IMG/VR virus record: IMGVR_UViG_3300013286_000013
Coordinates: 1-64,000 of that record
Direction: 5' to 3' (one strand)
Source: a virus
Length of the DNA: 64,000 nt
The notes beneath the pieces are model-generated. The model saw only the letters and a program-made list of their open reading frames with translations, was not told the DNA's origin and did not search any database. The position numbers were made by a program, and so were the translations under genes. Of the stretch, positions 1 through 64,000 are shown one piece after another. Position 1 is the first letter of the stretch. Each line of letters starts with the position of its first letter.

Positions 1-3000
1 ACTCACAATAGTAGTAAAGGTAGAATTTACTGTTGTTGCTATCTGACTATCAACCAATCCTGTTCCACCGACTGTTAGTCCGCTGACACTCAACCAACCT
101 GTCCAGGTATTAGAAGCGATACTAACTGTATTAGCGATGGTGTTTACTGAATAGTCAACTGCATATCGCAATGGAGTGGTACCAACACTTACCAGCACAG
201 ATGCAGTGCTTGCGGGCTTGCCGCCAATTTCAAAAGTTGTAGTTAAATTATCTAACAAATACTTTCTGTTGATAATCAAAGGACTTGCCTGTCCCTTTGA
301 TTCAAATACAGTAACAGCAAAACTTTCTTGTACTTGTCCCGGTAGCAATTCTTCTGGTGCATGACTGTAGTTTGCATCTAAGAACGCACTGCCGTCTAGT
401 AAAATATCAGATGGTTTAATACCAAGTGTAATCTCACCTAACTGGCCGCCGCTTATCACTGCATCTAGTGCGTCCGGATCTCCAGGAAGTATAGTTCCAT
501 CACTTGTCTGATCTCTAAATGTAACATATTGAGTTGCAGAAAAATCCTGAGTAAAATTAACCAATGGAATATAGACTGTTGCTGTCGTTCCTGTTCCCAC
601 GATGGTAGGTACCACTGTTGGATCTAGTCGAGTAGTTCTTCCCGATCCCGTAGTCACATAAACGTTGATACTTGCTCCAACCGGAACAGCAAATGGTGTT
701 GTTACTGGTATTAGGTTCGCCGCCTCGTTAGAAATAAGACTATTAAGTTCGGCAGCTTTTGCCGAGTACCCATTCACTTGAATCTGCGATTCATTAACCT
801 GTCCCAGAATATATTGGTATTGGGGATTGTTAACCAACTGCACACCTGCGCCTGGTACCTGTATTAGAGTAGGAGTTTGTGCTAACGCAGACTGGAGTTG
901 AGCTAATCGTGTTGTCCAGAATGAAAGCTCATCTAACACCTTGACCAATTCTGCTCGATGTACTGCTGATAGACTTACCGCAAGATTTAATGGATCGGTT
1001 ACTACTCCATAGTTAGATTCGCTAGAGTAGCTGTCCCAGGCGCTGGTATAGAACGGCAATGCATCCCATCCAGACGCATAGTTAAACGGCAGTGTGTCAA
1101 CTTTAACACCACCAAATGTCATGCCTTTCATGAGCTGTGTCAGCTCTTTACCTGGCATACCGGAAGCAGGATTATAATAATTGTTAATTCTATCAACTGC
1201 TGACAATAATTTAATATCTTTTGTATAGTTTAAGACTAGACGTTTTTCTTTATCAGGAACAAAGTTCAATACTAATTTTGCGAATTTCTTAAGAGCAGTG
1301 ACCCCACTGGTGTTTGTAAAGAAATCTGAATAATATTGGATTGTGTATTGATCACTTAATATCATTGATCCGTCTATTGTAAGATCTATAGTATTCTTTT
1401 CGGCCTGCGGTACCCAGGTCAGCGCCCAGGTGTAGGTTTCGCCATCACCTATAAAATAGTCAGTTGTCTTGACATCTGCTATTTCTGTTCCGTAGGAAAT
1501 TCGGTCAAACTTCATTGTTACAGATGTTTTTCTAACTTTTCCGTTGTATAGTTGTACTCTAGCTTTTGCTTGTGTAAAATCTTGACCTCCGCCGCCAGTT
1601 AACACGACAGTCGGTGTTTCTGTATAATTGCTACCAGGATCAAGTACAACGATATCATATACTTTTCCTAGGCTAATATAGGCCCTAGCAAATGCACCAT
1701 ACCCTGTATCATTAGGAGCTGTTATAATTTGCACTTTTGGAGGACTTACATAATTTGATCCGCCGTCAGTTATTTGAACCTCTCCTACACTATAGGAAAA
1801 ATTGTCCGCCCATGATTTCCAAGGATACGTTTTTAATAAAGGATCACTATAAGATTTAATGGTGGTAAACTCTTCCAAAGTTTGATCGTAGTAGGCAGGT
1901 AGGTCGAAATCGCTACTGAAAGTATGAGTTGGATCTAATGATGTATAATCCGTTGTAAAATTTCTAATTTTTGTGTGGTAAGGTTTTACTTCTTCAATCC
2001 ATTTTTCATAGAAGGCACTGTCTTGTAGTTTGTATGTAGGTCGCTTATCTAGAGATCCTGCTTTATTCCTAACATTAATGAAGGCTGTTTTAAATGCCCA
2101 ATCAAGATTTGCCTGTTCTGAAAATGCATATTTTACAGCATGGAAGAAGAATTTATTCCAATATTGTTTTAAATCGCCCACAAACAAATCATTCTTGATT
2201 GCTTTGAGAATATAACTCAACTCAACGTCTGGAGATTGATCAAAGAACGTAGAATCATAAGCGGCGATTTCATCAAAAGCAAAGTTGGTTAAAGAAGGGC
2301 GCCATAATGCAGGATCAATTTGTATTGTTCCTTTTTCTTCAGCAATGATATCGTAGTCAGTATCAAACGTACCGACCTTGATTGTTCTATCAACTTTCTT
2401 TAAGACTACAAATCGGCCGGCACCGGCATTTTGTATTTTTACAAGGTCTCCCAGTTTAGGAGTTATTCCGTTTAGCCCGTATGTATCGCTTATCGTATAG
2501 GAAATCAGCTGTAGATTATTGTAATCTGCTCTCGCCCAGTCGACAGGATACCAATATTTGGTTACATCATACTGCTGACTATGAATGCGTGTCCAAAGTT
2601 GTTCTGCTTGGCTCCATTCAAACTTGCTCCACATGTTTTTTGCTTCGGAATCTGTTTGAACATAAACAGTGTACGGACGAACTAATAATTTTGGTACTTC
2701 TGTATAACCATATCCAGGTTCAACGATGGTTGCACCAACTACCCGTCCTGTTTCGCTTAGGGTGGTTTGTATCACTGCCCCATATCCGTTTCCAGAAACT
2801 GTCACTGTAGGAGGATAGAGATAGTTGTAGCCGCCGCCCGGATAAGAAATAATCACTCGATCAATTCCACCGTTACTATTGATAGTGCATACTAACTGTG
2901 CTTGGCTTAGAGCTCTCGTTTCAACAAGCCCTAATTGGTAATTTGTTTCGACCACTTGGTCCCACGCATTTTGTTGCGGCGATGGAATCGCTTCCATCAT

Positions 3001-6000
3001 CTTTAGATTAGGAATTGATTTTAAACTTAAAATTCTATTTTCTAATAAAACAGTATTAGTCCATTCCAATACTGTTCTCAAAGCTTCGGCTCTATCAGCA
3101 AACATCGTCTGACGGGGTCGCACGTTGATACCATATCGCTGTTGAACTGACAGTGCAGGATCTGGAACCGGCTGACCAATCTTATCATATCCAACTAGAC
3201 TGTCTATTAATTTTTGTTCTAACATTGTAGAAGGACTGCCGTAAGGATCGCCTTCTTGTAACAGCAACCATTCTGTATGCCGCGGAGCTGAACTTGTTAG
3301 TCTATCAAAATTAATATGTAAATTTGTCGAATTGTTATTGATCAAATCCTTAACATTGACCAATGCCACTGCATCTTGTCTTAAAATTGTAGCATGTTCT
3401 ACTAATTGATTTTTAGGATCAGCGATTAGTCCTGCAACTGTTATTGCACTTATTCTTCTATTTTTAACTCCGGCAGGTATGGTAGTCTTGTTTCTAACCC
3501 AGTAGTAATATATATTGCTAAACGTGCTGGTTACTGCATTATAAACCTGTTTGACAGACAACACACTATTATCAGGGTGCTTTGGTTGACCACTTATACC
3601 TCGAAGTAATCCGTTGCTTGTATCAGCAACTGCCGCCCATTCACTAGGTAATAAATTAGAACTCACCCATTCATATACCTGAATGGCGCTACCTGGAAAT
3701 GTTGTTCCCCACTGATTTTTCCTATACTCTAAATCGCCCTGTTCATACCAAAAGTATTTTACAGCACCAGTATCCCACCATAACTCTCCAACATGATCAT
3801 CAGTCCAATTGGTATTGGTATCAACAGATATTTTTCCTGTTCCGAGAGTATAGACAGCAGGGTCAGTTATCGTTTTATAAGTTAATTCTTGATTGGCTGT
3901 TCCGGGAATGTATCCTTTTACAGGATCGAATATTTCAAGGTACTGAGTGATTGTATCTTTCACTGAGTCAATTACCATTAGACGTTTAATCACTGAAGGA
4001 TCTACCAACGGCTCTTCATATCTTAATAGTTTCCAACTGTTTACAGATGTATCTATTTTTTTGAATATAAATGTTTGACCGTTATTTTTTCCAGCCATAG
4101 TATCAGAGGTTGGGGCACCTACATAAATGTTGCCAGCTAACTGAGCTACTGAGTAACCAAAATCACTACCTGTTGTGATTGAATTTGACTGTATATCTTG
4201 AGCATAAGAAAAATATGTATGATATCTATTAAATACACTAACTGAGCCTGCTCCCTCTATATTGCTATAGAATCGTGTTGACTGATTATCAAATGTTGTT
4301 TTTAAGTGTCGAACATCAGTAGTATAATCTTTTACATATTTTGTACCGTATAGAGACTGCGCATTTGGCAGTAGTCCCATATAGGTATCAAATGTGATAT
4401 TTTGAAGTTCAAGCGTGCCAAGACTTGATACAATCAATGTTTGTTTATTGTCATCGATAGAAATATCAAATCCAAAAATTGTATTAGAATTTCTATTAGG
4501 CTGTGTTAGGTTTTGCAACCATGTAAATTTAGATCCATTCCATTGCCATACACTAACCATACCTTGGTACAATCCGTATTGTGTTCCTGGACTGCTTATG
4601 AACAAGTATTTTCCGTCCTTGCTCATTACAAGTTTGTTACCAAGCAAGTCGCCTGAGGTAATAATGCCCAAGAGTCCCGCCGTATCTTTAGTAATATCGA
4701 CAGGCAATGCTGTAAATGTATTGTTAGAATTCTTAGTATAGATCCTTACAACTCCAGTATTAGTATATGCACCCGGGGCACCGACTGCCACAATGCTGAG
4801 ATCGGCACTGGCTGCTATGCTTTGACCAAAGAAACTACCTTGTGGCAAGTTGTTATTTGATAAAGCCGCTAACGCAGAAATTGAAACTGTGCTGGTATTA
4901 TACAGTCCTAATGTCATGTTGTAATTATAAACCTGCCCAATACCTTCGCCGGGCGCTCCAACTAAAAATTGTTTATTTGTTGCTGAAGAATTTACCACAA
5001 TAGAATTTCCGTACCGACCATTTGAAGTAGGATTAGGAGTAGTTAGCACCGCCAAGGTTACTGGTTGATTCAACACTCTATTAACGGCGGTAATCTTGAT
5101 CATACCAGTTCTATCAAGCTGTGTGATATTGTTAGTATCTTGTACAAAACGTAAATTACCAGTGCCCGTTACATCTCCTCGAACTCTACTTGTCGCAGGT
5201 GCGCCTGCAAAAATTACATTATCGGCCGCATCAAATTTTAAACTATACCCGTACTGTGGGGGTATAGTGCTTAGATAATAGTCATGACCGGCTTCTTTCA
5301 GAGAGTAGGTGAATAGAGTGTTTACCTTAACATCTCTAACAGATGTTTTATCATAGACAAATATTTTGCCATATCCATAGTTGTTGTCATAAAAGCCGGG
5401 AGCACTAACTACATAGGTCGAAGTTGATTCATCTGTACTGTATGAAAATCCATACTGCTGATTTGTATTATCAACTGCATCTGAATATGTTGTAGCCGAG
5501 TAATTATCGATCTTTTCGTAGACTGCCCATTTCTTAGATCCATCATCGTCGACCCAAATTTTATCACCGTATTTGGTTGTTGTTAATCGTGGCAGTGAGG
5601 CCAGATCGTCAAAGCTACCGAAGCGAACTGAAACAAATTTAGAAACGATTCCAATATAGATATCTGATGAATACGGTACCGCAGTTAAGGTGCTAGAAAC
5701 AGTAAATTGTGTGTTAGACTCAACTGACGTAACAAGATATACTTTATTAAGATCTGGAATAAATCTTGAAACAGCAATAACCTCACCTACTACCAATCCG
5801 TGTGATTGAGCAGTAGTGAACTGAGTACCTATGCCGGGTTCAGTAACTGTAACTTGAATGATCTGTACATTCTGTCTCGTATATCGTAGAACATCCCAGC
5901 TACCAGTGGGACTATATCCTAACCAGAAAGTGCTGCCTTCTGCAATTAGATTTGGATCTCCTATGTCCAAGATGCTGTTAATATTATAGGCGGTTGCTGT

Positions 6001-9000
6001 TACATCGTCAACACGCACATATCCTGCTGTCTGTATTTCAGAAATATATTCTGAGAAGTTAGTATCCAAAGTTGGAAACACACTACCGTAATCGTAATCA
6101 TCTGGTGCAACTAACATATCACTTTGAGGAACACGATATATGAAATCATTATTAATAGCAGGATAACCTGTAAATTGTATAATCTGAGGATTCTGAACGA
6201 ATCTCTGATCATTTAGATTGAACTGTAATTCCTTGTAAGAACTATAGCCACCAAATGCTCCTATTCTAAAAGCCCAAGTTTCTAAAAATTCAACTTCGCC
6301 TTGCAGATTATTAAGACTTGCCTTGGCTAATTTAGTAATAGAATTAGACGTGCCTTTTTCTTTGATATATCCTTGATAGAATTTATACTGTGCAATTCTA
6401 TCATCAAAAATATTATCTAAGTATATTCTTGGAGTATATCCTGTAAGATGTTGGGCCATACGTTGCTGGCCAATATCAAAATTATCTATATCCAAACTAT
6501 AAAAATCTTCAAACTGAGTTATCTTATATTCAAAGTTTGGTAGCAATGCAGGCACGGGTTTTGATGTCAATCCCCGCCACACTTTAAAATCAAAAGATGT
6601 AGAACCGTCGACCTTCTTAATAGCTGAATAATATTTTCCAGAATATCTCACAACTTCGCCCGGTGCATAATCTGAGTTTGGTTGCCAGTCAGCAACAACT
6701 GCTTCATCATATATAAATCCAGGAGTTGCAAGACCGCCATTCCATTCTGCTGTTCTAAACCCTGTTAATTTGATACGTTGCTGACGATAGCCAGTGTCTT
6801 TATCGTACACAATATCTTTGAACATACTGAAATTATTAAAAACAACCGCATGTTGCTTTTGTATAATATTCACCTGAGCAAAGTAGAAACCTGTGTTAGG
6901 TAATAAAGATTCAATTACAAATTCACCATCTTCCCGTGATAAGGTAAACTGCTGACTAGGAAATGCTGTTCCGTCTGAAGTTAATAAATTATATTGATAA
7001 TATGGATCTGTTAGATCATCAACTACTCCATATAGAGTTTTATTTCCTGCACTGTCAGATGTTTTAAATTTAATCTGCTGAGCGAAGGGGCTTAACACCA
7101 ATAACGATCCGTCTATCCAATTCTGCGTTGTCCAGAATAAAAATTCTCTTGTTGAAAAATCCCAATCAAGTATTGAATTAAGGTCTGACTGAAAGTAATC
7201 AAATACAAACCCCTGGCTTTCTAAATATTTTCCGTAGCCAATTAAAAAATCGTAAACGTCTTGTATTGTTAGTAGTGTCGACCCATAAGAGATAGTAACT
7301 GGTACAGTTTCGTATTTTACTGCCTTGGCAACTGTGATACCACCAACCACCGGCAATTCTACTAACTGCTGGAAGTTGCTCGGAGAGAATGTTGTAGTCG
7401 CAGTATGACTTAGTTTTGTTCTGTAATAGACGTTTTGGTAAGATACCAATTGACCTGTTTGATAGAATTTATTTTCAGTCCAGGTTACATAATTTTCAGA
7501 AGCTCCGCCTAGTGTGACTTTGGTATCTTGAAAACTGTGAATAGGAGTTAATATTGTAAAATAAGGTTTGAGAGAATCATATCCCTTTACAGTATATGCT
7601 CCTTGATTTTTTTGAATAATAATACCGCTGACTGACAAAGATGTAATAGGGTTACTCTGATGTAGATAGATATTATAATCTTCCGAAGGTAGTAATACTC
7701 CGGGATTAACGCTAGATGGATCTACTGAATCAATCCGTACCGCTAACTTGTCTTTGTCTAAAAATCCTTCTGCTTTGTATATTAGATTATAATCCACACC
7801 AGTAAGATCTACTTTTAGTCTATTAATATAATTATTATTTCTTTGCAACCCTGCTTCAATTAGCAGGACGCTGTAGCCAGCCGCATATTGCAATTTTCCA
7901 GCAACAGTATCTCTATACAGAATAAGGTCTGAAAGTTTTAATAATTGTTCATTATCGCCGTATACTGTTTGACCGGCCACTGAAAATTTAATTCTGCTGG
8001 TGTCGAAAAGCAGGGACGCATATTTGGCAGGCTTAGTAAGAGTAAGCAGTATCTGAACGGCGAAAGGCCATGCGCTTGATCTTCTCCATGCTGTTTCAGC
8101 CGGAGAGTGATCTCCAAAAATCCATTCTGCATTGGTCTGATTAAAAATAACATTCTGTGCCAGACCAATGCGTTGCGGATCTAATAATGTTCCATTTTCA
8201 GTAACTGGTAATATCTTTAATAGATTCGGTCTAGCATAATTTAAATCAATGCCGGCCCTATCGCCGCTACGAATAATACCCTGTGATAAATCTGACCATA
8301 AGATTGTATTACCAGACGTAAATGGTGCCGGGCCGTATTGTGCCTTCCACCAATCCGGCTGTTCGCTGAACCCTAGCATTTCCCATGCATGGGTATGCGG
8401 ACGATCAGTGTCATAGAAATATTTAAAAATTCCTCTCCAATGGCCAGGAAGTTGTAGATTATTTGTAGGGTTAGTTGCAGATGTTCTAAAATTCCATGTT
8501 CGCGGATCGTATACCGCAATTATATTTGTTCGATAATCGACTCCATTAAATCCTGTCCATTTTAAAAATTCCGCGCTCAGAAGTTTAAAAATTTCGTTAT
8601 AACTAAAATCTTTATTTCTATATGCGCCTGGCAACACAGAATTGATATCAAGTAGCGTGGGAGTATATACCGAAGATGATTTTATATTATTAAAAATTCT
8701 CGTTTCTAATTCGAGGATAATATCATCTCTGTAATCGCCGTATGCCAGCATGATACTGCCGTCGTGTCCTTCAATTACAAATGCCGGCGTTGTATATGTT
8801 GTATCAAAATACTTTGATGGTCGGAAGCTAGGGTATAGGCCTAACTTTGACGGTGTTGGCGGAACGTAACAACCTTGTGTTGTTGCATAAAACTTTATTT
8901 CAATAATATCGTTGAGTGTTAGTTTTTTAATAAAAGTTACACTGGGATCTGTGCTAGGAATAGTATAGTCTATGCCTAGTATTAACTGTACTCCGTTAAT

Positions 9001-11823
9001 GTAAATTATCACTGCTTTGTCATTAACATCTACCAAATTTACGATCGAAGGAAGAGCGTATGTTGTGATTCTTAAATCTGTTACTGTATAAGTTCTCAAT
9101 ACGTAATCTTGCCCGTATGGAACCATGTCGGAGTAACCATATGGAAACAATACATCTTTTCCTGCGTTAATTGCAGATAAGATTTGATCAACTGCATCTC
9201 GAGGAGTTATTGCATTTGTAATTTCGTTAACTGCTTTAAGGAAAGTAGATTTAAAATTTTGATAATCGTCTGATACTTTCTTCACAGCGTTGATAATACT
9301 ATGTTCTTTCAGTCCAATAAAAAAGTGTGCAAATGACAGAGGTTCGATATGGGAAATTAAGCGGGTGCCGTACTGTGCGGCATCACCTAAGTCTCGCAAA
9401 TTATTAAAACCCAGCGCCGATCCAAAGAAGTTGGGAATCTTTTCAGAAATAGATTGCAACTGATTCGTAAATTCTGCCAATGTCAATTGTGCAATAGGAC
9501 CATTCAACGGATTGTTTGTTAAACTTATGCTAGGCTCGTATACTCCATTCTCGTTAGGAATTGCAGTTGTATAGAGTTTAAACAAGACTCTACTTGAGAT
9601 AGGTAAATTATTATAGAAGACTACAAATAAGTATTGGTTCTGCGGAACAATCTCAAATTCAATATATTGTATTTTTTTGATACCATTTACAAATACATCT
9701 ATTTTTAAATCATTTTGCCATCCCGGATAATTGACCGCATTAACTTCCACGTTCGATGTTGCTATCTCAATCACCTGATACTGTAAAATAGCTATAGGAA
9801 GATTAATTGACGGCGTCCAGGCATTTACATATTTTGTCGATACCCCGTTTGATATTTTTAAAAATCCGGATGACACAGGCACGATCGAAGTTCCTGTAGC
9901 TGATGCTACAGAAAATGTGTCTGTATTAAAATAGTTTGTGAAAAGAAAGTCACCAATATTCGCAACATTGAGATATTTTAAATCAAGGCCCAACACCGGG
10001 TCGTGTATGGTACCTTTGGTATAGCCGAATAATTTAGTTCCGGAAAAATTTCCAGGATAATAGGCTGTGTTGCTGTAGCTTATTCCGTTGGCATCAAATA
10101 GGTCAAATACGGGAGCTTGGTTTAACCCTGTTTTCTGTTGGGCCAATATCCAACTCTTGCCATCCCACCACCAACTAGATCCCTTGTATTCGGATCCTTC
10201 TGCTGTAACAACTGTATCTCCAACTGTGGGATTAGAAGCTATATCCTCAACTAGATTAACAATTTGGTTTCCGTTGACAGTTTCTATTTTGACTACAAAA
10301 GTTTTTCCTCTTACTAAAGTATCTTCGTCAGCGTTAAAAATAACTCGATAGCCTTCTTGTAATAATACTCCGTCAATATAGTACCCTGCACTGCCTTCAA
10401 CTGTAAAAAATGCATTAGCTGTTATCGTATCTATTAGATGAACATTGGTTTTTGCTGTTGTGCCAAAATTAAATAATTTAATGTTAGGTTGAAATTCAAT
10501 GATAGGGCGGCGAGCACGTTTGTCTTGCGGAAATACTGCAGGTACACCATTCGCTTTAGCAGATGCCGAAATAATTCCAGCATGGAACCAGCGGTTATAT
10601 CTAGACCAGGGATTTCTATCAGCACTGGCTCGATTGATTGTCACATAGTCCGGGGTAATTGGGGCATTTTTAAAATCATCAAATGGGAACTCATCAAATT
10701 TTTGCGCATCAAAGTTAGTGTTGAGACTATTTGATAGATCAACACTATTTTGCAAGCTATCAAAATCTGTTAGATTAATAGCAGTGCCAACACCTTCAAC
10801 TATCCAACGCTTCTTTGCATAAGACTGAGGAACTACGCTATCTGGAAAGTATATTACCATTCCGTTTGACAGCTGGATATTGTTACCGGAGTTGTATGTT
10901 TTTTTACCTATAAGATCTGCTTCAACGTTCAATTCTGTATTTTCTAATATAGACTTAACAACAATTTTTCCTGCTACACGAGTATCGTCGCCTGCTACGT
11001 AATATAGAACGTCTGGTGTTAGGTCATCGATAGTGACAATAATCTGTCCATCTTTGGAACCATTATTAAGCACTCCGGAGTACTGATCTGCCTGACCGTA
11101 TGATAGTGCTGTCTTAATATAGAGATTATGCACCGAAGTAACATTTAGCACATAGGTTAATCCCCTATAAAAAGTTACAGTAGGATCTGGTGTTAATCCA
11201 TTAGGAGTAAAGATAAAAACAGTAGCATTATTTGTGTCGCTGATTATTTTTTGATCAATAGTTGTAAAAGTATTAACAGTTGCGCCGCCGTCCGTAACAG
11301 TATATGTACTAACTGTGGACTTTTGTATGCCTGTGATTTCTATAGGATCAGGGCCGGCTTCTAACCAATAGTATTGAGTATAGTTTACGAATTTATCAAT
11401 GTCTATCTTGGGATCATAAGAGTATACAGTAGGTCTAAGAATTTTATCATGATTGTCGGTAGTGGCATTGTAATATGATAATTGGTTTAAAAAGTCATCA
11501 TAGCTTATCGCATGTGTTATGTTATTGCTGTCATCTCTAATAATTAGACCAGGATCTAATTGGTAATCTTGTGTTAATTTTGACACACTACCGATATACT
11601 GATCTTTTAATGGATTGTATGTTGATGTAATTTTGCTTCCAACATATCCGCTAATTCTTTCAACTCGAGGAACCTCAACTAACCTATCCAAGGTACTTGA
11701 TAAGAATTTTATATTTTTATCTGTCTTGAGATATTCGGGTAATAAATCGCTGGTCTTTCTCGTGTGACTGGGATCGTTTAAGTTGTAAACGTCAGTTAAT
11801 TCGTTTCGTGTATTTTTTGCCAT
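1..11823 (-). CDS. Giant baseplate/tail structural protein, gp7 position (C-terminus beyond window)
   Basis: A single minus-strand frame stays open from the ATG at 11823-11821 to the window edge, giving at least 3941 codons with no stop found in my reading. It begins 10 nt after the gp6 stop, the place of gene 7 (baseplate wedge, 1032 aa) in T4, so a wedge or baseplate-periphery role is inferred from position. Visible parts: an N-terminus rich in Tyr/Asp (start MAKNTRNELTDVYNL); two CBM5/12-like carbohydrate-binding motifs of the W-x-Y-x-x-G-x-x-V-x-Y type near residues 1440-1485 and 1705-1755; a run of seven FG-GAP-like blades near residues 2119-2590 (nt about 5465-4065) with repeated GAP motifs; and four 'G-x-Y-x-x-x-P-x-V' strand repeats (nt about 2865-2680 and 1790-1570). 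No clear Shine-Dalgarno or TAAATA motif lies in the 10-nt gap, so coupling to gp6 is likely. Sequence identity to T4 gp7 was not recognised directly. Confidence 0.75.
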   Translation of the reverse strand, partial: MAKNTRNELTDVYNLNDPSHTRKTSDLLPEYLKTDKNIKFLSSTLDRLVEVPRVERISGYVGSKITSTYNPLKDQYIGSVSKLTQDYQLDPGLIIRDDSNNITHAISYDDFLNQLSYYNATTDNHDKILRPTVYSYDPKIDIDKFVNYTQYYWLEAGPDPIEITGIQKSTVSTYTVTDGGATVNTFTTIDQKIISDTNNATVFIFTPNGLTPDPTVTFYRGLTYVLNVTSVHNLYIKTALSYGQADQYSGVLNNGSKDGQIIVTIDDLTPDVLYYVAGDDTRVAGKIVVKSILENTELNVEADLIGKKTYNSGNNIQLSNGMVIYFPDSVVPQSYAKKRWIVEGVGTAINLTDFDSLQNSVDLSNSLNTNFDAQKFDEFPFDDFKNAPITPDYVTINRASADRNPWSRYNRWFHAGIISASAKANGVPAVFPQDKRARRPIIEFQPNIKLFNFGTTAKTNVHLIDTITANAFFTVEGSAGYYIDGVLLQEGYRVIFNADEDTLVRGKTFVVKIETVNGNQIVNLVEDIASNPTVGDTVVTAEGSEYKGSSWWWDGKSWILAQQKTGLNQAPVFDLFDANGISYSNTAYYPGNFSGTKLFGYTKGTIHDPVLGLDLKYLNVANIGDFLFTNYFNTDTFSVASATGTSIVPVSSGFLKISNGVSTKYVNAWTPSINLPIAILQYQVIEIATSNVEVNAVNYPGWQNDLKIDVFVNGIKKIQYIEFEIVPQNQYLFVVFYNNLPISSRVLFKLYTTAIPNENGVYEPSISLTNNPLNGPIAQLTLAEFTNQLQSISEKIPNFFGSALGFNNLRDLGDAAQYGTRLISHIEPLSFAHFFIGLKEHSIINAVKKVSDDYQNFKSTFLKAVNEITNAITPRDAVDQILSAINAGKDVLFPYGYSDMVPYGQDYVLRTYTVTDLRITTYALPSIVNLVDVNDKAVIIYINGVQLILGIDYTIPSTDPSVTFIKKLTLNDIIEIKFYATTQGCYVPPTPSKLGLYPSFRPSKYFDTTYTTPAFVIEGHDGSIMLAYGDYRDDIILELETRIFNNIKSSSVYTPTLLDINSVLPGAYRNKDFSYNEIFKLLSAEFLKWTGFNGVDYRTNIIAVYDPRTWNFRTSATNPTNNLQLPGHWRGIFKYFYDTDRPHTHAWEMLGFSEQPDWWKAQYGPAPFTSGNTILWSDLSQGIIRSGDRAGIDLNYARPNLLKILPVTENGTLLDPQRIGLAQNVIFNQTNAEWIFGDHSPAETAWRRSSAWPFAVQILLTLTKPAKYASLLFDTSRIKFSVAGQTVYGDNEQLLKLSDLILYRDTVAGKLQYAAGYSVLLIEAGLQRNNNYINRLKVDLTGVDYNLIYKAEGFLDKDKLAVRIDSVDPSSVNPGVLLPSEDYNIYLHQSNPITSLSVSGIIIQKNQGAYTVKGYDSLKPYFTILTPIHSFQDTKVTLGGASENYVTWTENKFYQTGQLVSYQNVYYRTKLSHTATTTFSPSNFQQLVELPVVGGITVAKAVKYETVPVTISYGSTLLTIQDVYDFLIGYGKYLESQGFVFDYFQSDLNSILDWDFSTREFLFWTTQNWIDGSLLVLSPFAQQIKFKTSDSAGNKTLYGVVDDLTDPYYQYNLLTSDGTAFPSQQFTLSREDGEFVIESLLPNTGFYFAQVNIIQKQHAVVFNNFSMFKDIVYDKDTGYRQQRIKLTGFRTAEWNGGLATPGFIYDEAVVADWQPNSDYAPGEVVRYSGKYYSAIKKVDGSTSFDFKVWRGLTSKPVPALLPNFEYKITQFEDFYSLDIDNFDIGQQRMAQHLTGYTPRIYLDNIFDDRIAQYKFYQGYIKEKGTSNSITKLAKASLNNLQGEVEFLETWAFRIGAFGGYSSYKELQFNLNDQRFVQNPQIIQFTGYPAINNDFIYRVPQSDMLVAPDDYDYGSVFPTLDTNFSEYISEIQTAGYVRVDDVTATAYNINSILDIGDPNLIAEGSTFWLGYSPTGSWDVLRYTRQNVQIIQVTVTEPGIGTQFTTAQSHGLVVGEVIAVSRFIPDLNKVYLVTSVESNTQFTVSSTLTAVPYSSDIYIGIVSKFVSVRFGSFDDLASLPRLTTTKYGDKIWVDDDGSKKWAVYEKIDNYSATTYSDAVDNTNQQYGFSYSTDESTSTYVVSAPGFYDNNYGYGKIFVYDKTSVRDVKVNTLFTYSLKEAGHDYYLSTIPPQYGYSLKFDAADNVIFAGAPATSRVRGDVTGTGNLRFVQDTNNITQLDRTGMIKITAVNRVLNQPVTLAVLTTPNPTSNGRYGNSIVVNSSATNKQFLVGAPGEGIGQVYNYNMTLGLYNTSTVSISALAALSNNNLPQGSFFGQSIAASADLSIVAVGAPGAYTNTGVVRIYTKNSNNTFTALPVDITKDTAGLLGIITSGDLLGNKLVMSKDGKYLFISSPGTQYGLYQGMVSVWQWNGSKFTWLQNLTQPNRNSNTIFGFDISIDDNKQTLIVSSLGTLELQNITFDTYMGLLPNAQSLYGTKYVKDYTTDVRHLKTTFDNQSTRFYSNIEGAGSVSVFNRYHTYFSYAQDIQSNSITTGSDFGYSVAQLAGNIYVGAPTSDTMAGKNNGQTFIFKKIDTSVNSWKLLRYEEPLVDPSVIKRLMVIDSVKDTITQYLEIFDPVKGYIPGTANQELTYKTITDPAVYTLGTGKISVDTNTNWTDDHVGELWWDTGAVKYFWYEQGDLEYRKNQWGTTFPGSAIQVYEWVSSNLLPSEWAAVADTSNGLLRGISGQPKHPDNSVLSVKQVYNAVTSTFSNIYYYWVRNKTTIPAGVKNRRISAITVAGLIADPKNQLVEHATILRQDAVALVNVKDLINNNSTNLHINFDRLTSSAPRHTEWLLLQEGDPYGSPSTMLEQKLIDSLVGYDKIGQPVPDPALSVQQRYGINVRPRQTMFADRAEALRTVLEWTNTVLLENRILSLKSIPNLKMMEAIPSPQQNAWDQVVETNYQLGLVETRALSQAQLVCTINSNGGIDRVIISYPGGGYNYLYPPTVTVSGNGYGAVIQTTLSETGRVVGATIVEPGYGYTEVPKLLVRPYTVYVQTDSEAKNMWSKFEWSQAEQLWTRIHSQQYDVTKYWYPVDWARADYNNLQLISYTISDTYGLNGITPKLGDLVKIQNAGAGRFVVLKKVDRTIKVGTFDTDYDIIAEEKGTIQIDPALWRPSLTNFAFDEIAAYDSTFFDQSPDVELSYILKAIKNDLFVGDLKQYWNKFFFHAVKYAFSEQANLDWAFKTAFINVRNKAGSLDKRPTYKLQDSAFYEKWIEEVKPYHTKIRNFTTDYTSLDPTHTFSSDFDLPAYYDQTLEEFTTIKSYSDPLLKTYPWKSWADNFSYSVGEVQITDGGSNYVSPPKVQIITAPNDTGYGAFARAYISLGKVYDIVVLDPGSNYTETPTVVLTGGGGQDFTQAKARVQLYNGKVRKTSVTMKFDRISYGTEIADVKTTDYFIGDGETYTWALTWVPQAEKNTIDLTIDGSMILSDQYTIQYYSDFFTNTSGVTALKKFAKLVLNFVPDKEKRLVLNYTKDIKLLSAVDRINNYYNPASGMPGKELTQLMKGMTFGGVKVDTLPFNYASGWDALPFYTSAWDSYSSESNYGVVTDPLNLAVSLSAVHRAELVKVLDELSFWTTRLAQLQSALAQTPTLIQVPGAGVQLVNNPQYQYILGQVNESQIQVNGYSAKAAELNSLISNEAANLIPVTTPFAVPVGASINVYVTTGSGRTTRLDPTVVPTIVGTGTTATVYIPLVNFTQDFSATQYVTFRDQTSDGTILPGDPDALDAVISGGQLGEITLGIKPSDILLDGSAFLDANYSHAPEELLPGQVQESFAVTVFESKGQASPLIINRKYLLDNLTTTFEIGGKPASTASVLVSVGTTPLRYAVDYSVNTIANTVSIASNTWTGWLSVSGLTVGGTGLVDSQIATTVNSTFTTIVS

Positions 11824-11833
11824 TTTTAAATTC

Positions 11834-14800
11834 TTATACGATAGATAGTCTTGAAGGAGTCAATGCTGTGATAATTTCTATATCCGCCACGGCGGCTCCG
11901 CTTACAAATATTTCGTTACTCTGGCAAGCTATTTCAAATAGATTACCGAAAGACGAACCATTCTTAGAAACGATAATAAAGTTTGTAATATCAGGTGTCA
12001 TCATGTTCATAACGTAGGTAGATAACTCACTGAAATTAAACGAATCACCAAAATTCCAATTGTCGAGGGCGAAGAATTCATTAATTAGAGAAATAATTCT
12101 AGTTTTTAAATTATTATCATTAATAGGAATATTAGGATTTTTTACAGCTCTAAATGTTGCCTGTAGATTTAATTCTGCGGCTGGTCCAAATAAAATTTTA
12201 TATTTTGCAGGATGATATATAATCGTGTCTGATATACTTTTTATAGGATTGAGATATTGACTATAGGTATCTTCGAGTGTAGCTGTCGTCGGAGGCTGAG
12301 GTTCCATTTTAGTAGTGTCTAACAACCACATTCTGTAAGCAGTATCATAACCTTTGGTTAGCATATAGATATCAATGATGTTTGATTTAGCAGGATCTAT
12401 ACGCTTCTCTTCTCCGCTGTTATGAATATAATGAAATTTTAAATTGCTACGACCTGCACGAGCAAAGAACTGCGGTTGCAGTAGATAGGCTAGGTTTTCT
12501 GCAGAATATTGTTTAACTACATCTGCCGAATAGAAATAATACAACTGACCATCTATTGGAGAATCTACATAGCTTTCGTCGGGGTATGCAATAAACTTGC
12601 TGAAGGGATAAAGTTGATATCTTGAGCCGTCTTTCATTAATTGAAAATATACGAAGTTTCCAAGGAACCCTGTTTGCACTAAGGTATTTTGACTGTCGGT
12701 AATGATTGCAAAACTATCAGGATCGTCTATTTGTCCGTTATTTTTAGAATCATAGAAACTAATCAAAATCTTTTTAGGTTCTACGTATCCGTCATTTTCA
12801 ACTATAGATTCATCAACTTGCCATGAATGATCTTTACCTAATTCGTTGATAGTCTGTCCTGCAGGTATTACTATCCAGGCGCCGTTTATTTTTCTACTTA
12901 CAATATCATTAAGTGTATTAAGATAGAAATCTCCATTGACTCCTAGGGTTGATTGTGGGGTGGCCGAGCCGTGTCGCCATGTATTTCCTAGATTAGGAAT
13001 CGTATTAATACCTAATACAGAAATTTTGTCTTTGATAGTAGTATTGGAAACATAATCAAAATTATTTTTATAATCATCTATAAAGAATGAAGTTTGTTCT
13101 GCACTTTCAAATACATAATTTGTTTTTCTATAGAATGCAGTATAAGAAGTGCCAGTCCACTGAAACGCAAAAATCCAAGATGAATCAACATTTTGATTGG
13201 TAACATCTCCTTGGTATATTAGACTGAACTTAGTTTGTAGATCAATATTAGTATCCGTAACTATATACCATGCTCGAGTAAGCCTATCGAAACTTAATCC
13301 AAAGTTAAGTTTTCCTACCATTTGATTTACAATTTGGTTTTCCAGAGCGAACGGTAAACTTGTAACAAGTTGCGGAATTATCTCAACTGGGATAGAACCG
13401 TCAGCTATGAACCCTGTTAGTACTATTGGACCGGTGCCGTCATTTAAGAGACCGTTGCCACTATTTGACCCGTCACCGGTTACTAGAGATACTCGTGCCC
13501 AGGTGTATGTGCGTGTTGTAGAGTCAGCTTGGTCAGTTAGTCTTCCTGATGGTAGATAATATTTTCCTGCAGGTGGCTGAAATTTAATCAGGGCGCCACC
13601 TGTAATATATTGTGTATTACTACTGCTGAAATATCCAACTTGCTGTGGTGTTGTGGTGCCGCTGGCAAAATCGTATTTGTCTTTGAAATAGCCACGGACC
13701 TGCCCAGATTCAGTCTGTGCAAGAGTCCAACTGATGTTGATGTTTGACAAGTCTGGTCTTGGATATTTGTCAAAGTAGAAATTTCTAGTTGTTGGGTTTT
13801 CAAGCAATGGTTCAATTTTAGATTTCAAAACACCAAATGCTTGATTACGATTATCAAATGTAAATGTAAAACTCAGCTGTTGATCTTCTTTATAAATTAT
13901 CCCATCCTGAGCATATATATCTGTTTGACTGTACCTGCCTGTGACATCATTGAGATCAAAGTATTTGCTAATTCCAGAACTCTGTCTGTTGATACTTTTA
14001 ACTTTGATAACGTCCGATGCAACGGTAACTGGTCCGATATTATAATCCTCTCCTGTTATCATTCTATTTTGTAGATAATAATTTTGAGGAGCCTTTTGTT
14101 TGATAGATAAATCTGTTTCTGCAGGCGAACTATTGTAGACAGAATATTGCAAACTCAATGTCAATGACAAAGATTGCGTTTGTCCTGCACTGTTTACATA
14201 GGGTATTCTTACTGACAGGCCGTTGATGTCTGATGGTGAAATCGTATATCTTAATCCGTTGCTCTGTCTATAATACAATGCAAACTTACCTTTAGGTAGA
14301 TCACCAAAGTTGCCATCTGCAAAGTTTAAATCAATTTGATCATTGATCCTAGAAGTAACAGCATATAAAGTTCTTGTGTTTAAATTTAAACTATTATAGA
14401 TAACGTTATTGCCCACCGTAGCCTCAACTTTAGACCACTCTCTATCGTAGGCTCCGTTCGCACTCAGTTGCCACAGCCAAACGTCACTATTGTTGATATC
14501 AGTAGCATTGATACCAACAATTTCATTTGGAACTGGATTATCAACAGAGAACGAAGTGCTGTTTAAGGATCCCTGTTTAAAATGCATAAAGAATCCAGTA
14601 TTTTTTGCACCTGCTCCTTGATTGTCATTCCTCCAAATTATGCCAGTCTGTCTTCCGGGCAGTGGAGATTCTTCATATATGTAAGTTTTATCTTTAAAGG
14701 TTGCACTTACCAATTCAAACGCCATGGCCAATCCGCTGATAGATTTATTAAAAGTATATACAGGAGCACCAGTTTGATCTGTGTTTATTCTATATTGTTC

Positions 14801-15349
14801 TGTTGAAATTCCGCCAATGGTATCTGACAGGGCTGGAGACCCAAATGCCATACCGGACGGCATTGCAGAATTCATGACTAGAATCCACTGCTGATACCAG
14901 TTATTATTAGAAGGATCATCCCAGCTGATAATTTGATTGGCAAGATTGATTCCGTTGTTGTCAGTAATAGAATCTGTCGTGCTGATGGCGGTAATTTTTA
15001 AAAGCCCGCTGGCTGGTGTATTTCTTTGTGCATTGTAACTGATCAGCTGTGCTAAACGTAGGATACTATCTCGGCGCTGGGCTGTTTCTAGAAAGTTTTC
15101 ACGAGCATTTAAATCAACACGGAAACTTAAATTCTGACCTAGATAACAGATGAGATCTACCAAGGCAATAAACTCAGAACTTTCAATGTAGTCATTGAAG
15201 TTCTCAGGATAATTTGCTTTTAGATATTGAACTGCTGATCGACGAAGAGTATCGTAGTCATACGATTTGAAATCTGCATTATTAAAGGATTGGTAGATCT
15301 TAGTCCAATCTTCTGCGACAAGTAGTTTTGAGTTAGTTGCTGGTATCAT
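11834..15349 (-). CDS. gp6: Baseplate wedge subunit gp6
   Basis: 1171 aa, nearly twice T4 gp6 (660 aa). The N-terminal 120 residues carry the gp6-family signature: an IESSEFIALVDLICYLGQ stretch, then RVDLNARENFLETAQRRDS and a QRNTPASGLLKI segment. gp6 dimerises to form the ring of the baseplate inner wedge and connects wedges to one another. The middle of the protein is enlarged with beta-rich sequence and includes Trp/Tyr-rich stretches not expected in T4. The C-terminal part (NIPINDNNLKTRI, LDNWNFGDSFNFSEL) is the conserved gp6/gpJ-like end that contacts gp25. It lies between gp25 and the giant gene, the T4-like order, and has its own late-promoter motif 25 nt upstream. Confidence 0.9.
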   Translation of the reverse strand: MIPATNSKLLVAEDWTKIYQSFNNADFKSYDYDTLRRSAVQYLKANYPENFNDYIESSEFIALVDLICYLGQNLSFRVDLNARENFLETAQRRDSILRLAQLISYNAQRNTPASGLLKITAISTTDSITDNNGINLANQIISWDDPSNNNWYQQWILVMNSAMPSGMAFGSPALSDTIGGISTEQYRINTDQTGAPVYTFNKSISGLAMAFELVSATFKDKTYIYEESPLPGRQTGIIWRNDNQGAGAKNTGFFMHFKQGSLNSTSFSVDNPVPNEIVGINATDINNSDVWLWQLSANGAYDREWSKVEATVGNNVIYNSLNLNTRTLYAVTSRINDQIDLNFADGNFGDLPKGKFALYYRQSNGLRYTISPSDINGLSVRIPYVNSAGQTQSLSLTLSLQYSVYNSSPAETDLSIKQKAPQNYYLQNRMITGEDYNIGPVTVASDVIKVKSINRQSSGISKYFDLNDVTGRYSQTDIYAQDGIIYKEDQQLSFTFTFDNRNQAFGVLKSKIEPLLENPTTRNFYFDKYPRPDLSNINISWTLAQTESGQVRGYFKDKYDFASGTTTPQQVGYFSSSNTQYITGGALIKFQPPAGKYYLPSGRLTDQADSTTRTYTWARVSLVTGDGSNSGNGLLNDGTGPIVLTGFIADGSIPVEIIPQLVTSLPFALENQIVNQMVGKLNFGLSFDRLTRAWYIVTDTNIDLQTKFSLIYQGDVTNQNVDSSWIFAFQWTGTSYTAFYRKTNYVFESAEQTSFFIDDYKNNFDYVSNTTIKDKISVLGINTIPNLGNTWRHGSATPQSTLGVNGDFYLNTLNDIVSRKINGAWIVIPAGQTINELGKDHSWQVDESIVENDGYVEPKKILISFYDSKNNGQIDDPDSFAIITDSQNTLVQTGFLGNFVYFQLMKDGSRYQLYPFSKFIAYPDESYVDSPIDGQLYYFYSADVVKQYSAENLAYLLQPQFFARAGRSNLKFHYIHNSGEEKRIDPAKSNIIDIYMLTKGYDTAYRMWLLDTTKMEPQPPTTATLEDTYSQYLNPIKSISDTIIYHPAKYKILFGPAAELNLQATFRAVKNPNIPINDNNLKTRIISLINEFFALDNWNFGDSFNFSELSTYVMNMMTPDITNFIIVSKNGSSFGNLFEIACQSNEIFVSGAAVADIEIITALTPSRLSIV

Positions 15350-15373
15350 ATATGTTATGCCATTTGGATAACA

Positions 15374-15381
15374 TATTTATT
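15374..15381 (-). promoter_or_regulatory. Late promoter motif (AATAAATA) before gp6
   Basis: On the minus strand the 52-nt gap between gp25 and gp6 reads AATAAATA, matching the T4 late -10 box TATAAATA at seven of eight positions. It sits 25 nt upstream of the gp6 ATG, a fitting distance for a late promoter. gp55 in this window is the expected recognition factor. Confidence 0.6.
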
Positions 15382-15401
15382 AGTAACATAAACTACGTAG
15401 A

Positions 15402-15839
15402 TTATTGTAGTGATAATCCGGCTTGTTTATCAAAATTTAACCGCATCACATCAACTTGGCTGGTAGGTACAAATCTGAGATTAATTTCCAAGACTAGGCC
15501 AAATTCTGCTTCTGTTATGGTCACTGACATAATGTTGACCCTAGGATCTGATGCTACAATTTTTTGTATATCTTGCTCTATTTCGGCCCTTACTTCGTCA
15601 GTGAACGGATCGTACAGTTTGTCCCATATAATAGTACCCCAGCTAGGTTGCATTACCCGCTCGCCCTGACGTGTATTGAAATAGTTTAACAGATCCTGCT
15701 TGACAATATCAAAATCATACAGCGTCACAGTTCTTGACATGGGATCTTGCGTGGAGAATCCTACATAAAACTGAGATGTTTGTTCTTTATTTTGCTCGCT
15801 ATAATTAGCAGGCTTGATTATGATATTTTTATATGGCAT
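15402..15839 (-). CDS. gp25: Baseplate wedge subunit gp25
   Basis: 145 aa, the usual size of the GPW/gp25 family (T4 gp25 132 aa). The hallmark segment TRQGERVMQPSWGTIIWDKL contains the conserved Gly-Glu-Arg...Pro-x-x-Gly core (the EPR-like motif that anchors the sheath handshake domain), followed by the LYDPFTDEV segment and the C-terminal VTITEAEFG strand. gp25 links the gp6 ring to the first sheath ring and primes sheath assembly. The ATG lies 8 nt after the gp5 stop. Confidence 0.93.
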   Translation of the reverse strand: MPYKNIIIKPANYSEQNKEQTSQFYVGFSTQDPMSRTVTLYDFDIVKQDLLNYFNTRQGERVMQPSWGTIIWDKLYDPFTDEVRAEIEQDIQKIVASDPRVNIMSVTITEAEFGLVLEINLRFVPTSQVDVMRLNFDKQAGLSLQ

Positions 15840-15844
15840 GCGTA

Positions 15845-15852
15845 TATTTAAG
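15845..15852 (-). promoter_or_regulatory. Possible late promoter motif (CTTAAATA) before gp25
   Basis: On the minus strand CTTAAATA overlaps the gp5 stop codon and ends about 6 nt before the gp25 ATG. The -10 core TAAATA is intact, but the short spacing would give a very short leader, so this may be chance. Confidence 0.3.
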
Positions 15853-18166
15853 CAACAAGTGTGCCTCCTCCTTCTCTAAAATATTGAGCTAATGTTGTAG
15901 TAGGAACTTCACGCTGTCCGTATCCTGCACCCTGAAAGCTGGCCCATATTTTTCTAATTTTGTATGCCGCTGAAGAAAACTTACCTGCTCTAACATCGTC
16001 CAGTGCATTGCGAGTTTGAAGAAGGTATATACATGCCTTGTCTTGACTTGCAGGACTAAAGTCAGGTAAGTTGCAGGCTTTTTTGCAGGTGTCCCAAGTG
16101 TCTGGCATAAACTGGTATGCGCCTGCGGCAGAAGATCTGAGTCTTGCTGGACCTAAAACAATTCTAGGATGATCTTTGTATTTGTAACTTCTGTTAGTGT
16201 AACTATCACCGTTTTTATCATATGAGTTGCTACCATATGTATAAAATTTGAGTCCGTTATAGTTACCAGCTCCCGTAGGAGTAGTAACTCCAGGGGGTAG
16301 ACCTGCATTGTCAATGTCAAATAATGCGCTGGTATATTGTGTTCTATATCCATCTTTGCTGGCTGTGCCTTCTGCTCTGCGAATAGTCCACAAGAATGCC
16401 GCAATATTATCTTCTGCAAGATTACCTGTCTTGCTAGGTGGTGCGTAGGACGGATTTTTATTGTAAACAATATTAGCACCTGAAAAAGTATTTGTACCAG
16501 TATTTTCTGAATCAGTTCCGCCGAATCCAAATCTCTCAGGGTTAACGTTCTCATGATGCTCCCAAGGTTCGTGTGTTGGAACTCGAGTCATAATTGTAAC
16601 AATATCTGCGGCTTTGTAAAATTCACCGTCGCTCCAGGATCCCGGAGGTTGTCTATTAGGTAAATTATATCTTTGAAGGGGTTCTGGTGCATCTGGGAAA
16701 GTTGGGGCATCAGCAGTAGCAGAATCGGGGGCAGGACCAGCTGTTGCCGCAGGACCATTAATGCCAAGTGCCGGAGATGTTAGGTACAATGCCTGTTTCC
16801 CTAACACATTAATTTTCTTAGTTGCGGCAATTGAAATCGTATCATTTGCATTAAAACTAACAGATCCTTGACTTCCTAATTTTACTGTCTGGCCGCCGTT
16901 GATATTTAAATTGTCTGTTGCTTGAATAAAAGAATTAGTAGATCCCAATCTAAAATCACCATTTACTTTGATATTAGTGTTTCCGCCAGAAGCAAGATTT
17001 AAATTGTCGCCGCTTGCACTAATATGCATATCAGATTGTGCGCCAAGAAACATGTCACTTCCTGCGCTGATATGTAATTCCTTACTTGTCTGCATTTTTA
17101 TATCATTTACTGCTAATCCATAAATGCTGTTGCCTGATTCTATTTGAAGGTTTTCTCCGCTGGTTATCTTCACAGCTCTACCTGCTTCAATATTGAAATC
17201 ACGGTCAGCACGTAGGTTAAAATCTCCTTCTGCATGTAATGATATAGAATCGGCCGCATAGGCATCGATTTTGCCTTGACTTGTTAATTCTATCCATGCT
17301 GTTCCTGCGGCATTGCCAATATAGATCAAATCACTACTATTGTGTAGCAATATCTGATGCCCTGTACGAGTACGAATTCTTATAAGCTCATTGAGATTGT
17401 CTTTATCCCCATCGTCCATTACAAACTGAGATCCGCCCATTCTACTTACGTAGGCTGTAGATTTTACATCAAATCCTATTTCCCCCGTTTTAGATCCTTT
17501 TGACTCGTCAATTGGACCAGGTGTGCTGATGCCAAACACGCTAGACGGGTATTCTCGTCTAGCTGAACTAGAAGTTATTCCCCGTATGTCATCTAAAATA
17601 AGACCTTGCGCCAGGAGTCGGTCTGCGAACGGGTGGACAGGCTTTGTGAACTTGTTGACATCTGAGCCCGATAAATCCCTACTACGCTTAAGAAATTCTC
17701 CAACTGGGAGATTTGTAGTTCCATATTTTCTTTCTTGTTCCGGAGTTAGTGCAACGTTGCGACTGGCTGCGATTCCAGGAACCATGTGATTTTGATAAGT
17801 GTCAGGTATGCATCCAATCCAATAGCCTGCATTTGCCATTCCTCTAACGAATATAACCATAACGCATGAGCCAATGTCAGGAGGTACCATCCACATACCG
17901 TATGATTTTTGTACATCATTAAAATCTGCCGAGTTGTTGCCTTCAAATCCACTCGAGGTTGTTCCCCAGAATGGGCTCATGTAATAGACCGGAATAGTAT
18001 TTGATTGCAAATTTGAATCGGCTGTTCCGCCTTCGTATAATAAAACTTCAAGACCGCCCATCAAAGTAGAATCTAGATGGTTTACTACCCTTGCCAAGAA
18101 AGGACCGGCGCCAACAACTTGCCCTTCAAGCAACTTGTGTTTTGATTCGGTTGAATTGATTGCCAT
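15848..18166 (-). CDS. gp5: Baseplate central spike gp5 with C-terminal lambda R-type (GH104) lytic domain
   Basis: 772 aa. Residues about 1-150 form the gp5 OB-fold region (MSPFWGTTSSGF, WMVPPDIGSCVMVIFV, GYWIGCIPD). Residues about 230-470 are the short-period beta-helix typical of gp5/VgrG spikes (repeats such as DSISLHAEGDFNLRADRDF). Residues about 585-772 match the lambda endolysin R family: FLWTIRRAEGT with candidate catalytic Glu599, HPRIV, SSAAGAYQF, DFSPASQD, IWASFQGAGYGQ and a REGGGT end. R-type enzymes are lytic transglycosylases (GH104) that cleave peptidoglycan. In T4 the lysozyme of gp5 is a different family (T4L fold) and sits between OB fold and helix; here it is terminal. The protein would puncture the envelope and locally cut the wall at infection. 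A long Pro/Ala linker near residues 475-520 precedes the enzyme. Confidence 0.92.
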   Translation of the reverse strand: MAINSTESKHKLLEGQVVGAGPFLARVVNHLDSTLMGGLEVLLYEGGTADSNLQSNTIPVYYMSPFWGTTSSGFEGNNSADFNDVQKSYGMWMVPPDIGSCVMVIFVRGMANAGYWIGCIPDTYQNHMVPGIAASRNVALTPEQERKYGTTNLPVGEFLKRSRDLSGSDVNKFTKPVHPFADRLLAQGLILDDIRGITSSSARREYPSSVFGISTPGPIDESKGSKTGEIGFDVKSTAYVSRMGGSQFVMDDGDKDNLNELIRIRTRTGHQILLHNSSDLIYIGNAAGTAWIELTSQGKIDAYAADSISLHAEGDFNLRADRDFNIEAGRAVKITSGENLQIESGNSIYGLAVNDIKMQTSKELHISAGSDMFLGAQSDMHISASGDNLNLASGGNTNIKVNGDFRLGSTNSFIQATDNLNINGGQTVKLGSQGSVSFNANDTISIAATKKINVLGKQALYLTSPALGINGPAATAGPAPDSATADAPTFPDAPEPLQRYNLPNRQPPGSWSDGEFYKAADIVTIMTRVPTHEPWEHHENVNPERFGFGGTDSENTGTNTFSGANIVYNKNPSYAPPSKTGNLAEDNIAAFLWTIRRAEGTASKDGYRTQYTSALFDIDNAGLPPGVTTPTGAGNYNGLKFYTYGSNSYDKNGDSYTNRSYKYKDHPRIVLGPARLRSSAAGAYQFMPDTWDTCKKACNLPDFSPASQDKACIYLLQTRNALDDVRAGKFSSAAYKIRKIWASFQGAGYGQREVPTTTLAQYFREGGGTLVA

Positions 18167-18169
18167 ATA

Positions 18170-21100
18170 TTAACTTGTTTTTGTCAGCATTAGTTTATCT
18201 AAAGGACTAAGTGCTCGCTGTGTTCCATATAGACTGTTCACAGTGTTTATTTCAACGTAGTATCCTCCAATGCCTTGTAGCGTTCGGATTGCATTGGCAT
18301 TATTTGACTCAACTGACCCTAGTCCTTGAACTGCGGGTGGCAGTCCATTGGTATTTAAACTTGCATTGTTTAACTCTGCGGCGCTCCTGAATTTGTCAAA
18401 CTGTTGAGTAGCATTTAAGGGGTTGCTGCCGCCTGTTCCGTTTGCCTGCCCTCTAGATCCGCCAAGAAGAGCTAACAATGCTCCCACTGATGCAAAAGAT
18501 GAGGCTCCTGGTAGATTAGCAATGTTTCCACCATTAGCAAGAATTTTTTGCAGATCATACTGGCTAACATTTGCAAGAGGCGATTTAGTCAGTGCTTGTA
18601 GTGCGGGTAAGTTGGCAATGCCGGCGCCTGTTAAATTCTTTAGGCTGAGACCCAGCGCCTGGAATCCTTGGATATTTGCATCTTTAGGTACAGACGCTAA
18701 TACTTTTTGTAGCTTTGACAATAGTGATGTTTGCTGGTCAGTTGACAGCCCCGAAAATTGTGCAGGATCAATCCCTAACTGTGCGGCAATTGCTGTAGGA
18801 TCGGTAGGTACACCGTTTAATGCGGCAATGGTTTTCTGTCCAATGTTATTAAGATTGGAATCTTTAGAGGGGTTGGTAATATAATTTTTTCCATCAGCTG
18901 TAATTATATTATTTTTATAATTTGTTTCTAATGTATAGAGATTATTAGTGTCTTGTACAAAGCTGGAAATAATATTTGCCTGCGCATTTTGATTCGCTTG
19001 ATTCTGTGCAGTTTTACTAGGAGCCGGTATCGTTGTTGTTTGCAATGGAATGCCGCTTGTGTAGGGATTATATCCTGTCAACGATTGACCGACTGCTGGT
19101 GCACCAGGGTTGTTTAACAAGGCATCTGCAACTGCAACCAATCCTCCTATTTGCACACCTACTGAGGCAATAGCCTGTAACGGAGCTACTACTCCCTGTA
19201 TCACTCCAAGTCCATCTGAAATAGCGGCATCAATTCTTTTGACTGACGACTGCAATGCTCCAGATGTTTGGGCAAAAAGCCCCTGTGCCGACGCCATCAA
19301 TCCTGCCAATCCCAGGCTGGGAATTTGAGGATTTAAAATCTTACTTAGATCGGCAGTCTGCCTCTTAGTGCCAAACTTATTCACAGAGGCCGGAGCAGAG
19401 TCCGCCGTCTGCTGTTGGCCGGGCTCCGGAGAACTCTTAAAGGGAATTGAAGGTGTTATTTTCTTAGACGGTTGTTGGCCTGCAAGTCTTATCAGATTCA
19501 GTGTTTGGGTAAACTCGCCATCCCTAAAATGATGGTCCATCGATCTCACTAGGAATATTCCACTGAAGTGATCAACAGTTTCTCCGCCAAAATCCATAAA
19601 TCCGTCTGATCGATAATCTCGAGGATTTTTAAAATCAATGCTTATGTAAATCTCACCATCTAGCCACGGAGCTTCTCCGTTCTGATTTTGGGTTTCAGTT
19701 TTAAATTCAGAGACAACATTACTCATACCCGAAGTTACAAGATAGTAAGGATCACCAATAATTTTGCAAGTCATTCCTTGCATTTCGCTATTGTCAAGTA
19801 GACTAAGTTGTATAGCTTTTGCTAGAGACTGATACGGTGATATCTGTAGCGGTTTTCCATCTAGTCCGCTGGCGCTGGTATCGCCAGCAATGGCCGGAGC
19901 AGTATTAACTTGAGCACTAGGATTATGCTTTGCTTGATCAGAGACAGCTATCTTCACAGTATTAGACGGAGATGCACCCATTGAGGTTGCAGATCTATCT
20001 TGCACTCCTAATTTGTAAGGACGCTGTTGATAATATAAGGCATTGAAACTGATTCTAAAATCTATTAAGTCAACATTTTTTCCGGTATAGATATAATTGT
20101 ATGTTCTAGATAATGTTCTTTTTAACCCCTCAGTATCCCAGGATCCAAATTCTTCAGGCAGACGTGAATAATGTATCCAATATGGTCTAATTTCGTAGGT
20201 AATGGTATAAGCGGGCCGATTTTCTTTAGGATTTCTTTTTTCTTTTAATTTTGTAGTGACATGAATCCTGTACCAAGGAACCTTACCATTGTATTTGCTT
20301 TTCCATTTATCTTTATTATCAATAAAATCTTTAGTGTATTCGCTGTCTCGTATAACAACATCTATAATATCAAAAATTTTAGTTCCTGCTTTAACAGAGA
20401 TTGTTTCCCCTTTTTTATCATACCTGACCGCAGTAACTTCTTTGTCTACAAATCTATAATTATTTTTTGATGTTTTGTCAGTAGGTGCCGCAAACTCAAA
20501 CATAGAGTTTGCCCTTAGAAAATCGTTGATTTTTTTATTTTCAATAGTGATAGTTTCTGCAGACCCGTCGGGTGCTTTTATTGGTAAGAATTTAATTTCA
20601 TACGAATTAAAAATTGGAGATCCTTCAGCATCGTTACTTTTGCTTTTTGCTGTTTCAACCTCTTTTACCAAGTTCGTCAGCATGTCGCCGACTGTTTCGC
20701 CCTTCATCTTCATAGTTACCGGAATGTTGGCATCAAGTCCTAATACGTTTGCATTAAGATTTACTAAGCCGCATCTGTAACTTGTACCACGCTCATCGGC
20801 AGTTATTTGAACAGTGTTTAAGCCAACTGTCCAATATCTTTCAGATCTTGGTACTTTCTCAGCTTTACCTGTTGTGTCGTTCCACCCCCAGAACTCTATC
20901 TTTAGGCATAATGGCTTATCAACATGATCTTCATAACCGGCCGCTAGACAATTGACTCTTAGGGACTCGAGGAATCCGTTCATGCTGAGAGGTTCTACTA
21001 CAGTCAGTTGGAATTGAGTTACTACAGCTCCTTCAGTCAACATCCAGGGACCATTCATTTCGAGGCTTTCTACAAATAGATCAAATCGACCAGTACCAGT

Positions 21101-21448
21101 TTTGTTAAACTCTTCTACTAATTGTTTCACATCTAAGTTTTTAGACGTTTTAGACCCATAGAATCCGCCATCTTGTGCGTCAGCATCTCCGCTCTGTGTA
21201 GGAGTATTATTGTAATCAAATAATTCTGCGTCGGTTATTCCTTGTGTGCCCTTGCCTGAAGTTTTAAAAATTACATGTTCTAGCTGAGGAGATTTTGCAA
21301 GATATGAAGTGCTGTTAAATTGGTCTTGAGTTAACACCGCAAGAGTAAACACATAGTTGTAGGAACTATAATAGTTCAATGGGTTAGTTTCACCCGCTGA
21401 AGCAAATGCAGTGCTTGTATTGAAATAACTGGTACTTGAATCCAGCAT
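18170..21448 (-). CDS. Baseplate central hub protein, gp27-like
   Basis: 1092 aa, much longer than T4 gp27 (391 aa). It starts one base after the gp53 stop and ends 3 nt before gp5, so it is co-translated with its expected partner. The segment around residues 600-690 (MTCKIIGDPYYLV, EIYISIDFKNPRDY, GIFLVRSMDHHFRDGEF followed by a QTLNLIRL strand) is the typical last barrel of gp27/gpD-type hubs, 'G-x-Y-x-V-x-S-x-x-H-x-F...x-L-x-L-x-R'. The last 400 residues are Ala/Gln/Asn/Leu-rich and low in complexity, with no recognised fold. The role inferred is the trimeric hub ring that carries the gp5 spike. The family assignment rests on motif style and position, not on strong identity. Confidence 0.65.
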   Translation of the reverse strand: MLDSSTSYFNTSTAFASAGETNPLNYYSSYNYVFTLAVLTQDQFNSTSYLAKSPQLEHVIFKTSGKGTQGITDAELFDYNNTPTQSGDADAQDGGFYGSKTSKNLDVKQLVEEFNKTGTGRFDLFVESLEMNGPWMLTEGAVVTQFQLTVVEPLSMNGFLESLRVNCLAAGYEDHVDKPLCLKIEFWGWNDTTGKAEKVPRSERYWTVGLNTVQITADERGTSYRCGLVNLNANVLGLDANIPVTMKMKGETVGDMLTNLVKEVETAKSKSNDAEGSPIFNSYEIKFLPIKAPDGSAETITIENKKINDFLRANSMFEFAAPTDKTSKNNYRFVDKEVTAVRYDKKGETISVKAGTKIFDIIDVVIRDSEYTKDFIDNKDKWKSKYNGKVPWYRIHVTTKLKEKRNPKENRPAYTITYEIRPYWIHYSRLPEEFGSWDTEGLKRTLSRTYNYIYTGKNVDLIDFRISFNALYYQQRPYKLGVQDRSATSMGASPSNTVKIAVSDQAKHNPSAQVNTAPAIAGDTSASGLDGKPLQISPYQSLAKAIQLSLLDNSEMQGMTCKIIGDPYYLVTSGMSNVVSEFKTETQNQNGEAPWLDGEIYISIDFKNPRDYRSDGFMDFGGETVDHFSGIFLVRSMDHHFRDGEFTQTLNLIRLAGQQPSKKITPSIPFKSSPEPGQQQTADSAPASVNKFGTKRQTADLSKILNPQIPSLGLAGLMASAQGLFAQTSGALQSSVKRIDAAISDGLGVIQGVVAPLQAIASVGVQIGGLVAVADALLNNPGAPAVGQSLTGYNPYTSGIPLQTTTIPAPSKTAQNQANQNAQANIISSFVQDTNNLYTLETNYKNNIITADGKNYITNPSKDSNLNNIGQKTIAALNGVPTDPTAIAAQLGIDPAQFSGLSTDQQTSLLSKLQKVLASVPKDANIQGFQALGLSLKNLTGAGIANLPALQALTKSPLANVSQYDLQKILANGGNIANLPGASSFASVGALLALLGGSRGQANGTGGSNPLNATQQFDKFRSAAELNNASLNTNGLPPAVQGLGSVESNNANAIRTLQGIGGYYVEINTVNSLYGTQRALSPLDKLMLTKTS

Positions 21449-21449
21449 T

Positions 21450-21755
21450 TTATAATCCCAATGCCCTATTAATGGTTGTGAGTTGCGGAATAAAAATTTT
21501 CACGCCAGGTAGCATGTCATATATAGGATCTCTAATTATATCTTTATTCCGCATGGCAAACACCCACCAAAGCTGTTCATTCTGGTATATGTCAAACGCC
21601 AACAGATCAGGACGATGTTTATATTGCGAAGTTAAGGTGATTTGCGTATCATTTTTTAACAACGGTAGATCACGTATGTTCATAATATCTAGATAATTAG
21701 ATTTCTGAACAGTGTTAAAATAGGGACTTGCTTTACTATATACAATTTCGGCCAT
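21450..21755 (-). CDS. gp53: Baseplate wedge subunit gp53
   Basis: 101 aa. The Tyr-x-His-RPDLLAFDIY...WWVFAMRNKDIIRDPIYDMLPG...IFIPQL pattern is the gp53 core, which clamps the inner wedge to the hub region; LysM-like geometry is known for this family. It is shorter than T4 gp53 (196 aa) but typical of the compact version in aquatic T4-like phages. It begins one base after the upstream gene's stop and ends one base before the hub gene, in a TAA-A-TG arrangement that suggests translational coupling on both sides. Confidence 0.85.
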   Translation of the reverse strand: MAEIVYSKASPYFNTVQKSNYLDIMNIRDLPLLKNDTQITLTSQYKHRPDLLAFDIYQNEQLWWVFAMRNKDIIRDPIYDMLPGVKIFIPQLTTINRALGL

Positions 21756-21756
21756 T

Positions 21757-22557
21757 TTATAGATATCCTTGATCTGCTAACTTACCTTTGTTGAATTTAT
21801 CAACTGAATAGCCTAGTTGCTGTGCGCGGCTGTAGACTGGTATTAATTCCAACGTTAGAGAACTTAAAACAGGAACAAAATTATTACCATAGTCCTTAAT
21901 TCCTTCTCCAACTTGAATATAATCAACACCGTCTGGTAGATCTAATTTCCAAGACTGTACAGCAACGGGCACATTATGTAGCATGCTATTACCATATGCC
22001 ATGAGCCTGCAAATCGGTGGAGGAGATCCTGCTCCTACATCATCACCCCAGCGCATTTTTGTAAGAGTCCTCAACAGATGTTGAACTGCTAATATCAATG
22101 ATCCTTCGTATTCGTTTTGACAGGTAAATTTTCCTGTTATCTGTATAGCCGATGTCTGTGCATTTTTAAAAAAGTAATTGTTAAAATTTGAATGTGTCGG
22201 GGCAAGGTTGGTATAGGCCGCGGTGTTACTGTAACTTATTGTTGGGGTGAAGGGGAAAATAATACCGCCAGGATGAGATGCAGGGCCGCCAATATTTTCA
22301 AAAGGTCTAGTACTACCAAACTGTGGGCCACCGCCCAGTGTTCTGCTGGTATACATTTCAGGAACACATAATTTAACTCTAATATCTTGGGCAGGTGATC
22401 CTTTCCAGTTGATAGAAGCTGGCATAGCCGACTCAGGTACTGCCGCCGACTTTATTTTAGTAAAATTAGGTGCCGCCAAATCTCCGCCGGAGTTAAAGCC
22501 TGCATTAGAGTTTCCTTGTGCATTTCCATCTTCACTTGGTTTTCCGGTAGTTGCCAT
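21757..22557 (-). CDS. Baseplate tail-tube cap/initiator, gp48/gp54-like
   Basis: 266 aa, first gene of the minus-strand operon. After a Gly/Asn/Ser-rich N-terminus come segments typical of the tail-tube initiator family in T4-like phages: IIFPFTPTISYSNTA, THSNFNNYFFKNAQTSAIQITGKF, a LLRTLTKMRWG helix and a PPPICRLMAYGN...PVAVQSWKLDLPDGVDYI strand pair. The fold is a tail-tube-like barrel that polymerises on the hub and starts tube assembly. I cannot decide between the gp48 and gp54 role, and only one such gene is present here. A good Shine-Dalgarno (AAGGAA) lies 8 nt before ATG. Confidence 0.6.
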   Translation of the reverse strand: MATTGKPSEDGNAQGNSNAGFNSGGDLAAPNFTKIKSAAVPESAMPASINWKGSPAQDIRVKLCVPEMYTSRTLGGGPQFGSTRPFENIGGPASHPGGIIFPFTPTISYSNTAAYTNLAPTHSNFNNYFFKNAQTSAIQITGKFTCQNEYEGSLILAVQHLLRTLTKMRWGDDVGAGSPPPICRLMAYGNSMLHNVPVAVQSWKLDLPDGVDYIQVGEGIKDYGNNFVPVLSSLTLELIPVYSRAQQLGYSVDKFNKGKLADQGYL

Positions 22558-22575
22558 GTTTTTTCCTTTACCAGT

Positions 22576-22583
22576 TATTTAAC
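22576..22583 (-). promoter_or_regulatory. Late promoter motif (GTTAAATA) for the baseplate operon
   Basis: On the minus strand GTTAAATA lies 18 nt before the ATG of the tail-tube cap gene and is the only late-type motif seen before the first gene of the operon. It is 2 bp from an oppositely directed GATAAATA. Confidence 0.5.
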
Positions 22584-22585
22584 CT

Positions 22586-22593
22586 GATAAATA
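22586..22593 (+). promoter_or_regulatory. Late promoter motif (GATAAATA) upstream of gp55
   Basis: GATAAATA matches the T4 late -10 consensus at seven of eight positions and points to the gp55 gene, whose ATG is 70 nt away. It is located upstream of a sigma70-type promoter, so gp55 may be transcribed both early and late. Confidence 0.5.
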
Positions 22594-22615
22594 ATATACG
22601 TAGATAATAAAAGTC

Positions 22616-22643
22616 TTGACTTCTTACTTTTTTCTGCTATAAT
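22616..22643 (+). promoter_or_regulatory. Sigma70-type promoter for gp55
   Basis: TTGACT at 22616-22621 and a perfect TATAAT at 22638-22643 are separated by 16 bp of T-rich DNA. The expected start is about 22650, just before the GGGAGATC ribosome-binding site at 22650-22657 and the ATG at 22664. This is the best housekeeping-type promoter in the window and implies early expression by unmodified host polymerase. With so short a leader, the start point or the site may differ by a few bases. Confidence 0.75.
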
Positions 22644-22663
22644 AGTACTGGGAGATCCTATAC

Positions 22664-23587
22664 ATGACATCAATAATAACAACAAGAAAAGTCAAGTATC
22701 TAAACAATAGAGATTTATTGGCAGAGATACACAAAAGCAAAGTAAGTTTTTGCAGTTTTACAAAAGCAGAATATCATCAATACGATATCATACTTACAAA
22801 CTTAGACAAAATCAACATTCGCACTGTAGCAGATGCCAAACGTGCAAGAGCCAAGCGGCTTGGCATAGAAGCTTTTAACGCATTACGCATTGCGGGCGAC
22901 AAGAAAACAAAGCTCGCAGAAGTAACACCAGATTACAAAACGATTGCCAAAGAAGATGTTGTGATCCGTATTATGACATTTGAGCATATTCCCCTAGCAC
23001 CGGGTCGTAAAAAGACCACAAAGACCACAGCAGATAGTCACGACAAGGTTAACTTTCCTCCGTTCCAACATTGGAAATATGATGATCAAGGTAACTTAGA
23101 GTGTGTAGGCAAAAGTCACTGGAAGGGCGGGGTTAAGACTGGCAAGTTCAGCAAAGACCACGGGCGCATTACTGAAAATCTAGGTAAAATGTATATCAAA
23201 CTAAGCGAACGATATGCACAGCGAAGCAACTGGCGCGGATATACTTACATCGATGAGATGAAGGGACAGGCTATTCTACAGCTGAGTCAAATCGGACTTC
23301 AGTTCGATGAATCAAAATCAGAAAATCCATTCGCCTATTATACTGCCGCAGTAACAAACAGTTTTACTCGCATCCTAAACATCGAAAAGAAAAATCAAAA
23401 CATTCGAGATGACATGTTAGAAGAAAACGGACTAACTCCTTCTATGACAAGGCAGTACAGTCAAGAGTTTGCAGAAGAGATCGCTCGTCAAGCAGAACTG
23501 TACAAAAACATGCGCATGCCAAAGAGCGAAGAAGATCCTGTCGAGGAAGAGGAAGCAGAAACTACAAGTGGCAAAGAAATCACTTGA
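22664..23587 (+). CDS. gp55: Late-transcription sigma factor gp55
   Basis: 307 aa. The C-terminal half contains the gp55/sigma region 2 signature: RYAQRSNWRGYTYIDEMKGQ, then ILQLSQIGLQFDESKSENPF, AYYTAAVTNSFTRILNIEKK and NQNIRDD. gp55 binds host core polymerase and directs it to TAAATA late promoters, several of which occur in this window. The protein is longer than T4 gp55 (185 aa): an N-terminal YLNNRDLLAEIHKSK motif, shared with aquatic T4-like sigma factors, is followed by a roughly 130-residue Lys-rich insert (residues 40-165) before the sigma core. The tail is acidic (EEDPVEEEEAE). Start chosen at the ATG 6 nt after GGGAGATC. Confidence 0.87.
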   Translation: MTSIITTRKVKYLNNRDLLAEIHKSKVSFCSFTKAEYHQYDIILTNLDKINIRTVADAKRARAKRLGIEAFNALRIAGDKKTKLAEVTPDYKTIAKEDVVIRIMTFEHIPLAPGRKKTTKTTADSHDKVNFPPFQHWKYDDQGNLECVGKSHWKGGVKTGKFSKDHGRITENLGKMYIKLSERYAQRSNWRGYTYIDEMKGQAILQLSQIGLQFDESKSENPFAYYTAAVTNSFTRILNIEKKNQNIRDDMLEENGLTPSMTRQYSQEFAEEIARQAELYKNMRMPKSEEDPVEEEEAETTSGKEIT

Positions 23588-23612
23588 TTTACCACTGCTT
23601 TTTTGTTAAAAT
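23584..23612 (+). promoter_or_regulatory. Sigma70-type promoter before gp47
   Basis: TTGATT at 23584-23589, which overlaps the gp55 stop codon, and TAAAAT at 23607-23612 are spaced by 17 bp. The layout (T-rich spacer, then a GGAGATC ribosome-binding site) repeats that of the promoter before gp55, so both are probably early promoters of the same class. Confidence 0.6.
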
Positions 23613-23629
23613 AAAAGATAGGAGATCGT

Positions 23630-24643
23630 ATGGGACTTTTTAAGAAGGTAGCATGTTTCACCGACATCCATTTTGGGTTGAAGTCAAACTCTGCTACACA
23701 TAATCAAGATTGTGAAGAATTTGTAGATTGGTTTATTGCCAAAGCCAAAGAAGAAGGTGCAGAGTCCTGCATCTTTCTCGGAGACTGGCATCACAACAGA
23801 AACAGCATCAATCTAATTACGCTAGATACTTCAATCCGTTGCTTGGAAAAGCTAGGTGCGGCATTTGAACAGTTCTTTTGGTTTCCAGGAAACCACGACC
23901 TCTTTTATAAAGACAAGCGTGAGATACACTCCAGTGCATTTGGTCGTCATATCCCGGGTGTTACAGTGGTAGACAGTATATGGACAAAAGACGAGGTTAC
24001 TCTTGTTCCGTGGCTGATAGGCGACGAGTGGAAGACCATGCGAGAGCTAAAAAGCAAATATGTCTTTGGTCACTTTGAGCTTCCTTTGTTCTATATGAAC
24101 GCAATGGTACAGATGCCCGACCACGGTGAACTACGTAGAGAAGACTTTGCTGGTCCGGACTATGTATTCAGCGGGCACTTCCACAAGCGACAAGCCAACA
24201 ACAATATCGTCTATATCGGTAATGCATTTCCCCACAACTATTCAGATGCATGGGATGATGACCGTGGCATGATGGTGTTAGAATGGGGTGGCAAGCCTGA
24301 ATATCACATCTGGGAAGATGCTCCTAAGTTTAGAACTATTAAATTATCAGATCTAATTGACCGTAAAGACGATGTTCTCAAGAGTAAGATGTATCTTAGA
24401 GTAAATCTTGACCTTCCGATTACATTTGAAGAAGCTAATTTTATTAAAGAAGACTTTAGTAGCAATTACAACATACGAGAAATGAGTCTTATACAAGAAA
24501 AGACCACCCTCGAAGGTGTGATCGACGATTCAGCTGATGCAAAATTTGAATCAGTAGACCAAATTGTTACTGAGCAGTTGATTAATATCGAGTCTGATCA
24601 GTTTGAACAAAAACTATTGTTGGACATTTACCATAATCTATGA
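23630..24643 (+). CDS. gp47: Recombination endonuclease subunit gp47 (Mre11/SbcD-like)
   Basis: 337 aa, matching T4 gp47 (339 aa). All calcineurin-like phosphoesterase motifs are present in order: D12-x-H14, G51-D52 followed by H54-H55, G87-N88-H89-D90, G147-H148 and G182-H183-x-H185. These residues hold the two metal ions. With gp46 the protein resects double-strand ends to make single strands for UvsX-type recombination-dependent replication. Its stop overlaps the gp46 start by 4 nt (ATGA), a translational-coupling arrangement. Confidence 0.95.
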   Translation: MGLFKKVACFTDIHFGLKSNSATHNQDCEEFVDWFIAKAKEEGAESCIFLGDWHHNRNSINLITLDTSIRCLEKLGAAFEQFFWFPGNHDLFYKDKREIHSSAFGRHIPGVTVVDSIWTKDEVTLVPWLIGDEWKTMRELKSKYVFGHFELPLFYMNAMVQMPDHGELRREDFAGPDYVFSGHFHKRQANNNIVYIGNAFPHNYSDAWDDDRGMMVLEWGGKPEYHIWEDAPKFRTIKLSDLIDRKDDVLKSKMYLRVNLDLPITFEEANFIKEDFSSNYNIREMSLIQEKTTLEGVIDDSADAKFESVDQIVTEQLINIESDQFEQKLLLDIYHNL

Positions 24644-26427
24644 CATTTAAAATAAAAAACATCACAGTTAGAAACTTTCTTAGCGTAGGTAATCAAACTC
24701 AAGCAGTTGATTTTGATAAAGAACACTTGACTCTAGTGCTGGGTGAAAACTTAGACCTAGGGGGAGATGATAGCGGAAGCCGTAACGGTACAGGTAAGAC
24801 CACCATTGTCAACGCACTATGCTATGCGCTCTACGGAAACGCACTAACTAACATTCGCAAAGAGAACTTGATCAATAAAACCAACGGCAAAGGCATGTTG
24901 GTCACTGTTGAGTTTGATGTAAATGGCATTTCTTATCGTATTGAGCGCGGTCGTAAGCCTAACATTTTAAAGTTTTACGTCAACGATCAGGAACAGAAAT
25001 CAGTAGATGTTGAAGATGATGCTCAGGGCGATAGCCGTGAAACGCAGAAACATATAGAACAATTACTGGGTATGAGCCCGTTGATGTTCAAGCATTTGGT
25101 AGCGTTGAACACTTATACTGAACCTTTTTTGAGTCTTAAAGCGGCAGAACAACGTGAGATCATTGAGCAATTATTAGGCATAACTCTGCTTTCAGAGAAG
25201 GCAGAAAGCCTTAAAGCTCAAATGAAAGACACCAAAGACGCTATTATTTCAGAGTCTGCAAAGATTGAAGCTACTAAAACTGCTAACGAAAACGTTCAAA
25301 AGAGCATCGATAGCCTAGGAATTAAGAGTTCAGCATGGGAATCTAAGAAAGATAACGACCTAGAAGGGCTAGGCAAAGCTATTGTGCAATTAAGTTCTGT
25401 AGATATTGAGTTAGAAATTGGTCTGCATGAGAAACTTAAAATGTGGACTGAGAACAACAACAAGATTAAAGATCTTAACAAACAACGTGCTACTTTAGAA
25501 TCTGCGATCGGGCAAGCTGAAAAAAGCGTAAAGAAGTATAGTGGCGAGCTAGAAAAACTTGCAAATAAAACATGTCATGCCTGTGAACAAGAACTCCACG
25601 ATCACAAGCACAGTGAAATGACTGCTGAGGCTACTACACACTTGGCTGAAGCCAACACATATTTTGATAAAGTCACTAAAGATTTTAACAAGATACAAAA
25701 AGAAATCAAGGCGATTGGTGAGCTAGATAAAAAGCCAACGACCTTTTACGAAACACTACAGGAAGCACTTGGACATAAGAATAATCTTGCTAATCTTGAG
25801 AAGGCACTTGAAACAAAGGTAATTGAGCCAAATCCCTATGTAGAACAGATTGAAGAATTAAAACATACTGCACTACAGGATATCGATTGGAACTCTATTA
25901 ATTCTCTAACAAAATTTAAAGAGCATCAAGAATTCCTGTACAAACTGTTGACAAACAAAGATTCATTTATCCGCAAGAAGATCATTGATCAAAACTTGAC
26001 GTTCTTGAACAAGCGTCTAGGATACTATATTGATAAAATTGGTTTGCCACATGCTGTTGTATTCCAAAATGACCTTACTGTGGAAATTACCCAGCTAGGA
26101 CAGGACTTGGACTTTGACAACTTGAGTCGTGGTGAGCGTAATAGACTGATCTTAGGATTGAGTTGGGCGTTCCGTGATGTTTGGGAAAACCTGTACCAGC
26201 ACGTAAACTTGTTGTTTATAGACGAACTTATCGATGCAGGCATGGACGCGGCAGGCGTCGAAGCGGGACTTGCAGTTCTTAAGAAGATGGCCCGTGAGCG
26301 CAATAAGAATATCTACTTGATCAGTCATAAAGATGAGCTAATCGGACGTGTTAACAACGTGCTTCACGTGATTAAAGAGAACGGATTTACCAGTTACTCA
26401 AACGATGTCGACTACGTAGAGGCATGA
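24640..26427 (+). CDS. gp46: Recombination endonuclease subunit gp46 (Rad50/SbcC-like ATPase)
   Basis: 595 aa, close to T4 gp46 (560 aa). Walker A is SRNGTGKTT around residues 47-55, the zinc hook is C312-H-A-C315 in the middle of two coiled-coil arms, the ABC signature LSRGER starts at residue 495 and Walker B ends in D528-E529. The gp46 dimer tethers DNA ends through the zinc hook and regulates gp47 nuclease by ATP hydrolysis. The arms are short, as usual in phage. It overlaps gp47 upstream and the next small gene downstream by 4 nt each. Confidence 0.95.
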   Translation: MTFKIKNITVRNFLSVGNQTQAVDFDKEHLTLVLGENLDLGGDDSGSRNGTGKTTIVNALCYALYGNALTNIRKENLINKTNGKGMLVTVEFDVNGISYRIERGRKPNILKFYVNDQEQKSVDVEDDAQGDSRETQKHIEQLLGMSPLMFKHLVALNTYTEPFLSLKAAEQREIIEQLLGITLLSEKAESLKAQMKDTKDAIISESAKIEATKTANENVQKSIDSLGIKSSAWESKKDNDLEGLGKAIVQLSSVDIELEIGLHEKLKMWTENNNKIKDLNKQRATLESAIGQAEKSVKKYSGELEKLANKTCHACEQELHDHKHSEMTAEATTHLAEANTYFDKVTKDFNKIQKEIKAIGELDKKPTTFYETLQEALGHKNNLANLEKALETKVIEPNPYVEQIEELKHTALQDIDWNSINSLTKFKEHQEFLYKLLTNKDSFIRKKIIDQNLTFLNKRLGYYIDKIGLPHAVVFQNDLTVEITQLGQDLDFDNLSRGERNRLILGLSWAFRDVWENLYQHVNLLFIDELIDAGMDAAGVEAGLAVLKKMARERNKNIYLISHKDELIGRVNNVLHVIKENGFTSYSNDVDYVEA

Positions 26428-26663
26428 AGCTAAATCAGTACATAGAACTGCATGAAAGATATATTTCGTTGTTGGTAGACTATCACAACGCATATACATC
26501 ATGGGTTAAAAGTCAGTCGCTAGAAAAGACTACAGCATTGCGAAAGATTCTCAAAGAGATGCGTAAGGTACAACACGAAATGTGGGCTACCGCAAACGAC
26601 GCTATGAAAGAATCCAAGCAACGCAAGCGACAAAAATGGAACAGAGAACATAAGGAACAATAA
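26424..26663 (+). CDS. Small basic helical protein of unknown function
   Basis: 79 aa, starting in an ATGA overlap with gp46 and ending in a TAATG overlap with the next gene. It is predicted to be all helical, with aromatic residues in the N-terminal half (Tyr, His, Trp) and a very basic C-terminus rich in Lys/Arg (residues 60-79). The charge suggests nucleic acid contact or a partner for gp46/47, but no family is recognised. The tight overlaps on both sides support that it is a real gene. Confidence 0.7.
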   Translation: MKLNQYIELHERYISLLVDYHNAYTSWVKSQSLEKTTALRKILKEMRKVQHEMWATANDAMKESKQRKRQKWNREHKEQ

Positions 26664-26857
26664 TGTCAGATACAATCCAAGCAATTAAAGATGCTGTAAC
26701 AGCATGGGAAGCAGAAGATACAAAATTTGAAAAAGGTAACAGCGCCGCTGGTACCCGAGCTCGTAAGGCACTAGGCGAACTTAGCAAATTAGTCAAAGCT
26801 CGCCGCAACGAAATCACAACAGAAAAGAATGCCCGCAAAGAAGCCAAGGTAGCCTAA
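26663..26857 (+). CDS. Histone H1-like (Hc1-type) small DNA-binding protein
   Basis: 64 aa. The core FEKGNSAAGTRARKALGEL followed by a KLVKARRNEI helix matches the Hc1-type motif 'KGN-x-AAGTRARKAL-x-EL-x-KL', known from chlamydial Hc1 and many short bacterial proteins. The protein is two helices with a basic face. In a phage early operon it could coat or compact DNA, assist recombination or affect host nucleoid structure; which of these is not shown. The start codon shares its A with the previous stop. Confidence 0.65.
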   Translation: MSDTIQAIKDAVTAWEAEDTKFEKGNSAAGTRARKALGELSKLVKARRNEITTEKNARKEAKVA

Positions 26858-27406
26858 ATGCGATTCAATTATTTTTTTGTTAAAGGATTTTACTCTCCGG
26901 ATGAGGTCACTAGACTAAAAAATATCTTAATTAAGAATCAAGATAAAACCCAACCAGACGTGCCTGCTAAGAATGTTGTAAAAACAGCCGAAGTAGGTAT
27001 TGTTCCGATCCTTGCCTTGCAGGAACACATTGGTGGCATTTTGAATCTAATTAAAAAAATCAATAAAGAAAACTTTGGTTTTGATCTCTATGATTTCACT
27101 GAGTATGATACTGTAAATTATAATCAGTACAATTCAGATACCAACGGTGAGTACGGGTGGCATACAGATTTTCCTTTGAGTTTCTTTCATCAGATCAAAC
27201 TTACTGTGTTGGTTAACCTAAGTACAGAAAGTTATGAGGGCGGAGACTTTGAGATTTTTTTAAACGGTCCTATTCCTATTCCTGATTTTAAGGAACCAGG
27301 CGGAGTGTTAATTTTTCCATCGTACATATCGCACAGAGTTACACCAGTAACAAAAGGATCTAGATCATCTATGAGCTTGTTTGTTACAGGTCCACGTCTA
27401 AGGTAA
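26858..27406 (+). CDS. 2-oxoglutarate/Fe(II)-dependent oxygenase
   Basis: 182 aa. The iron triad is visible as H102-x-D104 (in GWHTDF) and H159 (in SHRVTP), with R169 placed to bind the 2-oxoglutarate carboxylate. Flanking strands (KLTVLVNLS, GGDFEIFL, GGVLIFPSY) are those of the prolyl-4-hydroxylase/PKHD-type jelly roll. Such enzymes are frequent in T4-like aquatic phages; the substrate (protein, nucleobase or small molecule) cannot be read from sequence. It starts directly after the stop of the histone-like gene, so it is part of the early operon. Confidence 0.88.
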   Translation: MRFNYFFVKGFYSPDEVTRLKNILIKNQDKTQPDVPAKNVVKTAEVGIVPILALQEHIGGILNLIKKINKENFGFDLYDFTEYDTVNYNQYNSDTNGEYGWHTDFPLSFFHQIKLTVLVNLSTESYEGGDFEIFLNGPIPIPDFKEPGGVLIFPSYISHRVTPVTKGSRSSMSLFVTGPRLR

Positions 27407-27407
27407 T

Positions 27408-27836
27408 ATGGATTGGATTCATAATGGTATGGTAGTTGCAGAACTACCAGAGGATTGTGTCGGTTTTGTTTATCTCATTACCAACAATCTTACAGGCAGA
27501 AAATATATAGGCAAAAAATTAGCAAAGTTTGCAAAGACGACCTACAAGACTGTAAAGTTAAAGAACGGCACAAAGAAGAAAAGGAAAATCCGTAGTAAGA
27601 TTGCCAGCGACTGGCAAGAGTATTACGGATCCAATTTAGAATTAAACACAGACGTACTAAAGTTAGGCAAAGAACAATTCACCCGAGAGATCCTGCACTA
27701 TTGCAAAAGCAAAGCAGTATGCTCTTACATCGAGGCCCTTGAACAATTCAACCGCAAAGTATTAGAATCACAAGATTACTATAACGGACAGATCTCAGTC
27801 CGTGTCCATGGCTCTCACATAATCAACAAAATCTAG
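27408..27836 (+). CDS. GIY-YIG-like nuclease-fold protein
   Basis: 142 aa. Residues 20-36 (FVYLITNNLTGRKYIGK) read as a GIY-YIG domain start, with VYL in place of GIY and KYIG in place of YIG. The middle is Lys/Arg-rich (residues 40-65) and the motif DWQEYYGSN follows, as in many T4-like phage homing-type nucleases and their relatives. Candidate later residues are Arg94 and Glu108-Glu111. It may be a free-standing homing endonuclease or a domesticated repair nuclease. It is the last gene of the early operon, one base after the oxygenase stop, and is followed by a structured gene-free region. Confidence 0.6.
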   Translation: MDWIHNGMVVAELPEDCVGFVYLITNNLTGRKYIGKKLAKFAKTTYKTVKLKNGTKKKRKIRSKIASDWQEYYGSNLELNTDVLKLGKEQFTREILHYCKSKAVCSYIEALEQFNRKVLESQDYYNGQISVRVHGSHIINKI

Positions 27837-28210
27837 GCTCAGTCTTACAGGATATGCTCGCACCGGCTTAAATCGGGTGCCTAGCGACAACCGGATAATA
27901 ACGGGGACGGAAGCCTCTGCGCTGTACAGAGCACTTATCAACCATCCTTGACAGGACGACGATCGCTATGCCGCGATTTTGATATTTGAATAGAGTGAAT
28001 AAGAGCTAAAAGAGGGGAGAAAAACCCCGGACTTAACGTATATGTTAGCGTATGTATGTTAGGTTACCGTCATAAAAAGACGTAGCTAGGGGTACAGGAT
28101 GACCGCCTCAGTAATGCTACAACGCTAAGTGACTTGCGTACTCAGATAATGCCAAGTGAACTTTACCCGGTTACCTGGGTTAAGTGTGACCATTATATCT
28201 AGATAATACT
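27837..28210 (+). ncRNA. Candidate structured RNA in a gene-free region
   Basis: No plausible gene is present. The plus strand holds a series of short hairpins: GCACC/GGTGC at 27860-27880, CTCTG/CAGAG at 27915-27931, TCCT/AGGA at 27945-27956, ATCGC/GCGAT at 27962-27977 followed by TTTT, GGGG/CCCC at 28014-28028, CGTC/GACG just after 28060, and an 8-bp stem (one mismatch) CTTTACCC/GGGTTAAG around 28159-28182. The GC content is higher than in the flanking genes. I looked for tRNA, RNase P, tmRNA and group I intron cores and did not recognise any. Transcript direction is assumed from the upstream operon. Confidence 0.4.
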
Positions 28211-28212
28211 TA

Positions 28213-28287
28213 AACATCTAAAGATGTTCTAGAAAATGCTCTGAGCGCAAGCGAAAGAGCAAGTGAACGCAGTTCACTTTTAGCATT
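28213..28287 (+). terminator. Hairpin cluster, probable terminator of the early operon
   Basis: Three stem-loops follow each other: AACATCT/AGATGTT (28213-28228), GCTCT/AGAGC (28238-28260) and a perfect 8-bp AAGTGAAC/GTTCACTT with a 3-nt loop (28261-28279), followed by TT. AATGCT at 28235-28240 could alternatively pair with AGCATT at 28282-28287 to close a junction. It sits just before a late promoter, so it probably ends early read-through. The U-tract is short, which weakens the intrinsic-terminator call. Confidence 0.45.
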
Positions 28288-28290
28288 AAA

Positions 28291-28298
28291 CATAAATA
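28291..28298 (+). promoter_or_regulatory. Late promoter motif (CATAAATA)
   Basis: CATAAATA, one mismatch from the T4 late consensus, lies 22 nt before the ATG at 28320 with GGAG in between. Placement right after a terminator-like cluster supports a new late transcript for the internal protein gene. Confidence 0.6.
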
Positions 28299-28319
28299 TT
28301 CTTGCTGGAGAATGCAAAA

Positions 28320-29012
28320 ATGAAAATAAGTGAATTAGTAATGGAAAGCCATAAACTTGATGAAGCTCCTATGGGCATGCTCAGTAAGTTTGGCAATAAA
28401 GTGATGAGTAAATTTGGTAGCGATACTTCTACTGGAAAGCTAAAGTCAGGTGATGTAGCTAATAAGTTATATTCAGCGTTCAATCAATATCTAGGTCAAT
28501 CAGGACAACAGCCAACATGGCCTGTTGTTTCAAAATGGTTACAGTCAAACAAGTATCCTATCAAGATGGCACAGAAAGTAGTTCAAGGTGCCAAAGCAGA
28601 TGCCGCCATTCCACAAGGGCCTAGCATGTTGGACAGAGCTAAATCTGGTGCTCGACAAGTTGGTAATAAGATTAAACAGGGTGCAGAGAAAGTAGCTAAC
28701 TATGCTATGGACAAAGCTGGTGCTCCTGGAGAGTTTGCTGAAGGTAAAATTAGTGAAGCTACTGGTGCTCCACTAGATAAGAAAACACTAGAGAAAGTGT
28801 TCATGGCGGCCGCTCAAGAAGCCGCAGTAGTTGTTCAACAACGTAAGCAAGGTGGTGGACAGCCTAATCAAAAAAATAACGGACAGCAACAGCTATCTGT
28901 TCAACAAGGTGGTAAGAGTCAAGGTGGAGATGCTAAGTTGGCGCAACGTGTTAGCAACCTTGAAGCTGAAGTTGCCGCACTAAAAGGATCTGGGGAACAA
29001 AACGCCGCTTAA
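28320..29012 (+). CDS. Putative internal virion protein with capsid-targeting N-terminus
   Basis: 230 aa. The start is set at ATG 28320, which has GGAG 9 nt upstream; a TTG 18 nt earlier would place the start before that site. The first residues, MKISELVMESHKLDEA, resemble the T4 capsid-targeting sequence of internal proteins (MKTYQEFIAEA in IPI-III) and include a gp21-type cleavage site L-x-E (L13-D-E15, then A16). The rest is basic and helical (residues 20-150), followed by a Gln/Asn/Gly-rich linker (about 180-210) and a C-terminal heptad-like helix (VSNLEAEVAALK). I infer packaging into the prohead core and processing by gp21. Function after injection is unknown. Its stop overlaps the stop of the convergent minus-strand frame. 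Confidence 0.6.
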   Translation: MKISELVMESHKLDEAPMGMLSKFGNKVMSKFGSDTSTGKLKSGDVANKLYSAFNQYLGQSGQQPTWPVVSKWLQSNKYPIKMAQKVVQGAKADAAIPQGPSMLDRAKSGARQVGNKIKQGAEKVANYAMDKAGAPGEFAEGKISEATGAPLDKKTLEKVFMAAAQEAAVVVQQRKQGGGQPNQKNNGQQQLSVQQGGKSQGGDAKLAQRVSNLEAEVAALKGSGEQNAA

Positions 29013-30108
29013 AAGAACGGCAAGCCGCTTTCTTTTGTAGTTTCTAGATTGCTTCTGATTATCTTAGACACTATCTCTCGATCTCCGCTATCCATCATAT
29101 AGAGCTGGTCTATTGTTATCCCTCCTCGCATGTACCAACACATTTGATATAGATTATGTTTAATGGCTTCTATCTCTCGATCCATCTCTTGCACTAGGGC
29201 TAAGATCTTATCGTAGGGTAGAGCTAGAAGCCTTATACGAAAAAATTTGCTTCGTTAAACGTGAAAGGAACTTCGATAGTAGGCGGAGCGCCTTTTTCTA
29301 ACATTTCCGGAGTACTTTGTATGGTCATTGGCTTTAATTGATTGTTTAAATTAAGAACTCCCAGTCTGTCCTTAATCTTTTCAAATACTGCGCTGTCACA
29401 TTTTTCAATAAACTCTGTAATAAATTCGGGATCTTCTACTACTCCTGCTATACTTTCTATCCTGTAAATAGCCTGACCAATTATGGTAATTGTCTTGCTT
29501 GTGAGTTTTTGAAAGGCCGCTTGAAATGCCTTGATCTTGTCTTGTTCGGAAGTGTTGTCATCTTTGATAATACTGATTAATCTCTGCGTGTCAAATTCTC
29601 CTATCTGCGCATCAGTCTGACTACGATAGGTTAAAGGTTTAAGATAGACTACTAATTCTGGAGATATTTCAAATCTATCATCCCAATCAACTTGAGACTG
29701 CAGATTTTCTAAAACTTCGCGCACGTTAATTTCATAATCGGTATCGCCGTCAATAGTAGGATGTGTTATTTTCATAGTGAGCATTTCGCCATATGTAGCT
29801 AACCGCACGGCTACTAGAATAGTATCAAGATCAACCTGTGGGCAGTCCCAGGCATCAAGCACGTTGGGCATGCAACTGTGAATAATTTCTACCATAGCTT
29901 GACCGTTCATCAATGCATCTGGAGTTTTTAACAGGAGTTCATCGCGGGCTGTCATTGAAAACACAGGATATTCTCCGTTGACACTTACATTGAGACTGCC
30001 TTCTTTCCAATATTTGCCGTTGCTGGGTAACCTAATATAGATCTTGGGCTGTCTTAAAACGCTTAATAACGGATTAATTCTTACTGCTGGTTGGGTAATT
30101 TCTGTCAT
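29009..30108 (-). CDS. Predicted -1 frameshift fusion of the gp26-like protein (366 aa)
   Basis: If ribosomes slip back one base on the heptamer at 29248-29242, translation leaves the gp26 frame two codons before its stop and continues for 77 codons to the TAA at 29011-29009. The extension begins FRIRLLALPYDK and contains the conserved-looking segment YQMCWYMRGG...DREIVSKII...ETTKESGLPFF. That tail has no good own start: the first candidates, GTG 29194 and ATG 29185, lack a Shine-Dalgarno, while the -1 frame is open right back to the slippery site. This is the layout of tail assembly chaperones (lambda gpG/gpGT), in which the rarer long product links tape measure and tube protein. The tape measure gene is adjacent. 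Confidence 0.6.
29233..30108 (-). CDS. gp26: Baseplate hub / tail assembly chaperone, gp26-like
   Basis: 291 aa. Signature segments of the T4-like gp26 family (T4 baseplate hub protein): KIYIRLPSNGKYWKEG near residues 22-37, VFSMTARDELLLKTPDALMN near 49-68, then EIIHSCMPNVLDAWDCP and DLDTILVAVRLATYG. These proteins act in hub and tail-tube assembly; in many aquatic T4-like phages the gene is next to the tape measure gene, as here. ATG 30108 follows GGAGTGCAGAA. The gene ends AAT TTT TTC GTA TAA, which includes a slippery heptamer. Confidence 0.8.
   Translation of the reverse strand: MTEITQPAVRINPLLSVLRQPKIYIRLPSNGKYWKEGSLNVSVNGEYPVFSMTARDELLLKTPDALMNGQAMVEIIHSCMPNVLDAWDCPQVDLDTILVAVRLATYGEMLTMKITHPTIDGDTDYEINVREVLENLQSQVDWDDRFEISPELVVYLKPLTYRSQTDAQIGEFDTQRLISIIKDDNTSEQDKIKAFQAAFQKLTSKTITIIGQAIYRIESIAGVVEDPEFITEFIEKCDSAVFEKIKDRLGVLNLNNQLKPMTIQSTPEMLEKGAPPTIEVPFTFNEANFFV
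29242..29248 (-). promoter_or_regulatory. -1 ribosomal slippery heptamer A-AAT-TTT
   Basis: Read on the minus strand in the gp26 frame, the bases are A AAT TTT, a perfect X-XXY-YYZ pattern, followed by TTC GTA TAA. Slippage into the -1 frame gives AAA TTT and then an open frame of 77 codons. No downstream pseudoknot has been modelled. Confidence 0.6.
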
Positions 30109-30119
30109 TTCTGCACTCC

Positions 30120-30127
30120 GATAAATA
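30120..30127 (+). promoter_or_regulatory. Late promoter motif (GATAAATA) before the tape measure gene
   Basis: GATAAATA points to the ATG at 30183, 55 nt away. It lies left of an identical motif of opposite direction (30148-30155), so the two predicted transcripts would overlap at their 5' ends. Confidence 0.55.
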
Positions 30128-30147
30128 ATATGGCAATCTGATACACT

Positions 30148-30155
30148 TATTTATC
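30148..30155 (-). promoter_or_regulatory. Late promoter motif (GATAAATA) before the gp26-like gene
   Basis: On the minus strand GATAAATA is 39 nt before the gp26-like ATG (30108). It is an identical octamer to the plus-strand one at 30120-30127. Confidence 0.55.
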
Positions 30156-30182
30156 TACGCACATATCCAGGAAATTTAAACC

Positions 30183-32609
30183 ATGGCAGGAAAAGAAACA
30201 GTCAAAGGTACGTTTGGCAATGAGCCAATAGAGCTTAATAATGCCGCGAGCGAAGCTACGCTTTATGCCATGTTAAAAATAGCACAGAAAGATAGTGCTG
30301 TACTTGCAGAAATGGCCAAGAAGGCAGGTATTGATAGTAAAAAAATTCAAGAGTCTTTAGACAAACAATCAGACGGTGGCGGCGGTAGCAAAGGTGGTGG
30401 ATTAGGATTGTTAGGTGGCGCCGCAAATTTAGCAGGTGGCTTCTTAATGGACATGGTAGGAAGCATAGGAAAGACTATTGGTAACCTGGCTAACTTTAGT
30501 CAGAGCTTGATGGACGGCACTGCAAGAGCCAGTGATTTTTTCAAAGCCTTTAGCGGTCTGCCATTAGGGCTAGGACTGCTCGCAGATGCATTGGCATTTT
30601 CTCAAAAGTTTTTTGAAAAACAAATAGACACCTATAGGATAATAAGTCAGACAGGTGCAGGTCTATCTAGCAGTCTAGGAGGACTACGCATACAGGCGCT
30701 TAATCTTGGGCTGAGTATGGACGAGTTTGGAGCCATGTTTGCAAAAAATCAACGTGCATTAGGACAGCTTGGCGGCAAGTCAATGGAAACTGCAAAAAAT
30801 TTAGTAGCAATTAATAATGCATTAGTTAATAGTCAAATGGGAAGAAATTTAGCAGGACTTGGGTATACCTTTAGTGAGCTCAATGGTCTCATAGGAGATT
30901 ATCTAGCTGTTACAGCAGACGGTGTAAGAATCAATCATGATTCGGGCAGTGAGCAGAGAAGATTGGCCAAGGCCGCTGGGGAGTATGGCAAGGAACTTGA
31001 TTTCCTTGCCAGACTAACAGGTGAAAGTAGAGAAGCTATTCAAAAGAAAATGGAAGCAGATAATCAAGAAGCCAGCTGGCAATTATACCTTACAAGTCTA
31101 GGACCTGAAATGCAAAAACAAGCTACGGAAGCTATTGCTCGTGCCAGACTGATGGGAGGTAAAGGCGGTGTTGATGCTATTAAATCTATGTTTATGGGAT
31201 TTGCGGGACCGTTCAGCCAAGAAGGTCAGTTTTATGTTTCTACCATGCACGGAGGAACACAAGCACTGAAAGGAATGGTTGCCGCAATTAAAAGCGGGCA
31301 ATCAAGTGAAATAGTTAGCACTCAAATTAATAAACTTTTTGCGCAAGGCATGGCAAGCAATATCAAAGACGTAGATAGATTCAGACATACTATATATGCG
31401 GCTGGCCAAGGCGGCGCAGAAAGCGCCAAGGCTTTCTTAGAATTAGTCGAAGCGCAGAAAAATTTTAGGAATCAAGGAAAATTTGCGGAAGCAGATATTT
31501 TGAAGTCTATTATTGCTACTCAAAAAAAAGCCGCAGCCGATGCAGATGCGGCTAAAGGACAAGCCGAAACAGACAAGCAGATGAAGGCTTTAGGAGCAAC
31601 ATTAACAACTGCATTACTACCTGCTTTATCTAGACTTAGTACAGTTGGCCTGAGTTTAATAAGCAGATTTACTGAGTTTATTAAATCGGAAGGTGTTATG
31701 GACAAGATTAAGAAAGCCGCTAACATATTAGCTGAATTTATAGAAAATTTATTCAATGACGCTGGAAGAGAAAAAATATTAAATGATTTCAAGTACATGA
31801 TGAAATTGATGTTGATAGAGATCAAGTATGCATTGAACTTGTTTTATACAAAAGGTGATGCGGCGGCCGAAAGAGCAGAATTAGATAGACAAAAAAAGAT
31901 TATAGATCTAACTGCTCAAAAAGAAAGATTAGCAAACGAAGCAAAGATCCTACAAGAAAAAATGCTTATTGTGCAGAAAAATGATGCTAAAAAGTTTGAC
32001 GAACAAATCAAACTAAGAGAGAAACATATCTCAAGTATCGAAAACGACGGAAAATTAGAGGAAGCAGTTAAACAAGAAAGAATTCAAAAAATTCGTGACG
32101 AGATACGTGAATTAGAAGATAAAAAAGAAGCCGCTGGAAAACTCAAAGCACCAGAACTGGCCGCCCAAATAGAACAAAATAGTAAAGATTTATCTAAAAC
32201 TACAGAAGAACTTGACAAGCTATTAGCAGAAAAAAATAAAGTGGAGAAGGCAAAAGCTGATAGAGCTAGAGATGCTAAGGAATCTGAAAACAATATGCCT
32301 GGCCCTATCCGTCCAACATTTGCTTCGGGTACATTAGGATCAGGAAAATTGATACAGAATTTTGGTAGAGAAACTATAGCATCCCTGCACGGAAAAGAAG
32401 CCGTATTAAATGAAGAGCAACTAACAAATCTAGCTAAAGGTGTCCAGCAATCTTCTCCACAGATAAATTTAGACGGCCTAGATGTGCTGGCAGAAGGCAT
32501 AATTACATTAAATAGAACTACAGCAATGCAGAATAAGATACTCGGTACTATTGCCGACAATCAGCGTACAATGATCAACCGGGCAACCGGAAATAGACTA
32601 ATGGCATAA
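30183..32609 (+). CDS. Tail length tape measure protein, gp29-like
   Basis: 808 aa (T4 gp29 590 aa). It has a Gly-rich segment at about 65-85, a hydrophobic helix near 75-110, a central helical body, a hydrophobic helix near 470-500 (ALLPALSRLSTVGLSLISRF), a long charged coiled coil near 560-690, and a C-terminal motif FGRETIASLHGKEAVLNEEQ that is typical of tape measure ends. It is expected to extend through the tail tube from the hub and set tube length. It lies beside the chaperone gene on the opposite strand and directly before the portal gene. AGGAAA 8 nt before ATG is the ribosome-binding site. Confidence 0.78.
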   Translation: MAGKETVKGTFGNEPIELNNAASEATLYAMLKIAQKDSAVLAEMAKKAGIDSKKIQESLDKQSDGGGGSKGGGLGLLGGAANLAGGFLMDMVGSIGKTIGNLANFSQSLMDGTARASDFFKAFSGLPLGLGLLADALAFSQKFFEKQIDTYRIISQTGAGLSSSLGGLRIQALNLGLSMDEFGAMFAKNQRALGQLGGKSMETAKNLVAINNALVNSQMGRNLAGLGYTFSELNGLIGDYLAVTADGVRINHDSGSEQRRLAKAAGEYGKELDFLARLTGESREAIQKKMEADNQEASWQLYLTSLGPEMQKQATEAIARARLMGGKGGVDAIKSMFMGFAGPFSQEGQFYVSTMHGGTQALKGMVAAIKSGQSSEIVSTQINKLFAQGMASNIKDVDRFRHTIYAAGQGGAESAKAFLELVEAQKNFRNQGKFAEADILKSIIATQKKAAADADAAKGQAETDKQMKALGATLTTALLPALSRLSTVGLSLISRFTEFIKSEGVMDKIKKAANILAEFIENLFNDAGREKILNDFKYMMKLMLIEIKYALNLFYTKGDAAAERAELDRQKKIIDLTAQKERLANEAKILQEKMLIVQKNDAKKFDEQIKLREKHISSIENDGKLEEAVKQERIQKIRDEIRELEDKKEAAGKLKAPELAAQIEQNSKDLSKTTEELDKLLAEKNKVEKAKADRARDAKESENNMPGPIRPTFASGTLGSGKLIQNFGRETIASLHGKEAVLNEEQLTNLAKGVQQSSPQINLDGLDVLAEGIITLNRTTAMQNKILGTIADNQRTMINRATGNRLMA

Positions 32610-32615
32610 TAACAT

Positions 32616-34355
32616 ATGAGTTGGAAAAAATACTTTACACCAGTTTCGACAGGTAACTTTGGCCCCATTAGCGGCCAGTCAGGTGCAAGTCCTCAACGTG
32701 CAAACTACAGCAGTTACCTGCCTGACGTTTACACAGGGCATCCCAACAGACTAGAACGTTATAGGCAATACGATACAATGGACGGTGACTCGGAAGTCAA
32801 CGCGGCCCTAGACATTCTAGCAGAATTTTGCTCACAGATCAACGATGAAAACGGAACACCGTTTGAACTTGATTTTAAAGATCAAGCAACTCCTACAGAA
32901 ATCAAGATCCTTAAAAAGTATCTACAGCAGTGGACTAAACTAAACCTATTTCAAAAGCGCATCTTTAAAGTGGTACGCAACGTATTCAAGTACGGCGACA
33001 GCTTTTTCATTCGCGATCCAGAAACACAGGCATGGGTCTATGTGGATCCTGCTAAGGTTGATCGTATAATTGTCAATGAAAGCGAAGGCAAGAAACCTGA
33101 GCAGTATGTTATCCGTGACCTAAACATTAACCTACAATCGCTAACAGCAACCAGTATCAATCCCAGTAATCAAAACAGCGGCATGGGCGGTGGTTCATCG
33201 TTTGGTACAGCCAATGCCGGCGGCTCACGCGGTATGGTAGGCGGTGCTACTCCAAATGCTGGTAACCGTTTCCAAATGAATCAAAATCAACATCCTGTTG
33301 ATGCAAAGCACGTTATTCACATTAGTCTGTCAGAAGGTCTAGACAACAATTTTCCTTTTGGAAACAGTCTTTTAGAGAGCATTTTCAAGGTATATAAGCA
33401 GAAAGAACTACTGGAAGATGCCATTATCATCTATCGTATACAGCGAGCTCCAGAGCGCAGAGTATTCTATATTGATGTGGGTAACATGCCAAGCCACTTG
33501 GCCATGGGCTTTGTTGAACGTGTTAAAAACGAAATTAATCAAAGACGTATTCCTAGTCTAACCGGCGGCGGCACTAACCTAATTGACAGCAGTTACAATC
33601 CATTATCAATCAACGAAGACTACTTCTTTCCGCAGACAGCAGAAGGTCGTGGATCAAAAGTTGATGTGCTACCTGGCGGCACAAACCTAGGAGAAATTGA
33701 TGATCTGCGTTATTTTACCAATAAGTTATTTCGTGCTCTACGCATACCTAGTTCTTATCTACCTACCGGCTCTGACGACGGAGGAAGCAATTTCAATGAT
33801 GGACGTGTTGGAACAGCATACATACAGGAGTTGAGATTCAACAAGTATTGTGAACGACTACAGAGTCTAATGAACTCGGCCTTTGATCAAGAATTTAAAA
33901 CTTATCTCTATTCAAAAGGCATCAACATTGATCCTAACCTGTTCGATGTTACATTTAATCCTCCACAAAACTTTGCAAGTTATCGTCAAGCAGAGATGGA
34001 CGGAGTACGTATTAACACATTTGGCAGCATTGTTGCGCTACCCTTTATCAGCAAACGCTATGCACTAAAACGCTTCTTGGGACTTAAACAAGAAGAGATT
34101 GCAGAGAATCAAGAGATGTGGGAAGAAGAAAACATTGACAAGACTAAACCTATTTCAGCTTCTGCAGAACTACGTTCTGCGGGCATTACAGCAGGCGGTA
34201 TGGGTGGTGATATGGATAGCCTAGGACAATCAGATCCGGGTACTCCAGAGATGCAGGGCGCAGATGAGACTGGCGGAGCAGGCAATGCCGCAATGGCTCC
34301 TAGTGCAGGATCAGCAGGCGGTGGTGGCAGCGGAGCACCTCAAGGCCCGATGTAA
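32616..34355 (+). CDS. gp20: Portal vertex protein gp20
   Basis: 579 aa (T4 gp20 524 aa). The T4-like portal signatures are clear: YRQYDTMDGDSEVNAALDIL near residues 50-70, FKVVRNVFKYGDSFFIRDP near 118-136, LEDAIIIYRIQRAPERRVFYIDVGNMP near 270-296, and a FTNKLFRALRIPSSYLP segment near 371-387. A Gly/Asn/Ser-rich insert (about 185-220) and a Gly/Ala/Met-rich C-terminus (about 530-579) extend it. The dodecameric ring starts prohead assembly and is the channel for DNA packaging. It begins 6 nt after the tape measure stop with no clear Shine-Dalgarno, so coupling is likely. Terminase, sheath and tube genes, which precede gp20 in T4, are not in this window. Confidence 0.95.
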   Translation: MSWKKYFTPVSTGNFGPISGQSGASPQRANYSSYLPDVYTGHPNRLERYRQYDTMDGDSEVNAALDILAEFCSQINDENGTPFELDFKDQATPTEIKILKKYLQQWTKLNLFQKRIFKVVRNVFKYGDSFFIRDPETQAWVYVDPAKVDRIIVNESEGKKPEQYVIRDLNINLQSLTATSINPSNQNSGMGGGSSFGTANAGGSRGMVGGATPNAGNRFQMNQNQHPVDAKHVIHISLSEGLDNNFPFGNSLLESIFKVYKQKELLEDAIIIYRIQRAPERRVFYIDVGNMPSHLAMGFVERVKNEINQRRIPSLTGGGTNLIDSSYNPLSINEDYFFPQTAEGRGSKVDVLPGGTNLGEIDDLRYFTNKLFRALRIPSSYLPTGSDDGGSNFNDGRVGTAYIQELRFNKYCERLQSLMNSAFDQEFKTYLYSKGINIDPNLFDVTFNPPQNFASYRQAEMDGVRINTFGSIVALPFISKRYALKRFLGLKQEEIAENQEMWEEENIDKTKPISASAELRSAGITAGGMGGDMDSLGQSDPGTPEMQGADETGGAGNAAMAPSAGSAGGGGSGAPQGPM

Positions 34356-34358
34356 TTT

Positions 34359-34366
34359 GGTAAATA
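34359..34366 (+). promoter_or_regulatory. Possible late promoter motif (GGTAAATA)
   Basis: GGTAAATA follows the portal stop by 3 nt. Three other gaps in the right part of the window carry the same octamer. The ATG at 34372 is only 5 nt further on, so a transcript from here would be nearly leaderless for that gene. Confidence 0.4.
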
Positions 34367-34371
34367 TAGAC

Positions 34372-34623
34372 ATGCTATTAAACGAATTCATTTACTTTAG
34401 TCCTGAGCAAGAGGAGATGTCCGACAAGGGTCGCTACGATCCGTTGGACGATAAAACATCAGTCCTACACGATAAAGACACTCGCAAAACTCGCTTGACA
34501 CTGGGCATGATAAATGATCTGCGCAGGGCAAGTGAAGCAAGAGATCGTGAAACCAAAGAGAATCTAATAGTAGTACGCCAGATGTATGCAATGCCAACTG
34601 AAGAAGGTGCCGCTCCGGCATAA
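34372..34623 (+). CDS. Small conserved protein of the prohead module
   Basis: 83 aa from the ATG at 34372. The middle reads MSDKGRYDPLDDKTS and the C-terminal half RKTRLTLGMINDLRRASEAR, a pattern seen in a small gene between portal and core genes of aquatic T4-like phages, the place of T4 genes 67/68. A later ATG at 34417 directly follows GAGGAG with no spacing and is less likely. The function is not known; a prohead core or assembly role is inferred from position only. Confidence 0.65.
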   Translation: MLLNEFIYFSPEQEEMSDKGRYDPLDDKTSVLHDKDTRKTRLTLGMINDLRRASEARDRETKENLIVVRQMYAMPTEEGAAPA

Positions 34624-34828
34624 AATAAACTTGTAGTTTAATTCAAAAAGATACAAGTTAAATATTTTAAACAAAATTCAATACAAACTTAGAAAGATAA
34701 TAACTAAGTTTCGTCACCAAATGCCAAAAAGACTCGTTTTTGGCCTATTTCCCATAATTAATATAGGTGAGCATTAAATATGCTTATATATTATTCACCC
34801 CTTGACAAACCAACAGGAGAAACCCGCA
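34624..34828. other. Gene-free gap with four inverted repeats and two TAAATA motifs
   Basis: Inverted repeats: AACTTGTA/TACAAGTT (34628-34659), AAACTTAG/CTAAGTTT (34685-34711, perfect 8 bp), GCCAAAAA/TTTTTGGC (34723-34744, perfect 8 bp, 6-nt loop, could terminate in either direction) and GGTGA/TCACC (34766-34799) with an inner GCAT/ATGC hairpin. GTTAAATA (34657-34664) and ATTAAATA (34773-34780) may be late promoters for the core protein gene. Confidence 0.5.
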
Positions 34829-35767
34829 ATGAATAAATTCGAACAACTATTAGACTATATCGTAAACGAGGAAAAGGACAAAGCTGAAGAGCTATTCCAT
34901 GAAATCGTAGTAGAAAAGTCACGTGATATCTACGAAAACTTGATCGCTGAAGAAGCAACATGCGATGCCTGCCACAAAGATCCATGCGAATGTGACGATG
35001 ACAAAGAAGAAAAAGAAGATGACGAAAGCGTAGAAGAAGCTTTTGGCATGGAAGACGAAGGCGAAGAAATGGGTGGCGATGCTACTGATGATTTCACAGC
35101 TGACACAGCAGATACAGATGGACCAGGCGCTGAAGAAGACGGCGAAGAAGCTGGCGACATCGACGGTGACGGTACTCCAGCAACTGCTGATGATGTACAA
35201 GATCTAGCTGACGCTCTAGAAGAATTGAAAGCAGAATTTGCTAAATTGATGTCCGGCGAAAAACATGAGGAAGAAGAAGATCCAGATGTACATGGCGGCG
35301 CACTAGACGACATGGACGCAGGCGACGAAGAAGAAGATGACGAAGAAGATGAAGAAAAAAATCCTTTTGAATCACGTCAAATGACACGCGAATATCGTGA
35401 AACAGTAGCAAAACCAAGCAATACAGAAGCTGGTGATGGCAAATCTGGTCCGATCAACGCAAACCCAAAGAACCGTCCAAGCGGCGGCAATGTGAGCGCA
35501 CATAACATTGCTCAAGGCCAAACTGCAAGTGATTCAAATATCAAAGGCGGCGAAGGTTTAGTTGGTGGTATCAAAGGCAAGTTTACAAGCCCAAATACAC
35601 ACAACGTTGACGGTGTTAAGTCTGGTATCAAAACAGTAACCAAGCAAGGTGCTGGTTATCCAGGTAACAACAAGACAGCAGGTCCAGTAGGATCTGGTAC
35701 AGGCGACAAAGCTGGTCAAACATCAGTTGGTAGCCCTAAGTCAGTTGTTGACCACAAACAAGGTTAA
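34829..35767 (+). CDS. Acidic prohead core/scaffold-associated protein
   Basis: 312 aa from the ATG at 34829, which has AGGAGA 8 nt upstream; a TTG 27 nt earlier is ignored. The N-terminal helix (NKFEQLLDYIVNEEKDKAEE) is followed by a Cys cluster, C-x-x-C-x-x-x-P-C-x-C at about residues 48-58, and a very acidic stretch to about residue 190. This acidic part contains a loop DIDGDGTPATAD that fits the dockerin/EF-hand calcium loop (Asp at 1, 3, 5, 12 and Gly at 6). The C-terminal 110 residues are Gly/Asn/Lys-rich and disordered in appearance. Between portal and protease, it holds the place of T4 gp67/68 core proteins, which are also strongly acidic. The family link is by position and composition. 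Confidence 0.6.
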   Translation: MNKFEQLLDYIVNEEKDKAEELFHEIVVEKSRDIYENLIAEEATCDACHKDPCECDDDKEEKEDDESVEEAFGMEDEGEEMGGDATDDFTADTADTDGPGAEEDGEEAGDIDGDGTPATADDVQDLADALEELKAEFAKLMSGEKHEEEEDPDVHGGALDDMDAGDEEEDDEEDEEKNPFESRQMTREYRETVAKPSNTEAGDGKSGPINANPKNRPSGGNVSAHNIAQGQTASDSNIKGGEGLVGGIKGKFTSPNTHNVDGVKSGIKTVTKQGAGYPGNNKTAGPVGSGTGDKAGQTSVGSPKSVVDHKQG

Positions 35768-35786
35768 TAAGTAGGTGACTACTAGG

Positions 35787-36413
35787 ATGCAATTTTTACG
35801 AGAACACCTTAGCTTTGACCAAGCTAATGCGGTCGTAGAGAGCGACGACAAAGACGGCAAGAGCCTTTATCTAAAAGGCATTGCTATCCAAGGCGGTATT
35901 CGCAATCAGAACCAGCGGGTTTATCCAGTCAAGGAAATCGAAATCGCTGTAAAGACTCTCAACGATCAAATTCAGAATGGTTATAGTGTTCTTGGAGAAG
36001 TTGATCATCCAGATGACCTCAAAGTAAATTTAGACCGTGTGTCCCATATGATTACTCAAATGTGGATGGAAGGTCCGAACGGATATGGCAAAATGAAAAT
36101 TTTGCCTACTCCAATGGGACAACTAATTCGTGTCATGCTTGAAAGCGGAGTAAAACTAGGTGTTAGTTCGAGAGGCAGCGGTAACGTTGACGATCGTTCT
36201 GGCAATGTTTCCGAGTTTGAGATTATCACAGTTGATATAGTTGCTCAACCAAGCGCACCTGGTGCGTATCCAACACCCGTTTATGAGCATATTATGAACG
36301 CTCGTGGAGGATATCGTGCATTACAGGTAGCTAAAGAAGTGAAAGAAGATCCTAGGGCACAGAAGCATCTCCATCAGGCGATGTTGAGTATTATCAGTGG
36401 CCTTAAAGCCTAA
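35787..36413 (+). CDS. gp21: Prohead protease gp21
   Basis: 208 aa, similar to T4 gp21 (212 aa). The start is set at ATG 35787 with AGGTGA 8 nt upstream; an in-frame GTG at 35775 would lie within that site. Peptidase U9-type motifs: GIRNQNQRVYP near residues 35-45, LGEVDHPDD near 70-78 with the candidate catalytic His, LGVSSRGSGN near 128-137 with the candidate nucleophile Ser, and EFEIITVDIVAQPSAPGA near 144-161. The enzyme cuts core and capsid proteins after L/I-x-E during head maturation. Confidence 0.93.
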   Translation: MQFLREHLSFDQANAVVESDDKDGKSLYLKGIAIQGGIRNQNQRVYPVKEIEIAVKTLNDQIQNGYSVLGEVDHPDDLKVNLDRVSHMITQMWMEGPNGYGKMKILPTPMGQLIRVMLESGVKLGVSSRGSGNVDDRSGNVSEFEIITVDIVAQPSAPGAYPTPVYEHIMNARGGYRALQVAKEVKEDPRAQKHLHQAMLSIISGLKA

Positions 36414-36423
36414 GGAGAAATAA

Positions 36424-37521
36424 ATGGACGCATTCAAACAGTTAGTAGAGAGCGGAGTGATTAGCGAAGAAATTCGTACTGATCTAGAATCTGCCTTCAA
36501 CACTAAGATTCAAGAGAATCGCGACCAAGTAACCGCCCAACTAAGAGAAGAGTTTGCCCAACGCTATACACACGATAAAGGTGTGTTAGTAGAGTCAATC
36601 GACAAATTAGTAAGCGAACGCTTAGCCGCAGAGCTAGGTGAGTTTGCGCAAGATCGCAAGGCATTGGCAGAAACCAAAGCCGAGTACAAGCGCAGAATGA
36701 CAGCTGATTCCAAAACAATGGAATCTTTTGTTATGACTCAGTTAGCCAAAGAACTTGTGGAATTTCAAAATGACCGCACAAAGGTCAGCGAGAATTTCCA
36801 AAAGATGGAACAATTCGTTATCAACGCATTGGCCAAAGAGATTTCAGAATTTGCACAAGACAAGAAAGATATAGTTGAAGCGAAAGTTAAACTGGTCCGC
36901 GAAGCCAAGAGCAAATTTGCAGAAGTCAAGAAAGAATTCATCAAGCGTAGTGCCAATCTTGTCAAAGAGACAGTTAGCCGTCAGCTAACAACTGAGTTAC
37001 ATCAGTTGAAAGAAGATATCGAATCTGCTCGTACAAGCAATTTTGGTCGCCGTATTTTTGAAGCATTTGCACAGGAATTTCAACATTCGTATCTTAACGA
37101 AAAGTCTGAAACAAGTAGATTGTTAAAGATTGTAGATAAGAAAGAATTAGAAATTGCCGAAGCACAGGAAGCCGTTGCTAAAGTACAGGCCATTGCAGAA
37201 TCTAAGGACCGCGAAATTCGCGTTACGAAAGATCTAATGGAACGTGCAAAAGTAATGAGCGAACTATTAGCACCTTTAAGTGCTGAGAAGAAGGGTGTAA
37301 TGAGCGAATTGTTAGAGTCTGTACAGACTGGAAAATTAGCTAATTCATTCGACAAATACCTACCCGCAGTAATGGAAGGCGAAAGTCGTAAACAAAAGCA
37401 AGTTATTGCCGAAAGCAAGACACAAACTACTGTTACTGGCGATCGTGAGGTAAAAAATCAGCCTGAGGTAGGCTTTGACAACATTGTAGACATCCGCAAG
37501 TTAGCGGGTCTAGCAAAGTAA
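36424..37521 (+). CDS. gp22: Prohead scaffold core protein gp22
   Basis: 365 aa (T4 gp22 269 aa). It is almost entirely charged helix: coiled coil from about residue 30 to 305, rich in Glu, Lys, Ala, Gln. Three internal repeats of the 'LAKEL-x-EF-x-x-DR/K-x-x-V/L' type (about residues 65-150) can be seen (LGEFAQDRKAL, LVEFQNDRTKV, ISEFAQDKKDI). A conserved C-terminus ends in DIRKLAGLAK. It is the main scaffold and is degraded by gp21 on maturation. An AAGGAGA site precedes the ATG by 5 nt. Its place between protease and major capsid is the T4 order. Confidence 0.9.
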   Translation: MDAFKQLVESGVISEEIRTDLESAFNTKIQENRDQVTAQLREEFAQRYTHDKGVLVESIDKLVSERLAAELGEFAQDRKALAETKAEYKRRMTADSKTMESFVMTQLAKELVEFQNDRTKVSENFQKMEQFVINALAKEISEFAQDKKDIVEAKVKLVREAKSKFAEVKKEFIKRSANLVKETVSRQLTTELHQLKEDIESARTSNFGRRIFEAFAQEFQHSYLNEKSETSRLLKIVDKKELEIAEAQEAVAKVQAIAESKDREIRVTKDLMERAKVMSELLAPLSAEKKGVMSELLESVQTGKLANSFDKYLPAVMEGESRKQKQVIAESKTQTTVTGDREVKNQPEVGFDNIVDIRKLAGLAK

Positions 37522-37534
37522 AATTAAGGAGAAA

Positions 37535-38716
37535 ATGATGTCACAACTTCTGAACGAAAGATGGTCAGAAACCAAAGAAGCCCTATTAGAAGGGTTACAA
37601 GGGAACCGTCGTGCCTCCATGCAAACATGCTTGGAAAATACACGCCGTCACCTAATTGAAAGTGCAACAGCAGGTGCTACATCTGCAGGTAACGTTGCAA
37701 CACTTAACCGCGTAATCCTACCAGTGATTCGTCGTGTTATGCCTACAGTTATTGCTAACGAAATCGTTGGCGTACAACCAATGACTGGCCCAGTTGGTCA
37801 AATCCATACTCTACGTGTTCGTTACGCAGATAATGGCTCTGACGTTACAGCTGGTGAAGAAGCATTGAGTCCATTCAAAATTGCTCAAGCCTATTCAGGT
37901 AACAATGATGCAACATATCCAAAGGCGCAGACAACAGCGGCTATGGAAGGTACACCAGGTAAGCGCATGAGCATACAAATCTTGAAGGCACCAGTCGAAG
38001 CCAAGTCACGCAAGCTATCAGCTCGTTGGACTTTCGAAGCCGCACAAGATGCACAAGCTCAACAAGGTATTGATATCGAAGCAGAAATCATGGCCGCTTT
38101 AGCACAAGAAATTACTGCTGAAATCGACCAAGAAGTATTGGCTTCACTACGTAGTTTAGCAAGTGTCGAAGAAACATATGACCAGTCATTAGTTTCAGGT
38201 ACAGCTACATTCGTTGGTGACGAACATGCCGCATTGGCAATTCAGATCAACCGTGTTGCGAACAAGATTGCTCAACGCACACGTCGTGGCGCTGGTAACT
38301 GGGCTGTTGTAAGTTCACAAGCACTTACAATTCTTCAGTCTGCAACAACAAGTGCTTTTGCACGTACCACAGAAGGTACATTCGAAGCCCCTACAAACAC
38401 CAAGTTTGTTGGTACATTGAATGGTGCAATGCGCATTTATGTTGACGCATATCTAAGCGACACAGGTCAAGATGCAAACCAAGTTCTAATTGGTTATAAA
38501 GGTCCTAGCGAGGCAGATGCTGCCGCGTTCTATTGCCCTTATATTCCGTTGATGAGCTCTGGAGTTGTTCTAGATCCAGCAACATTTGAACCAGTAGTTG
38601 GCTTCTTAACACGCTACGGCTATGTTGAGTTGACAAATACAGCTTCATCATTGGGTAACGCCGCTGACTACCTAGGCAAAGTATCTATTACTTCTGCCAA
38701 CGTAAGCTTCAAGTAA
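37535..38716 (+). CDS. gp23: Major capsid protein gp23
   Basis: 393 aa, shorter than T4 gp23 (521 aa) but with its landmarks: LPVIRRVMPTVIANEIVGVQ and PMTGPVGQIHTLRVRYA in the N-arm, IEAEIMAALAQEITAEIDQE near residues 180-200, RGAGNWAVVSSQALTIL near 245-262 and a C-terminal YGYVELTNTASSLGNA. The HK97-fold subunit builds the hexamers of the head. A gp21 site, L40-I41-E42 then Ser43, marks the likely maturation cut and would give a mature chain of about 351 residues. Two ATGs in a row follow AAGGAGA. A strong terminator follows the gene. No gp24-like vertex paralogue was seen in the window. Confidence 0.96.
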   Translation: MMSQLLNERWSETKEALLEGLQGNRRASMQTCLENTRRHLIESATAGATSAGNVATLNRVILPVIRRVMPTVIANEIVGVQPMTGPVGQIHTLRVRYADNGSDVTAGEEALSPFKIAQAYSGNNDATYPKAQTTAAMEGTPGKRMSIQILKAPVEAKSRKLSARWTFEAAQDAQAQQGIDIEAEIMAALAQEITAEIDQEVLASLRSLASVEETYDQSLVSGTATFVGDEHAALAIQINRVANKIAQRTRRGAGNWAVVSSQALTILQSATTSAFARTTEGTFEAPTNTKFVGTLNGAMRIYVDAYLSDTGQDANQVLIGYKGPSEADAAAFYCPYIPLMSSGVVLDPATFEPVVGFLTRYGYVELTNTASSLGNAADYLGKVSITSANVSFK

Positions 38717-38740
38717 TCCAAGGCTTAAAAGCAAATAAGA

Positions 38741-38763
38741 AGGGCTCTTAGGAGCCCTTTTTG
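38741..38763 (+). terminator. Intrinsic terminator after the major capsid gene
   Basis: A 7-bp stem AGGGCTC/GAGCCCT with loop TTAG at 38741-38758 is followed by TTTTTG. It is 25 nt past the gp23 stop. Confidence 0.9.
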
Positions 38764-38771
38764 TTGACCAC

Positions 38772-38779
38772 AATAAATA
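38772..38779 (+). promoter_or_regulatory. Late promoter motif (AATAAATA) with structured leader
   Basis: AATAAATA follows the gp23 terminator by 9 nt and precedes the next ATG by 76 nt. The leader holds small stems (GTCC/GGAC, GCGG/CCGC, GTGG/CCAC) and a strong AAGGAG site, which suggests independent high expression of the next gene. Confidence 0.6.
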
Positions 38780-38855
38780 CACTGTCCAATCCGGACTTGT
38801 TGCGGTTTCCATCCGCGCAGTGGCTAGAACCCACATACATTAAGGAGAAATTAAA

Positions 38856-39398
38856 ATGGCAAAAGGTATGAAAATCGCGAGAGCAAATAGTCTACAAGTA
38901 GACCAAACAATCAGCCCAATTCAGTTTACGTATGCCGCAAGCACATCATCAAGTGCTACTGTATATCGTGGCGGTACAGGCGGATTTACATCAGGCACAA
39001 CAAGTCTAGTAATTTTAACAAATTACAAAACTGCCGCAGGTGTTGCAAAAAGTGACGGACAAATTACTCGTCAACGTGGAGCTTATCAGTTTATGTGTCA
39101 AAGCATTGCTGGTGGTGCCGCAACACTGACACGTTGTACATTAGTTGGCGGTGCAAGCCAGCCAACATTGGCCGCAAGTCAAATGTCTATTAAAGCAGTT
39201 AGTCCAACTGGCATATTGTTTTATGCAACACGTATTACAGATCGCTATGTCTGGAATGGCACAACACGTTATCCATATGTGCTAGGTACAACAGCCGCTG
39301 TAACATACGTTGATTCAACATCAACAACTGGCGTTGTACTTACAAATTCTGTAGGTGGAACAGCAGACGACGTCTACGCAATCGTAGAAGGCGCTTAA
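38856..39398 (+). CDS. Unknown virion-type protein, separately transcribed
   Basis: 180 aa, beta-rich and Thr/Ser/Gly/Ala-rich after a short basic N-terminus (AKGMKIARANSLQ). Sequence such as VYRGGTGGFTSGTTSLVIL and GTTRYPYVLGTTAAVTYVD suggests a beta-sandwich virion protein. It has its own late promoter and is bounded on both sides by intrinsic terminators, which indicates a product needed in an amount of its own. Directly after gp23, it might be a head decoration protein or an abundant fibre-associated protein; no family was recognised. Confidence 0.7.
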   Translation: MAKGMKIARANSLQVDQTISPIQFTYAASTSSSATVYRGGTGGFTSGTTSLVILTNYKTAAGVAKSDGQITRQRGAYQFMCQSIAGGAATLTRCTLVGGASQPTLAASQMSIKAVSPTGILFYATRITDRYVWNGTTRYPYVLGTTAAVTYVDSTSTTGVVLTNSVGGTADDVYAIVEGA

Positions 39399-39400
39399 TT

Positions 39401-39426
39401 AAAAGGACTCTTGGGAGTCCTTTTTT
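39401..39426 (+). terminator. Intrinsic terminator after the 180-aa gene
   Basis: GGACTC/GAGTCC at 39405-39420 with loop TTGG is extended by A-tract/T-tract pairing and followed by TTTTTT. The next ATG is only 3 nt downstream. Confidence 0.92.
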
Positions 39427-39428
39427 GT

Positions 39429-39698
39429 ATGCTAGAAATAAAATCAAGTCTCGACTGGAATTCCGTAGAAACAGAAATTAAACGCCTTGGTAAAATGCTA
39501 CCAATGTTCCAGCACGATATTAAACGACTGTGTGATACTGTGCGTCCCGAAATTGCAAAACTAAGTAATTTAGAAGTAGATCACAGGCGAGCGCACAGTA
39601 CAGCTACACACAGATATTGCCAACAGCAAGTCCAAAAAATCAACGAAACTCTAAAACTTTTTCAGAAATTCCATTTAATGGCCTTACTTGCTCAGTAG
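39429..39698 (+). CDS. Small helical protein of unknown function
   Basis: 89 aa starting MLEIKSSLDWN. Predicted all-helical, with a central KRLCDTVRPEIAKLSNLEVDHRR segment rich in charge and His (four His in residues 51-81). The preceding terminator leaves no room for a Shine-Dalgarno, so translation is probably weak or depends on read-through. Codon use and the lack of a competing frame support a real gene. No family was recognised. Confidence 0.55.
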   Translation: MLEIKSSLDWNSVETEIKRLGKMLPMFQHDIKRLCDTVRPEIAKLSNLEVDHRRAHSTATHRYCQQQVQKINETLKLFQKFHLMALLAQ

Positions 39699-39705
39699 GT
39701 AAATA
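39698..39705 (+). promoter_or_regulatory. Late promoter motif (GGTAAATA)
   Basis: GGTAAATA overlaps the preceding stop codon by one base and ends 5 nt before the next ATG (39711). It is the same octamer as before 34372, 42595 and 58829. Confidence 0.4.
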
Positions 39706-39710
39706 CTGGT

Positions 39711-40385
39711 ATGCCAGAATTTTTCTATCCACGTTCAATAGTACAATATGCAGAATACCCTGAGATAAACGTCAGCTGGTCTAACAACCAAAGCAATCAC
39801 ACAATAGTTGATACTCCTAGTTATAATCTCAATGATCCAACTACTGGTGCTGGAAGTTATAATGTAATTGGTACAACAAAACCTTTAACACATGTTGCAA
39901 ATCCCACACGTGGACCTAAGTTAGACAAGACATATTATTTGAAATGCACTAATTTCAACATAGGAAATCTGCCTAATACAGTAACAGGAATAACACTACA
40001 TATCAGTAGTCAACGTAATCAAAAGATCATAGACGAAACCATCTGTTTGATTTATGATGGCGAAATCATCAGTGATAATAAAACAAATCTTTCAGCAGGA
40101 CACTACGGAGTTGAAGGACACATGAAGATTGAAAACGAAGCATCTTATGGAGGTCCTGGAGATTTATGGGGAGCTACCATTACCAAAACCATGCTTCAAG
40201 ATTCAAAATTTGGAGTACTGTTGAGATTCAGCAGTAACCCAATGCGTCCCCATAAAGAAGGGATGTCAATATATCAAATCGTTCTCGAAGTAGGCCCTAA
40301 CAATTATTTTGTTTTTGAAGAAAATTTTGGTACTGAATTCGTTACAGAAGATGCAACGAATGAGTTAGTTTTTGTTAACGAGTAA
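39711..40385 (+). CDS. Unknown virion structural protein
   Basis: 224 aa, Asn/Thr/Gly/Tyr-rich and predicted beta (GITLHISSQRNQKIIDETI; GVLLRFSSNPMRPHK; IYQIVLEVG). It opens with MPEFFYPRSIVQYAEYPEI. It lies at the start of the tail-fibre run and is probably a fibre-linker or neck-type beta-sandwich. No catalytic motif or membrane segment is visible, and no family was recognised. Confidence 0.7.
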   Translation: MPEFFYPRSIVQYAEYPEINVSWSNNQSNHTIVDTPSYNLNDPTTGAGSYNVIGTTKPLTHVANPTRGPKLDKTYYLKCTNFNIGNLPNTVTGITLHISSQRNQKIIDETICLIYDGEIISDNKTNLSAGHYGVEGHMKIENEASYGGPGDLWGATITKTMLQDSKFGVLLRFSSNPMRPHKEGMSIYQIVLEVGPNNYFVFEENFGTEFVTEDATNELVFVNE

Positions 40386-40386
40386 A

Positions 40387-40394
40387 AATAAATA
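40387..40394 (+). promoter_or_regulatory. Late promoter motif (AATAAATA) before the 341-aa fibre protein
   Basis: AATAAATA lies directly after the previous stop and 20 nt before ATG 40415, with AAGGAA between them. Confidence 0.55.
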
Positions 40395-40414
40395 AAGGGT
40401 AAAGGAATAATCAT

Positions 40415-41440
40415 ATGACTACAAATGTCGTTCGCGTACCGGGTAATTATGTAATACAAGCGTCACCTACTATCACGCTGGATCCCAGCGGAGGTACAGG
40501 CCTTAATACTGGTACCGTAGTCATTACTGGTAGTCTTAGTGTGCTAGGAAAAACAACAACTGTTGCGTCTACCAATGCACAAATCAAAGACAACGTATTA
40601 GTTTTAAACGCAGGCGAAACTAATTCATATGTTACGCTGGGTACTTCTGGATTTATTATTGACCGAGGTAACGAGGCAAATTTATCAAATGCCGCTTCTC
40701 TTTTATATAATGATCAAGCAGGGCTTGACGGATTTACATGGCATACTTCGGATATCTCTGGAAGAGGTATTTTTGAATTCAAAGTCGCGGGCGGTGTAAG
40801 TGCCATACGTGTAAATGCAATTCGCATAGATGAAAACTCTGCTCCGCGAGTAGGTGGCTATCCTAGATTAAACTTTTTTGGAAGCGACAACTCCGGTGCT
40901 GTTATCAGTGTTGCCGGAACAGCAAACTACGAAACTCGTGTTATTGACAAAGACGATATTCCGAACAAAGCATACGTTGACATTCAAATTGCGGCAAACC
41001 AATCATCTGTTGACAATATTAGAAAAATTAAACAAGGTCCCGCAGGATCTGAAACTTTTGTACAGCTAAATGACATAAGTGTAACAGGACAACCTAGCAA
41101 TATCGTATTAGGTATTAATCAATTACCTGTTGCAACTATTAGTCAAGGATCGGTATTGTTTCCAGGATTGGCATTTACCAATCAAACTATTACAGCGTTA
41201 TCAGGTAGTGGAACGGCTGATCTTTACCTAGAACCAACAGGCAGTGGATCTGTTATCTTGCGTAAGGCACTGCGTATTACCAATCAAAACTTGCCTCCAA
41301 TATCAAATACAAACACAACTGCGATTTACACAACAGGAATCGTAGGAGCAGGTGGCACGGGAATCTATTACTTAAATAGTCTAGCATCGGGAGAATTCAT
41401 ATCTCGCAAACGTGCTATCATTTACGGATTAATATTTTAA
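40415..41440 (+). CDS. Short tail-fibre-type protein
   Basis: 341 aa. Near residues 30-70 it has TGTVVITGSLSVLGKTTTVA and NAQIKDNVLVLNAGE, the module that opens many fibre proteins of aquatic T4-like phages and that recurs as diverged copies in the larger fibres of this window (for example DPVIDIGTG). Later parts are strand-rich (GSGTADLYLEPTGSGSVILR). It is probably a baseplate-side adaptor or short fibre. The frame is followed 9 nt later by the next small gene. Confidence 0.75.
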   Translation: MTTNVVRVPGNYVIQASPTITLDPSGGTGLNTGTVVITGSLSVLGKTTTVASTNAQIKDNVLVLNAGETNSYVTLGTSGFIIDRGNEANLSNAASLLYNDQAGLDGFTWHTSDISGRGIFEFKVAGGVSAIRVNAIRIDENSAPRVGGYPRLNFFGSDNSGAVISVAGTANYETRVIDKDDIPNKAYVDIQIAANQSSVDNIRKIKQGPAGSETFVQLNDISVTGQPSNIVLGINQLPVATISQGSVLFPGLAFTNQTITALSGSGTADLYLEPTGSGSVILRKALRITNQNLPPISNTNTTAIYTTGIVGAGGTGIYYLNSLASGEFISRKRAIIYGLIF

Positions 41441-41449
41441 GGACAGGAC

Positions 41450-41779
41450 ATGGCAATAACAAGCAAACAAATAACAGTAGCTGGGAACCCTCCAACACAG
41501 GTATACCAATCGAGTGGACAGAACGCAATCACTACCATGATCATCTGCAACACTTCAACATTAGTCAACACATTGATTGATATATATGTGGTATCAGCAG
41601 TAAGTGGATTTGCCGTTGGCCCGCAGACTCAAATTATCAATCAAGTACCAGTTCCTGCTACAGAGTCTTTTGTAATGGATACTGAAAAATTTATCTTAGA
41701 AGATCAGGATAGCATCAGCGTTAGATCAAGTGCTGCCGGAGCTATCACTGTGACAATAAGTACCGTGAGTACAGCCTAA
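41450..41779 (+). CDS. Small beta-sandwich fibre-associated protein
   Basis: 109 aa of predicted strands (TTMIICNTSTLVNTLIDIYVV; FVMDTEKFILEDQDSISVRS). It resembles in size, strand order and ending the 128-aa protein at 51464-51850 (for example TFVYTAP / TQVYQSS openings and SISVRSS / SVVAYAD ends), so the two are probably distant paralogues, each placed before a larger fibre gene. Its last base is the first base of the next gene (TAATG). Confidence 0.7.
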   Translation: MAITSKQITVAGNPPTQVYQSSGQNAITTMIICNTSTLVNTLIDIYVVSAVSGFAVGPQTQIINQVPVPATESFVMDTEKFILEDQDSISVRSSAAGAITVTISTVSTA

Positions 41780-42495
41780 TGAAATTCGTTAAACGTCTAG
41801 TCTTAAACAAATATCGTCCATCGAGTCAAAACTTTGTTGTTGAAATTAATGGAAAAGTCGTTACAGATTCTAAAGCAGAATTGCAACTTCCTTCCGGCTC
41901 TACAGCCCAGCGAGCAGAGACTTTTAACAACGGCCAGATTAGATACAATAAAGATTTCAATGAAATTGAAGCATACATAAATGGCGCTTGGGAGTTTTTA
42001 AGAACTCGTAGACAAGGTAACGTACAGTTTCAAACAGTGGGCACTGGCGATTATGTAAACTCAGTTTACGGGCCACTCAGTGTTCGCCTAGATCAAACAA
42101 AACCACAAAACGTAATGCTGTATGTTGAAAATGTATTTCAAGTCCCTACAGTAAATTACACATTGGTAAATGACTTTGTGCAGACAAAAGCCACTGTTGG
42201 TGTAACAAATCCGGGAGTTACAAATATTACTCTTGTTGATAAACTTGACATACAAGTAGGATCAGCAGTGGGAGGCGATGTAGGAATTGCTCCGGGAACA
42301 ACCGTTCTCAGCGTGAGTACAAATACAAATGCAGTACGTCTAAGCTCTGCAACACTAGGGATTGTCAACGCAGGATCATTCTTGACATTTACTTTCTCAA
42401 CAGGAACTTATGCTGTATTCACCAGCCCTGTTCCAGCCAAGCCTATATACGCAATCCTTGGATTTGACGGTTACTATCCTCCTTTTAATACTTAA
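41779..42495 (+). CDS. Tail-fibre-type protein with GQIRYN adaptor motif
   Basis: 238 aa. The motif RAETFNNGQIRYNKDFNEIEAYINGAW near residues 53-79 is the common phage-fibre element 'NGQIRYN...E-x-Y-x-x-G-x-W'. It is followed by QNVMLYVENVFQVPTVNYTL, a strand pair also frequent in aquatic phage fibres, and a beta-rich C-terminus. Probably a fibre connector. The start overlaps the preceding stop, so translation is coupled. Confidence 0.75.
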   Translation: MKFVKRLVLNKYRPSSQNFVVEINGKVVTDSKAELQLPSGSTAQRAETFNNGQIRYNKDFNEIEAYINGAWEFLRTRRQGNVQFQTVGTGDYVNSVYGPLSVRLDQTKPQNVMLYVENVFQVPTVNYTLVNDFVQTKATVGVTNPGVTNITLVDKLDIQVGSAVGGDVGIAPGTTVLSVSTNTNAVRLSSATLGIVNAGSFLTFTFSTGTYAVFTSPVPAKPIYAILGFDGYYPPFNT

Positions 42496-42496
42496 T

Positions 42497-42504
42497 GGTA
42501 AATA
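42497..42504 (+). promoter_or_regulatory. Late promoter motif (GGTAAATA) and structured leader of the 2951-aa gene
   Basis: GGTAAATA begins one base after the preceding stop. The 90-nt leader contains GCTG/CAGC and a perfect CCGTG/CACGG hairpin and ends in GAGGAG 7 nt before ATG 42595. Confidence 0.5.
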
Positions 42505-42594
42505 TATGTGATGCTGATTGCCAGCAGAACATACTGTGGTAAACCCGCAATGTAAGGTGGTTATCCGTGTAACACGGTGTATTGAGGAGCTTCT

Positions 42595-45500
42595 ATGGCC
42601 GTAGGTCGAATTACAGGCCCGTTACTTGCAAGTAATTTGCTACGTGACGGTATAAACTTAGCAGTTGAAACCAACTTGCTCTATCTTGATGTGACAACAG
42701 GTCGCATCGGCATTAAGACGAACTCTCCGCAATACGATCTAGATGTAAATGGAACGGCCAATGTTGGCAGTATAATTGTTTTAAACACATCTACACTCGG
42801 TCTACTAACAGTCACAAAAACCGCAAGTAGCGGTACTATTGGATCTACACTAGGTCCCATTCACATAAAGCCTGCCCCTGGTAACGAAATTAAATTAGAT
42901 GCTGATACTCTAGTAAGTGGAAATCTACATGCTACGGGCGATATCACAGCAGATGGCAACATTGTTCTAGGCAATCAACTAGGTGTTGATACTCTAACAG
43001 TTGGCGCAGAATTCCTTTCAAGCCTAATTCCAAAAACTCCAGGGACATATAATGTTGGCTCTCCCACTAACAATTGGAAAGATGGTTACTATCAACAGAT
43101 ACAAGCCGGTAACCTAAGAGCCTACGGTAGTACGATTACCAATCTATTAGCCAGTCAAGGCATTAGTATAGAACCCAAAGGCGGTCCGCTAAATGTCTAC
43201 GGTGAAATTCGCGTATGGGGACAAAATCCTTTAGGCACATCACCAGTAACAAAAAATCTACTGTATGTAACTGAAGATGGTAGTGATACCAACGACGGCG
43301 GAGCCATGGATCCAAGTCGTGCTTGCCGTACAGTAAGTGGTGCAACTAAGAGTCCTTTATACAAAGAAGGTACAAGCATTAAAGTTTCGCCAGGTCTGTA
43401 TAGAGAAAATAATCCCATCCTGATGAAACAATACACATCAGTAATTGGTTCAGATCTACGTACAACACTTATTGAACCAATGAACAAGACTCAAGATCTA
43501 TTCCACGTTCAATCAGGTTGTTACGTTGCACAGCTGATGATGTACAACGGCCGATCAGGAAGATTTCCTGGTGGTCCTGGTTATGCCCCCGGCACCAATA
43601 GAGGTGCCTATGCCACAGCATTTCCACCACAGGTTAACGGAACAAAGATTGACCTGTTCCACTCGCCATACATTCAAAACTGTACCAACCAATCAGGTCC
43701 TTGGTTATATGACGGCACAATGTTTGTGCCTAACCAAACAATCCAAATTCCAGAAGCTGTCGGAACAGCTACATATCCTTCAAACACAACAACATTTACT
43801 GTTACTTTAAGTACAGGATCTATCTATGTTGGCCAGTCGATCAACGGAGGGCCACCTGATCCTGGATTTCAAAATGCTCGAACACTGTTGTTGGCCAACA
43901 AGGCATTTATTCAAGAACAAACAGTTGCCTATGTTGATCAAACATACGGCGGCCCATTCCAATATAATGCAGTTAAGTGCGCCCGTGATACAGGATTGAT
44001 TGTTGACGGCCTAGGACTGGACTTGATCTATCAAGGTACAAGTCAATCAGTGTTCTCTGGTTTGCAATACTGGAATCAAACTGCTACTCCGACTCAGATT
44101 CCTGGAGAAGCAACAACAACCACAAACGCATTTAACTATATCAGCGGTCTTGCACAGCAGATTGTTAGAAATATTGTAATTGCGGCACCTTATCAAAATA
44201 CTCTAACACAGGTGACAAATCTTCCAGCCGGAGCAGTTGGTGATTCTACTCGAGTAGGATCGTTGTTTACAACTGTGACCAATATCATTACCTACGGTAC
44301 GGCTGGAATCACAGATAAGATTATCCCTAACGGTACTACTATTACTTCTAACACCAGTACCGTTGCCGCATATAATTTGTTACAGGCAAATAAGAATTTC
44401 TTAAAGTCAGAAGTAATTGCATGGATTACTGTTTTTAGTCCCGGCAGTTTTATCTACGATAAAAACAAGTGTAAAAGAGATCTTGGATATATCATAGACA
44501 GCATATCTTTTGATTTGCTACGTGGCGGAAATAGACAAGCTATTCAGGCTGGTACTCTATACTACGGGTACAGTAGCACCACTGCTATTCCTAATGAAAT
44601 TGCACAGACAACCATGGCTTATCAGTACATGAAGTCTGTGATTAGCTCAGTTGTTCAAAGCCAAAAGTTGGTGTCATTTTATCAGAGCGAAATTCCACAA
44701 GTATTAGATAATGTTAATCCTGGGTCAGCCGCCGCCGCAACAACTATCAGTTCTAATATTGATCTTATTACTCGATTAATTACAGTAGGACCAGCGGCTG
44801 CTCCTAGTCTAGTTCCTATCAGCTTAACTCAAACTTCAACAGCTGGACTATTAAATGCCTATGCATTGCTAAATGCAAATAAGAATTTTATCAAGGCAGA
44901 GGTTGTTGCCTATACAAATAGTCTACCTAACTTTGTTTACAATCAAGAAAAATGTAAAAGAGATATTGGTATTATTTTGGAAAACGTCAGCTTTGATGCA
45001 CTGTTTGGAGGCAATGCCAAGGCTATCGAATCTGGGCTTGCTTATTTTGACGGAGTAAATTCTGTAATTGCTGGACAAGAAACACAGAGTGTTGGTGCGA
45101 TCAATTATGTTAAATCATTGACCAACACAATTATTAATAACATGCGGGCTCCTAATTTAATAGGAACTACAGCAACGCATGCACAAGTTATTAATTATGC
45201 ATTTCCTGGCGGAAGTGTAGCACAAGACTCTTTAGACAATGCCTACGACACTATTACAAATATAATCAATAATGGTCCAAGCGTTGCCCCAGAAAGTTTC
45301 TTAGGTTGCGCACCTGATCCTCATTATATGAGTGCAGAAATTCTGCTACAGACCAACAGAGCATTTATACAAGAAGAAGTAGTTACATATTTAAATAATC
45401 AATTCTTACCGTTCTCATTCAACTCAGCTAAGTGCTATCGCGATAGTGGACTAATTGTTGATTCAATCGCATTGGATTTATTATTCCCAACTGCAACAGA

Positions 45501-48500
45501 CAGTCAAAGCAATTTTGCTGGACTACAATATTGGTCACAAAGCAGTTATACAGGATTGATTGCATCTCAAATAACTACCACTACCAACTCTATCAGCTAT
45601 CTAAGTAGCCTAGCACAGAAGATTATTTTAAATGACACGTCCGGTCCGCGTTACCAGTCAACGTCGGCACAAAATACATCAGTGGCTTCTAGCACTGCTG
45701 AAGTTGCCACTAAAATTGGTACAAACTTTAATTTAATTTTAGACATTTTAAACAATGGCACTGTTGGAATAACTGACAAGATAGTTCCTAGCGGATTAGC
45801 AACGAATGATCCTAGAATAGTCCATGCCTACACTCAGTTGCAAAATAACAAAGGTTATCTGCAAGACGAAGTCATTGCGTTTATAACATCAACAACTTCA
45901 GGATTTACCTACGATCAGACCAAGTGCCGACGCGATGTTGGTTACATGATTGATAGTATCAGCTTTGATTGTCTATATGGCGGGAATCGTCAGAGCATTA
46001 CATCAGGCATCAACTACTATAGTCACAATGCCCTGTCTTCCGTGCAGACTCCTGCAGAAACTACAGCAACTATAGCCGCATATACTCGTCTAAGTGACAT
46101 TGTTTCGGGGATTATTACAGCAACTCCCATAGCTCGAAGCGATAATAACATCATTGATCAAGTTATAGATCTTCCGCCTGCGACCAGTGCAGAAGTCACT
46201 CTAGCAAGAGCCAAGATTGCTAAGATATCTAGTATTATTACCACTGGCCCGTCAGCGGCATCGGCAACAGCTTCTATAAGCCTAACGCCAAGCGCAGATG
46301 AAAATGTTAAACGTGCCTATGCATTGTTAGAAGCCAACAGAAATTTTATTGCAAATGAGTTGGTACAGTTTGCACAAAATACCTACAATGGTGGTGGTTT
46401 CCAATATAATCAAGCCAAGTGCTCGCGTGATACAGGTTTAATAGTTGACGGATTTATAACTGACCTAGGATGGTCTACCAATGGCTACACCAATACCATA
46501 TTTTCAGGATTGCAATATTGGAACCAGTCAGGGTTCACAGGTCAAATAGTTGGCCAATTAACCACAACTACCAATGCAATTAACTATGTAAAAACAATGG
46601 CTAAAGAAGCTGTTGTTAACACAGTAGGAACACGTTATCAAAGCACAGTTACTCAACAGATTAATTTGCCTTCAGCAACACTATCTGAAGCCAGCACACT
46701 AGACATTGAGTTTAAAATAATAACCGATATTTTAAGTACAGGTACTGTTGGTATATCAGACAAGGTTGTTGCTAACGGCTTAGCTATTGTTTCGTCTAAT
46801 GCTCAAAATGCCTATAATATATTGCAGGTCAACAAGACATATTTCCAAGCTGAAGCAATAGCATATATTGATTCAACTAAGACAGCTGGCTTTATCTACG
46901 ATAAAGTTAAATGTTCTCGAGATGTAGGCTACATGATCGACTCTGTCTGTTTTGATCTGCTATGGGGCGGCAACAGACAGGCAATTACCAGTGGTGTCTA
47001 CTACTATTCATTCAATGGCTCGTCTAGTATTCCCGGAGAAAGTCAACAGACTATTTCGGCATATCAGCGGCTAGGGGAAATACTTGGAGACATTATTACC
47101 AATTCTCCAATACAGAACAGTCCGGGAAATATAACTGCCCAGCAATTTAACAGTTCTCCGTCAATCATTGAAACAGCCTCAGCATTGAATGCCATGGTTG
47201 CCTTGTTATTAGATATCATAAACAACGGTCCTTCAGCAGTCAGCAGACAAATACCAGTGGGCTTGACTCGCAATACAGATCAGAACATTCTCAACGCTCA
47301 GACACTGTTGTTGTTGAATAGACAATTTATTAGAGATGAGATAATTGCCTACGTCAACAGTACATTCCCTAACTACCAAGGCAATAAAGGTTTTAATTAC
47401 GATCAGGCAAAGTGTTATCGTGACACAGGTTTGATCATTGATGCAATTAGTCAAGATTTATTAGTGGGCGGAAATAGAAAAATCATTGAAGCCGGTGTGA
47501 GTTATTGGACCGGTGGTCGAAATGTTGTTTACGATCAGCTTCCACAATTTAATGCCGCACTGACCTACATCAAAGATTTATCAAGACAGATTGTACAAAA
47601 TATAACAGTTACATCGTTAAGTGCCGCACCGCAAAAACTCAATACATATTTTGGCGGCGGTATATATGCAATTGATAGTATTAACAGATTGGTAGAAACA
47701 TTTAGAACTATCGTTACTAAAGGTCCTGCCTACTCTCCAATCGGCTACGAAGGATCAGGTGCGTTTTCTGCACTGAGCCCAACCAGTGCTGACTTTACTC
47801 AAGTGGCATCTACAATATTACAAGCAGACCTAGTCGGAGCTAATCAATATAAAATCATATTGAATGTTCCTACACAAGGTCCTGGCATTAACCAAACTAT
47901 ATACTTTGGTCAAACATCTGTTTATCCGTTGCAAGATAAGGATGTTCCGGATATCTACGAACAACGAAAAGTTGATCCGTGGGGTTCTATCGGCGGAAGC
48001 CTGGTAGACGGTGGTGTAATTAGTGATCGATCACCGATTCAGTCTTTTGTTTATGATGCGTTTACGCAGGTTAACCAAGGCGGCATCGGTATTCACATTA
48101 CAAACAATGGATATGCACAGTTGGTATCTGTGTTTACAATTTTCTGCGGTACTTCAGTATTGGTCGAAAACGGCGGTATCTGTTCGATTACCAACTCAAA
48201 CGCCAACTTTGGTGACTACTGTCTAGTATCAAAGGGCTATGGTAAGCGTAGCTTCTTTGGCGAAGTTACTAATCCGGCGGTACTGCCATACTATCCAAAC
48301 GGCTTCTTTCCGCAGGCTCAACAGGTTGAAGTATACTGTCCTGACCCTGCTAATCGTCCGCACATTGGACAAGTTATGGAAGTTGAAGTTCCGGAAACCT
48401 ATCGAAATGCACAGGGACTACCTGGATACCTTTCTGCTATTGTCAATACATCTACGCTGACTACTGGTAGTATTGTGATAAATGGCATCGACACTACCGG

Positions 48501-51450
48501 AATTGTTATTGGCCAGAGCCTCTACGCACGTGATCAATTTGGTAGTTATAATGATTTATTTGGCAATCCATACATTACTACAGGTACTCAGGTTACAGAT
48601 GTTAACTTCCAATCAATCTCTCTAAGCAATCCTGTAAATGCTGGCGGCGGTGATACTGCCAATCTTAATTTCTTTACTATGTATATCACAGGCAATGCCT
48701 ATTATACTATCAGAGGTAGTACATTGGCACCTGATCCAATCGCTCCAGGTACTAAACTCATTGGTGCAGGTGCTACTGAACAAGGCAACGATCAAACAAT
48801 TGAAGAAATTCAAGCCATTACTTATCTAAGTTCCTTGACAAACAAAATTGTATCCAACACTTTAGTCAACGCATTTCAATCAACGATAACACAATTTACA
48901 AATATTGCGCTGGCAACAGGCGGACAGTCAACTGTGAGAATGGGGCAACTGTTTGCAACCTTGACAAATATAATTAACAACGGACCAAGTGTAGCTCCTA
49001 CTGTTGCCTACGCAGGCATTGTTGCACCCGGAGCGAACGATTCGTCTTCGTTATTAAGATCAAATAGATTATTCCTACAAACAGAAATAGTAAATTATGT
49101 TAATAGTCTATACTTTGTCTACGACCATGCGTCGTGGAAACGCGATTTGGCATCTATTATAGATGGTTTTGCCTATGATGTAGCCTTTCAATCCAACTAT
49201 CAATCTATCAAATCCGGAAATTTATACAATAGAAATATTGAAAGTGCCAAGTATATTTTAGAAAATGAAAAGACTCAGATAACGGATGCTATAGGCAAAC
49301 TCGGTGCTATCACTAACCAGTTGGCTGGTATTAGTACAGTCACATCTGCCATTAGTGTAATTAACTTAGACTCTATCTATATACAAAATATTATCAACAA
49401 CGGCGACGCCGGTGGTCCTGCGTACTCAATGCCTGCACCTGCAGGACTAGATTCGGGCATCGTTGGTGCCATTAGCTTAATTAACAACAACATATCCTTT
49501 ATTAAAGAAGAGTTGATAGGATGGATCAACTATACATATCCAGTTTTTACTTATGACACAGTTAAGTGCAAGAGAGACATGGGACTCATCTTAGATGCTG
49601 TTCATTGGGACGTGTTATTAGGCACCAATTATCGTGCAGTAAAAGCCGGTCAATCGTATTATCGTGGTAATTCATATGCTGTACTAACCTACGAAAAGAC
49701 AGCAACTATTGCGGCATTTAATTTTATCAAGACCGATGCATTGTTGATTCCAGCAGTAGCAACAAGCACAACCGCTACAACTACAGTAACTACTGACTTT
49801 ACAACAATTAATAACATATTGCAAAGTGGTGTAAGTGTAGCTCCTGCGATAACCTATACCCTACCTACAAATATTGCAGTTGGATTTGATAGTGCAAGTT
49901 TACTACTGCAAAATAATGTGTCATTTATCAGTGCAGAAGTAGAAGCATTTATATATACCAACTACAATGCTGGCGGCTTTGTCTATGATCGTGTAAAATG
50001 CAAACGTGATATTAGTTATCTCGTACAGGCAATTATATACGATATCACATATGGTGGAAATTCCATGAGTATTGATAGTGCGTTGCAGTATTTTGATAGT
50101 GCCAATAATAATGTAAGCACTATTCCAAATCAGCAAACACAAACCATTGCAGGTATCAACTATATTAATACCATATGCCAACGCATCATAACTAATTTGT
50201 CTCCATTAGTGGCATATCAAACAGTTAACATTGTTGCTCAATATAAAAATAATGCATATATAAACGGTTCAGCCGCAGGTTCTAAAGTTGCACTGTTGGT
50301 AACAGTGATGAGCAATATTGTCAGTAGCGGTCCTAGAGTGACCCCGGTTATTACAACTCCTGATATCAGTTGGGTCAACGACAAGACTCTTGCAGCCGGA
50401 ACAGCTATCAATGCCAGTGCGAATTCAATCTCTACACAGGCGATTACATTTATCGGGCAAAATTTTGATGTATTCACTTATGATCAAAATAAATGTCGCA
50501 GAGACATAGGCTACATATTACAGGCTCTAATATATGATTTGACCTACGGTGGCACCTGGCAGACTGTTGACTCCGGAAAATTGTATTGGAGCGGGACCAA
50601 ATCTTTAGTGCCAAATGAACAAGCACAGACTGTGGGTGCCTGGAATCGCATGTTATATCTGGTTGGTCAGATAGTACAAAATCAAAATCCTGCAAATAGT
50701 TATCAAGCTACGTACAGTCAATTCACCAACGGATCGATCACCAACGGAGCAAATGCTATACCAACATTGACTAATTTGACTGGTATATTAACTTCAATAA
50801 TTCAAAACGGATTATCTTATGCTCCTGATATTGTATATCCAAGCATATCACAGGCTACTCCTGTACTGCAGGGAATATACAACATAATCGAATCGCAAAA
50901 GACCAATCTAGTGAATCAGGTAATTACATACATTGATGGAAAGTATAATGGATTTGAATATAATCAAGCTCTGTGTAAGCGAGATGTTGGATATATTATA
51001 GATGCCATAGCGTCCGATTTGGTAACAGGCGGTAATTACAACACAGTGTTGGCAGGTCAAAGTTATTACGCCAGGGCAGGAACACATCATTACGTGCAGT
51101 TAGAAGACAACATCACGGATGCCGCTCTGTTTTCAGACAAGGCACTGGTGAATTTCTATCAGCGTTCATACATGTCGGCTTCTGGCTACTTGTTTGAGTA
51201 TGTAGGCGCAGGTTCTAACTACGGCGCTCTACCGCAGATAGGACGAGCAGATCCAATACAAGAAAGAGAAACCATACAGTTGAATAACGGTAAGGTCTTC
51301 TTTACATCAACAGACCAAAACGGTGACTTCCGAATTGGCCCGGGATTGGTAATTAGTCAGGCAACTGGCGTGTTATCAGGTCGTACATTTACCAAGTCAT
51401 TGTTTGCTAACTTGACACCGTTCATCTTGGCGATTGAAGGAAAAGGATAA
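42595..51450 (+). CDS. Giant tail fibre/adsorption protein with beta-helix and 13 KCxRD repeats
   Basis: 2951 aa. Residues 1-60 (MAVGRITGPLLASNLLRDG) form a fibre adaptor; about 225-400 is a right-handed beta-helix of pectin-lyase type (LLYVTEDGSDTNDGG, IKVSPGLYRE, SVIGSDLRTTLIEP). Thirteen helical repeats of about 142-167 residues follow, each with an F-x-Y-(N/D)-x-x-K-C-x-R-D-x-G motif; motif positions are near 461, 625, 786, 946, 1110, 1275, 1439, 1606, 2182, 2324, 2468, 2633 and 2793. Copies 9 (SWKRD) and 13 (LCKRD) are degenerate at the Lys/Cys. Between copies 8 and 9 a second beta-helix segment (about 1740-1900) and a strand domain interrupt the series. The C-terminus (KVFFTSTDQNGDFRIGPGL) is a conserved ending in this kind of phage protein. 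It is inferred to be a virion surface protein for host contact. Confidence 0.85.
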   Translation: MAVGRITGPLLASNLLRDGINLAVETNLLYLDVTTGRIGIKTNSPQYDLDVNGTANVGSIIVLNTSTLGLLTVTKTASSGTIGSTLGPIHIKPAPGNEIKLDADTLVSGNLHATGDITADGNIVLGNQLGVDTLTVGAEFLSSLIPKTPGTYNVGSPTNNWKDGYYQQIQAGNLRAYGSTITNLLASQGISIEPKGGPLNVYGEIRVWGQNPLGTSPVTKNLLYVTEDGSDTNDGGAMDPSRACRTVSGATKSPLYKEGTSIKVSPGLYRENNPILMKQYTSVIGSDLRTTLIEPMNKTQDLFHVQSGCYVAQLMMYNGRSGRFPGGPGYAPGTNRGAYATAFPPQVNGTKIDLFHSPYIQNCTNQSGPWLYDGTMFVPNQTIQIPEAVGTATYPSNTTTFTVTLSTGSIYVGQSINGGPPDPGFQNARTLLLANKAFIQEQTVAYVDQTYGGPFQYNAVKCARDTGLIVDGLGLDLIYQGTSQSVFSGLQYWNQTATPTQIPGEATTTTNAFNYISGLAQQIVRNIVIAAPYQNTLTQVTNLPAGAVGDSTRVGSLFTTVTNIITYGTAGITDKIIPNGTTITSNTSTVAAYNLLQANKNFLKSEVIAWITVFSPGSFIYDKNKCKRDLGYIIDSISFDLLRGGNRQAIQAGTLYYGYSSTTAIPNEIAQTTMAYQYMKSVISSVVQSQKLVSFYQSEIPQVLDNVNPGSAAAATTISSNIDLITRLITVGPAAAPSLVPISLTQTSTAGLLNAYALLNANKNFIKAEVVAYTNSLPNFVYNQEKCKRDIGIILENVSFDALFGGNAKAIESGLAYFDGVNSVIAGQETQSVGAINYVKSLTNTIINNMRAPNLIGTTATHAQVINYAFPGGSVAQDSLDNAYDTITNIINNGPSVAPESFLGCAPDPHYMSAEILLQTNRAFIQEEVVTYLNNQFLPFSFNSAKCYRDSGLIVDSIALDLLFPTATDSQSNFAGLQYWSQSSYTGLIASQITTTTNSISYLSSLAQKIILNDTSGPRYQSTSAQNTSVASSTAEVATKIGTNFNLILDILNNGTVGITDKIVPSGLATNDPRIVHAYTQLQNNKGYLQDEVIAFITSTTSGFTYDQTKCRRDVGYMIDSISFDCLYGGNRQSITSGINYYSHNALSSVQTPAETTATIAAYTRLSDIVSGIITATPIARSDNNIIDQVIDLPPATSAEVTLARAKIAKISSIITTGPSAASATASISLTPSADENVKRAYALLEANRNFIANELVQFAQNTYNGGGFQYNQAKCSRDTGLIVDGFITDLGWSTNGYTNTIFSGLQYWNQSGFTGQIVGQLTTTTNAINYVKTMAKEAVVNTVGTRYQSTVTQQINLPSATLSEASTLDIEFKIITDILSTGTVGISDKVVANGLAIVSSNAQNAYNILQVNKTYFQAEAIAYIDSTKTAGFIYDKVKCSRDVGYMIDSVCFDLLWGGNRQAITSGVYYYSFNGSSSIPGESQQTISAYQRLGEILGDIITNSPIQNSPGNITAQQFNSSPSIIETASALNAMVALLLDIINNGPSAVSRQIPVGLTRNTDQNILNAQTLLLLNRQFIRDEIIAYVNSTFPNYQGNKGFNYDQAKCYRDTGLIIDAISQDLLVGGNRKIIEAGVSYWTGGRNVVYDQLPQFNAALTYIKDLSRQIVQNITVTSLSAAPQKLNTYFGGGIYAIDSINRLVETFRTIVTKGPAYSPIGYEGSGAFSALSPTSADFTQVASTILQADLVGANQYKIILNVPTQGPGINQTIYFGQTSVYPLQDKDVPDIYEQRKVDPWGSIGGSLVDGGVISDRSPIQSFVYDAFTQVNQGGIGIHITNNGYAQLVSVFTIFCGTSVLVENGGICSITNSNANFGDYCLVSKGYGKRSFFGEVTNPAVLPYYPNGFFPQAQQVEVYCPDPANRPHIGQVMEVEVPETYRNAQGLPGYLSAIVNTSTLTTGSIVINGIDTTGIVIGQSLYARDQFGSYNDLFGNPYITTGTQVTDVNFQSISLSNPVNAGGGDTANLNFFTMYITGNAYYTIRGSTLAPDPIAPGTKLIGAGATEQGNDQTIEEIQAITYLSSLTNKIVSNTLVNAFQSTITQFTNIALATGGQSTVRMGQLFATLTNIINNGPSVAPTVAYAGIVAPGANDSSSLLRSNRLFLQTEIVNYVNSLYFVYDHASWKRDLASIIDGFAYDVAFQSNYQSIKSGNLYNRNIESAKYILENEKTQITDAIGKLGAITNQLAGISTVTSAISVINLDSIYIQNIINNGDAGGPAYSMPAPAGLDSGIVGAISLINNNISFIKEELIGWINYTYPVFTYDTVKCKRDMGLILDAVHWDVLLGTNYRAVKAGQSYYRGNSYAVLTYEKTATIAAFNFIKTDALLIPAVATSTTATTTVTTDFTTINNILQSGVSVAPAITYTLPTNIAVGFDSASLLLQNNVSFISAEVEAFIYTNYNAGGFVYDRVKCKRDISYLVQAIIYDITYGGNSMSIDSALQYFDSANNNVSTIPNQQTQTIAGINYINTICQRIITNLSPLVAYQTVNIVAQYKNNAYINGSAAGSKVALLVTVMSNIVSSGPRVTPVITTPDISWVNDKTLAAGTAINASANSISTQAITFIGQNFDVFTYDQNKCRRDIGYILQALIYDLTYGGTWQTVDSGKLYWSGTKSLVPNEQAQTVGAWNRMLYLVGQIVQNQNPANSYQATYSQFTNGSITNGANAIPTLTNLTGILTSIIQNGLSYAPDIVYPSISQATPVLQGIYNIIESQKTNLVNQVITYIDGKYNGFEYNQALCKRDVGYIIDAIASDLVTGGNYNTVLAGQSYYARAGTHHYVQLEDNITDAALFSDKALVNFYQRSYMSASGYLFEYVGAGSNYGALPQIGRADPIQERETIQLNNGKVFFTSTDQNGDFRIGPGLVISQATGVLSGRTFTKSLFANLTPFILAIEGKG
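43963..51000 (+). repeat. Thirteen diverged coding repeats (about 430-500 bp) with KCxRD core
   Basis: The Lys-Cys pairs of the motif lie at about nt 43975, 44467, 44950, 45430, 45922, 46417, 46909, 47410, 49138 (degenerate), 49564, 49996, 50491 and 50971. Each copy also has G-(L/Y)-I-(V/I)-D before and D-L-x-x-G-G-N-x-x-x-I after the core. Copies with even spacing suggest growth by tandem duplication followed by drift. Confidence 0.85.
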
Positions 51451-51463
51451 AGGATAATATAAC

Positions 51464-51850
51464 ATGGCATTAATACCATTAAACGTATTCAAGACAAAAA
51501 CTTTTGTTTTGACAACACAAACAAACACATTTGTTTACACAGCACCGGTTGGAGTTACATCGATTGTATTGATGGCAAACGTAGCCAACGTAACGACGGC
51601 AACAACGGCGGCAGTGACTTTTGCACATCATAGGAATCTTCCGGTCTTACCAGATGCACAGGGTAACGGAGGCCAACCGGCAAACGTGACCACGGAAATT
51701 GTTTCAGGATTTCAGATACCTCCACAAGATGCGTCAAACATGTTGCCGGGAAAAATGATTATTGAGAGTTTAGATAGCGTAGTGGCTTACGCAGATACTG
51801 CTAGATCATTAAAATTAACTCTAAGTATCTTAGAAACAGCCAACGCATAA
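51464..51850 (+). CDS. Small beta-sandwich fibre-associated protein
   Basis: 128 aa starting MALIPLNVFKTKTFVLTTQT, predicted all-beta, with a Thr/Val/Ala-rich core (VTSIVLMANVANVTTATTAAVTFAHH) and an IPPQDASNMLPGKMIIESLD loop. A protein of this pattern commonly sits between giant fibre genes of aquatic T4-like phages. It is probably a small virion or fibre-tip component and a distant paralogue of the 109-aa protein at 41450-41779. AAAGGATAAT precedes the ATG. Confidence 0.72.
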   Translation: MALIPLNVFKTKTFVLTTQTNTFVYTAPVGVTSIVLMANVANVTTATTAAVTFAHHRNLPVLPDAQGNGGQPANVTTEIVSGFQIPPQDASNMLPGKMIIESLDSVVAYADTARSLKLTLSILETANA

Positions 51851-51862
51851 TAGGAATTAACA

Positions 51863-54800
51863 ATGCCATCATTACTAAGCGGTAAGGTAAAATTAGTTAG
51901 TCCAGGAACTAATTACACCGTAGTTAACAATTATATCAGTCTGAGCCAAGCACAGGCTGGTTTAGGTGCCTCACCTACAACAAACACTGGTTACACCTTA
52001 GTAATTGGCCCAAATGGTCAGGCAACATATACAAACACACTTGGTCAAATTGCGTTTAGTACTGGTACTATTACATCGCAAGCACCGACTGGTGACTTAA
52101 CTCTTAATCCAAGCGGCACAGGTACGATTACACTTAATGGTCCTGTTAATATTCCCCAAGGTATTCAAGGTAGTGGATTTAAGACAGAAGCAAAACGTGC
52201 AACAACTGGAAACGTTTTAGTCAATCAATCCACATCAACAGTGGTCTATGACGGTTATCATGTAGATTATCTAGACCGTCTCTTAGTTAGAGCACAAGAT
52301 GATGCTAGAAGCAATGGTATCTATTATGTTTACACAGCAACGTTTGCCACTAATGTAGTTACAACGCAGATAAACTATACGCAAAATAGCTATACTGCCA
52401 CAACATACAACGTCGGTGATGCAAATAGTCTAGTTGCGGGTAGTACACTTACCAGTTTGTTTGTCGGCTTTAACACAACTATTGTTCAAATACTAGACAG
52501 CTCAACATTCTTAATGAGCAATCCTGCATTGGGAAATATTACTGGTGCAGTTTCTACAGCATCAAGTAAAGGTCTAACAAACTTTGTAACACTTTCAAGA
52601 TCAACAGATGCATACACGACTGGTGGATTGAAACACGTTGTTGTTCCAATTGTTGGAGGCACCTATGAGGGTAGATTATTTTATACATCATTCCTGGCTA
52701 CCCAGGTAGTCGGAGTTGATCCAATCAATTGGTATGAGATAGTTGATAGTACTTCTTATCAAACTGTCTACAACAAATATTTAGAAAATTCATCGATTGG
52801 CTCGTATCTTCCAAACACTGGTAGATTTACAAATTTAACTGCAATAAACACAGCTACCTTTACTAACGCAACTGATTCTACAGCAACTAACAATGGTGCT
52901 GTGATAGTAACTGGTGGGGTTGGTATTCAAAAGAGTCTGTTTGTTGGAGGAGCTACAAACATTCAAGGCAGTTTAAATGTAAACAGCCAAGCAAATATCA
53001 ATCCAGCTGATGCAACAGTATCAATTCAACCAACTGGAATTGGCACAGTTACGATCAATCCATCTACTAAAGGCACCATTAACAACATAGACATTGGTAA
53101 CACTATTCCCAAGAATGGTACCTTTGTAAATCTAACAGCTAATAATCAATTATTAGTAACATCAACATCACAGTCTACCAGTACAACTACAGGTGCTGTA
53201 CAAATTGCAGGCGGTGTTGGCATTGGTGGCAACCTAGTCCTAGGAGGTCAGTTAATATTCAGCGGACTTGCAGACGAGTTTGTTGTTAATAATTTCCGTG
53301 CAAAAGGACAGGTACTGTTTACTACGAGTACAAATTCAACATCAACTACGACAGGCGGACTTATTGTAAGTGGCGGTGTTGGTATTGCACAAGATCTAGT
53401 ATTAGGTGGTAAACTAATATTTCAGGGCTCGGGCACAAACTTATCTTTGAGTACACTATCAGTTACGTCTAGTTCACAGTCAACCAGTACTACTACTGGT
53501 GCGTTAACTGTAGTCGGTGGGGTAGGTGTAGGTGGAAACTTAACCCTAGGCGGACAACTAATATTCAGCGGTGCTGCCGGTAATTTAAAGGTCAGTACCC
53601 TAGCAGTTACCAGTTCTACAAATTCAACCAGCACAACTACAGGAGCATTTACTGTTACTGGCGGTGTTGGTATTGGACGAGATTTAGTACTAGGCGGAAG
53701 TCTGGTATTCACAAACGCCAGCGGTACTATCAACGCGGCACAAGTTCACATCCTTGGAACAAACACTTCAGTAAGTACGCAAACAGGTGCTCTAGTTGTT
53801 GATGGCGGTGTGGGTGTTGCCAAGGACGTGGTAGTTGGCGGCAATTTGGACCTAGGCGGTCAGCTGACATTTAACAAATCATTTACTGCAACCTTCGTTG
53901 CACTACACATTACCAGCACAGCAAGTAACGTCGCCTCATTTGTTGATAATGCAATTTTTGTTGAAGGTGGCCAATCTGTTAAGAAAGACCTAAGTGTTTA
54001 TGGTAACACGGTGCTCTACGGTAATTTAACGGTAGCTGGAACACAGACAGTTGTTGATTCGCAAAACACCTATATCATTGATCCAGTAATTGACATAGGT
54101 ACTGGTGTGGATAACACTCCACTATTGGTCAATGACGGTTATGATCGCGGCATGCTATTGCACTATAGCACAGGAGTTGGCGCACAATTTGACAACCATG
54201 CATTTATCGGGCGCGATGCAACTACAGGTTTCTTAACCTATAAAGTTAACATCTACCCAGGTGGCTACGAATATTTTCCGCCAGCATTTGCAAATACAGG
54301 TAGCTTTGGTACAGCACAATTTGGCGGCCTACGACTAAGTGGCGGCGCAGTTGCACTGAGCACTAACACGGGAGATCTACAAGTACTGGGCGGTATTGGT
54401 GTTACAGGCGGAAGCTATTTTGGCGGAACGCTAACACTAGGTAGTGCATTAGCCAATACAACACAGACAATCAATCATGCATTGGTAGTATCTAGTGGCG
54501 GTATTGGAGTTGCAGGAGCCAGTTTCTTTGCAGGAACGGTTAAGTTTTCAAATGCCCAAGCATCAACAGATCCATCATCCGGAGCAGTCGTGCTTTCAGG
54601 AGGCCTTGGAGTAGGCGGATCGATCTTTACTGCCGGTCCAATGCGCATAAGAAACAGTACAGCGGCTGTAAGTACTGGAACAGGTGCCCTAGTTGTTTCA
54701 GGCGGGGCAGGATTTGATGGCGATATCTATGCACATAACATCTATACAGATGCAGGCCTAACACAGCTGGCAAATTTCAACGGTGGACGCATCAGCGATC

Positions 54801-57800
54801 CATTGTTTATCGACAATACTACAACTGCAATCAGCACTACAACAGGAGCATTGCGAGTTGGTGGTGGCGTAGGTATCGGCGGGGCATTATGGGTAGCTGG
54901 AACTGCAAACGTTAGCAACTTGTTTGTCAACGGTGCGGCAGTATTAACTACATCAAGTCCGACAGGATTCAACGGCGGCACGATCATCTATCCATTGCAA
55001 ATTGGATATAGTACTTCCACGTTAAACACAACTGGCCTAACAGTCAACTCAGGTGTTAACTCTGTATCAACAGACAGCGGCGCTATTGTAACTATTGGTG
55101 GCGTTGGCATTGGTCAAGATCTGCATATTGGCGGAACGATTTATCGCGAAGGCGATATAACAACGGCCAACTGGGGACAGACAGGTATTGCGGTTAACTT
55201 GGCAAGTGCTGTCTATACAGATAATCAAGCATCTGGGTCATTTACAAATACAAACAACGTCTATGTTGGCCAGCCAATCATCAATTCAAGATACGGCTCT
55301 GCATACGCACAGGCAAACACTGTCTTTATTGAAGATGCTCCTAAAGTTAAGACCACAGCTACTACCAGCATTGCGGATTCATACGCAGTATGGGTAAACA
55401 ACGGCAAAGTTCATATTGGTAGCACAGCGTCTAGTGCAACAAACTATCTCAACAACGCACTAAGCGTAGCAGGTGGTATTGGTATTGCTGGTGCTATACA
55501 GGCCAGTGGTCCATTAAGTGCTCCACAAATATTTGACAGCGGCAATCGTGTTGTTACATTTGTTGATATCATTGACGGTCCCGGTATATCATCAACTCCT
55601 GATAAATCAGGCGGCACTACTGCCACTATTACAATCAACAATACTGGTGTTCTAACAGCAAACGCTGGTACCGGTATCAACGTTGACAGATCTACCGGCG
55701 ATGTTATAATCAGCAACGTTGGTGTAACCAAGATTGAAACAGGTCCCGGAATTAGCGCATCAACCAGCACTGGTACCGTGTCACTGGTAAACACCGGTGT
55801 CCTAAGCCTAATAGCAGGAACTGACACAGCAGTATCATCTACTACTGGTAATATTACAGTTTATAGCACAGCTACTTTGGCTTCTGTAACCAGCAGAGGT
55901 GCAACGACAACCAGCACTATTCGTTTAACTAATACGCAGACTGGGTTGGTTGTCGGAGGCGATGCTGTGTTCTCTGGAACTGTTGCAGTTACCGGAACAT
56001 TGAACATCGGCGGTGCAAGTATCAGCGGTGGCAATGCTACATTTACATCATTACAAGCTGGCGATACCCTGATTACTGGACAGCTAACAGTATCAGGAAC
56101 ATCAACATTTATCAACAGTCAACAATTGACAGTTGTTGACCCTGTTATTGACGTAGGAACAAATATCAATAATGCACCGTTATTAGTTAATGACGGATTT
56201 GATAGAGGTGTGTTGATGCATTACAGCACCACTCTTTCAAATAACATTAAATATGATGCCCACGCATTCTTAGGACGTGATAACGCATCAGGTAAGTTAA
56301 CTTATAGAACCAACATTTGGCCAGGCGGTGTAACCGATGTTCCAAATCCTTTCAGCTCGACAGGCACACTGGGAACAGCAGTATTTGCCAGATTAGAACT
56401 ACAAGGCGGAATTGCTTCTACAAGCCCAACTACCGGCGATCTACAGGTAGTAGGCGGCATAGGTGTTGGAGGCGCAAGTTACATTGCCGGACAGGCAAGA
56501 TTTGGAAGTCAGCTAAATGCAAACGCCACAGCGACTGGCGCAGTCATAGTCGATGGCGGTCAATCTATTACTAAAGATCTGTACATTGGCGGCAACGTTA
56601 TTGTACGCGGATTTGTACTGACAACAGCCACAGCTTATAACGGCGGTGAAGTATTCAATCCTGTTATTATAACTAACGGTACAAGTGCTACGAATACCCT
56701 AACTGGTGCATTGATTGTACACGATGGCGGTGCTGGTATCGGCGGCGATGTTTGGGTCGGCGGAGCTCTTAATGCTAAATCAGTCCTGGTTGATGGAAAA
56801 GCAATCACAACTGACATTCACCTAGTAACTGGTCCCGGCCTAGTTGGTGCTGTTACAACATCTAGCGGTGGCGTAACTATCACAATGACCAATACAGGTA
56901 TCTTAAACTTAGATGCGGGCCCTGGTATTAGTCTTGCAAATACCGGCACAAGCGGTATAACAACAATTACCAACACTGGTGTATTGTCTGTATCAATCAA
57001 CGGACTAGGCCTAAAGGCCAGCACGTCAACTGGATCTGTGGTATTAACTAATATTGGTGTAACAGCCGCAACAGCTGGTGCAGGTATTAGTGTAAATCAA
57101 AATACAGGCTCGATCATTATCACCAACGTAGGTGTTCAAAGCATTGGTACTATTGGTGGTGGTATAACAGTAACTACCAGCACTGGATCTGTATTCTTAC
57201 TGAATTCCGGGGTGACAAGCCTAACAGCAGGTACAGATACCAACGTTACCGCGATATCAGGTGATATTACAATTTGGGATATCAGTACCCTACAATCAGT
57301 AACCGGTCGTGGAAATATTACAACTCACGACATAACTATCGATAGTACAACTCCAACTTCTAATACTGCCAGCGGAGCATTGGCAGTCACAGGTGGTGTT
57401 GCAGTCGGACAAAACTTGTACGCAGGTGGCCAGATTTATGCTCTGGGAGGCTATTTAGGATTAAATCCTCCTGCTATCTTTATCAACAACACAAACGTTA
57501 CTGTAACTGATAATACAACTGAGCACAAGGTTTCTGTTGCTATCAACGGTACTACTACAACTACATTTGATATTGTCGGTGAGCATATACTATCTACAAC
57601 AAATTCAACAAGCACCAATACGGGCGCATTGATAGTTGATGGTGGTATTGGCCTTGCCAAGAATATCTATGTTGGTGGCAGTGCCACAGTTGCAAATACT
57701 CTAACAGTACTAAGTACATCGACGATGGGTTCAATACTGCCTCTGCCAGGCGGTTATTACAACCTAGGAAGCCCAACACAGCGTTGGGGTACACTTTACA

Positions 57801-58756
57801 TCAATTCTGCAACCATTGACATGGGTGGATTGACGTTGACATCTATCAATAGCGTATTACAACTGCCTAGTACTGCCGTCTACGGTACCCAAACAAGTAC
57901 AAGCACCATTACAGGGGCGCTAACTCTACAAGGTGGACTGGGACTAACAGGCGATATATTTGCCCGTAACTCAATCAATGGCGCAGATATTACGTCAACT
58001 GGAACCATTTATCGTTCAGGTAATATCACTAAATCTTCAATTGGAAACTTGGGATTTGCACTTGACATCGCTAATGCAACTTACACAGATTCTGGATCTA
58101 ATGGTACAGTGGCGCAAACTGCAATATCACATTTTCACGGTTCAACCATCAGTGCTACTGGCGGAACAGTAAGCTATACCAATGCGGCTACAGTCTATAT
58201 TGGAAATGCGCCGGTAACAGGAAATGGCAATACGACAATTAATAATGCATGGGCATTGCAGATTAACAATGGCAAGACTAGGCTAAATGACAGCTCAGTA
58301 TCTAACAGCACACAGAGTGGTGCCCTACAAGTTGTCGGCGGTGTTGGTATCGGCGGCGATCTGTATGTTCAAAATACCTTAAACGTTATCGGCAATACTG
58401 CAAACATTGGTAACAGTGAGATATTTACATTTACAAGTCCTGCACTTTCAACAAGTAACAAGATTAATCTTGATACCTTTGCAGTTGCAAGTTATCAATC
58501 TGCCAAATATTTCATACAGGTTGTGGATAATACTGCACTAGGTGTAGCCAACAAAATGTATGTTACAGAGCTGATTGTATACCATGACAGCATAGGTGGA
58601 GTGTACATATCAGAATACGGTATGGCCAGTAACTTTGGTGATCTAGGTACATTTGATGCTGTGATCAGCGGTCTAAGCGTTCAACTAACTTGGCAACCAA
58701 ACTATGTTCCGGTATCGATGGTTGTTAAAGTACATAGAACCACGCTCAGTAGATAA
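51863..58756 (+). CDS. Giant repetitive tail fibre protein
   Basis: 2297 aa made mostly of about twenty copies of a 35-55-residue unit 'S-T-x-T-x-T-G-A-L-x-V-x-G-G-V-G-I-G-x-x-L-x-L-G-G' (for example STSTTTGALTVVGGVGVGG), a strand-turn-strand pattern expected to form a long triple beta-helix shaft. Two larger modules stand out: a unit with DPVIDIGTGVDN...LLVNDGYDRGMLLHYST...GRDATTGFLTY at about 730-825 and its copy at about 1410-1510, and a series of 'GPGIS...TNTGVLS' units at about 1245-1330 and 1655-1800. A C-terminal domain (about 2190-2297) ends in YVPVSMVVKVHRTTL and is not repetitive, so it may be the tip. Role: adsorption fibre, inferred from architecture. Confidence 0.85.
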   Translation: MPSLLSGKVKLVSPGTNYTVVNNYISLSQAQAGLGASPTTNTGYTLVIGPNGQATYTNTLGQIAFSTGTITSQAPTGDLTLNPSGTGTITLNGPVNIPQGIQGSGFKTEAKRATTGNVLVNQSTSTVVYDGYHVDYLDRLLVRAQDDARSNGIYYVYTATFATNVVTTQINYTQNSYTATTYNVGDANSLVAGSTLTSLFVGFNTTIVQILDSSTFLMSNPALGNITGAVSTASSKGLTNFVTLSRSTDAYTTGGLKHVVVPIVGGTYEGRLFYTSFLATQVVGVDPINWYEIVDSTSYQTVYNKYLENSSIGSYLPNTGRFTNLTAINTATFTNATDSTATNNGAVIVTGGVGIQKSLFVGGATNIQGSLNVNSQANINPADATVSIQPTGIGTVTINPSTKGTINNIDIGNTIPKNGTFVNLTANNQLLVTSTSQSTSTTTGAVQIAGGVGIGGNLVLGGQLIFSGLADEFVVNNFRAKGQVLFTTSTNSTSTTTGGLIVSGGVGIAQDLVLGGKLIFQGSGTNLSLSTLSVTSSSQSTSTTTGALTVVGGVGVGGNLTLGGQLIFSGAAGNLKVSTLAVTSSTNSTSTTTGAFTVTGGVGIGRDLVLGGSLVFTNASGTINAAQVHILGTNTSVSTQTGALVVDGGVGVAKDVVVGGNLDLGGQLTFNKSFTATFVALHITSTASNVASFVDNAIFVEGGQSVKKDLSVYGNTVLYGNLTVAGTQTVVDSQNTYIIDPVIDIGTGVDNTPLLVNDGYDRGMLLHYSTGVGAQFDNHAFIGRDATTGFLTYKVNIYPGGYEYFPPAFANTGSFGTAQFGGLRLSGGAVALSTNTGDLQVLGGIGVTGGSYFGGTLTLGSALANTTQTINHALVVSSGGIGVAGASFFAGTVKFSNAQASTDPSSGAVVLSGGLGVGGSIFTAGPMRIRNSTAAVSTGTGALVVSGGAGFDGDIYAHNIYTDAGLTQLANFNGGRISDPLFIDNTTTAISTTTGALRVGGGVGIGGALWVAGTANVSNLFVNGAAVLTTSSPTGFNGGTIIYPLQIGYSTSTLNTTGLTVNSGVNSVSTDSGAIVTIGGVGIGQDLHIGGTIYREGDITTANWGQTGIAVNLASAVYTDNQASGSFTNTNNVYVGQPIINSRYGSAYAQANTVFIEDAPKVKTTATTSIADSYAVWVNNGKVHIGSTASSATNYLNNALSVAGGIGIAGAIQASGPLSAPQIFDSGNRVVTFVDIIDGPGISSTPDKSGGTTATITINNTGVLTANAGTGINVDRSTGDVIISNVGVTKIETGPGISASTSTGTVSLVNTGVLSLIAGTDTAVSSTTGNITVYSTATLASVTSRGATTTSTIRLTNTQTGLVVGGDAVFSGTVAVTGTLNIGGASISGGNATFTSLQAGDTLITGQLTVSGTSTFINSQQLTVVDPVIDVGTNINNAPLLVNDGFDRGVLMHYSTTLSNNIKYDAHAFLGRDNASGKLTYRTNIWPGGVTDVPNPFSSTGTLGTAVFARLELQGGIASTSPTTGDLQVVGGIGVGGASYIAGQARFGSQLNANATATGAVIVDGGQSITKDLYIGGNVIVRGFVLTTATAYNGGEVFNPVIITNGTSATNTLTGALIVHDGGAGIGGDVWVGGALNAKSVLVDGKAITTDIHLVTGPGLVGAVTTSSGGVTITMTNTGILNLDAGPGISLANTGTSGITTITNTGVLSVSINGLGLKASTSTGSVVLTNIGVTAATAGAGISVNQNTGSIIITNVGVQSIGTIGGGITVTTSTGSVFLLNSGVTSLTAGTDTNVTAISGDITIWDISTLQSVTGRGNITTHDITIDSTTPTSNTASGALAVTGGVAVGQNLYAGGQIYALGGYLGLNPPAIFINNTNVTVTDNTTEHKVSVAINGTTTTTFDIVGEHILSTTNSTSTNTGALIVDGGIGLAKNIYVGGSATVANTLTVLSTSTMGSILPLPGGYYNLGSPTQRWGTLYINSATIDMGGLTLTSINSVLQLPSTAVYGTQTSTSTITGALTLQGGLGLTGDIFARNSINGADITSTGTIYRSGNITKSSIGNLGFALDIANATYTDSGSNGTVAQTAISHFHGSTISATGGTVSYTNAATVYIGNAPVTGNGNTTINNAWALQINNGKTRLNDSSVSNSTQSGALQVVGGVGIGGDLYVQNTLNVIGNTANIGNSEIFTFTSPALSTSNKINLDTFAVASYQSAKYFIQVVDNTALGVANKMYVTELIVYHDSIGGVYISEYGMASNFGDLGTFDAVISGLSVQLTWQPNYVPVSMVVKVHRTTLSR
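54035..54330 (+). repeat. DPVID/NDGYDRG fibre module, copy 1
   Basis: Encodes a TVAGTQTVVDSQ...DPVIDIGTG...LLVNDGYDRGMLLHYS...FIGRDATTG...NIYPGG unit. Copies 2 (about 56090-56390, same gene) and 3 (about 59965-60235, next gene) share the same order of motifs at moderate identity. Confidence 0.75.
56090..56390 (+). repeat. DPVID/NDGFDRG fibre module, copy 2
   Basis: Encodes DPVIDVGTN...LLVNDGFDRGVLMHYS...FLGRDNASG...NIWPGG, the closest relative of copy 1 in the same gene. Confidence 0.75.
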
Positions 58757-58763
58757 AACCTGT

Positions 58764-58827
58764 AGTTTCTCTCTCTTTGGTAAATAGTCGTATAAGCAAA
58801 TTTTTGCCATACGTGGAGAGGGAAACT
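58764..58827 (+). promoter_or_regulatory. RBS-sequestering hairpin with late promoter in its loop
   Basis: AGTTTCTCTCTC at 58764-58775 can pair along its full 12 bases (one G-U) with GAGAGGGAAACT at 58816-58827, which contains the ribosome-binding site two bases before ATG 58829. GGTAAATA at 58779-58786 lies in the loop. A transcript that reads in from upstream would fold and hide the site; one that begins at the late promoter lacks the left arm and would leave it free. Confidence 0.65.
58779..58786 (+). promoter_or_regulatory. Late promoter motif (GGTAAATA) before the last fibre gene
   Basis: GGTAAATA is 42 nt before ATG 58829, a good spacing, and is the only candidate promoter in the 72-nt gap. 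Confidence 0.55.
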
Positions 58828-58828
58828 A

Positions 58829-61800
58829 ATGGCTACTAATGACGATTTCATAGTCAAAAATGGTCTTGTGGTTCGTGCCGCAAGCTCAGAATATCAATCA
58901 ACAAGCACCCAAACTGGTGCAATCGTAACGCCCGGCGGATTAGGCATTGGCCAAAATGCGACTATCGGCGGACAACTCAATGTATTAAGTACCTCATCTT
59001 TTGCAGGCCAATTGCAAGTTGGCGGTATAACAAAGATACTTTCCACAGCGATTAACACAGCAACAGTGACGCCAACCGGCAATGCATTGCAAGTTGCAGG
59101 CGGCATTTATGCACAGAATATCAACATCGGCGGCATAGGTTTAATCAAGGGCTCGCAGATCCTAACACAAGCTGATGGTTTCAAAGGCGGTATCATTACC
59201 GAACCTTTAACCATCAACACAACTACCCAATCAACCAGCACATACTCAGGAGCATTAACAAGCCCTGGTGGTATTGGTATTGGTGGTAACTTAAACGTTG
59301 GCGGCTACGCACAGATCACAGGAACAACATACCTGTTTGGTGATGCCTATGGTAATGGTCAACATCTATTAACAAATCTAGTAGCAAGTCCCGGTCCTGG
59401 TATAGCTTCAAAAGTAACCTTTAACGGCTACACCGCAACAATTATCACTACCAACACTGGTGTATTATCAGTAGTAGGTGGAACAGGTATCAACGTAGAT
59501 ACTCCCAACGGCAACGTCACAGTTAGCAACGTTGGTGTTACATATATCCAAGCTGGCACAGATATCACCGTTGATGTCAACACTGGCACAGTCACTATCA
59601 ATGATGCCAGCACACTACAATCTTTATTAACACGTGGCAACTCAACCGATCAAATTGTTAACCTTAACAACGGTGCCATAAGCAATGACCCTACAATAAA
59701 CAATACATTAAATGTATTAGGCAGTATCGGGGCCACACAATTAACAGTGGCCAACACCAGTTATATTGGTGGAGCCATCGTTGTTACTACCAGTAACATC
59801 AATAGATACGTTGGCGGTGTTATTACAAATACTCTGCGTATTCAAAATACCACAAGTTCACTAAGCACACAAACAGGCGCCCTAGTAGTTGATGGTGGAG
59901 TGGGTGTTGGCCAGGATGTAAACATTGGCGGACAACTTTTTGTTCAAGGTGGTATTACAGTCCTTGGTAGTTATACCACAGTCACCATCAACTCAACACA
60001 AACAGTATTCACTGACCCTGTTATTGATCTTGGTTCTGGGTACAACAACAGAGCATTATCAATCAATGACGGTTTAGATAGAGGCGTCCTTCTACATTAT
60101 AATACTGGATCAAATACAACTTTTGATAATCATGCTTTCTTAGGTCGTCAAGCAAGCACCGGTAATTTAGTTTATCTAACAGACGTACTTCCTGGCGGTA
60201 ACGAAAACGTACCAAATCCTTTTGTAGGAGAATGGGGAACTTTCAAGACTGGCCAAATTATTTTAACAAGTCCAACTGCCAGTACCAGTACAACTTCTGG
60301 TGCGTTAACTGTAGTTGGTGGTATTGCTACACAGGGAAATTTAAATGCCAAGGCGGTTTATGATGCCGGCAATCGTGTAGTTACCAATATAAACGTTACA
60401 TCTACTCTAGTATCATTAACCGACCCAGGATCTGGTATCGCAGTAGTATCAACTGTGGTAACTGGCTCATATGTAACAGTAAACTTGACTAATACTGGTA
60501 TCGTTGGATTGTTTCCTGGCGCAGGTATTGGTATTGCAGGAACAGGCGGCTTCACAGCAACTAACGGTATGATGGTTGGCGTTCCAAACATCTACAATAG
60601 AGGTGTACTAACAGTCAGCGTAATAGGTGACCTAAACGTTACATGGAACGGCCAGTCATATTACACTGGTGATATTGTTCTAAGCAATTTATCTACACTA
60701 CAGACTGTAACAGATCGCGGTAGCTCAACTACTAATATTGTTAAAGTTTTAAATCAAACAACCAGCACAACAGATACCGCAACAAATGCCCTACAGGTGC
60801 TAGGTGGTATCAGTGCCAAGACCCTATTAATTACAGATTCTGGTTACATCAACGGCGCCCAAATAGTTACATCGTCAACGATTAACAGTTTCTCCGGTGG
60901 TACGATTAACAACTCGTTGTTCATCGCAAGCACACAAACATCAACAGGTTCTACATCTGGTGCATTGCGTGTATCTGGCGGCGTTGGACTTGCAACAACA
61001 TTAAATGTTGGCGGGCTAGGTTCATTCCTCAATACTGGAACAGCATTAAGTGTTACAGGCAACGCCCTATTCAGCAGTACTATATATGTCAACACAGTAT
61101 CTGCGCTGACACTAGGATTAGATCTAATCAGTGTTGGTACTGGCACAGTCAAAGTCAACGGAGTTGATCTACTAAGCCATCCTGCAAATGTAAAATATGT
61201 AAGTGCAACAAGCGGTAGCAATACTAACGACGGATGGCGCCCAAACAGTGCCTATGCTACCATTGCCTATGCATTGACCCAGGCCACTACTGGTACAGCA
61301 GTTTATCTTGCGGCGGGCACTTATACTGAAGTATTTCCTCTAACTGTTCCAGCAGGCGTTACCGTACAGGGCGCAGGCCTACGTTCTACCATCGTTCAAC
61401 CAACTACCGGTACTAAAAATAATAATGGATTTCTACTGAACGGTGAAGTATTAGTCTGCGACTTAACCGTTGCTAACTTCTTCCAACCAGGTTCAGGATT
61501 TGCCTTTACATCTGGTGCGAAGATCACTACCAAATCTCCTTACATCGAACGTGTAAGTGTTATTACTAGAGGTTCGGTAACCAGTGCAAGTGACCCGTTT
61601 GGATTCAACCAAGCTGATGCTGGTAACGGTGTAAAACTAGATGCAAGTCTATTAGATGCTACCAGCCTAGAGCCAGCAGTGTTGTTTAACGAAGCAACGT
61701 TTATCGTTCCAAATGCGGTTGGTATATACATGACCAACGGTGCTCGTGCAGAGTTGCTAAATGGTTTCACATACTTTGCCAGCAAGTCAATCCAAGCTGA

Positions 61801-64000
61801 AGCAGGTGCTACTGGTTTAGCCGGCGCAGGTAAAACAAGATTAAAACTTTCCGGTATAACAGGCACATTTGGGGTCGGCGACATTGTCACCTATAAAGAT
61901 CCAAGCGGCAACACAAAGGCACAGGGTACTATTGCCAGCACCGACGGCACATACATTTATCTAGCAGGGCCAGTCTGGGGATTTGAAACAATTACAGATC
62001 GCGCTGGCAAGACAGTTACTGCCTATGGTAATGCAAAACAAAGCACAGTTCAAAAGAAATTTGGTACCAGCTCTTATGTGGGTGACGGTTCAGGCGACTA
62101 TCTAGAAGTACTAAGCGACAGCGACTTCCAATTTGGTAGTCTAGGTAGCTATACTGTAGAGGCATGGATTTATCTAAACAGTCTAGGCAAGACACAGAGA
62201 ATTTTCTACAAAGGTACGGCTGGCACAAACTTTAGAGTAAGTGTTAATTCAAGCAATGTTCTAAGTGCAGTCCACGCAGGCGCCACTATTGTAGGTATCA
62301 CTGCTCTGACTACAGGTGTATGGTACCATGTTGCTCTTGTTAGAAATGCAGACCTAGGCACATTTAGAATATATCTAAACGGTACACTTGACGCATATAC
62401 AACTGGCGTAACTGGAAATGTAAACAACGTTGATCCGGTTAGTATCGGCGGCATTGCGGCAACTGCCGGCGATAGTCTCGACGGTTATATTGACGATTTT
62501 AGAATTAGCAATGTTGCAAGATATACTGCTGGAACATATACGGTCCCGACTTCTGCACAGACATCCGATGTTGCAACGGTCCTGATGCTGAACTTTGATG
62601 GCGGAAATCTTTCAACTACATTTGTTGATTCTGCCAACGGTACGCAAAATATCATATCAAATGCGGCCGCAAGTGCTACCCGCATCGCCCTAGCTGACTA
62701 TCATCAGTTTGGTGCAGAACTACGTTGTATTGGATCTGCATCAGTATACGGTACCCAGGGTGTTATCGCTAATGGTACTGGTACTGATTTAAAACTGATT
62801 GCCTACAACATGAGCCATATTGGCTCAGGCAAAGACTTTTCAAATGACAACAGTCTTGTTGTCCAAGCTAATGAAGTTATTCAAACAAATGGCGGTTTAG
62901 TATACTTCCAGACGGTCGACCAGACTGGTAACTTCCGTGTAGGCACCAGCTTCTTGATCAATGAACAAACTGGTAATGTAAGTTTTGGTAACGCCAACGT
63001 CAACTTATCTAGTTTAAATCAACTACAAATTACAGACGGCAGTCATTACGCAACTATTCTTCCAACGAGTATAAGCGTTGGTAACCTAAGTCTCAGCGGA
63101 AATAGCCTATCAGCTTTAAGTGGCGGTATTTCTATTACCCCATCGGGCGGCATTGTCACTATCAACAGTAGTGCAACAGTAGTTGGCGGCCTAACGATCA
63201 GTGGATCATTTGCTGTTCCTGCACTAATTAACTCAACAAGCACAAACACAGGTGCTCTAACAGTTGGTGGTGGCCTAGGGGTTGGACTACAAGTTCAAGC
63301 TGGCAGTACAATTACAACATACAGCGCAGCCGGCTCAACAAGTTCTATACTAAACAATGCTGTCACAGTTCCTAATGGCGGAATTGGAGCCAACACATTA
63401 TACCTAACAGGCAAAGGTTATTCTGCAGGTAATGAAATTGTTACAACTGCTACCATTGGTTCCAGCTTGGGCGGCACTGTTCCAAATGCACTACGCATCA
63501 CAAGTCTTACACAATCAACAAGTACAAACACAGGTGCTCTGGTTGTTGATGGTGGCGTTGGTATTGGTGGCAATTTAACAATAGGCGGCTCGTTAAACTT
63601 ACTAGGTGGCGGAAGTGTTCTAACAAATGTTTCTGCAACTACTGACGCATATATCGGTGCAAGCGTAACCAAGACTGGCACAACTGCAACAATTAATATT
63701 GTTAACCTAGGCGTTCAAACAGTAACCGCAGGGTCGGGTATCGCAGTATCTGCAAACACTGGTACAGTGCTAATCGCCAACACAGATACGCTAGATACTG
63801 TACTTGCTCGTGGAAGTTCGACTTCACAAATTATAACAATGAGCAATGTCGGCTATAGTACTTCAACTATTGCTGGAAATGTTCTACAAGTAACTGGCGG
63901 AATTGGAGCCGCACATTTATATCTAAGTACAGATGGTTTTATAGCAGGTGCGCAGATTGTTACTTCAAGTACAATTGGTTCTTTTGTTGGCGGACAAGCA
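58829..64000 (+). CDS. Giant tail fibre protein with beta-helix and LamG-like lectin domain (C-terminus beyond window)
   Basis: At least 1724 codons, open to the window edge. The N-terminus MATNDDFIVKNGLVVRAAS is a common start of fibre proteins in aquatic T4-like phages. Then come repeats of the STxTxTGAL-x-V-x-GG-x-G-x-GG type, module copy 3 (about residues 380-470), a pectin-lyase-like beta-helix (about 786-990; SGSNTNDGW, YATIAYALTQA, AVYLAAGTYTE, VQGAGLRSTIV) and a LamG/concanavalin-type domain (about 1073-1260; FGTSSYVGDGSGDYLEV, YTVEAWIYLNS, VWYHVALVRN, LDGYIDDFRISNVARY). Repeats resume after it. LamG-like folds bind glycans, so this is a candidate receptor-binding part. Translation may be controlled by a hairpin at the ribosome-binding site. 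Confidence 0.85.
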   Translation, partial: MATNDDFIVKNGLVVRAASSEYQSTSTQTGAIVTPGGLGIGQNATIGGQLNVLSTSSFAGQLQVGGITKILSTAINTATVTPTGNALQVAGGIYAQNINIGGIGLIKGSQILTQADGFKGGIITEPLTINTTTQSTSTYSGALTSPGGIGIGGNLNVGGYAQITGTTYLFGDAYGNGQHLLTNLVASPGPGIASKVTFNGYTATIITTNTGVLSVVGGTGINVDTPNGNVTVSNVGVTYIQAGTDITVDVNTGTVTINDASTLQSLLTRGNSTDQIVNLNNGAISNDPTINNTLNVLGSIGATQLTVANTSYIGGAIVVTTSNINRYVGGVITNTLRIQNTTSSLSTQTGALVVDGGVGVGQDVNIGGQLFVQGGITVLGSYTTVTINSTQTVFTDPVIDLGSGYNNRALSINDGLDRGVLLHYNTGSNTTFDNHAFLGRQASTGNLVYLTDVLPGGNENVPNPFVGEWGTFKTGQIILTSPTASTSTTSGALTVVGGIATQGNLNAKAVYDAGNRVVTNINVTSTLVSLTDPGSGIAVVSTVVTGSYVTVNLTNTGIVGLFPGAGIGIAGTGGFTATNGMMVGVPNIYNRGVLTVSVIGDLNVTWNGQSYYTGDIVLSNLSTLQTVTDRGSSTTNIVKVLNQTTSTTDTATNALQVLGGISAKTLLITDSGYINGAQIVTSSTINSFSGGTINNSLFIASTQTSTGSTSGALRVSGGVGLATTLNVGGLGSFLNTGTALSVTGNALFSSTIYVNTVSALTLGLDLISVGTGTVKVNGVDLLSHPANVKYVSATSGSNTNDGWRPNSAYATIAYALTQATTGTAVYLAAGTYTEVFPLTVPAGVTVQGAGLRSTIVQPTTGTKNNNGFLLNGEVLVCDLTVANFFQPGSGFAFTSGAKITTKSPYIERVSVITRGSVTSASDPFGFNQADAGNGVKLDASLLDATSLEPAVLFNEATFIVPNAVGIYMTNGARAELLNGFTYFASKSIQAEAGATGLAGAGKTRLKLSGITGTFGVGDIVTYKDPSGNTKAQGTIASTDGTYIYLAGPVWGFETITDRAGKTVTAYGNAKQSTVQKKFGTSSYVGDGSGDYLEVLSDSDFQFGSLGSYTVEAWIYLNSLGKTQRIFYKGTAGTNFRVSVNSSNVLSAVHAGATIVGITALTTGVWYHVALVRNADLGTFRIYLNGTLDAYTTGVTGNVNNVDPVSIGGIAATAGDSLDGYIDDFRISNVARYTAGTYTVPTSAQTSDVATVLMLNFDGGNLSTTFVDSANGTQNIISNAAASATRIALADYHQFGAELRCIGSASVYGTQGVIANGTGTDLKLIAYNMSHIGSGKDFSNDNSLVVQANEVIQTNGGLVYFQTVDQTGNFRVGTSFLINEQTGNVSFGNANVNLSSLNQLQITDGSHYATILPTSISVGNLSLSGNSLSALSGGISITPSGGIVTINSSATVVGGLTISGSFAVPALINSTSTNTGALTVGGGLGVGLQVQAGSTITTYSAAGSTSSILNNAVTVPNGGIGANTLYLTGKGYSAGNEIVTTATIGSSLGGTVPNALRITSLTQSTSTNTGALVVDGGVGIGGNLTIGGSLNLLGGGSVLTNVSATTDAYIGASVTKTGTTATINIVNLGVQTVTAGSGIAVSANTGTVLIANTDTLDTVLARGSSTSQIITMSNVGYSTSTIAGNVLQVTGGIGAAHLYLSTDGFIAGAQIVTSSTIGSFVGGQA
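59965..60235 (+). repeat. DPVID/NDGLDRG fibre module, copy 3
   Basis: Encodes DPVIDLGSG...LSINDGLDRGVLLHYN...FLGRQASTG...LPGGNENVPNPF in the last fibre gene, in the same motif order as the two copies in the 2297-aa gene. Confidence 0.7.

Follow-up and report, generated by a model that had tools for sequence, protein, structure and literature searches.

By -1 programmed frameshifting, a large T4-related phage very probably produces two forms of a tail assembly chaperone, of 291 and 366 amino acids, from one gene. The gene was analysed in a window of 64,000 nt (the whole stretch of DNA studied, positions 1 to 64,000 of IMG/VR record IMGVR_UViG_3300013286_000013). The conserved signal, the -1 coding frame, the RNA stem and the gene context were computed here, and from them we infer that slippage occurs, its rate and the role of the products as chaperones. 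The features, in positions of the window, are as follows.

29233..30108, minus strand: 0-frame ORF of 291 aa, predicted gp26-like short tail assembly chaperone (TAC-N), identified using PF12322, phrog_150, tblastn and Foldseek
29242..29248, minus strand: overlapping heptamer A_AAT_TTT, shared by about half of the homologues and giving the same fusion peptide
29239..29245, minus strand: slippery heptamer T_TTT_TTC, in frame and invariant in 90/90 homologues, assessed by a synonymous-choice test
29233..29235, minus strand: 0-frame stop TAA, two codons 3' of the heptamer (TTC GTA TAA)
29225..29235, minus strand: 5' arm of the stem, UAAGGCUUCUA, beginning 3 nt past the heptamer (fold, covariation, positions)
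29161..29172, minus strand: 3' arm of the stem, UAGAAGCC-AUUA (fold, covariation, helix-length test)
29009..29245, minus strand: predicted -1 extension (TAC-C), 76 codons past the common FF and a stop (open frame, pN/pS, homology in Atu_ph07 and Phosso)
30183..32609, plus strand: divergent neighbour of 808 aa, probable tape measure protein (profile matches, conserved position)

The 0-frame ORF, read from 30108 to 29233 on the minus strand, ends with the codons GCA AAT TTT TTC GTA TAA. An open -1 frame runs from 29254 to the stop at 29011-29009, and the stop upstream of it lies just three codons before the heptamer, so that the shift would be confined to about 20 nt. The predicted fusion comprises 290 + 76 = 366 residues. 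The coordinates, the frame and the two product lengths given in a first-pass annotation of this DNA were correct when checked against the sequence.

In the proposed mechanism most ribosomes would end at the TAA at 29233 and release the 291-aa short form. A minority, positioned on U_UUU_UUC with tRNA-Phe in the P and A sites and delayed by the stem 3-6 nt downstream, would slip back by one base and continue translation as far as 29009, which would yield the 366-aa long form with an additional helical C-terminal domain. By analogy with the model of lambda gpG/gpGT (reviewed in PMC5009743), the short form may coat the tape measure protein and the added domain of the long form may recruit tail tube subunits.

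Family of the probable chaperone and neighbouring genes

The 291-aa protein matched the PF12322 profile with an E value of 1.7e-9 (38.1 bits against a cut-off of 24.5) and the phrog_150 profile with an E value of 7e-13, and tblastn searches with it gave matches in 88 phage records, from jumbo phages. The short form and the extension were modelled as two separate parts rather than as the 366-aa fusion. The AlphaFold model of the 291-aa protein (pLDDT 88.7) matched T4-like hub assembly proteins in Foldseek (E 2.9e-21); the PDB, searched with both the TAC-N profile and the TAC-N model, gave no match. By its profile matches the protein is a member of the T4 gp26 family (PF12322). The family is named baseplate protein and the T4 products have historically been called 'hub' proteins, which was counted against the chaperone reading.

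The 808-aa neighbour is separated from the chaperone gene by about 75 bp, and its homologue holds the divergent position in most loci. No matches to it were obtained by tblastn in the phage collection and profiles were therefore used. Its profile matched the CBB_251/121Q_597 family (hhalign E 3.8e-20), one of its homologues matched the phrog_4200 tape measure family (E 6e-7) and its best PDB match was a tape measure protein, this last match being weak owing to coiled coils. These results point to a probable tape measure protein. The chaperone gene, which the first-pass annotation placed beside the tape measure gene, adjoins this probable tape measure gene; the neighbour is divergently transcribed and so lies outside its operon. 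In the virions of phage CBB, CBB_251 was detected by mass spectrometry with 29 peptides, and CBB_250 (the short form) and CBB_249 (the extension) were not among the listed virion proteins (PMC5259590). Their being missing from that list is as expected for a chaperone and is weakly suggestive.

Other genes were noted in the window. A 236-aa ORF with a TTG start (28302-29012, plus strand), for which no convincing family was found, converges on the chaperone gene, with 4 nt at its 3' end shared with the end of the -1 frame. A 2OG-Fe(II) oxygenase (26858-27406, plus strand; PF13640, phrog_61) lies close to the structural genes. Two very large repetitive ORFs of 2951 and 2297 aa (42595-51450 and 51863-58756, plus strand) are perhaps tail-fibre or whisker-like proteins.

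Slippery site and -1 reading frame

Homologues were gathered by tblastn of annotated phages and by two scans of IMG/VR, from which the best 80 of at least 595 relatives were kept. The 90 homologues with the 3' end of the gene on the contig, comprising IMG/VR contigs and jumbo phages of the Atu_ph07, 121Q, GAP32, CBB and PA5oct type, were compared. T_TTT_TTC was present within the 0 frame in 90/90, although protein identity among the homologues is low. The preceding codon was AAT in 50, GAT in 20, AGT in 12, CAT in three, ACT in two and TCT, GCT and TAT in one each; these are eight different codons, fourfold-box codons (ACT, TCT, GCT) included, and their third base is always T. The distance from the heptamer to the end of the 0-frame stop varied among homologues (6, 12, 15, 21 or 36 nt) with a constant frame offset.

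In 66 divergent representatives the first Phe codon was always TTT and the second always TTC. TTC accounts for 154 of the 821 Phe codons (19%) in the representative genes, and only one other in-frame T_TTT_TTC occurred among their 18,899 codon positions. The synonymous-choice test gave a log10 P of about -76, which is overstated since the sequences were taken as independent. A conserved Arg in the -1 frame also requires the C of TTC, and this portion of the nucleotide constraint is therefore shared. By itself the heptamer TTTTTTC is no rarity in the window, with 14 occurrences versus 19 expected; the non-chance feature is its in-frame placement in 90/90 homologues and not its mere occurrence.

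The first-pass annotation had named the overlapping A_AAT_TTT as the slip site. Slips at the two heptamers yield an identical peptide (...NFF-RIRLL...). A_AAT_TTT is present in the phage studied here, but among the homologues it recurs in only about half, and it was ruled out as the true slip site. The further expectation that the heptamer and the offset would be conserved while the spacing would not was borne out for T_TTT_TTC only. An SD-like stimulator upstream of the heptamer was sought and was absent in 65/66 representatives. Rhizobium phage RL38J1 carries the variant slip site T_TTT_TTG (locus L022, approximately 2142-2154), with no detectable stable stem 3' of it.

The two frames could also be joined by transcriptional realignment, through slippage of RNA polymerase on the homopolymeric run of six T that is present at the site. 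Six T is short for this process, however, which usually requires a run of at least about nine A or T. The run is six T followed by C in 90/90 homologues, and the constraint reaches this C, the X_XXY_YYZ phase and the downstream stem, which fits ribosomal slippage. Transcriptional slippage is considered to be extremely unlikely, and ribosomal frameshifting is the preferred reading of the slip site.

Reading from the heptamer, the -1 frame extended over 72-79 codons in the 90 homologues, mostly exactly 78 (one contig ends early). Among 81 homologues of equal length, stops were found in none in the -1 extension, versus 81/81 in each other frame. Substitutions at codon positions 1, 2 and 3 of the -1 frame numbered 233, 109 and 473 in 19 disjoint locus pairs, and pN/pS was 0.21 in the -1 frame versus 1.2-1.9 in the other frames. 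A conserved start codon was sought in the extensions of the 81 homologues and none was found, the first ATG ranging from codon 4 to codon 39 depending on the locus. These comparative measures identify the extension as genuinely coding and under purifying selection, without a conserved start, in agreement with the first-pass description of an open frame that has no convincing start of its own. Homologues of the extension are present in Atu_ph07 and Phosso. Its structure model is all-helical, and a structural search with this model gave no significant match.

These data also bear on the possibility that the break between the frames arose through a sequencing error or marks a decayed gene, as might be suspected of a contig from a metagenome-built virus collection. 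The same break recurs at the same place and in the same phase in 90 homologues, isolate genomes from many laboratories included, and purifying selection continues past it. This explanation is refuted by the comparative data and its probability is negligible.

The downstream frame might instead be an independent small gene that has a start of its own, or be translated by coupled re-initiation at the stop, the T run being incidental. GenBank does annotate it as a separate hypothetical protein in the records of 121Q, GAP32, CBB, BF, XbC2, Atu_ph07, Phosso and Vibrio 2.275.O (within L006-L014), and it is without any annotation in the record of Paride (L008). In some homologues, for example 121Q, NATGA or TAATG occurs at the 0-frame stop, and ATG is the fourth extension codon in 16/81. 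Against this, the start position is unconserved, the annotated starts differ from phage to phage, the conserved FFRxRLL block lies upstream of any start in most homologues, and the heptamer nucleotides are invariant while the preceding amino acid changes. None of the 90 homologues combined the lack of a heptamer with a separately started small gene, which the first-pass annotation had named as the contrary case. A separate or re-initiated gene is therefore judged very unlikely. With frameshifting as the preferred reading, the corrected annotation in records L006-L014 would merge both halves into one frameshifted CDS.

Downstream RNA stem

The region after the heptamer in the studied phage folds with an energy of -24.1 kcal/mol (z -2.9), the 11-bp arm at 29235-29225 pairing with 29172-29161. 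The invariantly paired core of the stem begins at 29232, 6 nt past the heptamer. The 60-nt segments directly after the heptamer gave a mean z of -1.65 (n = 66), versus -0.6 to +0.4 at other positions. When codons 3-30 were compared with shuffles preserving both protein and codon usage, the mean z was -2.74, with 98% of the values below zero; two controls in the same test, the later part of the extension and the upstream region, gave a mean z of -0.37.

The core consists of eight pairs (columns 14-21 with 74-81), and all of them were formed in 28/28 aligned relatives, a percentage biased toward the stem because it was derived from the same 28 sequences; the double changes are the stronger part of the evidence. 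Such changes occurred within the core (for example UA to CG and GC to AU), and the whole stem held 34 doubly changed cells versus 10.2 in the shuffled sets; slid controls gave 3-8. The longest helix formed with the 5' arm had a mean length of 9.7 bp, versus 5.1 bp in synonymous shuffles.

Helices of at least 7 bp fell into registers (i+j) of 95 (27 loci), 74-76 (17 loci) and 57 (three loci), the classes with a nearer 3' arm being based on minimum-energy folds and hence less certain. The register classes cluster on the tree, and the far arm is found in the clade of the studied phage and also in Atu_ph07 and Phosso. No such stem was detectable in most of the Rak2-like enterobacterial phages examined (L009, L010, L011 and L013, which are Xanthomonas XbC2, Serratia BF, GAP32 and CBB), and the stem is thus not universal. 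RNAalifold gave no single consensus stem over all 66 representatives because the location of the 3' arm differs by clade. A search of Rfam with the region returned nothing near the gathering score.

From these comparisons we infer that the stem stimulates slippage. There is about an even chance that this stem, apparently undescribed so far, has kept its 5' arm fixed after T_TTT_TTC while the partner moved among at least three sites in the coding region (paired-column sums of approximately 95, 75 and 57) during the evolution of the clade. Taken together, the slip site, the coding extension and the covarying stem give strong sequence-based support to the programmed -1 frameshift in a gp26-like tail chaperone that the first-pass annotation had put forward.

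Comparison with known systems

Whole-record searches of the annotated phages with TTTTTTC or TTTTTTG found exactly one PF12322 gene in 13/13. T4, Aeromonas phage 31 and Shigella phage vB_SdyM_006, which are without the signal, have two PF12322 genes each. T4 gp51 matched PF12322 over residues 1-201, while its C-terminal end matched phrog_634, a family to which the -1 extension found in a cyanophage also gave a match (E 4e-26); gp26 and gp51 therefore look like the short and long forms encoded as separate genes. The profile match between the extension and the C-termini of cyanophage proteins and T4 gp51 was weak (hhalign E 0.003, probability of about 10%). A three-sequence profile linking the studied TAC-N to T4 gp51 was not significant, though both proteins match PF12322. 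An exception to the pattern of one gene plus heptamer is the T4-like Pseudomonas phage Cygsa01 (L019, 1072-1982), which has a single PF12322 gene followed by a small ORF in the -1 frame, with AGC ATT TTC in place of T_TTT_TTC and TAATG at the stop.

Within the jumbo T4-related phages, a large and common group thus very probably forms its chaperone pair by frameshifting. T4 and the two relatives examined appear to divide the chaperone job between genes 26 and 51, and the exchange of one arrangement for the other can thereby be traced and tested by experiment. Public annotations that present the second half as a hypothetical gene unrelated to the first are corrected as well.

A 2016 review still made the reservation 'except T4' (PMC5009743). 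Tail chaperones of T4-like phages are reported to have been identified by Vladimirov, Gautam and Davidson (2022; Virology 566:9; PubMed 34826709). Papers citing that work state that some T4-likes use two chaperone genes (PMC10885494) and that the TAC-N genes in T4-like phages are known to carry poly-T -1 frameshift signals (PMC12846349). On these accounts the T4-like chaperones of 2022 share the gp26-type TAC-N and the poly-T -1 signals with the gene described here. Phages of the Vandenendeviridae and Andersonviridae (phage Adele; PMC12846349) likewise have a TAC-N that ends with a poly-T -1 site and a downstream frame annotated as a hypothetical gene; they belong to other families and their motif is GTTTTT rather than T_TTT_TTC. 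Within the literature library searched, no paper combined tail assembly chaperone, frameshift and jumbo. The present case is a well-supported new example of a phenomenon that is widespread in tailed phages and has been reported for some T4-likes; what may be new is the stem whose 3' arm relocates.

The lambda gpG/gpGT and P2 E/E+E' systems likewise combine a short chaperone with a long form extended by a -1 frameshift, from a gene that adjoins the (probable) tape measure gene and has its slippery site close to where the short frame ends. The slip site of lambda is G_GGA_AAG. The studied phage differs from both systems in T_TTT_TTC, in PF12322, in the divergent neighbour and in the conserved downstream stem. 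T4 is not known to frameshift, as the first-pass annotation stated, and employs genes 26 and 51 instead. In this comparison gp26 would correspond to the short form and gp51, with PF12322 and a C-terminal domain, to the long form; T4 has two genes and no slippery site, whereas the studied phage has one gene with a predicted frameshift.
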